Source: Hydrangea macrophylla (taxonomy: Eukaryota; Streptophyta; Magnoliopsida; Cornales; Hydrangeaceae). From it: a stretch of 64,000 nt of DNA. Under the pieces are notes generated by a model. That model worked only from the letters and a program-made list of their open reading frames with translations, made no database searches and was not told the origin of the DNA. The position numbers and the translations under genes are program-made. Location of the stretch: contig CM066997.1 of assembly GCA_033977485.1 (NCBI GenBank), forward strand, positions 74,370,634 through 74,434,633, written 5' to 3'. Positions 1 to 64,000 of this stretch are shown one piece after another (positions within the stretch are counted from its first letter, which is position 1; each line of letters begins with the position of its first letter).

Positions 1-1
1 T

Positions 2-112
2 ATTGAACATACAAGAACTGAGCTTATGATTGCAAATCTGTTAACAAAAGGGTTACCATTAAATAAATATAAGCAAAACATTAGTAGAATGGATCTTGAA
101 TATAGCCCATAA
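2..112 (+). CDS. Ty1/copia Pol, C-terminal tail (partial)
   Basis: This is the last 36 codons of a copia polyprotein, entering from the left window edge and ending at a TAA (110-112). The translation contains the segment ANLLTKGLP, the conserved tail of the copia RNase H domain, which in the family normally reads AD-LTK-L. In a full element this domain degrades the RNA of the RNA/DNA hybrid during reverse transcription. The piece is in frame to its stop. A matching 3' untranslated stretch, polypurine tract and LTR follow, so the orientation is certain. Whether the upstream polyprotein is intact cannot be seen. Confidence 0.85.
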   Translation: MEHTRTELMIANLLTKGLPLNKYKQNISRMDLEYSP

Positions 113-529
113 TGTTGTTGCATTACGTTTAATAATGTGGATTTGCTTAATATTTTGTTATGTTGTATGACACTCTAAGATATCACTTAAGGTGTTTCTG
201 AAATTTCTTGTTTTCTATTATGTATATACATGTATGATTTATTGGATGAATGATACAGGAATAGTCTTTGGCAAAGACAATATTATTGGACCTTTATTGA
301 CACTTCTCACTCATAAACCTTATTAAACAACTTGTTAGTGTTGTAGTACATGGAAGGGACTGTTTCGTTCTCTTGACACACGACCGCCATGACTCGCAAG
401 ACTGGGTTGTTTAATTATGGTATTATGATGACCAAATAAAAGCAAGAGTGAATTGGAATTTTTATGCGCGCCTTGTGTTATCATTATTGAACTCAATGCT
501 TAAGTTATTATATGGGCCAAGTGGGAGAA
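113..529 (+). other. Copia 3' untranslated region with polypurine tract
   Basis: Non-coding stretch between the Pol stop and the LTR. It ends in a purine-rich run (AAGTGGGAGAA, about 519-529) immediately before the TG that opens the LTR. This is the expected plus-strand primer of a copia element. Confidence 0.7.
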
Positions 530-1041
530 TGTTAGATATTTTTTATGTCCCACATAATATATCCCATACATATTGAGTTTAATAATATTATGTTTCCAAT
601 TTAACAAACTATTAACTTATTGGTCAAACGAAAAGTGAATTTCTAAAACAGTTCTACTATGATGGGTAAGTGGAAATATAGCAGTATAAGGAAACTGGTC
701 CACTCTTTGCCTATAAAAGATAAGTTTAAGGTTGATATCCCATCAACTGATAGTGTCTCTAATTGAAACTCTAAATGAAAGTAAAGAAACCAAGAGAGAG
801 AAACTGTTTCCCACCGCAACGGTTGAAGAATTCAACATCAAGGTTTGATCTATTTGAATGATGTATCATGGATACAAGTACTCAATATACATACGATTTA
901 TTTCCGCATAAGGTTTATGGGTAAAATTATGATAGTTCTAGTTCTTGAGCTAATGATTAAGCTTCAAGTGTTTAATGCTTAATATAATCAATTTACACTG
1001 ACCTCATAGCCTGGAATTAATTTCAATTTCACATTCTTCCA
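530..1041 (+). mobile_element. Copia 3' LTR
   Basis: The LTR starts with TGTTAGATATT directly after the polypurine tract. It carries a TATA-type box at 712-718 followed by a purine-rich leader. The right end is placed at a CA at 1040-1041, but no second LTR is available for comparison, so this end is approximate. The 5' part of the element lies outside the window. Confidence 0.65.
712..718 (+). promoter_or_regulatory. TATA box in copia LTR
   Basis: TATAAAA in the sequence GCCTATAAAAGATAAG, about 180 bp inside the LTR. This is the likely U3 promoter element of the copia element. Confidence 0.55.
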
Positions 1042-1162
1042 CGATGCTGTATATCTATACTTTGTTAATAGGAAAACAGATTCCAAACGAAATGAAGTGA
1101 AAACTCAATGTTTGTACACAATAAATAGTAACATATTCTATTGGGGTACTATTTGGGCAGAT

Positions 1163-1219
1163 CCAAAGACAACTTTTGAGACACGACCCAAATTTGTGTC
1201 TCAAAAGTTGTGTCTTTGG
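1163..1219. repeat. Short hairpin (22-24 bp inverted repeat)
   Basis: The left arm at 1163-1184 pairs with 1196-1219 around an 11-bp loop. The arms match perfectly except for a 2-base insertion in the right arm. It may be the core of a small fold-back MITE; no clear target duplication was seen. Nothing else is recognisable between 1042 and 1280. Confidence 0.7.
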
Positions 1220-1280
1220 GTGTGTCACAATTGTTACTCTATTCTTAATCCACCATCCATATGACACATAATTTTAGATA

Positions 1281-1420
1281 GAATAATGATATGTTTCGCA
1301 ATTGCTTTCACAATTATACCACATATTGTAGTGGTGGTGGTATCACATACCACTGCATATGGTACCACTCTTATGACATTGTAGACATCCCGGCCAAATT
1401 TGGGATCCATAGCATTACTC
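1281..1420. mobile_element. Degraded MITE, same end type as the 8.4- and 11.4-kb copies
   Basis: The right end, read inward on the - strand, begins GAGTAATGCTATGGATCCC. The left end begins GAATAATGATATG. These terminal sequences match the MITEs at 8375-8542 and 11430-11590, which have 9-bp target duplications. No convincing duplication flanks this copy, so it is either old or its ends are misplaced. Confidence 0.45.
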
Positions 1421-2355
1421 TTAATTTTTTCTTAACTCTATAAGGGTATCTGCTGGTAGAAATTATCCTTGAAAATGTTTGAAAAATTGGATATCCATAA
1501 AATTAGTTTAGGAAACTAGCTATTGAATCTCACTGGCGTCGTGATTTTAAACTGGTTTAGAACATTACATACGTAACTAGGAAGTGGTGTACAATATAGC
1601 CTATGAAGCACAAGTAAATTTAGTCTTTCCATGGTCCTAAAATTACCATTAATGTAGATATTGTCAATCTTTTTAATTGTTGTGGTTAATGGTTTTTGTT
1701 GAATACTGTCTACTATAATTCAGTGGGCTCATTGTACTAGCATTCAATTGTTGGAAATGATCTCAAAGTTATTTGATAAATTACCCAAAGGAAGCTAATT
1801 AGGTTGGTGGTGAAATTTTATTTACTGTAAAGACCTCTTGATCAGTGAATTTGGCCTGTCTTAATGATTGTGAAGTTGGAATATATTGCCATGAAAGGTC
1901 ACTTTGCATATTTGTTTCCTTGAGAATCAAACAGAAAAATAGACCCAATTTCTGGGTTTTCAGTTTTGTTAAATTATAGTGTTATTTGCTTTATGGTTAA
2001 GTTTTTGAAGGAATTATATTTGATTTTGATTTGGGGTTTCACTAGACAAAACAAAATTGATCCCCCATTTCCAAGAAAGTTACTGTCATGAATTGATAGT
2101 TGATTTTGATCAATATATTAGTTAATTTGGGTGAATTAGTTTGGATTTTTAAGATGGATCAGGCAATGCTTTATGGTTACTCTATTATACCATTTTTAAA
2201 CTTGATTAGTGTATTGTTGCAATCTTGTTGTACAGATAGCATATGGAATCATGTACATGGGCTTTTATTTCATAACATATGGGTACGTAGTTGCTGTTTC
2301 TTTTGTTAATAGTTTTTGAACTCGGATACAAGCCGGTCAATTGATTGGATGTATT
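1421..2355. other. AT-rich intergenic DNA, no gene seen
   Basis: Only short random open frames are present. I see no conserved motif, repeat or splice-consistent coding stretch. Confidence 0.6.
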
Positions 2356-2420
2356 ATATACACTGTGGAATAGAGTCTATTTTTTTTTTTTTTGATATAC
2401 ACTGTGGAATAGAGTCTATT
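2356..2420. repeat. 26-bp direct repeat flanking a pure poly(T) insertion
   Basis: Two identical 26-bp copies (2356-2381 and 2395-2420, each containing CACTGTGGAATAGAG) are separated only by 12 T and one G. This looks like a target-site duplication around an insertion made of nothing but a reverse-oriented poly(A) tail. That is the expected product of an abortive LINE- or SINE-type insertion. A tandem duplication with T-run expansion is the alternative. Confidence 0.75.
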
Positions 2421-2705
2421 GAGAGGCTGTTTTGTGAAGTTTGAGATTTTTTGATCGTTAGAAAAATTGCATTTTGATAGACGTGTTTATCATCGCATTA
2501 ACTTTTCAAAAACAAGACATGGTTAACGTCACAACCCCAGTTATAATTGAGGCTTCCTTATTTGAAATAGCTATATAGATGGTGAATATTCAATCCACAT
2601 TTTTTATTTTTTGAATTTAAATTAACCACATACGTTTTGTGAACATTGGAAACCATGGATGATGGGTTCTTAAATCAAATAACTACGTTTTTTTGAGTGA
2701 TCATA

Positions 2706-2910
2706 ATGTGAATTGGTGTCCAACCTAAAATTATAGCATATGATAATTGGTGAGATTGTGTCCAACCTAAAAAATCACATGTACAATATATTGCTTTTAT
2801 CAGTGATTGAATTCGAGTCTAACCTAAAATCACATATGGTAGTCGGTGAGTTTGGGTCCAACCTAAAATCAAAAGTACTCCATAATGTTTTTATCAGTGA
2901 TTATCCTAAG
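2706..2910. repeat. Degenerate tandem repeat (about 40-58 bp)
   Basis: The phrase TCCAACCTAAAAT or a close variant recurs four times (near 2719, 2761, 2818 and 2857), preceded by variants of GGTGAGTTTG. Spacing is irregular, so this is a decayed short array. The following 2911-3180 holds nothing recognisable. Confidence 0.55.
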
Positions 2911-3180
2911 CAATGTATAAAACATAGTGTGAAATAGATCTCGATTTCAACCAAAATAACGTCACTTTATCATCATTTTTGGCATCACAAAAAGTGATGA
3001 AGGGGACAAATTATCACAAAATATTAGTTGAATGACTAAAATGCGAAAAAATAAAAATTTTATTTAGAGACCAAAAATCAAAATGCCAAACATATATAGT
3101 ATAATTTGAGAGTTTAAAATGTATATTACCCAATATTTTAGGTCCCCATTTTTTAATTCTTTCTTTTTTAAATCATGTAG

Positions 3181-3717
3181 CCATTTGAGTTCTGCACAAT
3201 GTCGGGGCAAAAGGTGAGTGTGTCTAAAACTCGCATCTTTTTTTCTCATAATACTAATGGTAGAATAATGAATAGCATCACCAGGAAAAGTGGCATCATC
3301 AAGACTAATGACCTTGGCAAATATTTGGGTGTTCCCCTCCTTCATGGGAGAATTTCCAAAAATCTTTTTAATGAGTCCATTAATAGGATTCAAAGAAAAC
3401 TCTCAAGATGGAAAACCCACATGTTGTCTTTGGCAGGTCGTGCCACCCTGATAAAATCCACCACTGAAGCCATTCCCAATCACCTAATGCACACTATGTT
3501 ACTCCCTATATATGTCTGCCAAAACCTCGATCGTTTGAATAGGAACTTCCTTTGGGGTGACCAAAAGGAAAGGAAAAAGATTCACCTGATTAACTGGGAT
3601 AAAGTCTGCCTCCCTAAACATCAGGGAGGCCTGGGATTGAGAAAAAGTCATGAAAATAACTTAGCTATGCTGGGAAATCTTGGGTGGAACCTCTTGAATA
3701 ATAAAAAGAACCTCTAG
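3181..3717 (+). pseudogene. LINE reverse transcriptase, C-terminal (thumb) part
   Basis: The translation carries the hallmark run of plant L1 RTs: SGQKVS, then LGKYLGVPL, then KLSRWK, then LSLAGRATLIKS, then FLWG and GGLGLR. These lie C-terminal to the catalytic palm, which is missing. The frame ends at a TAG (3715-3717) where related proteins read through, so this is an inactivating stop. The first methionine (3199) is internal to the family and is not a true start. The piece continues directly into the zinc-binding region. Confidence 0.85.
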
Positions 3718-4391
3718 GTGCAAGTTTTAATTGCTAAATATCTCCTAGGCAACCCTCTTACTGAGTGGAAGGCCAAAAGGAGGAATTCCAACACCTGGAA
3801 GGGTATTTTAAGTACCAAAGAATACCTCTATAAGGGTATTAAATGGATTATTGGAAATGGTAATCATGTCAAAGTTTGGAGTCACTGGTGGTGTGGAAAG
3901 AATATTCTCCAACACCATGGCTCCAATGATGAACCTCCTGACCTTTGGGTGAAAGATATCATTGACAGTGAGGCGAAATGGAACCTCTCTGCCATCCAAC
4001 CATGGCTTAATGAGGAAGAAACTATGAACATTCTGAATACTCCCCTCCCCACTTTCCAAACCACCTCGGATTTCCCTACTTGGGCTTTGGCTGGGAATGG
4101 TAAATTCTGTCCCAAAAGTGCTTACTCCTTTATGACTTTTGATCCTTTGCTTCAGAAAGAGTCTATCTGGTCTGACTTGTGGAAATGGAAGATCCCCAAC
4201 AAGCTAAAATTCTTCATGTGGAAATGCATCCAGGACAGGCTCCCTTCCAAAAACCTTCTTCATATTAGAAATATTACCACTAACTCATCTTGTGACAAGT
4301 GTGGCCATTGGAAGGAGGATTCCTTACATATTTTAAGAGATTTTGCCCCAAAGCTCAAGCAGTGTGGCATATCCTTCTGCCTACTGCTATA
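3718..4391 (+). pseudogene. LINE zf-RVT zinc-binding region
   Basis: After the stop the frame resumes with segments typical of the plant LINE linker, such as VKVWSHWWCG, then IWSDLWKWKIPNKLKFFMWK. The zinc-knuckle region SSCDKCGHWKEDSLHILRD follows, the usual C-x2-C-x-H-type pattern. Around 4340 the conserved reading shifts into another frame, continuing as PKAQAVWHILLP and WYIWKNRNKFVF until a stop near 4655. The reading here then runs to a spurious stop at 4390. At least one indel therefore disrupts it. Confidence 0.8.
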
Positions 4392-4655
4392 AATGCAGAA
4401 AATTTGGAGCTCGAGCTAAAACCGTGGATTCACAAACATTTGAGGGATGATGATAAATGTGCTCCCTACTTTCTTTGTAATGATATTTTATTTGCTACAG
4501 GAGCCTGGTACATTTGGAAGAATAGAAACAAATTTGTCTTTACCAATGATTGTGATTCTGACCTCACCTTATATGGTCTGGCCAAGTCTCTTACTAATGA
4601 TATCACCAAAGCTCTCAAAAGAGACAATGGTCAGATTCACACCCAGGCTATATAA
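4340..4655 (+). pseudogene. LINE linker between zf-RVT and RNase H, shifted frame
   Basis: This frame continues the LINE protein after the indel near 4340. The motif WYIWKNRNKFVF is characteristic of plant L1 proteins just before the RNase H. It ends at a stop at 4653-4655, and the downstream RNase H is in yet another frame. Confidence 0.75.
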
Positions 4656-4685
4656 CTTATTGGATGGTCTCCACCCATTGCAGGA

Positions 4686-5114
4686 TTGCTCAAGCTCAAC
4701 ACGGATGGAAGCAGCTGTGGGAACCCAGGAAGAGGAGGAATTGGAGGTCTCTTTCGCGATGATCAAGGAGGATGGAAAGGAGGTTACTATGGACACATCA
4801 ACAATTGCTCAAGCCTCTTTGCCAAGCTCGAAAGCATCAGAAGAGGGCTCACTATAGCCCATACCAAAGGCCTTCAAGGGATTATTGTTGAGACAGACTC
4901 CATGAATGCTTGCCAACTGATGTTAACTCAAGAGGAGAATCATCCCCTCAAAGCTCTTATTAATGATTGTAAACTTTTGCTGTTTTTATGTAATGGTACC
5001 ATTTCCGATGTTAAAAGGGAAGGTAACCAATGTGCGGATTTATTAGCTAGGACAGGGGCAAACCAACCTAATCCTCTTGTTTTACTGGATACCCCCTTTA
5101 GTGCTCTAGGTTAG
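4686..5114 (+). pseudogene. LINE RNase H domain (RVT_3 type)
   Basis: The 142-residue frame is an almost complete plant-type RNase H. Catalytic acids are visible as Asp7 (NTDGS), Glu49 (AKLES), Asp71 (VETDS) and Asp118 (CADLLA). The glycine-rich hairpin GNPGRGGIGG lies between the first two. In the element it would remove template RNA. The domain reads through to its stop after LDTPFSALG, so it is the best preserved part of the LINE. It lacks the upstream protein in frame and cannot be expressed as part of a normal ORF2. Confidence 0.85.
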
Positions 5115-5297
5115 CCTTTGATGGCAGACACTTCTGGTATTTGCTTCCCTCGCGGTAGCTAACGCTTTTGTGCTTTCCTCTTTAACCAAAAAAAAACTGA
5201 ATGTACGCCCACAATGTGTGTCCTTTTGTCAGTTTGTGTCATCTGCAGATTGGTTGTCTACATGCACACAGTTCGCGGGCGTGGCACACAATTGTTA

Positions 5298-5665
5298 GAG
5301 CATCTCCAATGATGCTTAGATGTTTGTGTTAGTTAACAGTCCATCTGGACAAAAAAACTGCAAGATAATACATGCTAAAAGTGATGATTTTTATGCTGCT
5401 CCAATGAAGGAATATAAACCAAGCTGTTAGGTGACATCTGGTAAAACTAAAATGGGTATAGTAACTTTTCATCATGGCTTACAACATGCATAACATCATG
5501 AATTAATGCCACCGTGGCTCGCTAAGAGAATGGCTACAGTTAACAAAAAGCTTAACCTCTGACATTGCCACGTTGGACTTTAACGTGTCCATTGGAGTGC
5601 CTTTGCAACCATTAAGATTAACTTCTGACACTAACTTTGACTATTTTGCAACATTGCAGTTGCTC
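5298..5665. mobile_element. PIF/Harbinger-type MITE
   Basis: The terminal inverted repeat GAGCATCTCCAATG (5298-5311) pairs with the right end (5652-5665, reading GAGCAACTGCAATG on the - strand), with two mismatches. A TTA trinucleotide sits outside each end (5295-5297 and 5666-5668), the target duplication expected for this superfamily. The element is 368 bp and has no coding capacity. Confidence 0.75.
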
Positions 5666-5874
5666 TTATGCAAACAAACCGAACACATGCATTGTGTATC
5701 AAGGCTTGGTTAGGCTTAGGGCCCTACATTTTCTATAAGTTTCAGTCAATATATAGAATTTGTTTAATAAGGCTACGTCTCTAACGCTGTCACTGTGTCT
5801 CATGGTCTACAATAAATAAAAATATGTATATATATATATATATATGATAATGTTAACTTACAGCATGATATGTT

Positions 5875-6000
5875 TTTAGCAGTAAAAGAAAAGAAAATTT
5901 AGCAATAAAATTTTTGGTCGCTAAAAGTCTATATTTTTAGCGATAAAAAAATTTGTCACTAAAAACATTTTTTGGTCGGTAAAAGTTGGTGTATGCGCTA
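5875..6000. repeat. Cluster of short inverted repeats of TTTAGCGAYRAAA type
   Basis: Several variants of TTTTAGCGATAAAA and its complement (for example TTGTCACTAAAAA) occur in about 125 bp, including a strong hairpin near 5933-5965. Such clusters are common in subterminal regions of plant DNA transposons. No element boundaries could be defined. Confidence 0.45.
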
Positions 6001-6677
6001 CTAAACTACAACCATCGTACTTTATATTAACAACGCCTATATATATTATTCCAAGAGAAAAGATTGGGGTCGAACACCACACCAACCTTGTAATACCAAC
6101 GTAATAGAATTGTCCAAGATGTAATTGGCGCCAAACAATCCATACTCATGGTCCACAAAATCTCCCTGCACCATATGAACCAACGACTTATTATTATTAT
6201 TATTTTTTTTATTGAACAACGGCTTTTTAATTGACCTCATAAATTTGGTAGGGCTTAAATTAAGATAAATTATTTAAGGCTTAATTGTACTAACCAACTC
6301 TTAAGATTTTTAGGCAACAATAGATATTTTTCATGGACATTCAGCGTGGATCACTAAGCTACATTATTGTGCTCTGAACTGGATTAATACTAGAGTGGAG
6401 GTTCATATTAAACCGACTCTCGCGCGAATTAAATAAGTCTTGAATAAGTTTGAGACTCGTGTACGTAAAAAAGTTTCAATTATGATAAACCCACTCCTTT
6501 AATTACACCCTTAACCACATTCAGTAGATCTGTCCTTTGATTTCAGTGGGTCCTATGTTGAATTCATGTGGAACCCACCAAATTTAAGGACAATCAATGA
6601 TCATAATATGCTGAATGTGATTGGGGGTGTGGCTGAGGGAGTGGGTGTATCGTTCCTCAAAAAGTTTACAAGTTTAT
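6001..6677. other. AT-rich intergenic DNA, no gene seen
   Basis: A short TTA microsatellite lies near 6189-6205. No coding or RNA feature is supported. Confidence 0.6.
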
Positions 6678-6721
6678 GCAGGGGTGGATGTATAAATTCA
6701 TAATTGGTTTGGGGTGTGTGT

Positions 6722-6770
<49 letters not shown>

Positions 6771-6971
6771 GTTTGGGGGGTGTTTGACATGGTTGACACT
6801 AAAAAAATGCACCTCAAAGAGACAATGTCTCAAATTTACATTTTTGAAATTTTTGAGGAATTTAAGTGTAAAATTTTTATTTTATAAAGATATATCTCAA
6901 ATTTACCAGTATCTAGAGGAGGGCTCAAGCCTGCTGCCTGCCCTTTGACCATTGGTGTATCCGCCCCAGCT
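6678..6971. mobile_element. Possible MITE with G-rich ends
   Basis: The left end GCAGGGGTGGATGTA pairs with the right end, read on the - strand as GCTGGGGCGGATACA, at 12 of 15 positions. A TTTAT lies close outside both ends. Similar sequences are frequent in plant genomes. The internal microsatellite prevents judging the rest, so this is tentative. Confidence 0.4.
6713..6768 (+). repeat. (TG)n followed by a 33-bp G run
   Basis: A GT microsatellite of about 11 units passes directly into 33 consecutive G (6736-6768). The exact length is prone to assembly error. Confidence 0.9.
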
Positions 6972-8374
6972 TTTATGGGGGGAGACAATGTCATTGGCAT
7001 TTGTAAAGATTTTAGTACTACTTCTAAAATTACAGTGATGAATGATGCTTTGTTTTACAAATTAGCCATCTGACAATAAAATCAGATTAAATAATAGTGT
7101 GATGAATTGATTTTTTTAAAAATTTATTTTGAGTATTCCCACCACTGACACATGTATAGAAAACAAATTTAAAGCTAAACCATTATTTTTGCATTGACTA
7201 TTTCTCTCGGTCTTGCTGGCTAAATCGCACTTGCGGCTTAATCCTCATTGGATACCAATGTGTTATTAGTAGTTATATTACATTATAAAGGTAAACTTGT
7301 TGGTTGAAAATTTAAATCTTAATATAGGACAATTTTTACAAACCTTCTAACGTCAACAAACCGTAGACTAAGGATTAAATACATGTTTTTGTTTTCCCTC
7401 AATGTGACAGTGAGGTTAGGTCAACTTTCACTTTTATCTTTTTACGATTTAAAAGTTGACAGTTAACCTATGTGATTGTGTGTTAAGTGCAAACCTTTGG
7501 TATCTTTTGATTTGAAATGACAAATTCATATAAGGTAAAGTGAAAAGAATTTTAACCACAAAGACATAAAATGTATTTAATCTGCAAGTTTAACAAAAAA
7601 CTGAATGTTTAAACAAGTCTAGCCTTGGGGTACGCCGGAGAGGCAACCACCTAGGGCCCCCAAATTGGTCTAATTGTTGCTCTTAAGAAGGGCCCAAAAA
7701 TTAGTGAGTTGGACCCAAAATAAAAATCTTATATGGAATATGTTAGTTCAATTGTAATCGAGCCCATCTAAATATTAAAAAATAATAATAAAAAAATAAA
7801 GAAAAAAATCAAAGAAAAGAAATTGTACCTAATCCCATTAAATATCTAACCCAACACTTTTTCTAACTTTCCCATTTTGCCCAACACAATTTGTTTGTTT
7901 TTTTTTTGTTTGTTTTTTTTTTTTTTTTTTTTTGCTTTTGTTTTGTTTTGCGTTTTTTTTTTTAGTTTGGGTTTCCACTGAAGATATCATTCCTCTCCTC
8001 GTTCTACGGTTAGATCCGGCTATTCCTCTTTGCAGACACAATATTTTACTTTCAAATGCAAATCAGGCATTTTTTTTGTCAGATCTGGCATTTTAGTGTA
8101 GTCTTTTCGCAGTCACGGTTAGTTTTCGGGTAATCTTTGTTGTGGATCATTTTGGCAGCTTACTCCCTCATCTGGCTCAATCTCGAGCTATGCCACAGAT
8201 AGTTTCATCAGAGATTGCATAGGTTTCCAGTACGGCTAAAGAAGTTTGTATTGCTAACTTTTCATATACTTTTTCGACTTCTGTATGCCTGCATGTACTG
8301 ATTCTATTAGGGATATGCTGGCAAATATATATATATATGTATGTATATTTACATATATTTAAGCTTTACAAATT
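6972..8374. other. Intergenic DNA, no gene seen
   Basis: AT-rich DNA with a T-rich low-complexity stretch at 7890-7965. The sequence near 7620-7720 and that near 8690-8780 share G/C-rich phrases (GGGCCC, CCTAGG) and may be decayed ends of one transposon. I could not align them well enough to call it. Confidence 0.5.
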
Positions 8375-8542
8375 GAGTTATGCTATGGTTCCAAATGTCA
8401 TATCACCAATTTGGTTCCTAACACGTGCTAATGAGACTATACATAAAAATTAAAAAAAAAAGTCAAGTGATCCATCAATTACTGTATGTGGTCCCATTAA
8501 TACATGTGATAGGAACCAAATCTGAGAACCATGGCATTACTC
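8375..8542. mobile_element. MITE with 9-bp target duplication (Mutator-like)
   Basis: Ends are GAGTTATGCTATGGTTC on the left and, read inward on the - strand, GAGTAATGCCATGGTTC on the right (15 of 17 match). Flanking 9-mers are TTACAAATT (8366-8374) and TTACAAAGT (8543-8551), one mismatch apart. A 9-bp duplication points to Mutator-like transposase activity. There is no coding capacity in 168 bp. Confidence 0.75.
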
Positions 8543-8550
8543 TTACAAAG

Positions 8551-8553
<3 letters not shown>

Positions 8554-8593
<40 letters not shown>
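8554..8593 (+). repeat. Poly(A) run, 40 bp
   Basis: Forty consecutive A, just right of the MITE duplication. It could be the tail of an unrecognised retroposon or a simple slippage product. The following 8594-9305 holds no recognisable feature. Confidence 0.9.
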
Positions 8594-8595
<2 letters not shown>

Positions 8596-9305
8596 AACCC
8601 ATGCAAATTTACAAAGAAATTGGAGAAAAAAATCACAAAAAGTCATTATATGTAATAATTAGACCCAAAAAATTCTCATCTTCACTGGTGTTGCCCCAAA
8701 ACCCCTGTATAATTTAGAACAGACCTTGTGCAAGCCCCACCTTCAAATGTTCGCCTAGGATCCCCCAAGTTGTCAAGATCAGCCATGTGTTTCATTTTAC
8801 TCACAACTTCAAGTCACAAGTGTTATTAATGGTTAGACCATAGAAGGTCAAGTAAAAATTGATCTAATCATCGGAGGTAAAATATTTTCAAATAGAAAGA
8901 AAAAGAAAAATTTAGTGGAAAATCTCATTCTATCAATGTTTGTTGTAATAGACCCACCAATTGGTACTCCATAATAATAGGCCCTATAATTGTAATTGTT
9001 GTTAGAGATTAGTCCAAAATCCCAAATTAGTGATAGATAATTTTACCATTTTATCCATAAATGATATATATAATATTGATATGTATATTTCGGTCAAACT
9101 CAATCCTAAAAGTCTTGCATATATTTTGGGAAGTTACCAAACTAAATCTCATAAATCTTACATATATTTTTGGGAAGTTACTAAATGCCATGATTGTAGG
9201 GCTTTATATGTTAGATTCTGTTTAATCTTACATATATCTTTTTTTAATTTCGCATGTTCACCATTCTTGGATGATCTAACAGTCATTCATCAATATTACC
9301 AAAAA

Positions 9306-9735
9306 TAAAAAATAGTGTTAAACTTCACACTAGAATGAATATGACTGATAAATTTTACACTAGAATTGTCAAATTTCACACTTATATTCGAGTTATTCAA
9401 CAAATGGAACACTGTCTTATCACAAATTTATTTGCACATTCATTTTACATTAACTGCAAAATTTCATTGATATCACAATTTTGCTTTACATAGTATACAA
9501 TTTCGCACCACATCATGTGAACAAAGAACATGAGTGTTAAATTTTACACTATAACCTTTTGAACCACAACCTTTGAACTACAACATAGTATACAATTTCA
9601 CATCACAACCTTTGAAGCAAGAATATGATAAATTTTACACTACAACCTTTTGGACCATAATATAGTATACAATTTCAATCCACAACCTTTGAAACAAGAA
9701 CACTGGTGTTTAATTTAACACTGTCTTATCACTAA
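9306..9735. repeat. Degenerate tandem repeat (about 75-98 bp)
   Basis: The phrases TAGTATACAATTTC, CACAACCTTTGAA and AAATTTTACACTA recur in the same order about three times from 9488 to 9700, with weaker partial copies upstream to 9306. Unit length varies, so this is an old local array. Confidence 0.65.
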
Positions 9736-9759
9736 AAATAAGTCTACAAATGAATTCAT

Positions 9760-10165
9760 ATGAGAGTAGCTTTTCATTTCATGCCCATGCCTCCGCCTCC
9801 GCTGCCGCTGCCGCCACCAACAACCGCCACGCTTCCAACGGAGAACAACACCTCCACAAGAAATCTGCCAGAGACAAAAAGTTATGTCGACGAGATTAGA
9901 GTATATAAGAACAAATCAAAGGATTTAGATAACAAATCAATAAACCTGGGATCAAGCCCTAATTTGTCAGGTTTTCGAGATTTGGATATGTGATCTTCGA
10001 AACCACTTTGAATCGTCTTTACATCGTTTAAGAGCCCTACTTCGTCGGAAGTGGTGGTTGCATTGGGTTGAGAAGATTGTGAGAGGGGCGGTGGTGAGAA
10101 GACGACGTTAGAAGTGGTGGTGGCCAAGAGAGAGTTATGATCTGTGTGTATGTGTGTGTGTGTGT

Positions 10166-10206
<41 letters not shown>

Positions 10207-10250
10207 GATATAGAATGTGATTTATTCTCAATTGGGTATTGGGGTTTCAA
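9760..10250 (-). other. Possible host-gene fragment with (TG)n(AG)n tract
   Basis: On the - strand, after a TG/AG microsatellite (10142-10203), a frame runs to about 9882. It includes a proline/serine-rich segment and a charged, soluble-looking segment (EVGLLNDVKTIQSGFEDH, SKSRKPDKLGLDPRF). Composition is less AT-rich and more protein-like than the surroundings. A glycine/proline-rich stretch lies at 9790-9820. I do not recognise the protein. There is no clear start or splice structure, so it may be a captured gene scrap or chance. Confidence 0.25.
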
Positions 10251-10259
10251 TTTTGAAAA

Positions 10260-11429
10260 CCCCCAAAATCTTGGAGTTATTTATTGCAGTGTTGAATGCA
10301 AAATGAAAATGATAGTTTGGTCCGGATTTGTGGTGTGGACTTCACACTAAAATATTTCATGGGTTGAACCTATTGAAAGAAACTTGGAGTAAAATGGACA
10401 TTATACTAATTAACTCAAAGAAAAATAAAAAATAAAATAAAATAAAGCGCTAAGCTTAGGCGAGAATCTATGAGTAATGATTTGGGCAAAAAGACTCCAT
10501 AAATAAATTATATTAATTATGGTAGAGTTGATGCATTTTTATTCTCTGTGTGACAGATAACTCTGCCACATAGCAGTCTCTCAATAGTATTAATGTAATT
10601 TATTTCTGAAGTGTTTGTGCCCAATCTTTACTCATGATCTATTACGGACAGCTCAAACAAAATAATGGCCAATGCTATTTAGAAAACCTGGGCGACACTG
10701 TCTGCAATTGCTAGAATTTTCACGACTAGTCACTGTAATTTGTATTTTATTTTATTATGATTCTCATATGTCATTATTGCAACTATAATCTATTTCACAA
10801 AGCAATGGCCTCCCGTTCCTATAATTTTATTTTATTTTAATCAGTGGCCTCGTACTACTCACTTTGCAATCTATTTCATCATTAATCCCATACTTTTTTT
10901 ATAATTTTTTATTTTTTATTTTTTTTAATTTTAAAAAATGGTAGCTTCATAATGATGCCCAACTTAACTTTAGGACGATATTTTTAAGGACCAGCATAAA
11001 AATTACATGTATTTCATAACACAACTTTTTGTTTTCTTTTGAATTGAAAGGAATAATGATTTAAACACCTAATGAGGGCAAAAATGGCAGTTTCCTCCAT
11101 ATCTGTACTATCCAGTCTATCCCCTTGTTGAATAATTATCCCATTGTCCATTTTAATTCAGCCTCAATCACTTTTTCATTCATTTATTCTTTATTTGTTT
11201 TAAGCAATTAAATTTTTATTTTTTTTATACTTATTTGGATCCGAATTGGATACACACATACTCCATACACACATACACACTTCAGTCCTAAGCCAACGCC
11301 AAAGCCCCACACTAGCTCACATTAAAGACCAACAAGGGTCACTCATTCCGACTGAAGAATAACAGGAGCAAGCAGTTCAATTACTAATTTAGTTGATTTG
11401 ATGTGTTTCCATAAGTTGAATACATTAAT
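10260..11429. other. AT-rich intergenic DNA, no gene seen
   Basis: No conserved coding frame, RNA gene or clear repeat was detected. Confidence 0.6.
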
Positions 11430-11590
11430 GAGTAATGTTATACTTCTCAAATTCAAATTCTAAACCAATATTTTAAATGATGTGACATTGGAACCACTGT
11501 GAGATCACTTCAATAATAACCTTCAATCAAAATTCAGTAAGTCCACTGCCACATCATTTAGGATGTGAATTTGAAAGTATAGCATTATTC
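11430..11590. mobile_element. MITE with perfect 9-bp target duplication (Mutator-like)
   Basis: Left end GAGTAATGTTATACTTCTC; right end, read on the - strand, GAATAATGCTATACTTTC. The pairing extends for about 50 bp with gaps. The flanking 9-mer TACATTAAT is identical at 11421-11429 and 11591-11599. The ends resemble those at 8375 and 1281, so these copies share a terminal type. Confidence 0.85.
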
Positions 11591-11636
11591 TACATTAATT
11601 GAGTCACATAATTTACTCAGCCAAAAAAAGAACAGC

Positions 11637-12124
11637 TAATTACATTTTACCCTTGTAGTTAAACTCAGTTTGACTTTACCTCCTGTCCTTCAAAAGTGGA
11701 CACTTAACCCCTCCTGTGATTTTGTACTAAGGTGAAACTATTAAGATTTCTCTCAAAATAACTTATCATGGGTATTAAGTGTTAAAGTTAGCCCCCCACA
11801 TCGGAGAGTTTAACTGTCAAAATTTACCCCACCTAAGCACTTAATCCAAAAATTAGCCTATAAGGAGTTAAGTGCTAAAAATTAGCTCCACATAGATGGG
11901 TTAAATGGTAGCATTATCCCAACATATGAGGTTAACCCAAAAATTTACCCCATAATGGGGGTCAAGTGTTAATATTTTTAGCAAAGATTAGAATTTTCAT
12001 CAGTTTTGAGGTAAACTTTTACAATTTCACTTTAGTCTGAAACCACGGAAGGTTTAAGTATTTACTTTTGAAGCACAGAGTATAAAGTAAAAAATGGTTT
12101 GAACCACGGGGTAAAATGTAATTA
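11637..12124. mobile_element. Fold-back MITE with about 105-bp imperfect ends
   Basis: The left end TAATTACATTTTACCC and the right end (TAATTACATTTTACCCC on the - strand) open arms that stay alignable for about 100 bp, including CTTCAAAAGT and a TGAAA block in both. The centre contains variants of AAATTTACCCCA. A related fragment beginning GGGGTAAATTACACTGAC lies at about 12516. The superfamily is unclear. Confidence 0.6.
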
Positions 12125-12712
12125 ATCCAAGAAAAATTCATTAATTGTGTCTCATATTTATCTCAGAGTGTCGCAATTCAAATGTCTGAAAAATAAAGAA
12201 TTGAGATATTCCAAAAGATTTAAATTTATACACCATCTTCAGAAATCTAATTACTGTTTTTATTTTTTTTGGTTAAATAAAAAAGAGAAAAGAGTCCCTT
12301 AATTGACTTAAAAAGCTTTGATCCCATGAATAGGTTGCATCATCTCTAAATGATAAAGCAAATTTCATACATCAAATGTGTTCTTTGATGCATTACATAT
12401 TAAGTCGTATTTGCTTCATGAAAATTGTTGCATCAAACCTCTGTACTAGAAAGAATACATAAAATGTTCAATTTTTTTGTCGGACCAAAACCCATCACAC
12501 TCACAAAACATTTGGGGTAAATTACACTGACCTCCCGTGAGGTCATGATGAGTTACATTACCTCATTGTCCATATAACATCATTCTAGTAGCAAAAAGGT
12601 TAAATGGAAGCATAACTAAAATGACGTAAAGTCTGAAAATATGATAATTTACATGCCAAAAGAAAAATGACATAAATAGCATCTTCAGCAGGAACACATG
12701 TGCCTTCAGCTG
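12125..12712. other. AT-rich intergenic DNA, no gene seen
   Basis: Contains only the transposon fragment near 12516-12560 noted with the preceding element. Confidence 0.55.
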
Positions 12713-13001
12713 GCGTAGCCTAGGGATGGCAATGGGGTGGGTTTTTTGGGTTCCCCGCCCCACCCCGCCCCTAATAGGTAGGGTATGCGGGTGATTCAAT
12801 AGGGTTAGGGGCGGGTATGAGATTGAATTCTATAATCCGGGATAGGACTAAAATTTCCCGAACCCGCCCCGATTAGGTAGCTATTTACATAAATGCCCTT
12901 TTATTTGATGGTTTTACCTAACATACCTATGTATAAATGCTAAAGTTTAGGATTGTATTTACAAGCTTCATCAATCAGGCGCCTAACATAAAACCCACAT
13001 T

Positions 13002-13053
<52 letters not shown>
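13002..13053 (+). repeat. (GT)n(GA)n microsatellite inside the hAT element
   Basis: About 12 GT units followed by about 14 GA units. Shorter GA and GT tracts recur at 13074-13087 and 13164-13192. Open frames here (SLSLSL or CVCVCV) are translations of the repeat, not genes. Confidence 0.9.
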
Positions 13054-13495
13054 CAGAAGGGCCACTGGTACCGAGAGAGAGAGAGAGCATAGAAGGGGCC
13101 ACTGTGGACGATTAGAAGAACTGCGACCACAGCTTGCAGCATCGACAGAGGGGACTGGCAATCTCTGTGTGTGTGTGTGTTCTTGTGTGTGTGAGACTGT
13201 GAGTGTGATCCTGTGCAATTCAATATCTCAATATTGCCTCTGTTTTGGGGTGTGTAATGTGTTCAAACCCAATTTCAATTTCTCTCTCTAACTCTCCTTG
13301 ATCTCTCTTTTTTCTTTTGTTCTCCTATTTCCTCTCCATTTGTATCTCTCTCTCTTAAATTATTCTATCAATTTCTGAAGAAAAATCCTTACATGGTGGT
13401 TTTGATTGTTGAAGAGATTTTTTGTGGTTCTGATTATTGAAGAGATTTTTTCATTTTTTTTTAAATAATTAAATGTTTCATTATATGTCTTAGCG

Positions 13496-13650
13496 GAGCG
13501 GGGGCGGGGGCGGGGGCGGGCTCCCCGTTACCACTCGGGGTCGGGGATGGGATGTATACCTCCTCGGGGCGGGGCGGGGCGGGGCGGGGCGGGGTCGGGG
13601 AGGAGGCTCATGCTAGCGGGGCGGGGGCGGGGGCGGGGGCGGGGGCGGGA
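13496..13650 (+). repeat. GGGGC/GGGGGC minisatellite blocks
   Basis: Three blocks are seen: hexamer GGGGGC at 13499-13520, pentamer GGGGC at 13565-13600, and hexamer GGGGGC at 13617-13649. They are separated by short unique sequence just inside the right terminus of the hAT element. G-runs of four to five at five- to six-base spacing are strong G-quadruplex candidates. Confidence 0.9.
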
Positions 13651-13699
13651 AATGGGGGCCCCGTCCCATACCCGCCCCGTTACCATCCCTAGCGTAGCC

Positions 13700-14134
13700 G
13701 TAGTCTTCCCAATATCCTGCACCTAAATACTCTGAACGTGGGTATGTCCAGAGCATAAAATACCGCCAGCTTTAAAACGACACCGAGTGAGCATACTAAG
13801 CACTCCTAGATAAGGGTATATGCACGAATATAATAGTGATAATAATTATAACATTAATGTTTTCTTATCTCAGTATCGATAATTGTATCCATAACATAAT
13901 GATTACTACTGAGACCGTGCATTAAATTCCATTCTTGGTTCAACATCTTTGGATGTGGTTAGTATCTTATTTGAGTCGTCGATACATATCAGAATAGGTC
14001 ATAAATATCAATAAACATGAATCATGATATAAATCTCTTGTTTACTCAATTAATATATAAACATGCATATAATTTTTGAAAAAAAAAATATAAACATGCA
14101 TACGATCTGTATATCATATGACCAGGCGTAAACA
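13700..14134. other. Intergenic DNA, no gene seen
   Basis: AT-rich, no recognisable features. Confidence 0.55.
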
Positions 14135-14290
14135 ATGCAACGATGGTGTACTTGACTACTCTTGACCATACTTGACTATACTTGACAGTAACTATTGATT
14201 TTCGATCTAATCGCATGACATAGGTTCTTGTCTGCGTTTCAATCCAATCACATGACATAGATACTTCTCTAGATAATCATTTGGATTTCC
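14135..14290. repeat. Short degenerate direct repeats
   Basis: CTTGACYATACTTGAC is repeated at 14159-14186. A unit resembling ATCYAATCRCATGACATAG occurs at about 14205 and 14250, with a weaker third copy near 14296. Confidence 0.55.
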
Positions 14291-14330
14291 TATCCAATCT
14301 AACGACATGATCACTTTTCATCCATTGATC

Positions 14331-14720
14331 CAATGTGTTAGTTGTGCCTATTAAGGCTGCATAAATAATATGTCAGTTGTGCCTAATAAGGCCTCATGGT
14401 CACCCTTTTTGACCAAAATAATATCAGTGCCTATTAAAACCGATTATTCAAGATATTTTGATTGAAAGAATATTATATGCCTATTAAGACGGAATGAATA
14501 ATATGTTAGTTGTGCCTATTAAGGCCGCATGATTACCTTTCATGAACAATATAACATTAGTGCCTATTAAGGCTGATTATTCACTAATATTCAACTATGT
14601 GAATCCTTTGATTAATATGTTAGTTGTGCCTATTAAGGCCACATGGTCACTTTGCGTGACCAAGATAATATCGGTGCCTATTAAGGCCAATTAATCATCA
14701 CTATCCAACTAATATGCACT
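14331..14720. repeat. Degenerate tandem array around TGCCTATTAAGGC
   Basis: The motif TTAGTTGTGCCTATTAAGG and a shorter relative (TCRGTGCCTATTAA) alternate with GGTCACC-type phrases at least eight times, forming a higher-order unit of roughly 110-130 bp. Longest copies lie near 14337, 14505 and 14613. No protein is encoded. The 14721-15012 stretch that follows holds nothing recognisable. Confidence 0.7.
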
Positions 14721-15012
14721 TTTCGGGTCTCTTGTAGATGACAAGCATACTCAAACATGACTACCCAAATAATCTCCAAAACTTGTGCAGTCAACTTAAT
14801 ATGCACGTCATCCTTGACATCATGAACTAACTCTGTCGTATAAGTTCTAGCTCAAATGCATAATGTACAAGATATTAAAGAGTGACTAATCATATGGTAC
14901 AACATATTCAGCAGGTTTACATCATGGTACAACTTACTGCATCTATGAATTTATGTTACAAAATCTTAGGTAGAAATGTATAACAATTTAAGAAAGTATT
15001 CTGAAACAACTA

Positions 15013-15171
15013 AGCAGGACTAGTCCTAACAATTATGTGTGACTGGTCCTGACCGAGATCAGTATTGGATATGACTCGTGACCGGTCTGGGTCACGATCG
15101 GTCCTGGCTATTAAGCAGGACTAGTCCTGATCACAATCGTTCCTGGATATGAATTGGGACCGGTCTTGCCA
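15013..15171. repeat. Direct repeat of about 100 bp
   Basis: AAGCAGGACTAGTCCT occurs at about 15012 and 15113. Each copy is followed by diverged phrases of the form GACCGGTCTTG or GATCGGTCCTGG. Two copies only. Confidence 0.6.
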
Positions 15172-15410
15172 TCGTCATCTTCACAGACCCGTAGTGACGA
15201 ACCATAATTTGTTAGGCTTCGGGGTCCATTTCTACGACTTCTTATGCTTCTATGCTACACTATAATTATACCGAGTGAGTTAGGAAACTCACCTTGGTCT
15301 GGGGATATATGTGGTGCTGCAATGGTAGTGAGCTTGAGCTTTGAAGCTTGGAGCTTCAATGGCTTCTCCTCTCTCATTTCCTTCTCTCTTCTTTCTTCTT
15401 TTTGAACTCT

Positions 15411-15512
15411 ATCTCTCCCCCCCCCCCCTCCCCCCCTCTCTCTCTCTCTCTGTAGAATCCTCTTTTGTTCTCTCTTTCTCTCTACACACACATACACACA
15501 CACACTTAATAT
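15411..15512 (+). repeat. Poly(C)/(CT)n/(CA)n low-complexity tract
   Basis: A C-rich run (15418-15435), a CT microsatellite (15436-15450) and a CA microsatellite near 15482-15504 follow each other. Confidence 0.9.
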
Positions 15513-15541
15513 GCACATATTTATATTTATACATGGTCAGG

Positions 15542-15718
15542 CTCTAGATTGAACAGGGTAGAGTGAGCATACCCAGTGAACATTTTTTTTTGCCTGAAAA
15601 AACCCACAGGTCAGTGGGCGCGTGCGCGGGTCAATGGATCAGTGGGGCAGCCTGCAGGTTTTTTCAGGCAAAAAAAATGTTCACTAGGTATGTTCACTCT
15701 ACCCTATTCACTCTAGAG
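15542..15718. mobile_element. Fold-back MITE with about 68-bp inverted repeats
   Basis: Arms at 15542-15609 and 15651-15718 are near-identical inverted repeats containing GGGTAGAGTGARCATACC, AGTGAACA, an A/T run and TGCCTGAAAAAACC. They leave a GC-rich loop of about 40 bp. CTCTAGA occurs at both outer edges and may be a 7-bp target duplication or part of the arms; because it is near-palindromic I cannot decide. It would form a very stable hairpin as RNA. Confidence 0.8.
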
Positions 15719-15726
15719 ACTGGCCG

Positions 15727-15862
15727 TATATATACACATAGGATATACATATAAATATATTATACACATGCACACATACATCCTTATACTATATATACAC
15801 ATACACACACCTTCATCACACACACACAGAGCACGTATACATAGTATATTTATATACACACC
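15727..15862. repeat. (TA)n/(CA)n-rich microsatellite region
   Basis: Interrupted TATA and CACA dinucleotide tracts. Just after it (15884-15940) is a phrase of the type GGTTTTGAAAACTGGACC that recurs in plant transposon ends, but no partner end was found. Confidence 0.7.
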
Positions 15863-15940
15863 ACCTCTATTACACTTATAATCAAGGTTTTGAAAACTGG
15901 ACCAGACTGGACGGTTCGACAATAAAAACTAGGAACCGAA

Positions 15941-18400
15941 CCTTAGGACAGTGACAAACAATGAATATTGCATATTCATGTGTTAATATAATAGATATAG
16001 TGCTCATTTAATCTCCAAATCCCTAGATTTACATGCATTTTGGAATTAATGTGATTTAATGACGATATCTCAAATGTGTGTAATTATGTGCTTTTACATG
16101 TTTTATTGCTTAAGTAAAAATGAAGTCAAAATAATGCAATAAAGAAAAGGAAAGAAGCAGCAAACACATGAGATTATCTCCCATATGCTTATTGGAATTT
16201 ACAAACTCTCAACTAACGGTCTTACAAAGAAAAAATAAAGAAGAAAAAAACAACTACCAAAGAAAAAAAAAATTAAAGACCAAATGTGAAAGGCATTTCA
16301 TGTCTTGGTAGGGACGTTTATAACACATGTATTTCTTCTCTTTCTTCTCTCTCTTTCTCGCTCTCTCTGCAAATGTGATGTGGTGACAGAAGAAAATTTG
16401 GCCAAGAATTGACGAAAAAGGATGAAAATCATAATCAGCACCATGGTTTCTCCCGTTCAATGACGAATCCTTCCCTCCTTTCACTCAGCAAAACGAATCA
16501 TCTTCGTCTATAAATTCAAACATCCATTGGAAGAGAAAGAAAGAAGCCACGATAACACAGAGAACCACAGTGTGAGAGAAGTCTAGGAAGGTTACCATGT
16601 GAGCACTTCATAGTGTCCTTAGGAGTAGAAATTTAAGCTTTTCTTTGCTTTTTCTAGTTCTAAAAGTTGTAATTTTTTTTTTCCTGTAATTGATGATTTC
16701 ATATTAAAAAATATGTAATAAAACTTTGTGTAATGTATTTCTAAAACTAGTTCTTAAATGTTTATTTTTTTGTAGGTCCTTTGCTAATTTGAAGTAGTAA
16801 AATATTTCTATTAAAAATTTGATTTCAAGTACAAATTATCTGTAATTATTTTCATCTACTATATGAAAAATAAATTTTCAAATTTTAATTTTATTAATGT
16901 TTTTAGTAGAGTTGGTAGTTGTAGATGTTCACTAGAAGAATTTGGAATCCCAAATTTTCAGTTTTTGTAACAAGATTCCATTCACTATACGACACAATTT
17001 CTAATTAAATTCTAGATTTCTTTGCCACTTAGTTGTTATCATCACCTATTAGAGCCCAAGCATACCATATCCATATCTCACTCCCAAATTAGATTAGGAT
17101 TTGGTTTAACCTTGTTTATGTTCTTGTAGTTCATCCACTGTGACCCAGCAAGAAATCAAAGTCAAAGGTTTAGCATCTTATTTTTGGTTCAGTATTTCAA
17201 TTTATTTATGTTTTATTATCTTAGTTGTACTAAACTTTGTTGTTTTGCAGATTCTACAAATTCAATCCCAACTTATGTTAAGTGAAGAAAAAGTGTATTA
17301 ATATTAGTTTATACTCTTACCTTGGTGTTATGACCTTAATTTTAAGTAGACGGTGATTGTGCACATCTATTTAATCTTTCTTTAAAATGTATTTGGAAGA
17401 CAATTTCAATTCCAAAAATAGTAGGCTAAAACTTTAATTGGGAATATGTAATAAAAACTTAGAAATCACAACTTCTATGCACTAATCTTAAATGGGCAGA
17501 TTTATCTAGATGAGTTATTTTTCTATTTTTGGCCAAAAAGATCTATAGTTTATGACTATTTAATATATTTATAGACTATGTCTATATTGGACTTTAAAAG
17601 ATTTCATATTTGAAATAAGAATTTAATTATGTGAATTATCAAACTATGCCTTTTGTCATAAAAAAACACATAGCATACAAAATAATTTATTTAATAAAGT
17701 TTATATTTCAAGTATGTGTATATATATATTTCTATCCATTAATGGACATGCAATCGTGTAGTGACAGAGTGGTGGGGACTGAGGGCCAAATAACCCACGT
17801 CCTATGGCTTGAGTTCGAACCTGGCTATTGCCCGATTGCCTCTTTATTTTTTTTTAAAACTAAACGACGTCATTTCATATCAAACTTGACACACTTGATA
17901 TGACTTCAACTGGTATAAGTATATTTTCAAATAAAGAATTACTCTGAGGTCTAAAATGCCAAATCCTTTTCAAAGCATAGAAATTGTGTGATCTAGTGTT
18001 GATTTGCATATTCCCAATCCATTTAAATCATTTCTTCTGTTTTTAGATAACTTAGATTAAATATTTGTGTTATTTCCATCTTTCGCTATAATAAAATCCA
18101 AAAAGTTCATTTCATATGAATCTAGCTTTTATTCTTTTTTTCTTCCTTTTCTTACTAGTATCTTAGTTAGTTTATTTTATACTGTTAAAATTGTTACCGT
18201 AAACTACAAAAAAAAAACACTTTTAATTAAGTTTTGCTACAAAAATATAAGAACTAATAGTTTAGAAAAAGCCCCAAAAATTCATTATGTTTTATTTTCT
18301 TTATAGGGACAAAATGGTTATTTCCTATCTTTAAAATCTTTTTACCGTTCCCTGTGGGTTCGACCTGGTCTTACCAGAACTTTATTACTTGTACGATCAT
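15941..18400 (+). other. AT-rich DNA, probable decayed LTR
   Basis: A TATA-like box (CTATAAATTC near 16510), a leader, and A/T-rich polyadenylation-like sequence near 16700 resemble an LTR. The right end carries CCCTGTGGGTTCGACCTGG followed by CTTACCAGAAC, which resembles the terminal part of the Athila-like LTR at 42690-42715. It is cut at 18401 by a reverse LTR. The left end was not found and no coding sequence is present. Confidence 0.35.
17745..17858 (+). mobile_element. tRNA-derived SINE-like fragment
   Basis: GTGTAGTGACAGAGTGGTGG resembles a pol III A box region. GAGTTCGAACCTGG about 50 bp downstream matches a B box. A T-rich tail follows. No tRNA cloverleaf can be folded at the ends, so this is not a tRNA gene. 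Boundaries and target duplication were not established. Confidence 0.4.
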
Positions 18401-20877
18401 TGTCACACCCAAACCCGCCTCATGCGGATTAGGACTCGTGTGACAATAATACAAGAGTCCAAGTACATTAATTTGGAAAAAAACATGCGAATTACTAAGA
18501 ATCGCATGTGTTTAGCAACATTAAACAACTCTATTATTACAAAATAGTCCCCAAGGGTAAAATGATAATTAATAAGGTATAGCAAATTTTATACCAAAAG
18601 ATAGGTTTTTGAGTCCAGGTTCTAACGCAAAAAATAGCACGCAAATCCGAGTTTTCAAGAGTGAGTTATGTTCGTTCCCTAAAAGCCATCGGTGCTGAAT
18701 CTGGACCATCACATCGATCCGCCCAAAACCGGATCGATCCGGATCTAGCAGATTGTCATTTCTGGTTCCTCCAGAAGCTCTGGATCATTCCGCTCAAGGC
18801 CCGGATCGATCCGGTTCCTGCAAAACCCAATTTTTGACAGAAAACCTCTGCTAAACTAGATCAAACATACTGAAATCATCCTCAAACCTCAGGGAAACCT
18901 CAAGAACCATTCCAAACCTATTCCCAAACATAAATTTAAGCTTCTCCAACATTTTTAAAGAACAAGATCAAGATCTCCCTTGAATTAAACAAGTTCCTCT
19001 CCAACCAAATTCTTTTTCATGAACTTGTTAAGAAATGTTTTAAAACCAAATCAATCATTCCCCAAACTTTGCAAAACCTTTTAAAACATACCAATAATCC
19101 ATACAAGTTCCCTCACTCACTCAAAACAAATGTTTACAACTTCAAATGACTTAAGCAAGTAATCAAGCCAAGTTAACTCCAAAAACAATCATTTACACAA
19201 CTTCCCCAGATATGATTACAACCATTCTAAACATTTAGTTACAAAGCGGAACATACCCAAAAGCTACAACATACGTATCCGGACTTGCCGGAATAATCCA
19301 AACATACAACATATGCATAAACCGACCGATTACATAGAAATTGCATAAGTTCCTTCAAATCTACTTTAAACACATGAGTCAAGACTTCAATCCACAAGTT
19401 AGGGATCCCAAGCCACAAGTTATACTCTAACACAAGTTTAAAATATATTTACAAGTACTAAATCTCTCCCCTTTCCCGAGCACGTCACTTCCTCTCCGGG
19501 TATCGCTCCGTACCTGCGGTGGTTGTTATTTACCACAACAGAAACAGATAACGGTTTTCTTAAGCATTAAGCATAGTGAGAAATCTAAACATGATTGAAT
19601 GTTTAACATGTGCAATGGAACAATAAACATATAAATCATATTTGTAATCGCCGAGTTACCAGTTCAATGATTCATTCAAACCCAAAGACCTCCCTTGGTC
19701 CCGTGGTTACTTCTATTCCTTGGACTTCCGTATTTCTCGGATTCTTCCTCTTTACCACCCTTATTACTCCCAACTAATGAATCATTGTATCGGGCTCATT
19801 GAATACCATATAGACATTTAAGCATGTAGGCATATAATCATAGCAACTTTTCATACAATTGACTTGTAATTCACAATCTAACAATTTTATAACTTCTAAA
19901 CATGATTTCCACAACTCAAAATAGATACAAAAGCATTGAAAATCTTAAACCACAATCACTTTTTAGTTAAAAAACTCACCATAGCAATATTATACCCAAT
20001 TATTCTCCTAAAATCCCAAATCAATCTAGAACCAAAGCCAATTCTTGTTCTAGAGTAATCCTACATAGTTTTGGTACAACAAATATCATCTATCAAGAAC
20101 GGTTGCCAGAAAAATGCTGACAAAAATGAAAACAAATTATGTGCATGTAATCCTCTTACCTTCACGAGTCCAAAAGTGGTCTCGGATCGTAAATCCGGCG
20201 AACGGCGGTCACGGTACGGCGGAAAAACGACGTCGGTGACGGTTTCTCCGTTTCTCTCACCGAGCTCTCTTCTCTTTTCTTTTAATTTCAACAAAATGAG
20301 AGTCTAAACTCTCTTCCTTGACACAACACACTTTCATGCACCTTTACATTAGGTGTCAGAGCCTCATTTTAGCCATTTTCCATTTACACCCCAGAATTTC
20401 TTAAGTTCTCATTATGAAATCCTCCAAACATTCCATTAACTACCCAATTATCTAATGAGTGTTTGTCTAAGTTTCGTATGGGTCCCAACGTGGGTCCCAA
20501 ATATTTTGTGAAGTTGCTATCGTACCTACCAATTATAAATCTTTTTCACGTATACCCTTATTTGGGTGTCCAAACTAATACCAATTGCTAACATATAACA
20601 ATAAAATTTAAAACAACTTTAACAAATATCCATGTTATCATATAAAAATGCATTTAACATATATAATGCAAATTCATTTTATCTGGGGCCTTCACTGGGT
20701 CCCACTTCAATTCCTGTCCCACCTCACCGGGGACTTTTTTTTTTCAAGTGATGTCCTTTACTCAACATTTTTCCATGGGCGAGTCCAAGCCTCCCCTTAT
20801 TCCATAATACACACTAATTATGATAATTAAAACATATTAAAATAATAACCAAAACTCTTCCGGGTATGGGTGTTACA
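18401..20877 (-). mobile_element. Tekay/Del-like gypsy 3' LTR (reverse)
   Basis: On the - strand the LTR opens TGTAACACCCATACCCGG at 20877 and closes GGGTTTGGGTGTGACA at 18401, about 2.5 kb. The purine tract just before its start (GGGAGGGAGAAA on the - strand, about 20878-20889) and the chromodomain scrap beyond it show that this is the 3' LTR of a chromovirus. The element's interior and 5' LTR are missing to the right. Three small ORF pairs near 20061-20307 are not supported as genes. Confidence 0.75.
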
Positions 20878-20929
20878 TTTCTCCCTCCCTAAAAGAAAGT
20901 TTGGTCCCCAAACTTACTCTTACCTCAAG

Positions 20930-21100
20930 TTTTGAAAAAGTGCGAGTACTTTTCTCAAATATCATCCTCTCGTTCCTAAGTAGCTTCTTCAATTGAATGG
21001 CTTTGCCATTGTACCATCACAAGTGGAAATACCTTAGTTTTCAAGACTTGATTCTTCTTATCAAGAATCATATATCCCTGAGTGAATATGAATTCTGAGA
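20930..21100 (-). pseudogene. Chromodomain remnant of gypsy integrase
   Basis: The - strand translation shows MILDKKNQVLKTKVFPLV then VQWQSHSIEEAT, followed after a stop by ERE. This is the typical C-terminal chromodomain of Tekay/Del chromoviruses, whose consensus has a V-W-NH-EEATWE pattern. The domain tethers integrase to histone marks. Here only its end survives and it holds at least one stop (the Trp of EEATW) and a frameshift. Its position directly upstream of the reverse LTR is as expected. The remaining 21131-21289 is unassigned. Confidence 0.75.
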
Positions 21101-21289
21101 GGCGATTTTGACAAAATCGGGATTTATGCATAGAAAAGGACTTTTCTGAGCTTGAAGTCACTTTTCAAAGTTCGATCTTTCGATTGTGTGGAATCCAGTA
21201 CTTTCCACGGGGTACTTTTCATCATCGAATCCTCCAAGACGTTGTCTACCATAAATCCTATTAGTGTAGTCAAAATTGGGTGTCTACAC

Positions 21290-22969
21290 CGGCTTATTGG
21301 TCTATTTCATGTGTATTTAGACATTGTTCATTGACGTCAAGAACGTAAGGACTAGTCTTTTCGTGTATACTCAAATCCCAGTGATACCCTATGGGAGTTG
21401 GGACCAGAATGGGAGTTAGTATTACGTTAGGAGACACATGGGATATATGTGTAGGCTGAGCCATGGTTGGGTGGCCGAGGTGGTGAACATAAGGTGTATT
21501 TGGATTGAATATTGTGGGATTTTTTTTATTTGCACCTGTACAGTTGTAATGTGGTTTATTATTTCCAATTATATGAAATTCAAGGAATTGGTAGACGTGT
21601 AGTTTTCATGATTTTAAATAATTTTGGTGTTGTGCCGTTAGCTGAAACGTAGTCTTTTATCTACAACGTACCATTTTTGGAAACATAGTCATTTGATAAT
21701 AAACTGGACCAAATTAGTAAATTGAATATTTTGGATACTTAGATTCATAGTTTATGGCCGTTTCGGGTTAACTGAAGTAAAACGACGATCCGAACAACTA
21801 TCGTGTTTTACACTTTTCCTAAAAACGTCATCTTGACACTATTTTTATTGATTTTCAGAATCTGCTGAACATCATCTATATAAGAGCTAAAATTTAATAA
21901 TTAATTTCTGAATTATCTATTTAGAATTAATGAACGGAGACACACGTCTTTCGTTAGAAATTTTATTCTTGACATTTTTCGTGTTTTAAGTTTTGTCTAA
22001 TTCCAGTTCTTTGTTGGAAATAAATTCATTTTAATTAATAGCACCTTGTTATTAGTTTCTATTATTGTACTAAGTTCTATTTGTACACGATGGTAGGCCC
22101 ACTAATGGTTTGCAGGTATCGGCCTACCATAGTTAAGAAAGGTAAGTAATTAGTTGTTTTAATTCGGGCAAGAAACTACTTGCTACCACATAAATGAAAC
22201 TACTCTATTGTCCTGATATGTGTGTGGAACTACCTGTCTTGGCCCAAGAATATTGTAGTGTGGTTTGTATTCTACGGGTTCAAGTTGGATCCATAAGACT
22301 TGTGTTTTGTTTAACTCATACCAGCCATGTGACTGACCCAAGTGTGTTATGCATTCGGGTGCATTTCTGTTTGAAACGTAGTCGGATGACGTGTGTAGGA
22401 TAGTATAGTTGGAGTTCATTTTGGAGCAGCCGATCTGTTTGTGAAGTTGAAGATATCTACTTTTCATTCTTTATGTATTATATGACACTCTTTTATTTAG
22501 TTGGCATTGTGAACCAAGGTTGAGAACTTGTATTAGATGCAGTTATATTTTAGTTGTATTATTGGACTTGGGGGGACGTTTATAGTACATCTGACCTGAG
22601 ATAGTGTAGAGTTGAAATTATTTCATTTCTTATTATAACTAGATAATTTTATTATAATTCAATGGAGGAAAATTTTATTATTTCTATGTAAAGGGAAACA
22701 TTTGGTTTTCATTTTGTAATAAATGAGAATGGAAAAAATTTGAAATGTGGATTTTTCTTGTAATATTTTTGGGAATGAGTTTGATGATAAATGAGTTTTG
22801 TTTAAATAGAAATCATATGATTTATGAAAGTAATTAAATTCATTTTTTCTTAAAATGGTGTTTTAAATTTGGGTGTGGGTTAGCAAGCTTGAATTTTTGG
22901 GAGGTTGAATATTGATCAGGGTATGCACTTGATTGGATATTTGACTTTCCAAAAATTCGTGGTGCGACA
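21290..22969 (+). mobile_element. 5' LTR (3' part only) of the LARD-like element
   Basis: Homologous to the end of the 3' LTR. It ends GGTGCGACA, against GGTGTCACA in the 3' LTR. The left breakpoint near 21289 follows CAAAATTGGGTGTCTACACC, where similarity to the other LTR ceases. Confidence 0.8.
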
Positions 22970-22972
22970 GTT

Positions 22973-22984
22973 TTGTATCAGAGC
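22973..22984 (+). promoter_or_regulatory. Primer-binding site, initiator-Met tRNA type
   Basis: TTGTATCAGAGC lies three bases after the LTR and matches the usual plant site TGGTATCAGAGC with one change. Confidence 0.75.
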
Positions 22985-24028
22985 TTATGGTTAGCTTAGC
23001 GAGTCTAAGTGATTCTCGTAATGTGGTTTATGGGTTGGTCAGAGCCTTAGGTTTGCGGATTTTTGGGATGGGGACTATGTGTTATTAAGTGCTTCTATTG
23101 CTTTGTGCTACTATGTGTTTCATGATACTATGTGTTTTGTTCTACAGTGTGCATTGTAACATGTTAGTCTTAAATGCATGTCATTTTCGGGATGGCTTAA
23201 TAGGAGCATACATGATACTGTTTAGATTTGCATGTTAGTGCATGCATCTTTGGTTGTAACGTTGGGGGTCTTATCAAGGGAAGTTTTCTTTTGGATCATG
23301 GAGGGAGAGATTAAAAAAATCTATGTGAAGGACTAAAAAAATCTTATTTGGGAGTTAGAGGCAGAGATTGGATATCTGGACTTCTCATGTGATCAACTGA
23401 TTTTCTTATCTCTATTGATTATCTATTGTTTTTTTTATGCGGAATCTATTACTATTGGTATTCTAGATTTCTTATCTTCTGATGCGGATATCATCAACGG
23501 GTATTCTAGATTTCTTATGATTATGATGTTGCTATTCTTATATATAGGAACTCTATTTTGTATGATTACTCTGGTGTAATTGTCGATGATATTCTGTTCT
23601 CAATGACATATTATGATCCGGATGGTTATAGATTTATCTTCAACGGTAGTATCGTCTTTTCAATCTTATTACTAGCAAGAAGTTTTGGAAGAATGAGCAT
23701 TCGCAGATACATTGGTTGATTAGTGAGTATTGAGAATTTCAAGGAGTATTAGAGTGGGGGTAAATGGTTTCATTCCTAATTTTATTCTTATATGTTGCAT
23801 TATTATCTATGTCTTAATTATCTGCTAACATTTAACAATTGACTATATAAGGCTAAATGTATATACATGAGGCTTTCCTTGTTTGGATTATTCGCTAGAT
23901 ATACTGGGCCTTGTATTGTTGAGAGTTAAATGTGAATCTGTGTTTTCTATTAGTTGTGTGTTTAACAATATTTATGAATAAGTATTTGTATTACTGTCGC
24001 TTCAAATTTCAAGACGAATTTTTCTTTA
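22985..24028 (+). other. Non-coding interior of the LARD-like element
   Basis: About 1.04 kb with stops in all frames and no gag or pol motif. The last 40 bases (AAGACGAATTTTTCTTTAAGG) resemble the non-coding lead-in to the purine tract in Tekay elements. Confidence 0.7.
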
Positions 24029-24040
24029 AGGAGGGTAGAA
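24029..24040 (+). promoter_or_regulatory. Polypurine tract
   Basis: AGGAGGGTAGAA ends exactly at the TG of the 3' LTR. It is the expected plus-strand primer. Confidence 0.75.
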
Positions 24041-24425
24041 TGTAACAACTCTAATTTTCTAAGTGCTTTTAGTAATTTTTATATTATTATTTTCAAGTAT
24101 CAGACATTAACTATGTGTATGTATCTTAGTGACACCTAATTAAAATATTGAAGTAGCATGTACAGGTTGTTAGTATGTTAAGTAGTGTGCTTAACATAGA
24201 AATTTAGTGCCCGGGGTCATGGGTACCCATTGGGCTAATCATTTATCACTTCAGAATGCATTTTCGGGCCTTTTTGTGAGGTCCTTAGACAAAAAATAGG
24301 ATTTACATGTTTGTGTGTGTTTTATTGATAAGTGTTGTGTGTGAAATATATATACACATTTATTAAACCCTAGCCCCCATTTAACGGAAAAAAAAGGGAA
24401 GAGAGGAAAAGAAAACAGAGAACAG

Positions 24426-24463
<38 letters not shown>

Positions 24464-24548
24464 AGAAGAAGAAGAAGAAGAAGAAGAATAAGAAGAAAAA
24501 AAAAGGAGGAGCCCCAAACTTATGTTTTGCGTAAACATCATCAACCTT

Positions 24549-24596
<48 letters not shown>

Positions 24597-27067
24597 AGAA
24601 GAAGAAGAAGAAGAATAAGAAGAAAAAAAAAGGAGGAGCCCCAAACTTATGTTTTGCGTAATCATCATCAACCTTGAAGCCCTAAATCGGTGAGTTAAAC
24701 TTTTGTTTTGAATATATATATATTGGAATATATTTGTATTTGAATCTATGTGTAAACTAGGATTTACAATGAAGATTGATTTTTGTGATCTTGTTGTTGT
24801 GGTTATGAATATGTGACTATTTTGATTAATCTAAATTTACGGTGGTTGAAGGAGAAAATAATTCATATAAAATTGTGGTTATTGAATTTTAGAATTCTGC
24901 TGGCATAAAACGCGATTCTGCACGTGTTTCGTCTAGTGGTGTTTTTCCCGATTCTACACCGTTTGGGGCAAAAAATTCATATTACAGTAGCAGTTTTATG
25001 AAGGTTAAAATAAGTGTATTTGCTATATCACATTTTTGTGTGATTTCGTGTTCGTTAATATGAATTAATTTGTTTGTACTTAGAGAGATATGAGTTCTCA
25101 TTTATAATAGAGCTTTGTGAAATTGTGACTGTGTGATTTTGTGTGGGTTATGAATCTGTGTGGACATGTAGCTGGTAATATAATTTTAATGAAAATTTGA
25201 TTTAGGATGTATGAATCTCTTATAAAGTTGAGTTTTGTGAAAAACGTGGATGTATGAACGTTAGAAAAGTCCTTAGAGTTCACCACTGCTCCTTATGATT
25301 TTAGGTGACGACTTCGTGGGTGACCCGTCTTTGTGTGATTAGACGGCGACTACGTGGATTACCCGTCTCTTCACTTTTAAGCCTTATGCTTGGCTTGTTG
25401 GTCTATTTCATGTGTATTTAGACATTGTTTATTGACGTCAAGAATGTAAGGACTAGCCTTTTGGTGTATACTCAAATCCCAGTGACACCGCATGGGAGTT
25501 GGGACCGAAGTGGGAGTTAGTATTACATTAGGAGACACATGGGATATATATGTAGGCTGAGCCATGGATGGGTGGGTGAGGTGGTGAACATAAGGTGTAA
25601 TTGGATTGAACATTAGTGATTTTTTTTATTTGCGGCTGTACGGTTGTAATTTGGTTTATTATTTTCAATTATTTGAAATTCTAGGAATTGGTAGACATGT
25701 AGTTTTCATGATTTTAAATAATTTCGGTGTTTTGCCGTTAGCTGAAGCATAGTCTTTTATCTGCAATGTACAATTTTTGGGAACGTAGCAATTTGATAAT
25801 AAATTGGACTAGATTAGTAAATTGAATATTTTGGATACTTAGATTCATTGTTTATAGCCGTTTCGCGTAAACAGAAGTAAAACGACGATCCGAAGAACTT
25901 TTGTGTTTGACACTTTTCCTAACAACATCATCATGGCACTATTTTCATCAATTTTTAGAATCTGCTGAACATCGTCTATATAAGAGCTGAAGTTTAATAA
26001 TTTATTTCTAAATTATCTATTTAGAATTAATGAACGGGGGTGCGTGTCTTTACTTGGAAATTTTATCCTTGACATTTTTCTAGTTTTAAGTTTTGTCTAA
26101 TTCTAGTTCTTTGTTGGAGATAAATTCATTTAAATTAATAGAACTTTGTTATTGGTTTCTATTATTGTGTTAAGTTCTATTTGTACAGGATGGTAGGCCC
26201 ACTAATGGTTTGCAGGTATCGGCCTACCATAGTTAAGAAAGGTAAGTATTTAGTTGTTTTAATTCGGGAAAGAAACTACTTGCCACCACATAAGTGGATT
26301 ACTCTATTGTCCAAATATATGTATGAAACTACCTGTCTTGGCCCAAGATTATTGTAGTGTGGTTTGTATTCTACAGGTTCAAGTTGGATCCATAAGACTG
26401 GTGTTTTGTTTAACTCATACCAGCCATGTGACTGATCTCGAGTGTGTTATGCATTCAGGTGCGTTTCTGTTTGAAACGTAGTTGGATGAGTGTGCAGGAT
26501 AATATAGTTGGAGTTCATTGTGGAGCAGCCGATCTATTTGTGAAGTTGAAGATATCTACTTTTCATTCTTTATGTATTATATGATACTCTTTTATTTAGT
26601 TTGCATTGTGAGCCAAGGTTGAGAACTTGTGTTAGATATAGTTATATTTCAGTTGTATTATTGGACTTTGGGGGATGTTTATAGCAGATCTAACCTGAGA
26701 TAGTGTAGTGTTGAAATTATTCCATTTATTATTATAACCAGATAATTTTATTGTGATTCAATGTGGGAAAATTTTTATTATTTCTATGTAAAGGGAAACG
26801 TTTGATTTTCATTTTGTAATAAATAAGAATGGAGAAAATTTGAAGCGTGGATTTTTCTTGTAATATTTTTGAGAATGAGTTTGATGATAAATGAGTTTTG
26901 TTTAAATAGAAATCATATGGTTTATGAAAGTAATTAAATTCATTTTTCTTTAAATGGTCTTTTAAAATTGGGTATGGGTTAGCAAGCTTGAATTTTTGGG
27001 TGGTTGAATATTGATCAGGGTATGCACTTGATTGGATATTTGGCTTTCCAAAAATTCAGGTGTCACA
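24041..27067 (+). mobile_element. 3' LTR of the LARD-like element
   Basis: Starts TGTAACAACTC and ends GGTGTCACA, 3.03 kb. A TATA-rich region at 24345-24362 precedes a GA/GAA-rich leader. The five bases after it are TCTTC; the matching 5' flank is lost. Confidence 0.8.
24430..24679 (+). repeat. Tandem duplication of about 125 bp with (GA)n(GAA)n
   Basis: Two copies (24430-24551 and 24552-24679) each consist of a GA tract, a GAA tract, an A-rich run and the unique sequence GCCCCAAACTTATGTTTTGC. They differ in microsatellite length and one base (AAACATCAT against AATCATCAT). Serine/leucine-rich open frames here are repeat translations. Confidence 0.9.
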
Positions 27068-28686
27068 TCTTCAGTCCATATTAAAGGTGACTCATAGCTG
27101 GTTATCGAAGAGATACCAGGTGATTTCGTGTCAAAAGCTTGGAATTTTCTCTATTCCACTCTATAGCTACTCAGCTGATCAACGATTTTGATGACATCAC
27201 AGTCGTCATATCTCAATATTGTCCAATTGGGATGCCGATGGGCTTGCCAAGGTTGGTTCAAGATCAATACAAGAGGTTGAGGAGAAAAGTATCACTATCC
27301 TTCAGCGTTCACTCCCTTCGGTGACTAAAAGAGAATGGTGTGTTGAGACTGCCTCTATTCTACTTGAGTAGAGCGATTGGAGAACTCCTATCAAGGAATA
27401 TCGTAATCACCCTGATGTGAGGGCAGACCGTTGAACTAGGATGTTTATAGTCCAATTTGTCCTTTTTGATGGAGAATTGTTCAAAAAAGTCATTGGGGAT
27501 GATGTCGTCCTAAATTGTTTGGGCAAGAGGAAGGCCATGAAGATCATGTATGAGGTCCATGAAGGAATTTGTAGGGTTCATTAAGCCGGCACCAAAATGA
27601 AATGATTGATCAAGCAATATAACTTTTACTGGCCAGCTATGCTAAAAGATTGTATCAACTAGGCCAAAGGATATCAGGCATGTCAAAGGCATGGCCCTAT
27701 TCAAAGGGTGGCAGCCAAAATTTTACATCCAATCATTAAGTCATGGCCCTTCAGAGGATGGATGATGGACTTAATTGGAAAAGTTCATCCAACTTCATCT
27801 GGGCAACATTGTTTTATCATAGTGGCCATCGATTACTTCACTAAGTGAGTAGAGGCTATACCTGCAAGATTAGTCACTCGGGCAATTATTATCAGGTTCA
27901 TTGAGCAATACATCATACACCGGTTTGGCTTACTAGAAATAATTACGCCCGATCAAGGCTCAGTGTTCACTGGAGATAAGACCAAAAGTTTCGCAGAAAG
28001 TATGGGCGTAAAAATTCTTACTTCCACCCCATACTATGCCCAGGCAAATGGCCAAGCCGAGTTTTCTAAAAAAGTTATCAAAGGGTTCTACGAAAAATGA
28101 TAAAGGAAAATCCCAGGTCATGGGACTCACTCCTTTCTGAGGCAGTATGGGCTTATCGGACATCCAAAAACAAACAAGTACAGGAATAATACCATTTGCT
28201 TTAACTTACGGGCATGATGCAATACTGCCCATGGAAGTGACAATCTAATCAGCAAGAAGGGCATTTGCAAAATCAGTTAGAACCTGCCGATTATACTGAA
28301 GCTATGATCACTGAGTTAGAAGGGTTGGATGAGGTCAGATTACATGCTCTAGATTAGTTTAAAGTGCAGAAAAACTATGCTGCCAAATCTTACAATAAAA
28401 AAGTAAGGGCAAAGTCATTTGGTTTAGAGAAGCTCGTTTGGAAGGTCTATCGGTGAAAAGGATAGGAGGTATGGTAAGTGGTCCATTAATTGGGAAGGAC
28501 CATTTGTGATCTTTCAAAATTTAAGGGTGGTGCTTATCAGTTGCGTGACATTGATGGTGAAGTCCATTCAAGATTAATTAATGGTTAGTATTTAAAGTCC
28601 TATTATCCTACACTATAGGAAATTGTAGATTTGGAGTTCAGACCAAACCCAGACATAGAATATGAACCACTCATCAATCCGAAGTA
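27068..28686 (+). pseudogene. Gypsy (Tat/Ogre-like) RNase H end and integrase
   Basis: Read across several frames, the region shows the HHCC zinc-binding part (VHEGIC, then YWPAMLKDC, CQACQRHG-like) and the DDE core. The first Asp is in WMMDLIGKVHP, the second in TPDQGSVF, and the Glu in NGQAEFSKKVI. It ends with the usual C-terminal segments AKSYNKKV and a final stop at 28684-28686 after INPK. The enzyme would insert the cDNA into the host genome. In-frame stops (for example KCVE read as K-stop-VE near 27846) and frameshifts before 27450 and after 28170 inactivate it. Downstream genes are antisense and end convergently 60 bp away. Confidence 0.85.
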
Positions 28687-28746
28687 AAATACATGAGTAG
28701 AAGGGGATGATTGTTTCATTCATTCAAGAGAATATTTACAAAAAAA

Positions 28747-30051
28747 TCAAAAGAAGGAAAGACGCAAATAGAAAGGAACAAAAGCAAGTAAAATACGACC
28801 GATAAGGCTAGTCCTCATCGGTCTAAGATACATCGACCATCTTATTTTATGCCCAGGCCTCTCGGCCTGCCTGTCAACCTCTTCAAGACAGCCTGCCAAG
28901 AACTCTGCTTCCCTCTTCCACCGCCACTTTCCCTGTTTAACATAATCAAGGAAGCACTCCAGGTTCGTGATCCTTCTTCGAGAAGACCTCTCCCCAACCA
29001 GTATAGAGGCTGGAAGGTCGTCATTCGATAAATTACCAAAATTTGAGACCCAAGCCTCCTCTAGCTCTGGAGCATCCTTGGGCAGAGAGACTCCTTCCCT
29101 GGAGCTTTCTCCCACTTCAAAAGCCCTCGGTCAGACTGGGCTGTCATCATCATCGGCCCTAGAGACCGACCTTGCTTCACCTTCAGAAGAACCATCGGTC
29201 TCCAGGATGATGGTTTCCTTATTTTTGTCTCTAGCAGGGGCACGAAGCCTCTGCTCTTGGAGACGAGCATATCATTGTCATCCATTCACTGGAGGTACAG
29301 CTGAAGACTCCTCGATCGCTGGAACAGCTGGCACATCACTTGCTACTGGATCTTCTTCAGGCTCCACCAGCACAACAGCGTGGGCAGCTCGAACAGCCTA
29401 ATAAGGGATATTTTGAGGTGCCGAATTTGCCTACAAATCCCCCCAGAGGGCCCACATTGCTTGTTCAATGCTAGGAATCTGCCCGTTTGGCCCCATCAGG
29501 AAGTCTGAGCTCAAACGGGATTGGATGGCCATTTTGGGGGCCTCTTTTTGGTAACCCTTTTTCCCTGACAGAAGGATCTTTATCCGGTCATGGAAAGCAT
29601 TTGCATTGAATGTACGAGGAAAGATACCCTCATATTGAACAAGCACAACAGCGACCGAAACTAGAACATAGGGATATTTTCCCTAGTCTTTGTTGGGCTG
29701 ATTAAGCTCAGACAGCACATTGTGCCCGCTTGAACGCATACAATAGACCTTTCCCCTAGTACAGAGAATCTTGTAGTAGTCTAGAATGGTTTGCACTATC
29801 ATCTTTAACCATAAACAAACATTGAGCACGTCAAAACCATAGAACAAACTGAGAGTGTTTGGGATACACACGTGGAGTGCCAACCCTAGCATTGTCAGAA
29901 AATCTACCACACCAGTAAGCAAGGGAAAGTAGATGCCAACTACCAGCAATAGGTAGGCCCTGTAAGAAATAAGCCCTCAGGTGTCTGGTATCTCACAATG
30001 AGATCGGAAGCAAGCCTAGGTCTCCTCGGTTGCTAGAAAGTTGATAGCCAT
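28747..30051 (-). pseudogene. Antisense ORF 2 of element B, unknown protein
   Basis: From an ATG at 30049-30051 a broken - strand reading runs to a TAA at 28747. Surviving segments are: a hydrophobic part (LLVVGIYFPLLTGVVDFLTM, then NVCLWLKMIVQTILDYY, near 29680-29950), a basic part with GKKGYQKEAPKMAIQ and FLMGPNGQIPSIEQAMWALW (29431-29646), a low-complexity acidic stretch, and a charged helical tail (ECFLDYVKQGKWRWKREAE, 28747-29115). Stops or frameshifts fall near 29680, 29430, 29290 and 29120. I do not recognise the family. The hydrophobic segments could be buried helices rather than membrane spans. It lies downstream of the PMD gene on the same strand. Confidence 0.55.
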
Positions 30052-30154
30052 GGATGAAGAGGAAGAAAAGGGTTCGGAAGGCAGGGGGTTCTCTTGGTAG
30101 CAGAAGAAAGAGACTTGAAATTTTATAGGTATAGGGTTAGGGGATCACTAGGGC

Positions 30155-30162
30155 TATTATAT
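30155..30162 (-). promoter_or_regulatory. TATA-like box upstream of antisense ORF 2
   Basis: CCTATATAATAG on the - strand lies about 104 bp upstream of the ATG at 30051, a distance compatible with a plant core promoter and short leader. Confidence 0.4.
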
Positions 30163-30739
30163 AGGAACACCCACTTCTCAAAAGGAGATGGTTTAATTGG
30201 AAAACATCCCCTTTTGCCACCTAAAAATTCCCCATCTTTTGAAAGGATCTTAGCCCTACACGTGTCATTTCATCTAGACGGTCAAAATGGCCCTCTTTAA
30301 ACTCTGCATGCTTTTTCCATGTACGGAAGTGGCTGAAAAGACACTCATTTATTGATGGAAATCATTAGGTTTATTCTTTGGGAGATGGACAGTTAGCCAC
30401 AACCATCCATGTGTCATGATCGGAAGCGACAATGTCTCAAGAACGTCAGCTGCTTTAATTGATGTGACGTTTTGGGTCACAAACTTACAAAAAAGCTCTC
30501 CATCGTGTTAGATAGGCCTATAGACCTAAGACCTATCGGCCTACCACTTTTCTAACCTATGGTGGAAATAAAATCAATCAACAAAATGAACAGAAATTAA
30601 GACACAAACAACTCAAAAAAAATTCTCATTCATTTTTAAGGATCTTCATTACAAGGAATTACAGTAACAAAATACATGAACCGACCATCAGGCCAATGAA
30701 TACCTTCCTAAATTCTCCTTCAAAATAGCCCAGACCCTT
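30163..30739. other. Spacer between the two antisense genes
   Basis: No coding motif was recognised. It would hold the 3' UTR of the PMD gene and the promoter of the second antisense gene. Confidence 0.5.
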
Positions 30740-33700
30740 CTACCTTCCATTCATCTTCTTCAATACAGCATAGGTTAGCACCCCATTCTGTGGCACTAGG
30801 AAGAAGAGGGTGCAGTCTCTTGGCAAAGGACGACCTTTCTTGGCCACAGCAGCATCAACTATGGCTATATCCTTGAGACAAGCTTTCTCTTGAGTTTTAT
30901 AGTCCGCCAAATCCTTATAAAGGACCATGGTTCTCTGTTGAATCTTGTCAAGCTTTGTCACAAGTTGGCCTCGTATGATAGACGCACCTTTAAATCACTG
31001 CTTGGCCTCACCCACCGTTTTCACATCTTTATTATAGGCCAACAGCTTGGGTTCAAAATAAGCCCAAGCTTTGGCAGCAGTAGTAAAGGTTGCATGATAG
31101 GATGGAAAATGCTCCTTTAAGTCTTCCAGAATGGAATTCTACTCAGCATTGAGGGTAGGATCCTGCTGTAGGAGAAACGCTCTAGAGATGAAAACAAAAG
31201 GGGAAAGGGCTTCCTTTAGGGTGCTTAGGGAGAGCCTATTAATAAAATCCCTAGCACATTGAAGGTCTTCAGGCTTGGCTATTTGGACGATGGGCATTTT
31301 TACCTTTAGAGTGTTCCCATCCAGCTTTTGAAAAAATACAGCAGGATCAAAGGTAGTTGAGCCAGTAGGTTCCTGGAAACAAAAGTGAGACCTGTAGGAT
31401 CAGTTGAACAAATGGGAATGACTGGTATCAGGAGCCTAAGAAAAAATAGGTACCTGAGAAGTAGGCCAATCGACGTCCGTCGTTAATTCTGTCTGGCTTA
31501 CCATAATGGCCAAAGAGGATTCGGTCGTTTCATCCAAAAGGGATGACATCCCCACATCAATAATGGGATCACCGTTATGCTCTCCAGTCACTGCAGTATC
31601 AGGAGCAGTGCTTGAGGGGGCAGAGGTGGAAGCAAAATGGCTGGGGTCAGGATTGGTTGAAGGGCACTCTGTTTCCTTACCAGTAGGAAGGGAATCCAGG
31701 ACATTGGACACAACTAGATTTACCACCCTTGCAGTTTCATCCATCAACTCCTTTTCCAGTTCTTCTTCCTCGACAACATCCTTTTCCACTGAGACTATTT
31801 ATTGTTCATTTTGCTCTCTGGGCACTTCTTCTTCCTCATCAGTTGAGGAGACCACCGCCCCCTTTGTCCCTTTCACCAAAGAGGACACCATGGACTTCTG
31901 TCTCAGCCTCTTGGCCAATGGAAGAATCATGTCAAAGGAGGCAGAGGGTAGGACAACATCTTTGATAGCCATTTGACTGGCCAAGAAAGGAAGATCCGTT
32001 GATATAGAAGGTTGGCTCCTTATTCCCCTCTTCGTCAGTAGAGGTTGAGTAGGAACCACGGCCTGTCCAAACAGAATTCTATTAGTGTTAAAACAAGATC
32101 GAGATATGCACAAAGGATGAAAGAAATGTTTACTGGGATATCGGTGGCTGGGAGCATTTTTCTTTTCTTCATTCCAGGGATCTTGGTTATTTCCTCCTCA
32201 GAGGGGATAATTATAGCAGAGATTGAGACCGATAATTATAGCAGAGATTGAGACCGTATTTTTCGTTTGTTTTTTATTCTTTTTGGTAGTTAGGATAGAT
32301 GTTGGGGGAACAAGAGGCTCAACAACCATACCTCATGTATTTGGAGAGAGTTTCTGCAATAATACAGAAATGGGTTCTCCAAAGATAAGTCTGAACCTCT
32401 CAGCTCACCAAGCGTCGAAGGCAAGGGTTGTCCTTGAAAACTTCGTAAAAGGGTGGAAGATAAAATTTTTCTTGGCTAAGTTGGAGTCTTTCTTCACGAG
32501 TTTCACATGGGCAGCGGTGGTAAGCATCACCTGGTCGATTAAATCTACATTCATTGACTAAAAGTAAGAATCGGCACCATCTGGGTCAGCCCAAACTGAC
32601 GAGCCAGAAGCTGAGGGTGGTAAAATTCAGCCCCACATTTGTTGTTGCTCTTTGGCAAAGAAGAGCTATAAAGTATGTCCCGACAGACAAGGTAGTTGGA
32701 GAAAATTTTGTAATATAAGGCTTGTATTTCTTGTTCATCACCAACCAAATGGGTTGGAAGTCTAAGGAAGGAGGGAAGAGTTGAGGAAGAAGTTAAGGGA
32801 AGAAAAGAAGATGGAAGTCAGAGTTTGGTCTCATAGAAGAAAGAGAAACATGCATCAAAAGTGTGGTTTTTGTGTTTAACATCAACAGAATGACGAGTCA
32901 AGATTGCTGTGTTTGAAGGAGAACTATCGGCCAGTTGGAACTTAGGGAAGTAAAGATGAAGCCAAAGTTGGATAAGATATACAGGGGCCACTAGCATTTT
33001 TACAGCCCGAGATCAAAAAGTCTCTCACTCCTCTGCATAAGTGAGACCACACTAGGGTGGCCAGAGTTAGCGGCCTACCTTGGCTCAATGCCCAAGCAAG
33101 AGGGATGCACTCTTTTGTGATTGCCTGGGAGGTCGAGCAAAAAATGAACCGGTTTAGCCAATACAAAAGAAAAGCCATGTGTTTTTCTTCTGTTACCATG
33201 GATCCATCCTTCCCGCAGCAGTGAGTAGTGAACCCTCTGTAAGAGATCACGGGCTTTTTAGAGGACGGCTTCGAGAAAGATGAAGCTAGCCTGACCATTG
33301 TCAAAACCTGGAAAGACCTCCTCTCCTTAGGGGTAGAAGCCCAAGAAAAGGCTGACATCCTAGATTGTTGGGTCCATCAGTCCCCGTTTGAACAAAAAGC
33401 AATTCTGAGATTGAGACCAGAATGCTAGGGCAGCAAACAATAATGCTCAATCCACGGGATGTTTTTGTTTGCATAGCATAATGGCTTCATATATGCCCTC
33501 ATCTTCCATAAACCCTTCTTCACCGCCGCTACACGGTCTACCAATTCCACCCAACCAGCAGCCAAAGAAGGCCACCCCCGTACTGGGATTGATTATTTAT
33601 AATTTTGACGAAAGTGTCCTAGATTAAAAAGGTAATCACCGTGAATAAGGGAAAGGAAAGGTTGAAATCTTTAGGGGCAACCCCAAAGAAAGCAGGGCCT

Positions 33701-33854
33701 AAACCAACGGTCACAGAAGAAGTCTTCGTCGCCTCTAGGTTAATGAAGGGGGAAGAAAAGTGAGTGGAGGCGTGAGATAACAAAAGGACCTAAATATGTT
33801 CGGAATGGACATATCACTATCTAACGCAGCTGTACTAGGAGAAGTGGAGGCCAT
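30740..33854 (-). pseudogene. Antisense gene 1 of element B: plant mobile domain (PMD) protein
   Basis: From an ATG at 33852-33854 (MASTSPSTAALDSD) the - strand encodes, across several frames, a protein of the retroelement-type plant mobile domain (aminotransferase-like) family. Diagnostic segments, N to C, are: CFLFKRGLMDPTI-like (near 33380), DVSAFSW, EKHMAFLLYWLNRFIFC and ITKECIPLAWALSQGRPLTL (33000-33190), a GP-x-ISYPTL segment, then GAEFYHPQLLARQFGLTQ (near 32600). An acidic, Ser/Thr-rich tail (31436-32113) and a lysine/alanine-rich, probably coiled-coil C-terminus follow to a stop at 30740. Frameshifts and stops occur near 33790, 33600, 32940, 32550, 31795 and 31140. Host PMD proteins (MAIN/MAIL type) act in silencing; the role of the retroelement versions is not established. 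Confidence 0.75.
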
Positions 33855-33952
33855 CTTTGAGAAAAGAGTAAGGAAATAGAGGTTTAAAAGAAATTAGGGC
33901 AGAATTGGAGAAAGCAGAAGAAGAAGACAAACAAAGGATGACTAACAAAGGA

Positions 33953-33960
33953 TATTTATA
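33953..33960 (-). promoter_or_regulatory. TATA box upstream of antisense PMD gene
   Basis: GGCTATAAATATCC on the - strand lies about 100 bp upstream of the ATG, with a purine/pyrimidine-skewed leader between. It suggests the antisense gene has its own promoter rather than relying on the LTR. Confidence 0.5.
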
Positions 33961-34100
33961 GCCTTCCCCACGCTTGCAGGCAAGAAAAACAAATCACCCC
34001 TTTATTTCAAAATTTGAACTGACTTCTCCCCAAGGTGACATGTGGCATGCTCAGCTTCAAAATGTTACATTAAACATTGTGACCGTTTGATGTCATGTCT

Positions 34101-34111
34101 TGGGGGGCAAT
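34101..34111 (+). promoter_or_regulatory. Polypurine tract of element B
   Basis: TGGGGGGCAAT lies directly before the LTR start TGTAGACACCC. It is the same type of tract as in elements A and D. Confidence 0.75.
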
Positions 34112-34801
34112 TGTAGACACCCAAAAAATGCATAAAGTCTAGAATAGCATGATGAAAGACTAACCATCGTGCTGCCTTACTCCATCATGTTGTCTTACTC
34201 CATCGTGCTGCTTATTAAGTGATTCTTTTATCGGATTGATGAAGACTTCCTCAAGAATATTGGCGCAATTTCTAAGGAATAGATATCTCCAGAGGATGAG
34301 AAAGATCACCAAAAAGTTGCCAGAATTCATGATGAATGCAAGTGGAAAGAGCGGTTGAAGTGAAGTGCCAACCAATGAGAGAATGTGGAAGTTCCAAGAA
34401 CCATCAACGTGGCTAAGCTCATTGGACATGGCTCACCAAGATCGCTTGGCCTCAAACTGCCAGAAACATGGATTTTGCTTATAAATGCAGGACATATTCC
34501 ATAGGGAAATGGACCTGCATCTCAAAACTAAATCCAAAAGCATACCAAAACACTTTGCACCTTTTACAAAGCTTTCCTTTGTCTTTTTCATCTTTGTGTA
34601 ACTTTAGTTCAACTCATAAACTGTTCGTAAGCCCTTAAATTAATACTAGTCCAAGTTTTGATCAATAGAATGTCTTTTCTCTTCAAGGTAGTCTGATTGT
34701 CCATTAAAGCTTGTTGATTTATTTGGTTGCTTTCCCCATCTTCTTGTGTGCTTCAATACAAAGAACCTTTAGCTAGGGTACTTTCCAACTAGTTTTTAAC
34801 A
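34112..34801 (+). mobile_element. 3' LTR of element B
   Basis: Starts TGTAGACACCC and ends near TTTTTAACA (34801), about 690 bp. It includes a three-copy repeat of about 20 bp (ACTCCATCRTGYTGYCTT type, 34165-34215) and a TATAAATG box at 34480-34487. The right end is inferred without a partner LTR. Confidence 0.65.
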
Positions 34802-35157
34802 ATCACCAAAATGACAGAAGTTAGATCGTGCATTACTCGCACAAAGTATTAGGAAAAATCACGTTTGCATTCATACTTACACACATACACAATCGATCGT
34901 TGAACAGCTCTGGCACGCCCGAAGCAAAATAATAAGAGTGAACAGATTCTGACCCTTCTATTGGTAAATTTAGTGTCCCAGTCGATTGGAACATTTCCCA
35001 ATCAATTGCCCAATTTGGTATCCCAATGGATTGCCCTTTTCCCAATGATTAAAGTCTTGCCGACATAACTAATCGATTACACTCTTACCTATCTATTGAC
35101 TTCATAAATATCTTATACCAATCGATTGGCCCCTAGTCCCAATTGATTGGTCGGGAT
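34802..35157. other. Remnant resembling the Athila-like LTR
   Basis: Contains at least five variants of CCAATCGATTGG, the palindromic phrase that also recurs in the LTR at 41234-42781. It is interrupted by the solo LTR that follows. Confidence 0.45.
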
Positions 35158-38100
35158 TATGGACACGCGGAATTCCACCTCTTGATTGTTTTGAAATTGT
35201 TTTGAAAAGGAAAAGAAAAGGTCTGTTGAAAACAGATACAGAGTCGCCACTTGGTCTTTAAGGAACCAAGAAACCTAATTTGACTCACCCGAATGGATAA
35301 AGGGCACCGGCCTTTCATAACCAAAGAACTTGGCTCGGGGTTTTGGTACGAGAGAGGAAGGAGCCTTTGTCACAACTAAAACACCCTCAACTCACCCCAT
35401 CTCTCCATGGGCCTCAATTAGCATCCAAATAATCATCTTATACTATGTTTGGTTTGACAATTAATACTATGATAGTATATTACATCTCATAAGAATATTG
35501 AAATGGAAGATCAAAAGATAAGATATCATTCATAAGATCTAAGCCAAATATCACACAATGCAAAAGTGAAAGATCACACAAAAAAACTTAGGAAAAATCA
35601 TCTAATCACATATCAAGTAATCAAGTTTTTCTAATCCAAGGGGACATGGATTGTTCTTGAAACAAATAATCAAAGAAATCAAAATATGCTTAGCAAACTA
35701 ATATGATGCATGTTAATCTTTGAGAAAAGAAGATCTCTCAATCCCCGAGACGGATGAGAAAGGAAGATTAGATCGAGGGGGAGCATGAACGTATGATCAA
35801 ATTCATTCCTTATAATCCTCTTAGATTAGGAGTTGCAAAAACCCCAAATCTTGCATGGATGCAATGCATCGACTTAGGATATGCCAAGGTTGTAATGTGT
35901 TTGTATACATGGACATTCTAAAGTGATTTAGAAGTCTAAAAAGTGAATGAATGCATGAAGGGAATCATCATGGGATATGTAAAAATATGGTATGGATCAC
36001 TTCCTAGGATATGAACTAATTTGGAGTACATATAAGCATCAAATCAAAGGATGGAAGTAAAAGTATACTTGCTGTGAATAGTGGACAAAATAGTGACTTG
36101 ATCTTGTGTAAAATGAATTGTAGGGTTAGAAATGTTTTCAATGCATGATTTTTTATGGAGATCATCCTTATTCTATCTATAACACAAATCAAAAAGCCAA
36201 GCCTCAATAACTATTACAGATTGAGAGAAAGCATATAAATAATAGAGGCCACTCAGATACAAAATCTGTACTGTCGACTGAAATGTCAAAAAATCTTAGA
36301 AAATGAAAACGACACATCTAGAGGCCCATATTATACAAAATGTTCCCTAAGACAATGAAGGTCAAGGGAAAAATGAGTTGGGATTACTCCTTTTGGAAAT
36401 GTTTTCTGTAAAACAAGTTGAAAGTCAACCAAGCTGCTGTGACATCAAAAATAGAATGTCTGGAAGGAATGTTTGGGTCCAAATGGACCCCTTTCATGTG
36501 TTTCCAAGTCAAACCAAAAATCATGGATGTTGTATAATGAGTTAAGAAGGCTTTCCAAGTGGTCTCATGTTAATACTTTGAGTATTGAGTCGTAGAGAAA
36601 TCATTGAACTTAGATTGTTCACTGTTTTGAAGATTTTGGAAGGAACTATGGTTTTATTCTTTGAAACCTAAATGAGGGGTTTAAGAGGGGATTTGAAATA
36701 ATGGTTTTGAGAGTATTTTTTCAGCACTTAAATGGAGATTATGGCCACTTGAAATATCATTATTGAAAGCCTATCAAGATCCTCCAAGATTGTTGGGGAT
36801 ATTGCTTTCATTTTTTAAGACAACTTCAAGAATACATGGGAATGTATTGAAGTTGAAATCATCATCTATCAAACATATTTTTGAGGTCAAGAGCTACTAT
36901 CCATAAGGATTCACTCACCTCAAACTTCATGTCATCATATAGATGATGATAGACTAGTAAGTGAATAAAGAAAATAAAAAAGAAATGAGATTAAGGAGAG
37001 ATGAGCATAATATGTAAAACAAGCAAGTAAGTAATCAATAGATGATATTCATGATGATTTTGGACTTGTAGCTTGGTGTTTCACTCATATATGGTGACTT
37101 TAGACATAGAAGAAGCTTCCTATCTCACAAATGCTCACTAAAATGGTGGTTGGGTGTATTGAATGTGAAGTAAATGGGAGTAATGAAGTAGAAAACAAAG
37201 TTTAGAACTCACTTTTTAGTTGAAAATCAAAGAAAGAAGCTCACTTTCACTCTCCTAACCTTATCTTCTACAACTTTTCTCTCTATAACTTCTCTAAGCT
37301 TTTGTATTTCCACCCCCAAAATGAGAAGTCAAGGGGGGGTTATATAGGCTAATTTGGGGGGAGTTTGGGATTTTAAAAGTGCTCACATTGGTCCAATATG
37401 TCGTTTTGGTTTCTAATTAATCAATTTGGGTTCCCAAAAGAAATTTCAAAAATGGACTATTCAGGAGGAGAGTGTCGCGGCAGCACTGGGCCTATGCCAC
37501 GGTGGTACTGCTCCTCTAATGTTTAGATAATGCCATTTAGGCCCCTAGAGGTTTCGGTATTCGCGAAAAGGCCCTATTTCGTCCGAAATTCACAGAAAAA
37601 GCGCATGAACTCCAAACTAAGGTTGTGATATACTGTTTAAAAGGTAATGGAGTCTACTTTACATAACAAATAGTTCGCAGATAGGTTACTTTAAAAAGTT
37701 TTGCGGTATTCGCGATAAAAGCCGATTTGATCTCTTTTTCACCTTCGGAAATTCATAATAAATTCGTTTTAAATCCATGAATTATGTGCAATATACTGTT
37801 GGAAAGCTATTGACCTCTAGCATTCATGAAAAATGTTTGAAAAATGATACGGTGCTTTAGTTTCTAAGTCAACTTTTAGGTCAAATCAGTCAAACCTGGG
37901 ATTCCCGGGAAGTTTCAGGAACTTAAAGCTCCCAAGAGCTGACGTTTTCGTCCGATTTTCTTTTAAAACTCATTTTAGTACTTTTCACATGATCTAGAAT
38001 GATCTTGGAACTTTTTGGCAAAATTTAGATGATTTTGGTCAAACCTGGTCAAACTTCGGTCAAACCGGTCAACGAGGACTTGTTGGGAACTTCCAGGACT

Positions 38101-38370
38101 TCCGAGGGTCTCTGGGAGCTGATGATTTCATCCAATTTGGCTTGAAAACTCAATTTATGACTTTCCTTATGACATAGTATGTTTCCAGAACTTTCGATCC
38201 AAATCTGGGAGTGTTTGGGCTTTTAAGGGCATTTTGGTCATATTTACCACTTTCTGAGCATTTCAAGAGATAGAGCTAGCTTCCAAGAGTCCTTTTTGAG
38301 TCGTTTTGATCATTGTGAACCACCAAGCTGTGGGTCTCAATCTGATAGCCGACAAAATGGGGTGTCTACA
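35158..38370 (-). mobile_element. Ogre-like solo LTR (reverse)
   Basis: On the - strand it opens TGTAGACACCCCATTTTG at 38370 and ends CGCGTGTCCATA at 35158, 3.2 kb. That is the size and sequence type of the LTRs at 55176 and 58695. The flanking 5-mers GGGAT (35153-35157) and AGGAT (38371-38375) differ by one base and look like the target duplication. No interior is present, so it arose by LTR-LTR recombination. Confidence 0.85.
37339..37346 (-). promoter_or_regulatory. TATA box of the reverse Ogre-like solo LTR
   Basis: GCCTATATAACC on the - strand, about 1.03 kb inside the LTR. It corresponds to the boxes at 43825, 56203 and (mutated) 59747. Confidence 0.6.
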
Positions 38371-38724
38371 AGGATTTGAACTTGGTCTCCAAGTTTGCAT
38401 GAGGTTTTGACATTTGGCACTCTTATGCTCTATATATATGCTTCCATTTTGTGCCTATAAGAGAGTTTGATAGATTTTTAGAGAGAGAGATACACCTTTA
38501 TATATATACCAATGTATATATGCATACTGACACACCCACATATATATATATACACATACACACACTGCCTAGGCAGAAGAAGAAGAAGAAGAAGAAGAAG
38601 AAGAAGAAGAAGAGAAGCAAAGAAAGAAAGAAAAGATAGAAAGATAAGATAAGACAGAGAAGAGAGAAGGAAAGAGGAGAGAAAAAGCTTTGAGCGTCCA
38701 TAGCCTCACACAGACAGAGGCAAT
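38371..38724 (+). other. LTR-like flank with TATA and (GAA)n tract
   Basis: Contains CTCTATATATATGC, TA/CA microsatellites and a GAA microsatellite (38575-38613). It abuts RT coding sequence with no gag, so a deletion or recombination junction lies near 38720. Confidence 0.5.
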
Positions 38725-41225
38725 GCCCTGCTCTCTTTCATGGATGCCTACTCCAGATAAAACTAGATCTGGATGTTCTTTGGAGATGAATAAAAGGCAT
38801 TGTTCATCACTGATCAAGGAATGCACTACTATAAAGTGATGCCCTTCAGACTTAAGAACGCAAGGGTAACTTATCAATGCCTAGTCAACCTTATGTTTAG
38901 AACCTTGATCAGGTAGAGCATAGAAGTGTATGTTGATGACCTCTTGGCCAAAAGCATGCAAGAATTGGATCATCTTTAACATTTAGCTGAGACCTTCAGC
39001 ATCCCGAAAAAGTTCCAAATGAAGCTGAACCTTCACAAGTATGCCTTTGGTGTCTCCTCTAGAAAATTATTTTGTCACATGGTAACTAGGCCGGATATCG
39101 AAGCCAATCCAGAGAAGATCCAGGCAATCATCAACATGCGATCACCAAGATCAAAAAAATAAGTTCAGAGACTAGCGGGATGTATAACAGGATTAAACAG
39201 GTTTGTGTCCCGAGCTACTAACCGGTGCCTGCCATTCTTCAAGATCCTTAGCAAAGCCTTCGAGTGGTTGGAAGAGTGTGAGAGGGCATTCTAGTTACTG
39301 AAGAAGTACCTGGCTTCGACCCCATTGCCTCGACACCCACTCCAAGAAAGGAGTTGTTCCTATACCTGGCGGTATCTCTATCAGTCGTCAGCTCAACCCT
39401 GGTCAGAGAAGAGCACATGATCTAGTATCTGGTGTACTATACAAATCGAACCCTCTAAGATGTGGGGAGTAGATATTCACGTGTTGAGAAGCTAGCTTTT
39501 ATACTCATTACCTCGGCTAGACGCCTCTGCCCTTATTTTTAGGCCCCCACCATAGTTGTTATCACCAACCAACTGCTGTGAAGGATTTTATCCTAACCAG
39601 AGACCTCTGGTCGGCTTATGAAGTGGTCTTTAAATTAGAAGAGTTTAATGTAGTCTATAGACCGGTGACAGTTATAAAAGGTTAGGCCGTGGTTTTTCTA
39701 CAAAGTTTACCTATCCGGAAGACCTAATTGAGGAGCCATCATAACTCGACCTACCACTAGAGTTACAGGCATCAAACCTGACCTGGGTCCTATATGCTGA
39801 CGGGTCTTCCAAGAACCAAGGGATTGGAGTGGGAACCATCTTGACTACCCCCAATGGGATTCTGATTGAGCATGACCTAAGGTTCTAGTTCGAGGCCTCC
39901 AACAACGAAACTGAGTATGAAGCATTACTGGCTAGGCTACAACTGTTCACTTCCATAGGAGTTCAACAAGTACGGGTATTCAGTGATTCATAATTTGTGG
40001 TCAATCAAGTCCTAGACCAGTATGAGGCTAGAGAAGACAACATGGTAGTCTACCTAGCACTTATCAGGCAGGTTATTGGCAAGCTGAAAGGCTTGTCGAT
40101 CACCCAAATCCTAAGAAAAGATAATATCAAGGCTGACAAGTTGGCACCTTTAGCCTCATCCTCCGAGTCAAATCTCTAGGGTATCTAAGTGTACTACCTT
40201 CTCGAGCCAAGTATGACACACGAAGAAGGTATAGAGATCGACCTAGTAGACTAGGGTCCCAACTGACCCCATCTCCATCTTCCTAAGTACCGAAGAGCTC
40301 CCGACCGGTAAGTCCGAGGTGAGGTGCATTAGGTATAGAGCAATCAAGTATCCCCTCATTGACGGCATCCTATACAGGAGATGATGTACCAGCCCTTACC
40401 TCTAATGTGTTCACCTTATCCAATCCAATGGTATCCTCTCATAAATATATGAAGGGGTATATAGGAGTCACATCGGAGGTCAGGCACTGTCTAGGAGAGC
40501 TCTACTCCAAGTTTATTTTTGGCCTACTATGGCTTGGGACTCTCAGGACTATGTGAGGAAGTGCGATAAATGCCAGAGGTATGCAAACATGTCTAATGTC
40601 CCAACAAAAAACCAGACTCCTATCCTCAGCCCTTGACAATTCATGTAGTGGGGCATTGATATAGTCGACCCCCTACCAATGACAAAATGCTAGGTCCAAT
40701 TTACTATCATCGCGATGGATTACTTTACCAAGTGGGTAGAAGCTAAGCCACTAGCAACGATCACAGAAAAAAAAGATGGAAAATTTCATTAAATGAAACA
40801 TCATCAGTTGGTTTGGAATTCCCCGAGTACTTGTCAGTGACAATGGTAGGCAGTTCGATACACCAGTGTTTAGGAAGTTTTGCTCAAGTCATGGCCTCTA
40901 TAACCACTGTTCCTCACCAGAGAGAAAACAGGCAGGCCGAGGTAATGAACTGAATGATCCTACAGTCTATCAAGATAAGATTAGAGAATGCAAAAGGACT
41001 TTGGGTAGCAGGGTTACCGGGCTTTTTATGGGCCTATCGCATGATACCCCGAGCTTCAACAGGTGAGATCGCATCTCGCTCACATACCGATTCAAGGCAG
41101 TAGTCTCGATTGACCTCAGCCTGGCATCGTATAGGGTAGGCAACTTTAGTGCATAGGAAAATAAGGGACTGGTTAGAACAGAGCTTGACCTTATTGAGAA
41201 AAAAGAGATCGGGCCTTGATGAGGG
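38725..41225 (+). pseudogene. Tat-type gypsy Pol: RT, RNase H, aRNase H, integrase (decayed)
   Basis: Read across all three frames, the domain order is as follows. RT begins near LLSFMDAYS (38730), then YYKVMPFRLKNA and the catalytic box YVDDLLAKS (38930). A decayed RNase H lies at 39300-39560. A second, archaeal-type RNase H shows YADGSS (39800), NETEYEALLA (39905) and FSDS (39980). The integrase has CDKCQRYA zinc ligands (40565), WGIDIV, SDNGRQFD (40838) and GQAEV-like (40935). The extra RNase H marks the Tat lineage (Athila lacks it). More than a dozen stops and frameshifts are visible, so it is long dead. No gag or 5' LTR precedes it. Confidence 0.85.
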
Positions 41226-41233
41226 CTGGTTTT

Positions 41234-42781
41234 TGTAAGAATACTAGTTTTACTTGCTTTTGTGTATTAATCTTTATCTTTACACAATGATATATTTCCT
41301 TGGTATGTTGTTGTGTCTATCGTTGTTTTGTGTAGGTTTCAGAAGCTGAATTGATAACAGTTGAAAAGGGATAGTAAAGAAACAAAGAGGACATGTCAAA
41401 GTTCAAATTTAAGTCCTAATCGATTGCCATCTCTTCAGAACCAATCGATTTTAATTCACAAGCAATCGATTGACATAAATACCAATCCATTGCTTTCAGA
41501 GCCAATCGATTAGTCTGGACTATGCAGTCAAACCTCTTTAATGGTGCAAGATCTCAGCAATCCCTGATTTGTATGATAACCAACTATTACATTGTGAGCC
41601 TCGACACTCCTTATTTGTATAGAGAATTGCATATATAGAGGAGAGTAAGAGGAGTGAGGGGTTGGCTCATTTTTTCTTGTTTTGTAGGCTTTATTCTAGA
41701 TTTATTTTAATTTGTGCAAACTACTTCAAGTTTCTAAGTATTATAATCATAGCCCGTGTATTATCCAGGTTTCCTTTATATTATTGTCATTCTGTGATTG
41801 TTAGTTAAGTATTAGTTTAGTTCTTATTTGAATCTCCATTGTAATTTTAACTTAATTTTTGAATTCATGTCTAAATCACATTCTGTTAGTATGTTTTTCT
41901 ACATTCATGTTTCTGCATCTTTAAATATGCTACACCAAACTCGTGGTTGGGAGCAATGTGTTGAAACATTGTTTCCCAGACACTACCATGAATCATAATG
42001 AAAGTCAGTGGCATTCGATTGGACACAGAACCCAATCGATTGCCATAGACTCGGAGCCAATCGATTGGTATCATATTCCAATCAATTTGAAGTATGGCAA
42101 TCAATTGGTAGCCACATGTCTTAGGCAAAATCTTTATAGTATTCCAATGACTTTTGTTTCAGAAACTTAACCCAAATTTATCTTTCCAAGTTTAAATTGC
42201 AAACATATTTTGAAATCTAAGCCCCTAAGTTAATTAACTCAATGAACATATATGATGAACACATTGAATATCCTATACTTGATTTGTTTATTATAGTTCA
42301 TAGTTTTAAATGGTTATTATTTCAGTTTTTCAAAGTAAGTACGGTTATTCAAACCACTAGTTATATAAAATTCACATAACTAGTGCCTAGGTTTCTTAAC
42401 TTAATCATTTTCAAAATAACGAATTCTAGAAAGGTAAGGCCCCAGTTGTACGTAATGCTATAACATGGTAGTGGTTGGCACAATGTGGATTCACATGTTC
42501 CCAACTCCTTTTTTGTATATAGTTTCAAATCACATCCCTTATTCCCCGATTAACTTAGTCGTCACTCAATTTTAATTAATTTAGTTAAGTTCTAAATACA
42601 GTAGGATCGTTAGTACCTCGATCTTCAAAATCATCTTTTATTTTCCTTAGGTCTCAATCTAGAATTTTCTGTCCCTAACTTTCATTCCTTGGGATACGAC
42701 CTGGTCTCACCAGTTTTTACTCGATGCGACCATCTATACTTGGAAGAACTCATAAGAGCACTAACAATCTCTATCGTGTCA
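41234..42781 (+). mobile_element. Athila-like 5' LTR
   Basis: Bounded by TGTAAGAATACTAG at the left and GTGTCA at 42781, just before an Asp-type primer site, about 1.55 kb. Near the right end is TTGGGATACGACCTGG, common in Athila-like LTRs. It contains about ten variants of AATCGATTGG. The left boundary follows decayed pol of another element. Confidence 0.7.
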
Positions 42782-42787
42782 AGTTTT

Positions 42788-42805
42788 TGGCGCCGTTGCT
42801 GAGGA
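42788..42805 (+). promoter_or_regulatory. Primer-binding site, Asp tRNA type
   Basis: TGGCGCCGTTGCTGAGGA, six bases after the LTR, is close to the TGGCGCCGTTGCCGGGGA site typical of Athila-lineage elements. Confidence 0.75.
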
Positions 42806-42899
42806 ACGGTAACGAAGGCCAGAAATTTTAGATTGATCCGATCCTTCCTTACCCCATTTCTCTCTTTCTTTTTGTTCTTCAGAATGAAAACTGTATGGT

Positions 42900-43180
42900 T
42901 TGTGTCCTTCTATGTCCTTCGACTTCACTGAAGCTTTCATCACAAATCTGTTTGAAGATTCTATCAATAGCACTGCTAATCCCATCTCTACTCCGTCCAC
43001 TTCTAATTTAATGTCTGACACGAAGAATCAACAAGGAGAAAATAGGGTTGACCTCATCGATGATGGGCAATGCCCTTTGCGTGAACTCTTAGCTCCAAAT
43101 CGAACAGCCATACCTTTTTGTATTCGCATCCCACCATACACAGGTACATTCCATTTCCGTAATAGGATGATCTAATTGTT
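42900..43180 (+). pseudogene. Athila-like Gag N-terminus (truncated)
   Basis: About 90 residues, MSFDFTEAF, then CPLRELLAPNRTAIPFCIRI, of the type found at the start of Athila-like Gag, which forms the particle around the RNA. The frame ends within the junction at about 43180, where sequence of the Ogre-like LTR begins. The rest of the element is absent to the right within the window. Confidence 0.6.
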
Positions 43181-43824
43181 GACAGCTCCTGGGAGCTCCT
43201 AGGGGTTCCCAGAACTTCCTAGAGGTCCCTGGTTTGACTGGTTTGACCTAAAAGTTGACTTTAGAACTGGATCATCGTATCATTTTTCAAACATTTTTCA
43301 TGGATACTAGAGGTAAATAGCTTTCAAATGGTATTTGGCACATAATTTTTGGATTTAAATCGAATTTATTATGAATTTCTGAAGAAAAAAAAAGGCGATC
43401 AAATCGGATTTTTTCGCGAATACCGCAAACATTTCAAAGTGACCTATCTCTGAACTATTTTTTATGTAAAGTAAACTCCATTACCTTTCCAACAGTATAT
43501 TACAAGCTCAGTTTGAAGTTCATAAGCATTTTCTGTGAATTTTGGACAAAATAGGGTCTTTTGACGAATACCGAAACCTCTAGGGGCCTAAACATAATTT
43601 TCTGAGCGTCTGAGGAGCAGTACTACAGCGACACTGGACCTGTGCCGCGGTGGCACATGGCCAGTACCGTGGCGGCACTTAACCCCTGATGGGTTCATTT
43701 TTTGTAATTTATTTTGGGGGTCCAAATTGAATAATTAGAAGTCAAAACGACGTAGTTTCTTGTTCATAGATGTTTGGGACCAATGGGAGGACTTTCTAAA
43801 TCCCAAAATCACCCCAAATTGGCC

Positions 43825-43832
43825 TATATAAA
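43825..43832 (+). promoter_or_regulatory. TATA box of element A 5' LTR
   Basis: TATATAAA in GGCCTATATAAACCCTCC, followed about 60 bp later by a GA-rich leader. Conserved in the 3' LTR at 56203-56210. Confidence 0.65.
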
Positions 43833-44477
43833 CCCTCCTTTGTTCTTCATTTTGGGGGGCCAAGTACAAAGCTAGAGAAAGTGGTAGAGAGAAAGAGAGA
43901 TAAAGTTAGAGTTAGAAGTGAGAAAGTGAGCTTTAGCTACTGTTTTTCTATATAAAGTGAGTTTTAAACTTAAGTTCTTCTATTATTCTTCTATATGCTT
44001 CATCATCAATACACCCAACCACCATTTCACTAAGCATTTACGAGCTAGGAAGCTACTTCCATGTCAAAATGTCAATATCTATGAGTGAAACACCAAGCTA
44101 CAAGTCTAATATCTCATTGATTATCATCTATTGATTGTTTACATACTATGTTCATCTCTTCATACCTCATTTCTTTTTTGATTATTTCTTTGTTTACTTA
44201 CATGTTTATCATCATCTAGATGACATGTTGTTTGAGGAGAGTGAATCCTTATGGATAGTAGCTCCTAACCTCAAAGACATGGTTGAAGGATGATGATTCT
44301 AACTTCAAAACATTCATATGTATTCTTGAAATCATATTCTCAAACAAATCTATGTTTGTGCAAGTAATATTAGGAGTTCTTGATGATGAGTTTAATGTTG
44401 GTTTCGTAAGTGGTTATAATCTTCTTTTGAGTGCTGGAAATATGCTTTCAAAACCCCTATTTTAAAACCCCTCTAAT

Positions 44478-45971
44478 TGTAGGAAAAACAAGTCTAAAAT
44501 CATTTTAAACATATAGCGGAAAGATTAAGTTTCAAAAACTTTATTGGTAGCCTGGATCTACTACTCGTTAACTCTATAGATGCGTATACAAAAGGGGAAG
44601 AAGAGTTTATACCTCTGGTCTTGAACCCAATTCTGATTGTCTTCTTCCTTGATTGTACGGCAGGCTCTACTAGGTTGTCTTTACCCTTATGTCTCCTATG
44701 AGTGCTTCCCGGAGAGGCTAGAGATGGTGGAACCCTAAAATAGTTTCTGCAGCTTCTGGTTTATAAAAACGACGAACTCAAATTTCTAGATGCAGCTGCC
44801 CTATTTATAGATTGCCACAACCGACCTTACGTTCAATCGATCGAAGTGGCTTCGATCGATCGAACCGTCGATAGATTGAACCAAGTTCGATCAGTCGAAC
44901 CTGCCAACACTTCAATCGATCGAAACTCCTTAGATCGATCGAACCTGTCTTGACAAGATCCTCATGTGCCTTTCCAAGCATCCTAGCGGAGCTAAGAGTG
45001 GGACCTCCTAGTCTCTTTATTATTGGCTCAGACCAGTTGTTAATTCCCATGCCAAACTTTTTGATCAACAAATTAACTAACTGGTCAGTTAACGCTTACT
45101 CCACTATAAAATGATAACTGAATTACAAATCAAAAGAACATATCCGAAGCGATAACTAGACTTGTATGGTGTACTAATGTTCCTCTACTGTCAGCATTCG
45201 TAATCATATTCAGGTAGTCGGATAAACGGTTACTTTCAACCTGAATCATGATTACTTGTATTCCTTGAGTCCCATTCACCACTCATGATTACCAAACATG
45301 TTGATAACTACTTATCAACAAGATTACAGTTCTCAGTAATCAACTTGGTGACATTCTCAAGGGAATGCTTACTCTATATCAGAGGGTAGATTCTATCTTG
45401 ACAATATATGTTCACAACCCTATGAACAGAACATACCCAAGATACCCAGGTGTTGATCTTTAAGACCTCATTGATTGGTAAGTCAAAGCAGCCATGTCCA
45501 CAGTAAGTCAAAGCAGCCATGTCCACAGTCTGTATTCATAATCGTCTCAAGATTGAGAACACGTACCTTATACAAGTTATGAGTTCCTATCGACTATTTA
45601 CAGCCTTAAGTGTCAATAGGAAAGCTTAGGTCCGTCAATGCACTACAAGCACTAGCATGTCAACTAAGAGCTACACTCTAATGATTGAGATTCATCACTA
45701 CATCCAATGGTAGATAATCATGCTACAGTATAAACCTGATGAGATATCCAGTCTCATCATCTACTATGACAAATTCTAAGTATCAAAGAATTTTAATTCG
45801 TATCTCACTTGTATGTATCTCATATACACACGAATTACTTACTATGATGCTTAAGGATTAACAATTATCTCATGAAAGAAACATAAATAATGAAATGTAA
45901 AACTAATATCCATATATTAAAATGTCAATGTCTCATACATAAAGTAATGGTTTGAAGGCACAAACCCAATA
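44478..45971 (-). mobile_element. Copia-type solo LTR inserted in element A LTR (reverse)
   Basis: The 1494-bp insertion is absent from the equivalent site of the 3' LTR (near 56865). It is flanked by CTAAT at 44473-44477 and 45972-45976. On the - strand it runs from TATTGGGTTTGTG (expected TG, apparently mutated to TA) to GTTTTTCCTACA, with a TATA-type box (TCTATAAATAGGG) near 44803-44815. No coding sequence. It holds a 25-bp tandem duplication at 45480-45529. Confidence 0.85.
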
Positions 45972-47530
45972 CTAATACCCCAACATTTGAATTCCAAGAA
46001 ACAAACCTTGGTTTCTCAAAATTTTCAAAACAGTGAGTTATCCAACTTTAAAATGACATTATGAGTACAATACTCAAAGATGATTATGAAACCACTTGGA
46101 AAGTCTTTCTGACTCATTAGAAAGTAGCCACGATTTTCAGTTTGATTTTAGAACACTTGGAAGGGTTCCATCTAGAACCAAATATTCCTTCCAGACATTC
46201 TATTTTTCTGTCACAGCAGCTTTGGTTAGCTTGCAACTTGTTTTTCAGAACACTTTCGAAAGAGAATGGTCCCAACTCATTTTTTCATTGAACTTCAGTG
46301 GCTTAGGGAACTTTTTGTATAATATGTGCCTCTAAATGTTAATTCTTCATTTTCTAATATTATTCTACATTTTAGTCGACAGTACGGACTCTGTTTCTGA
46401 GCAACCTCTGTTGTTTATAACATTTCTCTCAATATGTACATAAAATCTTGATTTGGCTTCTTGATTTGTGTTCTAGACATAGTATGGATGATCTCCGCAA
46501 AAAATCATGAATTTTGCACACTTCTAACCTCACTTTTCCATTTTTGAAAATTAGGCCACTGTTCTATCCACTATTCACAACGAGCATGTTTTAACTTTAA
46601 TTCCTTGATTAGATGTTTACGTGCATTCTAAATTAGCTCAAATCTTAGGAAGTAGTTCATACTACATTTGTACACATCCTAATAACATTGTTCATTCATT
46701 CATTCATGCATACTTTAGACTTCTAAATCACTTTAGAAAATTCATGAACACAAACACACTACTACCTTTGCACATTTCTAGGATCATCCATTGCATCCAT
46801 GCAAGATTTGGAGTTTTTGTGACTCCTAATCTAAGAAGATTGTAAGGAATAAAATCGATCACGCGTTCATGCTCCCCACGATCAAATCTTCCTTTCTCAT
46901 CCATCCTGGGGATTGAGAGATCTTCTTTTCTATAGAATCAACATGCATACATTCTAGCTTGCTAAGCATTTTTTGATTTCTTTGATTATTTGTTTCAAGA
47001 ACAATCCTTGTCCCCTTTTAGATTAGGAAAACTTGAATACTTGATATGTGATTAGACGTCTTTTCCTAAGTGTTTTTGTGTGATCTTTCACTTTACATTG
47101 TGTGATACATGGCTAGATCTTATAAATGATATCTCATCTCTTGATCTTCTATTTCAAGACTCTTGTGTGATGTTATATACTTATCAAAGTATTAGTTGTC
47201 GAACCAAACATATTATAAGATGATTATTTGGATGCTAATTGAGGCCCGTCGAGAGACGGGATGACTTGAGGGTGTTTTAGTCGTGACAAAGGCTCCTTCC
47301 TCTCTCATACCAAAACCCCGAGTCAAGTTCTTTGGTTATGAAGGGCTGGTGCCCTTTTATCCGTTTGGATGAGTCAAAATTGGGTTTCTTGGTTCCCTAA
47401 AGACCAAGTGGTGACTCTGTATCTATTTTCAAAAGACCTTTTTCAAATCAATTTCAAAAAGAGGAAAATCAATTTCGAAACCCCGAGAGAGAACGGGGGG
47501 TGGACTCCCAGAGGCCGCGTGTCCACAATC

Positions 47531-47548
47531 TGGCGACTCTATTGGGGA
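47531..47548 (+). promoter_or_regulatory. Primer-binding site of element A, Arg tRNA type
   Basis: TGGCGACTCTATTGGGGA, three bases after the LTR, matches the TGGCGACTC-type site associated with Ogre-like elements and their tRNA-Arg primer. Confidence 0.7.
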
Positions 47549-49459
47549 TCATTATTTTAAAAACAAAAATTATAGAGGTTTGACTCATAAGAAGCATCCT
47601 TAAAATCATCTTTTTACTGTCTTATTCACCGCATTGCACTTTTGCATTTCCCCCTCTGACTGTGCCTGAAACGCGGCGTTGACATTGTTCAAGTCTTGCT
47701 GTGCCAGGGCACAAGTCACTGTTGATTCTGTACCTTCCAAGATGTATCAAAAAGAGTAAAAACTTCTGTATTGTCTCTTTGATGGTATATTGGAACTCTC
47801 ATCAACGGACCATCTTTGACTATACCCAGCCTTTGCATATAGATTCCTGTAGAACCTTTCATAGGACTATTGATTTATCTTTTCAAATAGCACAATGTGA
47901 TATAACTGTTGTATGCCCTGGTGGGATTACCTGCGCGATGTAGACACTTATGTGGCATAGAACAAAACCTCTTTCTTCTGATTCCCAAGGCAATCACTCA
48001 CATGTGATCACATTGAGTTGACCTGCCTAGGCACCACGATAAGGATGTTTGCTCTATGCTCACAAAGATACACACTGCAAACCTTGCTTGTTGGTCCTAA
48101 GACATAGGAGTATGAAAACATTCTAAACAGTATGATCACCATCATCACATGCTCTTGTCGTATACACCTGTTTCTCCCAAAAACTATGCCCAACTCATTC
48201 GGATATCCCTGTTTCTCCCAGAAATCTCAGTTTCTCCTAGAAACTCTAATATGCTTGTTTCTCCTAGAAACTCTGTCCGAATCACCCAGATTTCCCAGAA
48301 ATCCTTATTTCCCAGAACTTTGCCACAGTCCACCAGATTTCTCAGAAATCCCTATTTCCTAGAAACCCTGTCCAAATCTCCCAGATTTCCCAAAAAATAC
48401 ATGTTTCTTTCAGAAACTCTGTCCAAATCTCCCAAATTTCCCAAAAATCTCATTTTCTCCCAGAAATCTCAATTTCTCCCAGAAACTCCGATATACTTGT
48501 TTCTCCCATAAACTCTATCCGAATCATCCAGATATTCCTACTTCCCCAGAAATCCTATTCGAACTCCCCAAGTATCTTTGTTTCACTTAATATTCCAGAA
48601 AATCTATGTTTCTCCTTAACCTCTACCCAAGCTTCCCAGAAATTCCCATTTCCCAAAAACTCACCCAAATATACCTATTTCTCCCAAAAACACTGCCCAA
48701 ACTATCCAAATATCCCTACCTCCCTTAGTAACTCTGACCAAGTCACCCAAAAACCCTTGTTTCACCCAGAAACATTTGAAATTCATGTTTCTCCCAGAAA
48801 CTCCCATATACGCCAGTTTTTCCCAAAAACTCTATCCAATCCGCCCAGATTTCCCAAAAATCCCTGTTTCTCCTAGAAACCTTAAAATCCCTGCTTTTCC
48901 CACCAACTTCTTTCAAAAACTCTGATTTCTCAATCTCTCCCAAAACTCTATCCAATTCAGTCAAAAATACCTATTTCTTCTAAAAACTCTATCCAAATCA
49001 CCTAGATTTTCCAGAAATCAATGTTTCTCCCATAAACTCCTTCTAAATCTCTCGAATATCCCAAAAATTCATATTTCTTCCAGAAAATTCTAATTCTCTC
49101 CTATTGGTGATCATACTGGAAAGAAAGGTTAGCACACTCTATATCACTAGGACCTTACTTGCTTAATTGCTATATGTTAGAAGTAGGGGCATCATATAGA
49201 TTAGGGCTTGTATCCGCATGCTTGTCTCACATGCATACACCATTCATGTTAGTTCGTATACTTACTATGATCGTCATCGGTTCAAATCGATAGATTCTTT
49301 GAAATCCCGATCATCTCTCCCCACTAGAAGTCCATATGATGTATTACGCACCTCTGCTAATTTGGGCTTTTACTTCTCTTTGCATAATACTGTAGCCTTG
49401 GGTAAGGACACTTCTGTACCTCTACAAATTCATCGCGAGCTAGCCCAGGCTATCCACCA
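47549..49459 (+). other. Long leader of element A
   Basis: Non-coding sequence before gag. Segments flanking the palindromic array (47950-48140 and 49110-49220) are well conserved with element D (62330-62500 and 63330-63440). This suggests functional constraint or recent common origin. Confidence 0.7.
48163..49095 (+). repeat. Palindromic TTTCTCCCAGAAA array, element A leader
   Basis: More than twenty degenerate copies of a short palindrome of the form TTTCTCCCAGAAAC or TTTCCCAGAAATC are separated by phrases such as TCTGTCCAAATC and ATATACTTG. Open frames across it (SPRNS-rich) are chance readings of the repeat, and both strands give them. Confidence 0.85.
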
Positions 49460-49882
49460 ATGGCCTACCAAGCTTTAGAAGAGAAAGTGAACAAGCTACA
49501 AATCACTGTTGATTGGCTAAATTTAAGGGTAAGTCGATTTGAGATGATGGTGCAGAGTATTGATAAAGGGAAGTATGGGTCACCCAACGCCATCTATCCA
49601 ATCCCGTTTCCACATCCAAATCTCTACTTGTATCCAAGCCCACACCCTTGCCTTGGTAATCCTAGTTCATATCGAAACACAAGAGCCACTCCGAGGACCT
49701 GTCCGAATGTTGTGCCTACCACCAAGGCCCAAGCCACAACACTGATAGCTACATGCGCCTTCGCCATGATATCTAAGACCTCGTCGATCAAAAAATCATC
49801 GAGCCATCGCCCATCCAACCATATGTCAACTAAAATGACAGCTTCATCGAACCTAAAGTCCATGGCTTATCCGTTCAAATGA
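49460..49882 (+). pseudogene. Element A Gag N-terminal fragment
   Basis: The ATG at 49460 begins MAYQALEEKVNKLQ, a charged heptad-like coiled coil to about residue 33. A proline-rich segment (NAIYPIPFPHPNLYLYPSP) follows, typical of the start of Gag in Ogre-like elements. The open frame ends after about 140 residues. No capsid core or zinc knuckle follows, so most of Gag and all of Pol are gone. The same start occurs in element D at 63784. The protein might still oligomerise through its coiled coil, but this is inference. Confidence 0.65.
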
Positions 49883-51014
49883 GGTCCTTCGTTGAGGCCC
49901 ATGAATGTTGAACCTATGCAAGTGAAGTGGTGGTATTTGGGACTTTTGCTAGCAAAAAAATGAGGATGCTCTTTTGAAAAAAAGAAAAAAGAATAAGTGA
50001 GTCACCGTGACACTCTTTTTGAGACCAAGTCGAATCAAGTCGAATCTGTTCTATATTTTAAGTTTAGTCTTGTTGTCAAGTTCGTCAATTATCAAGTTGC
50101 TATGGGTCTGTGTCGAATAATGTAATCCCTCCCTTTTACTAATGGAATGAAATCTCATTTTGCTTAACCTAATGTGTCTTGTCATAAATGCATGAATCAC
50201 TGAACTGAAGTCTCACTTTTCAAATTACCATGGATATTACTCTGCTAAAAAATTTTTGCATCAAACATAAAAAAAGATTCCTAAAAAGGTCAAAGTTAAT
50301 TTCGCGCTGACCTCGAAGAAGAGTCGAGAATTGAATAGTTTTACTTTAAGAATTTAAAGATGCTTTTGCTCAAATCTCGAAAAGATATACTTGGAACTGA
50401 CTTGGGGCTTGCCCAACACCATTTTCAACCATTTCAAAGCCTTCGACCCAACTCAATTGAGAGCCATGCAGATCTATCCGATTGAAAGCAATACAGACTT
50501 AGTCCTTGATGGAAGCCAAACATTCTCAACGAGTTTCTTCTCCCCTTTAAAAAGAAAGAAAAAGAAAAAAAAATGAGAAAAAAACTGAAAAGGGCACCTA
50601 GGCAAAAGGTAGGGCTTAAAGGGTGTTGATTTCCAAAATCTGACCCTAGCCAGTCAAAATCATTTTGATGAAACAAATGAGAGAATTTTACACTTCAAGG
50701 TACATCATAAGAACGTGCCTAGATCATATTTCATAAGGCTCAGAATGACCACAAACAAATTCTGAGAGCTGACATAAACATTGTGAAATTTTGAGACAAC
50801 AAAAAGAAAATCTCACACAAATCAACCACATTAAAAGTAAAATTGACTAGCTAGGAGAAAGTGAAAAGGATCAATCCTCAAAACAATAAAAAAGAAGAAA
50901 AAAGAAAACAAAGGGATATGGAAACTGAATCCTCTTATTCAAAGCTAACACAAGTGGCTCAAGTTTGAGCTTCTTTGACAATTGGTTTAGAAAACTCTTA
51001 TACCTCATCTTTTT
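49883..51014 (+). other. 3' region of element A, non-coding
   Basis: Contains sequence typical of Ogre-like post-pol regions, with no coding motif. A short A-rich stretch lies at 50550-50585. The jump from gag to this region is where pol would be. Confidence 0.6.
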
Positions 51015-51285
51015 CAAGATCTTATCTTGAACTACGTCTGACCTGATTCCCACTCTGGGATACGTAGGCAACCTCGTTGGTTCGATCGACACCATTATAA
51101 TCAACCTTGTTTTTTTTCAAACCTTGGCTTGAACTACGCTCGACCTGATTCCCGCTCAGGGATACATAGGCAACCACACCGGTTCGGTCGATACCATCAT
51201 AATAAACCCCCTTTTCTTTCAAGATTTTGGCCCGAACTAAGTTGGACCTGATCCTCGCTCTAGGATACGTAGGTAAACTTTCAAA
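51015..51285 (+). repeat. Three tandem units of 102-103 bp (GAACTACG...GGATACGTAGG)
   Basis: Units begin with GAACTACGTCTGACCTGATT or variants at 51029, 51131 and 51234. They include GGGATACGTAGGCAACC and a GGTTCGATCGA-like phrase. A fourth isolated copy (CGAACTACGTCTTGGCCTG) lies at about 54961, close to the 3' LTR. Confidence 0.85.
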
Positions 51286-51478
51286 AAAATTAGATGGCTC
51301 TCTAGGTCAAAAATCCGAAGGACGCCTAGGCAAAATTAGAGCTAAATCCAGAGTGAGCAATAACAAAAGAGAGAAAAGAGCTCGCTAGGTCGCCACACTG
51401 GTGTCTAGGCAAAAGTTATGAGCATTTGAGAGATTAAAGTCACGGTCCTTGCCTCAAGCTAGAAATCACCTTCCACAT
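51286..51478 (+). other. Spacer in element A 3' region
   Basis: CTAGGTCRCC and CCTAGGCAAAA phrases recur two to three times; no further structure. Confidence 0.5.
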
Positions 51479-51700
51479 TAGGGGCAAACTTTGGCTACTC
51501 TCCTCGTTTGCTTAAATTTTACTATCTACCCTTCATATAAGGGGCAAACCTAGGTCATCTACCTCGTTCCCAAAACCTCCAATAAACTATCGCTCAAACT
51601 AGGCGCAAACTTCAGTCACCTACTTCATTTTCCTACAAATTCAAACTAGGGGCAAACTTCGTTTGCTTAATAACCCCTTCACACCAAGGGCAAGTTCTCA
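51479..51700 (+). repeat. Repeats of a polypurine-like AGGGGCAAACTT phrase
   Basis: TTAGGGGCAAACTTTGG, AAGGGGCAAACCTAGG, TAGGCGCAAACTTCAG and TAGGGGCAAACTTCG occur at spacings of about 50-65 bp. They resemble the true plus-strand primer region GAGGGGTAAAC that precedes the 3' LTR. Confidence 0.75.
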
Positions 51701-52385
51701 AGTCACCAAGTTTATTTTAGAAAGATGTGAAATGGAGCATCTTTTATTCTCAAAGCTAAGGCACTAATTCAAAGCACACTTTGGATAAGCAAAAATAATT
51801 GGCTAGACTCTAGGGAGGAATCTTCAAAGTACAGATTTATTAGCAGAATGCTACCCCAAAAAGACGAGAAGTGCACATATAAGAAAAGCGATACATTATT
51901 TATGACAAAGACACATTGAATTATGGCAATTTGGGCGCTTCGTGCCATTATTTTTGGAAAATCAATCCTTCTTTGGTTGAGTCAATAGTAATCTAATCAA
52001 AAGTGTGTCAGAGCTCAAAGCTTCATACGAACTAACCCATTTTATCTGTCATCTCTACTCCTGTCAAGTCCATTAATCCCGATGGTCTCAAATGTGTGGG
52101 TTTAAGGTGACTCCCATTATTAAAAAAAATAATGGATACAAGCAGAAGTTCCAAACACTGTTACTGTACTATCAAGGCTGCAACATGATGGTAGTCCCAT
52201 GATCTCGAGAATCAGTGACACCCTCCAATCACAGTCATTTGTCTTTATAAGTTAGTCTGCAAAATCCACTGGCTATCATCCTCTCATTCCTCGGTAATCA
52301 AATCAAAATCATGTCACAAATTTCCTCCCCCCAGTAGAATCTTCTCATCCCCAGCAGGCTTATCGATTCATCATTGTTAGTTCTT
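51701..52385 (+). other. Spacer in element A 3' region
   Basis: No repeat or coding motif recognised. Confidence 0.5.
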
Positions 52386-53045
52386 CTAATCATGGTCAGT
52401 CCAACCATCAATCATTTTTATGACAGTCACAGTAGTTCACTATCAACTCGTCACCTCAATTAGTACATCGTTGGTCCAATTCATGACAGTCATAGTAGTT
52501 CACTATCGACTCATCGTCTCGATTAGTACATCATTGGTCTAATACGTGATAGTCATAGTAGTTCACTACTAACTCATTACCTTGATTAGTACATCATTGG
52601 TCCAATCCATGACAGTAACAATAGTTCACTGTCGACTTATCACCTCGATTAGTACATCGTTGTTCCAATTTATGACAGTCATAGTAGTTCACTATCGATT
52701 TGTCATCTTGATTAGTTCATCGTTTGCCCAATCCATGACAATCACAATAGCTCATTACTGACTCATCACCTCGATTAGTACATCATTGGTCCAATCCATG
52801 ATAATCACAGTAGTTCATTGTTGACTCATCACCTCGATTAGTACATCGTTGGTCCAATCCATGATGGTTATAGTAGTTCACTATCGACTCGTCGTCTCGA
52901 TTAGTACATCGTTGGTCCAATCCATGACAACTATAGTTGTTCACTATCGACTCGTCGTCTTGATAAGTACATCGTTAATCCAATCATAGCAGTTCATTGT
53001 CGACTCGTCATCTCGATTAATACATCACCAGTCCTTCTGATCACA
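52386..53045 (+). repeat. 63-bp tandem array, about 10 units
   Basis: Units carry TAGTTCACTATCGACTCGTC, TCGATTAGTACATCGTTGG and TCCAATCCATGACAGTC in order, at a steady period of 62-64 bp (starts near 52430, 52493, 52557, 52620, 52684, 52748, 52811, 52874, 52937). Units differ by several substitutions each; the last two are shortened. Confidence 0.9.
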
Positions 53046-53079
53046 GTAATCTTTGCTGAAGTCTTCCATGGTAATCCTC

Positions 53080-53290
53080 AATAGAAATCTCTTGTTGAAA
53101 ACCCTCTAGATTGAGGCAAAATCTTTCATCAAAATCCTTTTAGATTAAGGCAAATCTATTAGCCCTCTAGATTGAGGCAAATCTATTGTAATCAGTCTTC
53201 TAGAGATTGAGGTAAATCCTTCATCGTCAGCCTTCTAGATTGAGGCAAATCTTTCGTTGTAAACCCTTTGGGTTAGGGTAGGACTTCAAC
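53080..53290 (+). repeat. About 45-bp repeats (CTAGATTGAGGCAAATCT)
   Basis: Five to six degenerate copies of CCCTCTAGATTGAGGCAAA followed by ATCTTTCATC or similar. They lie directly after the 63-bp array. Confidence 0.8.
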
Positions 53291-53384
53291 GTCTGTCAAT
53301 CATTTCAGGGATTCATGTCCATCATTAGGGCTTCTATGTCCATCATTTATCTCGGAGGCCCGAACCGGCTCTTTTGGATTAAGC

Positions 53385-53710
53385 ATTGTAAGATTTGATC
53401 AACCGTGAGAGATTCAGAGATGGATCCTGGTTCTCAATCAGAAGAATTTGATTAATCGTGAGAGATTTAGAGATATATCCTGGTTCTTGGTTGAAAGAAT
53501 TTGATCAACAGTGAGAGATTCAGAGATGGATCTTGGTTCTCGGTCAAAAGAATTTGATCAACCATGAGAGATTCAGAGATGGATCCTGGTTCTCAGTCAG
53601 AAGAATTTGATCAACCATGAGAGATTCAGAGATGGATCCTGGTTCTCGGTCACAAGAATTTGATCAACCGTGAGATTCAGAGATGGATCATGGTTCTCAG
53701 TTAAGAGTTA
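53385..53710 (+). repeat. 59-60-bp tandem array, about 6 units
   Basis: Units read AATTTGATCAACCGTGAGAG, then ATTCAGAGATGGATCCTGG and TTCTCGGTC in order. Copies are closer to each other than those in the 63-bp array. Confidence 0.9.
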
Positions 53711-53889
53711 AGAGAGATTCCCAGACAAGCCCCTAACATCAGCTCTTGGAAGTCCGAACCGACTTTTTGGATTGGTCATCACAAGAATCAATCGACGATT
53801 AAAATATCATCAACAGTCTAGAGATCCTAGCTCCCGGGGCAGGCATCGTCTACTCACAACCAAACTACTCTATAATATCCAAGGCTCCA

Positions 53890-54480
53890 TATCCGGTGAT
53901 TATCGTGAGCTTCTTCACTACTCAGTTATTGTGAGCTTCCTAACTTATCGTGAACTTCCTCACTCCTTTATCCAAAATTGTGAGCTTCCTCACCACTTAG
54001 TTATTATGAACTTCCTCACTCCTTTTTCAAAATTTGTGAGCTTCCTCACTTATCGTGAGCTTCCTCACTCCTTTGTCCAAAATCGTAAGCTTCCTCACCA
54101 CTCAGTTATCGTGAACTTCCTAACTTATTATGAGCTTCCTATCTCCATTGTCCAAAATTGTGAGTTTCCTTACTTATCATAAGCTTCCTCACTCCTTTGT
54201 CCAAAATTGTGAGCTTTCTCACCACTCAATTATCGTGAGCTTCCTCACTCCTTAGTCCAAAATCGTGAACTTCCTCACTTATTGTGAGCTTCCTCACTCC
54301 TTTGTACAAAATTGTAAGCTTCCTCACCACTCAATTATCATGAACTTCTTCACTTATCATGAGCTTCCTCACTCCTTTGTCCAAAATTGTGAGCTTTCTC
54401 ACTTGTCGGTTAGCGTGAACTCCCTTACTTGGCAAATATCGTGAGCCCGCTTAGCTACTTGTCAGATACCATGAGCCCCC
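53890..54480 (+). repeat. Nested TGAGCTTCCTCACT array
   Basis: An 18-20-bp unit (ATCGTGAGCTTCCTCACT) occurs more than twenty times. It alternates with CCTTTGTCCAAAATT and CACTCAGTT to form a higher-order unit of about 75 bp. Confidence 0.9.
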
Positions 54481-55161
54481 TTACCTGTCAGTTATCATGA
54501 GCTCCCTCACTAGTCGGTCATCTTCAATTGTCATCCTCAAGGACCCACATCTGATCCCATTCGCTTGTGAAGCACACTTCCCAAAATTCAAGAAGTTTGG
54601 CCCAAAACCTAGAGTCTTCCAAACCTTGGTGTCTTTATCCAAGTCAGTCACTGCATCATAATCAGAAACACTAGCACAACATAAGTTCACTCAGAATGGT
54701 ACACACCCATAGCACTAGCTCATGCTAGGATCATCAGCACCATAAAAAGCACGCATAAAGCCCACTAAGAGTGGCGAGCACACAAAACACGTGTACTAGG
54801 ACTGTAAGTGTTTTAGAATACAACACCAGACATGACATGACTAAGGACACAATTCATATCACATCCATACATTGCATATCATTCTCATAGCATAGCATTC
54901 ACATGAAAGCATTCACACTAGCTCATCCCGGTGTATTTACATGATTTCTTTCTTTGTGCCCCGAACTACGTCTTGGCCTGATTCCTCTGGGATACGTAGG
55001 CAGCTCATGAAGAGTGCAACCAGCACTAGCCTTAGTGTCATGATTTTCATCATTGCATCTTTGCAACGCTTTTTGTCCTAAATCTATAGCCTCATAAAAG
55101 ACATGTCTCTTCAAAGCTTTAGCACTCGCTTGTGACATGCATTGACTCGCAAGTTCATGCC
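54481..55161 (+). other. End of element A 3' region
   Basis: Unique sequence apart from one copy of the 102-bp unit near 54961-55003; no coding motif. Confidence 0.55.
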
Positions 55162-55175
55162 AAAGAGGGGTAAAC
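55162..55175 (+). promoter_or_regulatory. Polypurine tract of element A
   Basis: AAAGAGGGGTAAAC immediately precedes the LTR start at 55176, here TATAGACACCCC (TG changed to TA). Confidence 0.75.
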
Positions 55176-58100
55176 TATAGACACCCCATTTTTTCTGCTA
55201 TCAGATTTAGGAGACCCATAGTTGGTGGTTCACGATGATTGGAAAGACTTGAAAAGGACACCTGGAAGTTAGTTCTATCTCTCATAATGCTCAGAAAGTG
55301 GTACAAATAACCAGAATGCCCCTGAAAGCCCAAACACTCCTAGAGTTGGACCAAAAGTTCTAGAAACAAGCTACGTCATTAGAAAAGTAATAAGATGTGC
55401 TTTAAAGAAAAATCGGATGAAATCGTCAGTTCCTAGAGACCCTCGAAAGTCCCAAAAGTTCCAAAAAATTCCACATTGACCGGTTTGACCAAGGTTTGAC
55501 CGAAATAATCCAAATTCTCCCAAAAGTTTTGAGATCATCCTATATCATATGAAAGTACTAAAACGAGTTTTAAAAGAAAAACAGACAAACACGTCGGCTC
55601 CTAGGAGCTCTAAAGGTTCCCAGAACTTCCTGAAGGTCCCAGGTTTGACCGATTTGACCTAAAAGTTAACTTTAAAACCAGAGTACCGTATCATTTTTCA
55701 AAACTTTTTCATGGATACTAGAGTTTAATAGCTTTCTAACAGTATATCACACATAATTTCTGGATTTAAAACGAATTTATTATAAATTTTTGAAGAAGAA
55801 AAAGGCGATCAAATTGGCTTTTTTCGCGAATACCGCAAAACTTTTCAAGGTGATCTAACTCCAAACTATTTGTTATGTAAAGTAAACTCCATTACCTTTC
55901 CAACGGCACATCACAAGATCAGTTTAGAGTTCGTACACAATTTCTGTGAATTTCAGACGAAATAGGGCCTTTTCATGAATACTAAAACCTCTGGGGGACT
56001 AAACGTAAATTTTTGGGCGTTTGAGGAATAGTGTCGCGGAGGCACTGAGCCTATGCCGCGGCCCTGAAGGGTCCATTTTTGTAATTTATTTTGGGGGTCC
56101 AAATTGAATAATTGAAAGTCAAAATGACGTAGTTTTTTGTTCACAGATCTTTGGGACCAATGGGAGCACTTTCTAAATCCCAAAACCACCCCCAAATTGG
56201 CCTATATAAACTCCCCCTTTGCTATTCGTTTTGGGGTGGCCAATTGCAAAGCTAGAAAAAGTTGTAGAGAGAAAGAGAGATAGAGTTAGAGTTAGAAGTG
56301 AGAAAGTGAGCTTTAGCTACTGTTTTTCTATAGAAAGTGAGTTCTAAACTCAAGTTCTTCCATTACTTTTTTTATATACATCATCATCAATACACCCAAC
56401 CACCATTTCTCTAAGCATTTATGAGTTAGGAAGCTACTTCTATGTCCAAATATCAATATCTATGAGTGAAACACCAATCTACAAGTCCAATATCTCATTG
56501 ATTATCATCTATTGATTGTTTACTTGCTTGGTTACATACTATGTTCATCTCTTCTTACCTCATTTCTTTTTTGAATATTTCTTTGTTTACTTACATGTTT
56601 ATCATCATCTAGATGACAGGTTGTTTGAGGAGATTGAATCCTTATGGATAGTAGCTCTTGACCTAAAAGACATGTTTGATGGATGATGATTCTAACTTCA
56701 ATACACTCATATGTATTCTTGAAGTCATATTCTCAAACAAAACTATGTTTGTTCAAGTAATATTGGGAGTTCTTGATGTTGAGTTTGATATTGTTTTCCT
56801 AAGTGGTTATAATCTTCTTTGAGTACTGGTTATATGCTTTCAAAACCCCTATTTTAAAACCTCTCTAATACCCCAACATTTGGATTCCAAGAAACAAACC
56901 TTGTTTTCTCAAAATCATCAAAACAGTGAGTTGTCCAACTTTAAAATGACATTCTGAGTTCAATACCCAAAGGATGATTATGAAACCACTTGGAAAGTCT
57001 TTCTAACTCATTAGAAAGTACCCATGATTTTTAGTTTGATTTTAGAACACTTGGAAGGGTTCCATCTAGACCCAAACATTCCATCCAAACATTCTGCTTT
57101 TCTGTCACAGTAGCTTTGGTTAACTTGCAACTTGTTTTTCAGAACACTTTTCCAAAGAGAATAGTCCCAACTCATTTTTTCCATTGAACTTCAGTGGCTT
57201 AGGGAACTTTCTGTATAATATTGGCCGCAAAATGTTTTGTCTTCATTTTCTAATATTTTTCTAGATTTCAGTTGACAGTACAGACTCAGTTTCTGAGCAA
57301 CCTCTCTTGTTTATAAGTTTCTCTCAATCTATACATACAATCTTGATTTGGCTTCTTGATTTATGTTCTAGAGACAGTAGGGATGATCTCCATAAAAAAT
57401 CATGAATTGTGCATACTTCTAACCTAACTTTTCCATTTTTACAAATCACATCACTGTTTTGTCCACTATTCATAGCAAGCATGTTTTAACTTTAATTCCT
57501 TGATTAGATGTTTACAGGCATTCTTAATTAGCTCATATCTTAGGAAGTAGTTCAGACTACATTTGTACATATCCTACAATAACATTCTCCATTCATTCAT
57601 CCATACTTTAGACTACTAAATCATTTTAGAAAATTCATGAACACAAACACACTATTACCTTTGCATATTCTAGGATCATCCATTGCATCTATGCAAGATT
57701 TGGAGTTTTTTGTGACTCCTAATCTAAGAAAATTGCAAGGAATGAAATTGATCACACGTTTATGCTCCCCCCCCCCCCCCCAATCTAATCTTCATTTCTC
57801 ATCTGTTCCGGGGATTAAGAGATCTTCTTTTCTAAAGAATCAACATGCATACATTCTACCTTGTTAAGCATTTTTTGATTTCTTTGATTATTTGTTTCAA
57901 GAACAATCCATGTCCCCTTTTAGATTAGGAAAACTTGATTACTTGATATGTGATTAGATGATTTCTCCTAAGTTTGTTTGTGTGATCTTTCACTTTAAAT
58001 TGTGTGATACTTGGCTAGATCTTATGAATGATATCTTATCTTTTGATCTTCCATTTCAAGAATCTTATGTGATGTAATATACTTGTCATAGTATTAGTTG

Positions 58101-58426
58101 TCAAACCAAACATAGTATAAGATGATTATTTGGATGCTAATTGAGGCCCGTCGAGAGACGGGGTGATTTGAGGGTGTTTTAGTCGTGACAAAGGCTCCTT
58201 CCTCTCTCGTACCAAAATCCCAAGCCAAGTTCTTTGGTTATGAAGGGTTGGTGCCCTTTATCCATTTAGGTGAGTCAAAATTGGGTTTCTTGGTTCCCTA
58301 AAGACCAAGTGGCGACTCTGTATCTGTTTTCATCAAATCTTTTTCAAATCAATTTTAAAACAAGGAAATTAATTCTAAAACCCCGGTAAAGAACAGGGGG
58401 TGGACTCCCAAGGCCGCGTGTCCTCA
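55176..58426 (+). mobile_element. 3' LTR of element A
   Basis: Runs from TATAGACACCCCATTTT to GTGTCCTCA, 3.25 kb. TATA box TATATAAA at 56203-56210, a 16-bp C run at 57766-57781, and the conserved block GGCCCGTCGAGAGACGGG (58145-58162) near the right end. The terminal TG is mutated, so the exact left end rests on alignment with the other copies. Confidence 0.85.
56203..56210 (+). promoter_or_regulatory. TATA box of element A 3' LTR
   Basis: TATATAAA at the position equivalent to 43825 in the 5' LTR. Confidence 0.6.
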
Positions 58427-58694
58427 CTCGTCCTCAAAGTGGTAAATCAATTGACCAAGGTTCCAAGCCACAGAAAGCTCGGGTTTAATTAGGAAGGCCC
58501 TTACCCGATCACTCGAGTAAACTGACCGGGATCCTAATAGCCGCAAACTATGGAAGGAAGTGAATTCTGACACCCATAGAACGTGGAGCACCTACACAAG
58601 TACTAGCAGTAGATTAGGTTAGCACATGCATGATTTACTAAACAACTCTTTTTGAGCCCTCTTATAATTTCCCAAGTAGCTCTTTTTAAGCCCT
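58427..58694. other. 268-bp spacer between two Ogre-like elements
   Basis: Not recognisable as host gene. It holds a 17-bp imperfect repeat (CTCTTTTTGAGCCCTC and CTCTTTTTAAGCCCTT) near 58648 and 58681. It could be host DNA or a piece of yet another element. Confidence 0.5.
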
Positions 58695-58849
58695 TGTAGA
58701 CACCCCATTTTGTCGGCTATCATATTTAGGAGACCCATAGCTTGGTGGTTCACCATGATCGAAAAAGATTCAAAAAGGACTCCTGGAAGTTAGTTCTATC
58801 TCTCAAAATGCTCAGGATGACCAAAATGCCCCTGAAAGCCCAAATACTC

Positions 58850-59470
58850 CCAGATTTGTAACAAAAGTTCTGGAAATATGCTACATCATAAAAAAGTACT
58901 AAAAATGAGTTTAGAAGTAAAATCAGATGAAATCGTCAGCTCCTAGAGACCCCCAAAAGTCTCGGAAGTTCCCGAAAAGTCCTCGTTGATCGGTTTGACC
59001 AGGGTTTGATCGAAATCATTCAAATTTGCCAAAAAGTTCCGAGATCATTCTAGATCATGTGAAAAGTACTAAAATAAGTTTTTAAAGAAAATTGGATGAA
59101 AACGTCAGCTCCTGGGATCTCCCAGAGGTTCCCAGAACTTCCTAGAAATCCTAGGTTTGACCGATTTGACCTAAAAGTGGACTTTGAGACCGGAGTGCCA
59201 TATCATTTTTCAAACGTTTTCATAGATACTAGAGGTCAATAACTTTCCAACGGTATATCGCATATAATTTCTGGATTTAAAATGAATTTATTATGAATTT
59301 CTGAAGGTAAAAAAGGTAATCGAATCGACTTTTATCGCGAATACCGCAAAACTTTTCAAAGTGACCTATCTCCGAACTATTTTTTATGAAAAGTAAAGTC
59401 CATTAACTTTCCAACGGTATATCACAAGATTAATTTGGAGTTCATACGCATTTTCTATGGGTTTCGAACG
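58850..59470 (+). repeat. Degenerate ~165-170-bp repeats in LTR U3
   Basis: GATGAAATCGTCAGCTCCT (58925) recurs as GATGAAAACGTCAGCTCCT 169 bp later. AACTTTCCAACGGTATATC (59241) recurs 164 bp later (59405), each followed by a related GCGAATACCG phrase. The same pairs are found in the other LTRs of the family. Confidence 0.75.
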
Positions 59471-59535
59471 AAATAGGGCATTTTTGCGAATACCGAAATC
59501 TCTGGGGGCCTAAATACAAATTTTTGGACGTCTAA

Positions 59536-59562
59536 GGTGCAGTGCCACAGTGGCACTGCACC
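59536..59562. repeat. 27-bp near-perfect palindrome in LTR
   Basis: GGTGCAGTGCCAC (59536-59548) and GTGGCACTGCACC (59550-59562) are perfect complements around one A. The equivalent sites in the other LTRs are imperfect (for example GTGCCGCGGTGGCAC near 43649). Confidence 0.9.
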
Positions 59563-61902
59563 ACTGCAGAGGCAGCACATAGCTAGTGCTGCGGCAGCAC
59601 TCAACCCCCGTAGAAACCCATTTTTGTAATTTATTTTGGGGGTTCAAATTGAATAATTAAAGACCAAAACGATGTAGTTTTATGTTCACAGTTGTTTGGG
59701 ACCAATGGGAGCACTCTTTAAATCCCAAAACCACCCCAAATTTGCCTATGTAAACCCCCCTTGACTTCTCATTTAGCGGGGGCCAAGTGCAAAGCTTAAA
59801 AAAGTTGTAGAGAGAATGAGAAATTTACTTAGAGTTAGAAGTGAGAAATGGAGCTTCCTCCACTGATTTTCCATAGAAAGTGAGTTCTAAACCCTCCCTA
59901 ACCCTCCCTAACCACCATTCTTGAGCAATCTTAAGTTAGGAAGCTACTTCCATGTCCAAATGTCAATATATATGAGTTAAACACCAAGTTACAAGTCCAA
60001 TATCTCAATGATCATCATCTATTGATTGCTTAGTTGATTGTTTACATATTATGTTCATCTCTTCTCACCCCATTTCTTTATGAGTTTTCTTTGATTACTT
60101 ACATGTTTATCATAGTCTATTGATAACATGTTTGAGGAAAATGAATCCTTATAGATAGTAGCTCTTGACCTCAAAGACATGTTTGATGGATGATGATTCT
60201 AACTTCAATACATTCATATGCATTATTAAAGTCATATTCTTAAACAAAACTATGTTTGTGCAAACAATATTGGGAGTTCTTCATGATGAGTTTGATGTTG
60301 ATTTCCAAGACGTTATAATCTCCATTTGATGTTGAAAACATGCTTTCAAAACCCCTCTAAAACCCCCAATATTTGGATTCCAAGAAATAAACCTTGTTTT
60401 CTCAAACAATCTTCAAAACAGTGAATGATTTGAGTTCAAAGATTTCTCTAGAACTCAATACTCAAAGGGTCAATACAAGACCACTTGAAAAGTCTTCCTA
60501 ACTTATTATAGAACACCCATGATTTTTGGTTTGGCGTGAAAACACTTCGAAGGCTTCCATTTTGACCCAAACATTCCTTCCAGATATTCTGCTTTTGCTG
60601 TCACAGTAGCTTGGTTGACTTTCAACTTATTTTTCAGAAATCTTTTCCAAAAGGAGTGGTCCCAAATCATTTTTCCCTTGAACTTCAGTGTCTTAGGGAA
60701 CGTTCTGTATAATATGGGCCTCTAGATGTTTTGTTTTCATTTTCTAAGATTTTTCAACATTTCAGTCGATAGTACGGACTCTGTTTCTGAGTAACCTCTA
60801 TTTTTTATATGATTTCTCTCATTATGTAATAGTTATTCAAGATTGGCTTTTTGATATGCATTCTAGACACAATAAGGATGATATCCATAAAAAATCATGA
60901 ACTAAAAACATTTCAAACCCCACTTTTCATTTTTCACAAGATCAACTCACTGTTCTTTCAACTATTCACATCAAGCATACTTTTACTTTCATTCTTTGAT
61001 TTGATGCTCACATGCACTCCAAATTAGTTCATATCTTAGGAAGTAGTCCATACGACATTTTCACATATCCTATGATGATTTCTTTCATGCATTCATGCAT
61101 TACTCTAGACTTCTAAGCCACTTTAGAAAGTCCATGTACATAAACACACTACAACCTTTGCACATTTTAGGATCATACATTGCATCCATGCTAGATTTGG
61201 AGTTTTTGTGACTCCTAATCTAAAAAGATTATAAGGAATGAACTTGATCACACGTTCATACTTTCCCCCGATCTAATCATCCTTTTTGTCTGTCCCGGGG
61301 ATTGAGAGGTCTTTCTTTTTCAAAAATTAACATGCATCATTCTAGCTGCTAAGCATGTTTTGATTTCTTTGATTATTTGTTTCAATAACCATTCATGTCC
61401 CCCTTCTAGACTTGGAAAACTTGATTACTTGATATGTGATTAGACGATTTTTTCTAGGTTTGTTTGTATGATCTTTCACTTTACATTGTGTGATACTTGG
61501 CTTAGATCTTATGAATGATATCTTATCTTTCGATCTTCCATTTCAAGATTCTTATGTGATGTAATATACTATCATAGTATTAACTGTCGAACCAAACATA
61601 GTATAAGATGAATATTTGGATGCTAATTGAGGCCCGTCGAGAGACGGGGCGAGTTGAGGGTGTTTTAGTCGTGATAAAGGCTCCTTCTTATCTCGTACCA
61701 AAACCCCGAGCCAATTTCTTTGGTTATGAAGTGCCGGTGCCCTTTATCCATTTGGGTGAGTCAAAATTAGGTTTCTTTGTTCCTTAAAGACCATGTGGCG
61801 ACTCCGTATCTGTTTTTTACAGACCTTCCTTTTTTTTCTTTGATCCAAATCAATTTTAAAACAACCAAAAGAGTGGACGACGGATTTCGAGTGTCCACAA
61901 TC

Positions 61903-61920
61903 TGGCAACTCTGCGGGGGA
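61903..61920 (+). promoter_or_regulatory. Primer-binding site of element D
   Basis: TGGCAACTCTGCGGGGGA at the same spacing after the LTR as in element A, with a few changes from it. Confidence 0.65.
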
Positions 61921-63783
61921 TATTTTATTTTACAACAAAATAATACAGAGGCTTGACTCATAAGAAGTATCCTTAAAATTATCTTTTTACTGTGTTTAGT
62001 TCACCGCATTGCACTCTTGCATTTTCCCCTCTGACTGTGTCTGAAACGCGGTGCTGACATTGTTCAAGTCTTCCTGTGCCATGGCATAAGTCACCATTGA
62101 TATTGTACCTTCCAAGGTATATCAAAAAGAGTAAAAACTTTCGTACTGTCTCTCTAACGATATATCGGAACTCTCGTCAATGGACCCTTTTTAACTAAAC
62201 CTAGACTTTGCATATAGATTCCTGTAGAACCTTTCATAGGACTATTAATTTATCTTTTCAAATAGGACAATATGATATAACTGCTGTATGCCCTAGTGGG
62301 ATTACCTGCACGGTGTAAACGCTTATGTGGCATAGAACAGAACCTCTTACTTATGATTCCCAAGGCAATCACTCACATGTGATTACTTTAATTTGACCTG
62401 CCTAGGCACCATGATAAGGATGTCTGCTCTATGCTTACAAAGATATACACCACAAACTTGTTTGTTGGTCCTAAGACATAGGAGTATGAAAACTTATTAG
62501 ACTGTATGATCACCATCATCACATGCTCCTGTCAGATAAACTAGTTTCTCCCAGAAACTCTAATTTCCCAATTTCTCCTAGAAACTCTACCCAGATATAC
62601 CAGTTTCTTCTAGAAACTCTATCCAAATCCCCCAGATTACACAGAAATCTCAGTTTTACCCAGAAACTTCGATATACTTGTTTCTTCCAGAAATCTATCC
62701 AACTTACCCAAATGTACCTGTTTTCCCAAAAGCTCTGTCCAAATCTCCCAGATTTCCCAAAAATCCAAGTAACTCCGTCCAAACTTCCCAAAAATGTCAA
62801 GATGTACCAGTTTCTCCCAGAAATTCTGATTTCCTAGTTTTTCCCAGAAGCTCTATCCAATCCGCCTAGATTTCTCATAAATCCCCGTTTATCCCAGAAA
62901 CCTTGGAATCCCTGCTTTTCCTAGAAACCTTTCCCAATTTACCAATTTCTCCCAGAAATTCTGATTTCCCAGTTTCTCCCAGAAACTCTATCCAATCCGC
63001 CTAGATTTCCCAGAAATCCCTATTTATCTCAGAAACCTTAGTATCCTTATTTTTCCCAAAAACCTTTCCCATTTTACTTTGTTTCTCCCAGAAACTCTAG
63101 TTTCTCAATTCCCCCCCAGAAATTCTACCCAACTCACCCAGAAATACCTGTTTCTTTCAAAAACTTTGTCCAAATCACCTAGATTTTCCAGAAATCCCTG
63201 TTTCCTAGAGACACAACCAAAATTCACCCAGATTTCCCAAAAATATCTACTTATAAAATTTCCCAGATTCTCATTCCTCAAAGAGCAAACCTGTCTTCCT
63301 CACCCTCCCCATGACAGTAATCATCCTGGGAAAAAAAGTTAGCACATTCTGTATGGTTAGGACCTTACTTGCTTAACTGCTATATGTTAGAAGTAGGGGC
63401 ATCATATAGATTAGGGCTTGCATCTGCATGCTTATCTCATGTGCATACATAATTCGTGTTAGCCTACATATACATGCATCTCGTCAGTCTCACATGTGTC
63501 AATCCTACACATCAAATGCATACATATCATCATCCTCACTCATCTCAATTATTTTATAGAAGTTGTATACTTACTGCAACCGTCCTCGGTTTGTATCATT
63601 AAATTCTTCAAAATTCTGATCATCTCTCCCCAATAGGAGCCCATAAGAAGTACTTTGCACCTCTGCTAATTTGGGCTTTTACTTCTATTTGCAAAAAACA
63701 TAGCCCTGGGTAGGGACACCTCTGTACCTCCCCGAATTCATTGTCGTGATCACAGGCTAGCCCAGGCTATCATAAACCCACTA
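61921..63783 (+). other. Leader of element D
   Basis: Non-coding, alignable by eye with the leader of element A along its length outside the palindromic array. Confidence 0.7.
62523..63270 (+). repeat. Palindromic TTTCTCCCAGAAA array, element D leader
   Basis: The same degenerate palindrome array as at 48163-49095 but shorter, with a different order and number of units. It lies at the same position relative to the primer site and gag. Confidence 0.85.
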
Positions 63784-64000
63784 ATGGCCTACCAAGATTT
63801 GGAAGGGAAAGTGAATAAACTACAAACCACTGTTGAACATCTAAGTGTAAGGGTAAGTCGATTTGAGAAGATGGTGTAGAGCATCAATAAAGGGATGAAT
63901 GGTTTGCCCGACGCCATCTATCCAAGCCCATTTCCACATTTGAATACCTACTTGTATCCAAGCCCATGCCTTAGCCTTGGTAATCCTAGTCCATATCCAA
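63784..64000 (+). pseudogene. Element D Gag N-terminus, with nonsense codon (partial)
   Basis: The ATG at 63784 begins MAYQDLEGKVNKLQTTVEHL, clearly the same protein start as in element A. Codon 32 (63877-63879) is TAG where element A has CAG, a C-to-T change that ends the protein after 31 residues. Downstream codons still read the proline-rich segment (AIYPSPFPHLNTYLYPSP), so the stop is recent relative to divergence of the copies. The rest lies outside the window. Confidence 0.7.

Follow-up and report, generated by a model that had tools for sequence, protein, structure and literature searches.

Ogre/Tat retrotransposons are said to carry extra open reading frames (ORFs) that bear a plant mobile domain (PMD), as reported by Steinbauerova in 2011. 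Antisense ORFs in Tat elements such as Grande and RIRE2 have been known since the 1990s, and their function is unsettled (PMC7264820). In a survey of Ogre/Tat elements, a PMD (pfam10536) was found in the extra ORF of 57% of Ogre elements, and an aRH domain between RH and integrase was described as typical of angiosperm Tat elements (Neumann 2019, PMC6317226). Transposase_28 was found in the antisense ORF of 97% of young Retand clusters (PMC11963269). Both PMDs in the extra ORFs of Tat and other Gypsy elements and antisense ORFs behind pol are already in print (PMC6317226, PMC9289625, PMC7264820, PMC11963269).

Host genomes encode related proteins. MAIN and MAIL1, host PMD proteins that interact with PP7L, act in the silencing of transposons (PMC5418596, PMC7156037). 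The PMD-A clades are those of Gypsy elements (PMC5418596), and the use by transposons of PMD proteins of their own against silencing has already been proposed, for MULEs (PMC5418596) and in general (PMC8616336).

The window analysed here is a stretch of 64,000 nucleotides from Hydrangea macrophylla (C16:74370634-74434633 of the genome searched, which comprises 2.22 Gb in 19 contigs). The features of the PMD gene and of the element around it are given below, where L044 denotes an open relative from the same genome.

25392-27057, plus strand: right-hand member of a nested LTR-like pair (partner 21291-22958; repeats 91% identical), abutting the surviving pol end
27066-28677, plus strand: surviving 3' end of pol, stops present (blastn against L044 pol, 67.5% over 1644 aligned columns)
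27849-28097, plus strand: integrase core (rve, E 7.6e-6, 26.6 bits, under the cut-off of 32.6; 67% identical to the L044 integrase)
30740-31372, minus strand: putative exon 3, the helix-rich, coiled-coil-like end of the protein as judged by eye (27% identity to L044 exon 3 by tblastn, E 3e-11; two stops)
31373-31453, minus strand: putative intron 2 remnant, 81 bases, GT..AG
31454-32062, minus strand: putative exon 2, a serine/acid-rich linker region (stop 31799-31801 between two open pieces)
32063-32133, minus strand: putative intron 1 remnant, 71 bases, GT..AG, with a branch-point-like CTAAT
32134-33854, minus strand: exon 1, with the start ATG and the plant mobile domain (PF10536 match; colinear with the open L044 exon 1; broken by stops and frame changes)
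33953-33960, minus strand: TATAAATA, candidate TATA box for the antisense gene, 106 bases upstream of its ATG
34112-34800, plus strand: start of the 3' LTR, opening with TGTAGACACCC behind a G-rich tract (34800 is a guessed minimum end)

The initial annotation had placed the gene in antisense between integrase and the 3' LTR, and the integrase core at 27849-28097 on the plus strand and the LTR start at 34112 agree with this. About 5.4 kb separate the end of the pol match from the LTR start, with the antisense gene within; such a long region between pol and the 3' LTR, holding an extra ORF, is a Tat feature. The integrase part is broken, with 4 stops in the 219 codons of 27441-28098, and the pol remnant, of which only the 3' end is kept, gave no RNase H match of its own. 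The element is cut short upstream of integrase, where the two 91% identical repeats stop directly at the surviving pol end, and its upstream part was not found within the window. A self-comparison of the window listed no second copy of the LTR at 34112. No matches were returned by an Rfam scan of 20000-40000 or by a tRNA scan of the whole window.

A PMD-type protein encoded on the minus strand had also been claimed, with a call for an HMM search. In a Pfam profile search, the open minus-strand piece 32945-33376 matched PF10536 with an E-value of 1.4e-9 (38 bits, cut-off 34.9), which confirms that the remains of such a protein are present. The piece 32554-32817, which contains FYHPQLLARQFGLTQ, showed a weak match to the later part of the same profile (E 0.048, 13.3 bits, under the cut-off). 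The start ATG lies at 33854 on the minus strand. Within exon 2, no Pfam family was found for 31439-31798 and the match for 31802-32197 was weak and under the cut-off; for exon 3, no Pfam match reached the cut-off. Further, neither the antisense pieces of the window nor the two antisense frames of L044 gave a match to Transposase_28 (PF04195).

A protein database search gave 2 relatives with the single PMD piece and 12 with an alignment of three; these are mostly short fragments, three of them are Rhododendron and Prunus proteins, and none came with genomic context. No relative of the PMD piece was found among viral contigs, and none of the solved structures was close to it (best E 0.25).

Of the claim that the minus strand encodes a PMD protein, the identity of the domain stands, but the window copy cannot make the protein. 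Its exon 1 aligns with that of L044 in three main colinear pieces in changing frames, with four stops in 33691-32984, one in 32988-32569 and two in 32557-32273, and exon 3 aligns with L044 at 31372-30839 with two stops. Nine stops thus fall in the aligned frames, some of which may sit past earlier frame shifts and not be separate lesions, and there are in addition frame changes that introns do not explain. A reading of all frame changes in this copy as damage was dropped, since introns are the better explanation for two of them. The window copy of the PMD gene is dead and decayed. Given the stops in both the PMD frames and the integrase, neither protein can be made from this locus.

Relatives of the gene were sought in the same genome with a 144-amino-acid piece, which gave 4220 candidates; the best 150 were scored by protein similarity, a ranking that favours open copies, so that the counts are not frequencies. 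Among these best 150, sorted by eye and with the window itself excluded, 58 matches are at least 58% identical to the window piece, and 49 of the 58 carry at least one stop within the matched stretch. This group is an old, decayed family. The other 91 are 44-57% identical, have a stop in 7 cases and include open frames of up to 803 amino acids. They are called here the younger sister family, five members of which were looked at (L044, L045 and the places behind L046-L048).

In L044 (C1:47153600-47160400), an open frame of 803 amino acids, which reads through an in-frame intron 1, contains a near-complete PMD (E 1.2e-32, 113.9 bits). The opposite strand holds a pol frame that is open for 907 amino acids, up to the edge of the locus, and in which reverse transcriptase is followed by two RNase H domains, the second of them RVT_3, and then by integrase. 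The succession of RT_RNaseH, RVT_3 and rve corresponds to the dual RNase H by which Tat elements are recognized, and it is through this relative that the assignment of the element to the Tat lineage, made in the initial annotation, is supported. A PMD in the extra ORF, a frequent Ogre feature but not a defining one, is present in both the window and L044. When 700 bases were looked up blind at the predicted place in three further copies (L046-L048), an integrase opposite the PMD gene was found in all three, 95-99% identical to that of L044 and without stops. The orientation of PMD gene and integrase in relatives rests on L044 and these three look-ups, and the relatives are termed open, not intact, as they are known without gag and 5' ends. 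Open homologues next to a Tat-type pol, as in L044, therefore do occur in the same genome, as had been expected.

Other PMD genes are also found in this genome. The top PF10536 matches that were fetched from it were considered as the family of the window and rejected, being either single-frame PMD proteins or genes borne by MULEs. The single-frame proteins are probably MAIN-like host genes; L028 is the one that was scanned with Pfam. Among the MULEs, one strand of L010 carries a transposase frame of 804 amino acids (PF10551, E 6.5e-18) together with a SWIM frame, and the other carries a multi-exon PMD gene, in convergent arrangement. The MULE transposase domain is present in all four loci scanned (L010, L023, L024 and L026), and over their main aligned pieces L009 and L011-L017 share 96-99.9% identity with L010. 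The first PMD frame, of 258 amino acids, is open in 9/9 of L009-L017, and three GT-AG introns agree across L009, L010, L023, L024 and L026. Not all MULE copies are intact, since the second PMD exon of L023 contains a gap of two bases. Perfect terminal inverted repeats extend over at least 149 bases in L010 and at least 304 bases in L017, each running up to the edge of the sequence that was fetched. For PMD exon 1 of diverged MULE copies, dN/dS is 0.11-0.26, with several saturated dS values and one pair without a ratio, and for the transposase it is 0.24-0.30; near-identical pairs, with few differences, gave 0.29, 0.58, no ratio and, for the transposase, 2.3. These elements resemble the MULE PMD genes of PMC5418596. 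Such genes are like the one in the window in that the PMD is borne by a transposon and counter-silencing has been suggested, and unlike it in that a MULE is a DNA transposon. PMD-transposase fusions are reported in PMC5418596, whereas the MULEs of this genome have a separate convergent gene.

Many MULE copies with a PMD gene thus exist alongside the family of the window, and the gene under study might be the debris of such a separate transposon, or a fragment of a host gene, that landed in the element. Several results make this highly improbable. The window pieces have no counterpart at E <= 1e-3 in L009-L017, L023, L024 or L026, and opposite the PMD gene there is no MULE transposase but an rve integrase. 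Moreover, the gene is repeated with its surroundings: among the 58 matches that are at least 58% identical to the window piece (within the best 150 of 4220), 11 were fetched, and 10 of these have the upstream region in common, including its TATA box and start. The sister family, too, has a PMD gene in the same place.

Selection on the protein was estimated with our own Nei-Gojobori scripts. Exon 1 of L044 and L045 aligns gap-free over 569 codons, of which 48, 27 and 202 differ at the first, second and third position, respectively, and gives a dN/dS of 0.076 (dN 0.060, dS 0.795); over the 320 codons of the PMD the ratio is 0.04. The leader before the ATG, by comparison, aligns with gaps and is 74.5% identical (120/161). 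A ratio of 0.12 for the whole frame (626 codons) includes the intron read as codons, and it is exon 1 alone that gives 0.076. For the integrase of L044 against L046, L047 and L048, the ratios are 0.047, 0.022 and 0.090 (232-233 codons), the first pair having just 13 differences and the second being near saturation. As the exon 1 ratio is similar to these, the antisense gene appears to be about as constrained as pol. Between the window and 11 copies of its family, dN/dS is 0.11-0.27 in the 10 unsaturated pairs (92-94 codons), values that are biased downward because the copies were found by protein similarity to the same piece. Saturated synonymous sites left the pair of window and L037, and all but one of the cross-family pairs, without a ratio. 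Taken with the exon 1 comparison of L044 and L045, purifying selection on the PMD gene, for which a dN/dS test had been suggested, is borne out, and the ratios indicate that it acts on the protein in open relatives.

These ratios bear on a further explanation, in which it is an antisense RNA that functions: by pairing with the sense transcript it would limit or tune the element, and the frame would be incidental. Such a role is possible in principle and has been proposed for elements of this kind (PMC7264820). It is very unlikely here, since an exon 1 ratio of 0.08 across 569 gap-free codons points to selection at the level of the protein, and since the interior of the intron diverges in both length and sequence between L044 and L045.

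The initial annotation had noted a TATA box about 100 bp before the ATG, and TATAAATA is found at 33960-33953, 106 bases upstream, where it is conserved in the family. Upstream of the ATG, AAGGCTATAAATA is the best-conserved stretch, its 8-mers ranking 1-7 of 322 in 11 copies (the window and 10 relatives; L042, which does not align upstream, was left out, as were L044 and L045). Exact TATAAATA occurs in 5 of the 10 aligned relatives (L033, L034, L040, L041 and L043), with one change in L035, L036 and L038 and with two in L037 and L039, while CTATA and the ATGGC start are each retained in all 10. Another conserved motif, GCCCTAATT, is located about 46 bases ahead of the ATG. The sister family (L044, L045) lacks TATAAATA and has TATTTAAA at -97 in L044 and at -129 in L045. 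The view that TATAAATA at this distance is telling by itself was dropped. Among 1437 minus-strand ATGs of the window, 13 have TATAAATA 52-140 bases upstream, and 90 have the looser TATAWAW; a lone TATAAATA is therefore weak evidence, and it is its conservation in relatives that counts. The candidate promoter would sit inside the element, between the gene and the 3' LTR, and would read away from the LTR.

Two introns are suggested by the comparison of copies. Between L044 and L045, the coding similarity gives way to a stretch of low similarity, 81 and 68 bases long, respectively, that has GT and AG ends. As 68 is not divisible by three and the frame of L045 continues only when the stretch is removed, this is best read as an intron. 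In the window and four copies of its family, the GT of intron 1 is present in 5/5 and the AG in 4/5 (L034 lacks it), and a branch-point-like CTAAC or CTAAT in 4/5; 7 of the 12 family loci gave no exon 2 match and so say nothing on this intron. For intron 2, similarity to L044 exon 3 starts at 31372, the base after the acceptor, and L044 has a GT-AG stretch of 90 bases at this point; the whole intron is seen in the window and L044 only. The splice signals read as GT-AG in the antisense RNA only, which we regard, on evolutionary grounds, as support for transcription and splicing of the antisense strand. Introns that are readable in the antisense RNA alone would also survive passage through the sense genomic RNA.

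In domain and element class, the gene is like the extra ORFs of Ogre/Tat elements, for which reverse-orientation 3' ORFs are a recognized type (eORF-3'R). The frames counted in that survey were single and open over at least 250 codons (PMC6317226), whereas the gene described here has a conserved TATA box, two introns and three exons. Gene23 of maize Grande is similar in lying in antisense between pol and the 3' LTR, with its own promoter and a nuclear protein (PMC7264820); here, the promoter is a candidate, identified from sequence. For Grande-type antisense ORFs, the review PMC7264820 states no clear similarity to other proteins, whereas a PMD is present here. The antisense TRP28 ORFs of Retand, in turn, carry Transposase_28 (PMC11963269), which is not matched here. 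MAIN and MAIL1 share the domain, but they are host genes outside transposons that interact with PP7L (PMC5418596, PMC7156037). A limited literature search found no report of introns or of a conserved TATA box for Tat antisense ORFs, and the word intron is absent from the main text of PMC7264820 and PMC11963269.

We consider it likely that the gene in the window is the decayed accessory gene of a Tat-lineage Ty3/gypsy element, which in open relatives would be an independently promoted, spliced antisense gene whose product is proposed to act on host silencing. Between the gene and the 3' LTR, RNA polymerase II would start at the TATA-type promoter, and the antisense transcript would be spliced twice, both steps being predicted from conserved signals. 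The product would consist of an N-terminal plant mobile domain, an acid/serine-rich linker and a helix-rich end. The sense genomic RNA would not offer the introns to the spliceosome, and the retrotransposon would in this way keep them. The protein would work in the nucleus, where it may mimic or occupy the PMD silencing machinery of the host (MAIN/MAIL1-PP7L), to the benefit of the element.

The same gene, with the same structure, might instead encode a protein that serves the life cycle of the element, by bringing the pre-integration complex into the nucleus, selecting the integration site or assembling particles. The antisense protein of Grande is located in the nucleus, and functions in regulation or transport have been suggested (PMC7264820, PMC11963269). 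Selection on the protein fits such a role equally well and could keep the protein for a task other than anti-silencing. This explanation is a real possibility, which we nevertheless doubt: the host relatives of the PMD act in silencing (PMC5418596, PMC7156037), and MULEs, an unrelated class, carry a PMD as a separate gene, an arrangement more in keeping with a role directed at the host than with one linked to reverse transcription. Interference with host silencing is inferred to be the likeliest role, slightly ahead of one in the life cycle of the element.

A broader and more speculative proposal, which we think unlikely as it stands, is that the PMD is a general counter-silencing module. Tat elements and MULEs would each carry an intron-bearing, antisense PMD gene under selection, MAIN/MAIL1-PP7L would be either the target of these proteins or their domesticated descendant, and the antisense placement would let a retrotransposon keep a spliced gene.

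With a conserved core promoter, introns readable in antisense only and a constraint like that of integrase, the question would move from whether such antisense ORFs are genes to what role their protein plays. The PMD acts in the silencing of transposons in Arabidopsis, and the presence of open retrotransposon and MULE versions in one genome makes the idea of an arms race directly testable.

Other probable retroelement remains, repeats and an open frame were also recognized in the window, as follows.

Further features of the window
3718-5111, plus strand: matches to zf-RVT and RVT_3/RNase H
within 21291-27057: repeat pair of 1.67 kb each, 91% identical to one another
28750-29130, minus strand: 127-aa open frame, with the integrase on one side and the plant mobile domain (PMD) gene on the other
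35169-38370, minus strand: LTR-like stretch of 3.2 kb, found by self-similarity within the window
52354-53046: tandem array of 63-base units

The zf-RVT and RVT_3/RNase H matches probably mark the terminal part of a LINE-type element. The 1.67 kb repeats adjoin the broken pol and are separated by 2.4 kb of intervening DNA with low-complexity sequence; the arrangement resembles that of a nested, non-autonomous LTR element. The 127-aa frame matched no Pfam family. The dead antisense gene has a perfect 25-base tandem duplication (32206-32256) in its first exon.

The stretch at 35169-38370 is perhaps a solo LTR, flanked by near-matching ATCC sequences; it shares about 80% identity with 55178-58363 and with 58697-61902. 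Another relative lies near 47.5 kb and is followed by TGGCGACTC, which we take to be a tRNA-Arg-type primer site.

Elsewhere in the same genome, five full-profile PMD matches (loci L001, L002, L004, L005 and L028) lie within about 0.3 Mb of one contig (C13:8652593-8965236), four of them free of stops and the fifth containing a TAG, together with one further, partial match. This cluster probably represents tandem MAIN-like host genes.

The MULE DNA transposons at loci L009-L017, L023, L024 and L026 also carry a PMD gene, which contains introns and is convergent with the transposase. Terminal inverted repeats were perfect in both of the MULE copies scanned. Judged from their sequences, the PMD gene and the transposase of these MULEs are both under purifying selection.
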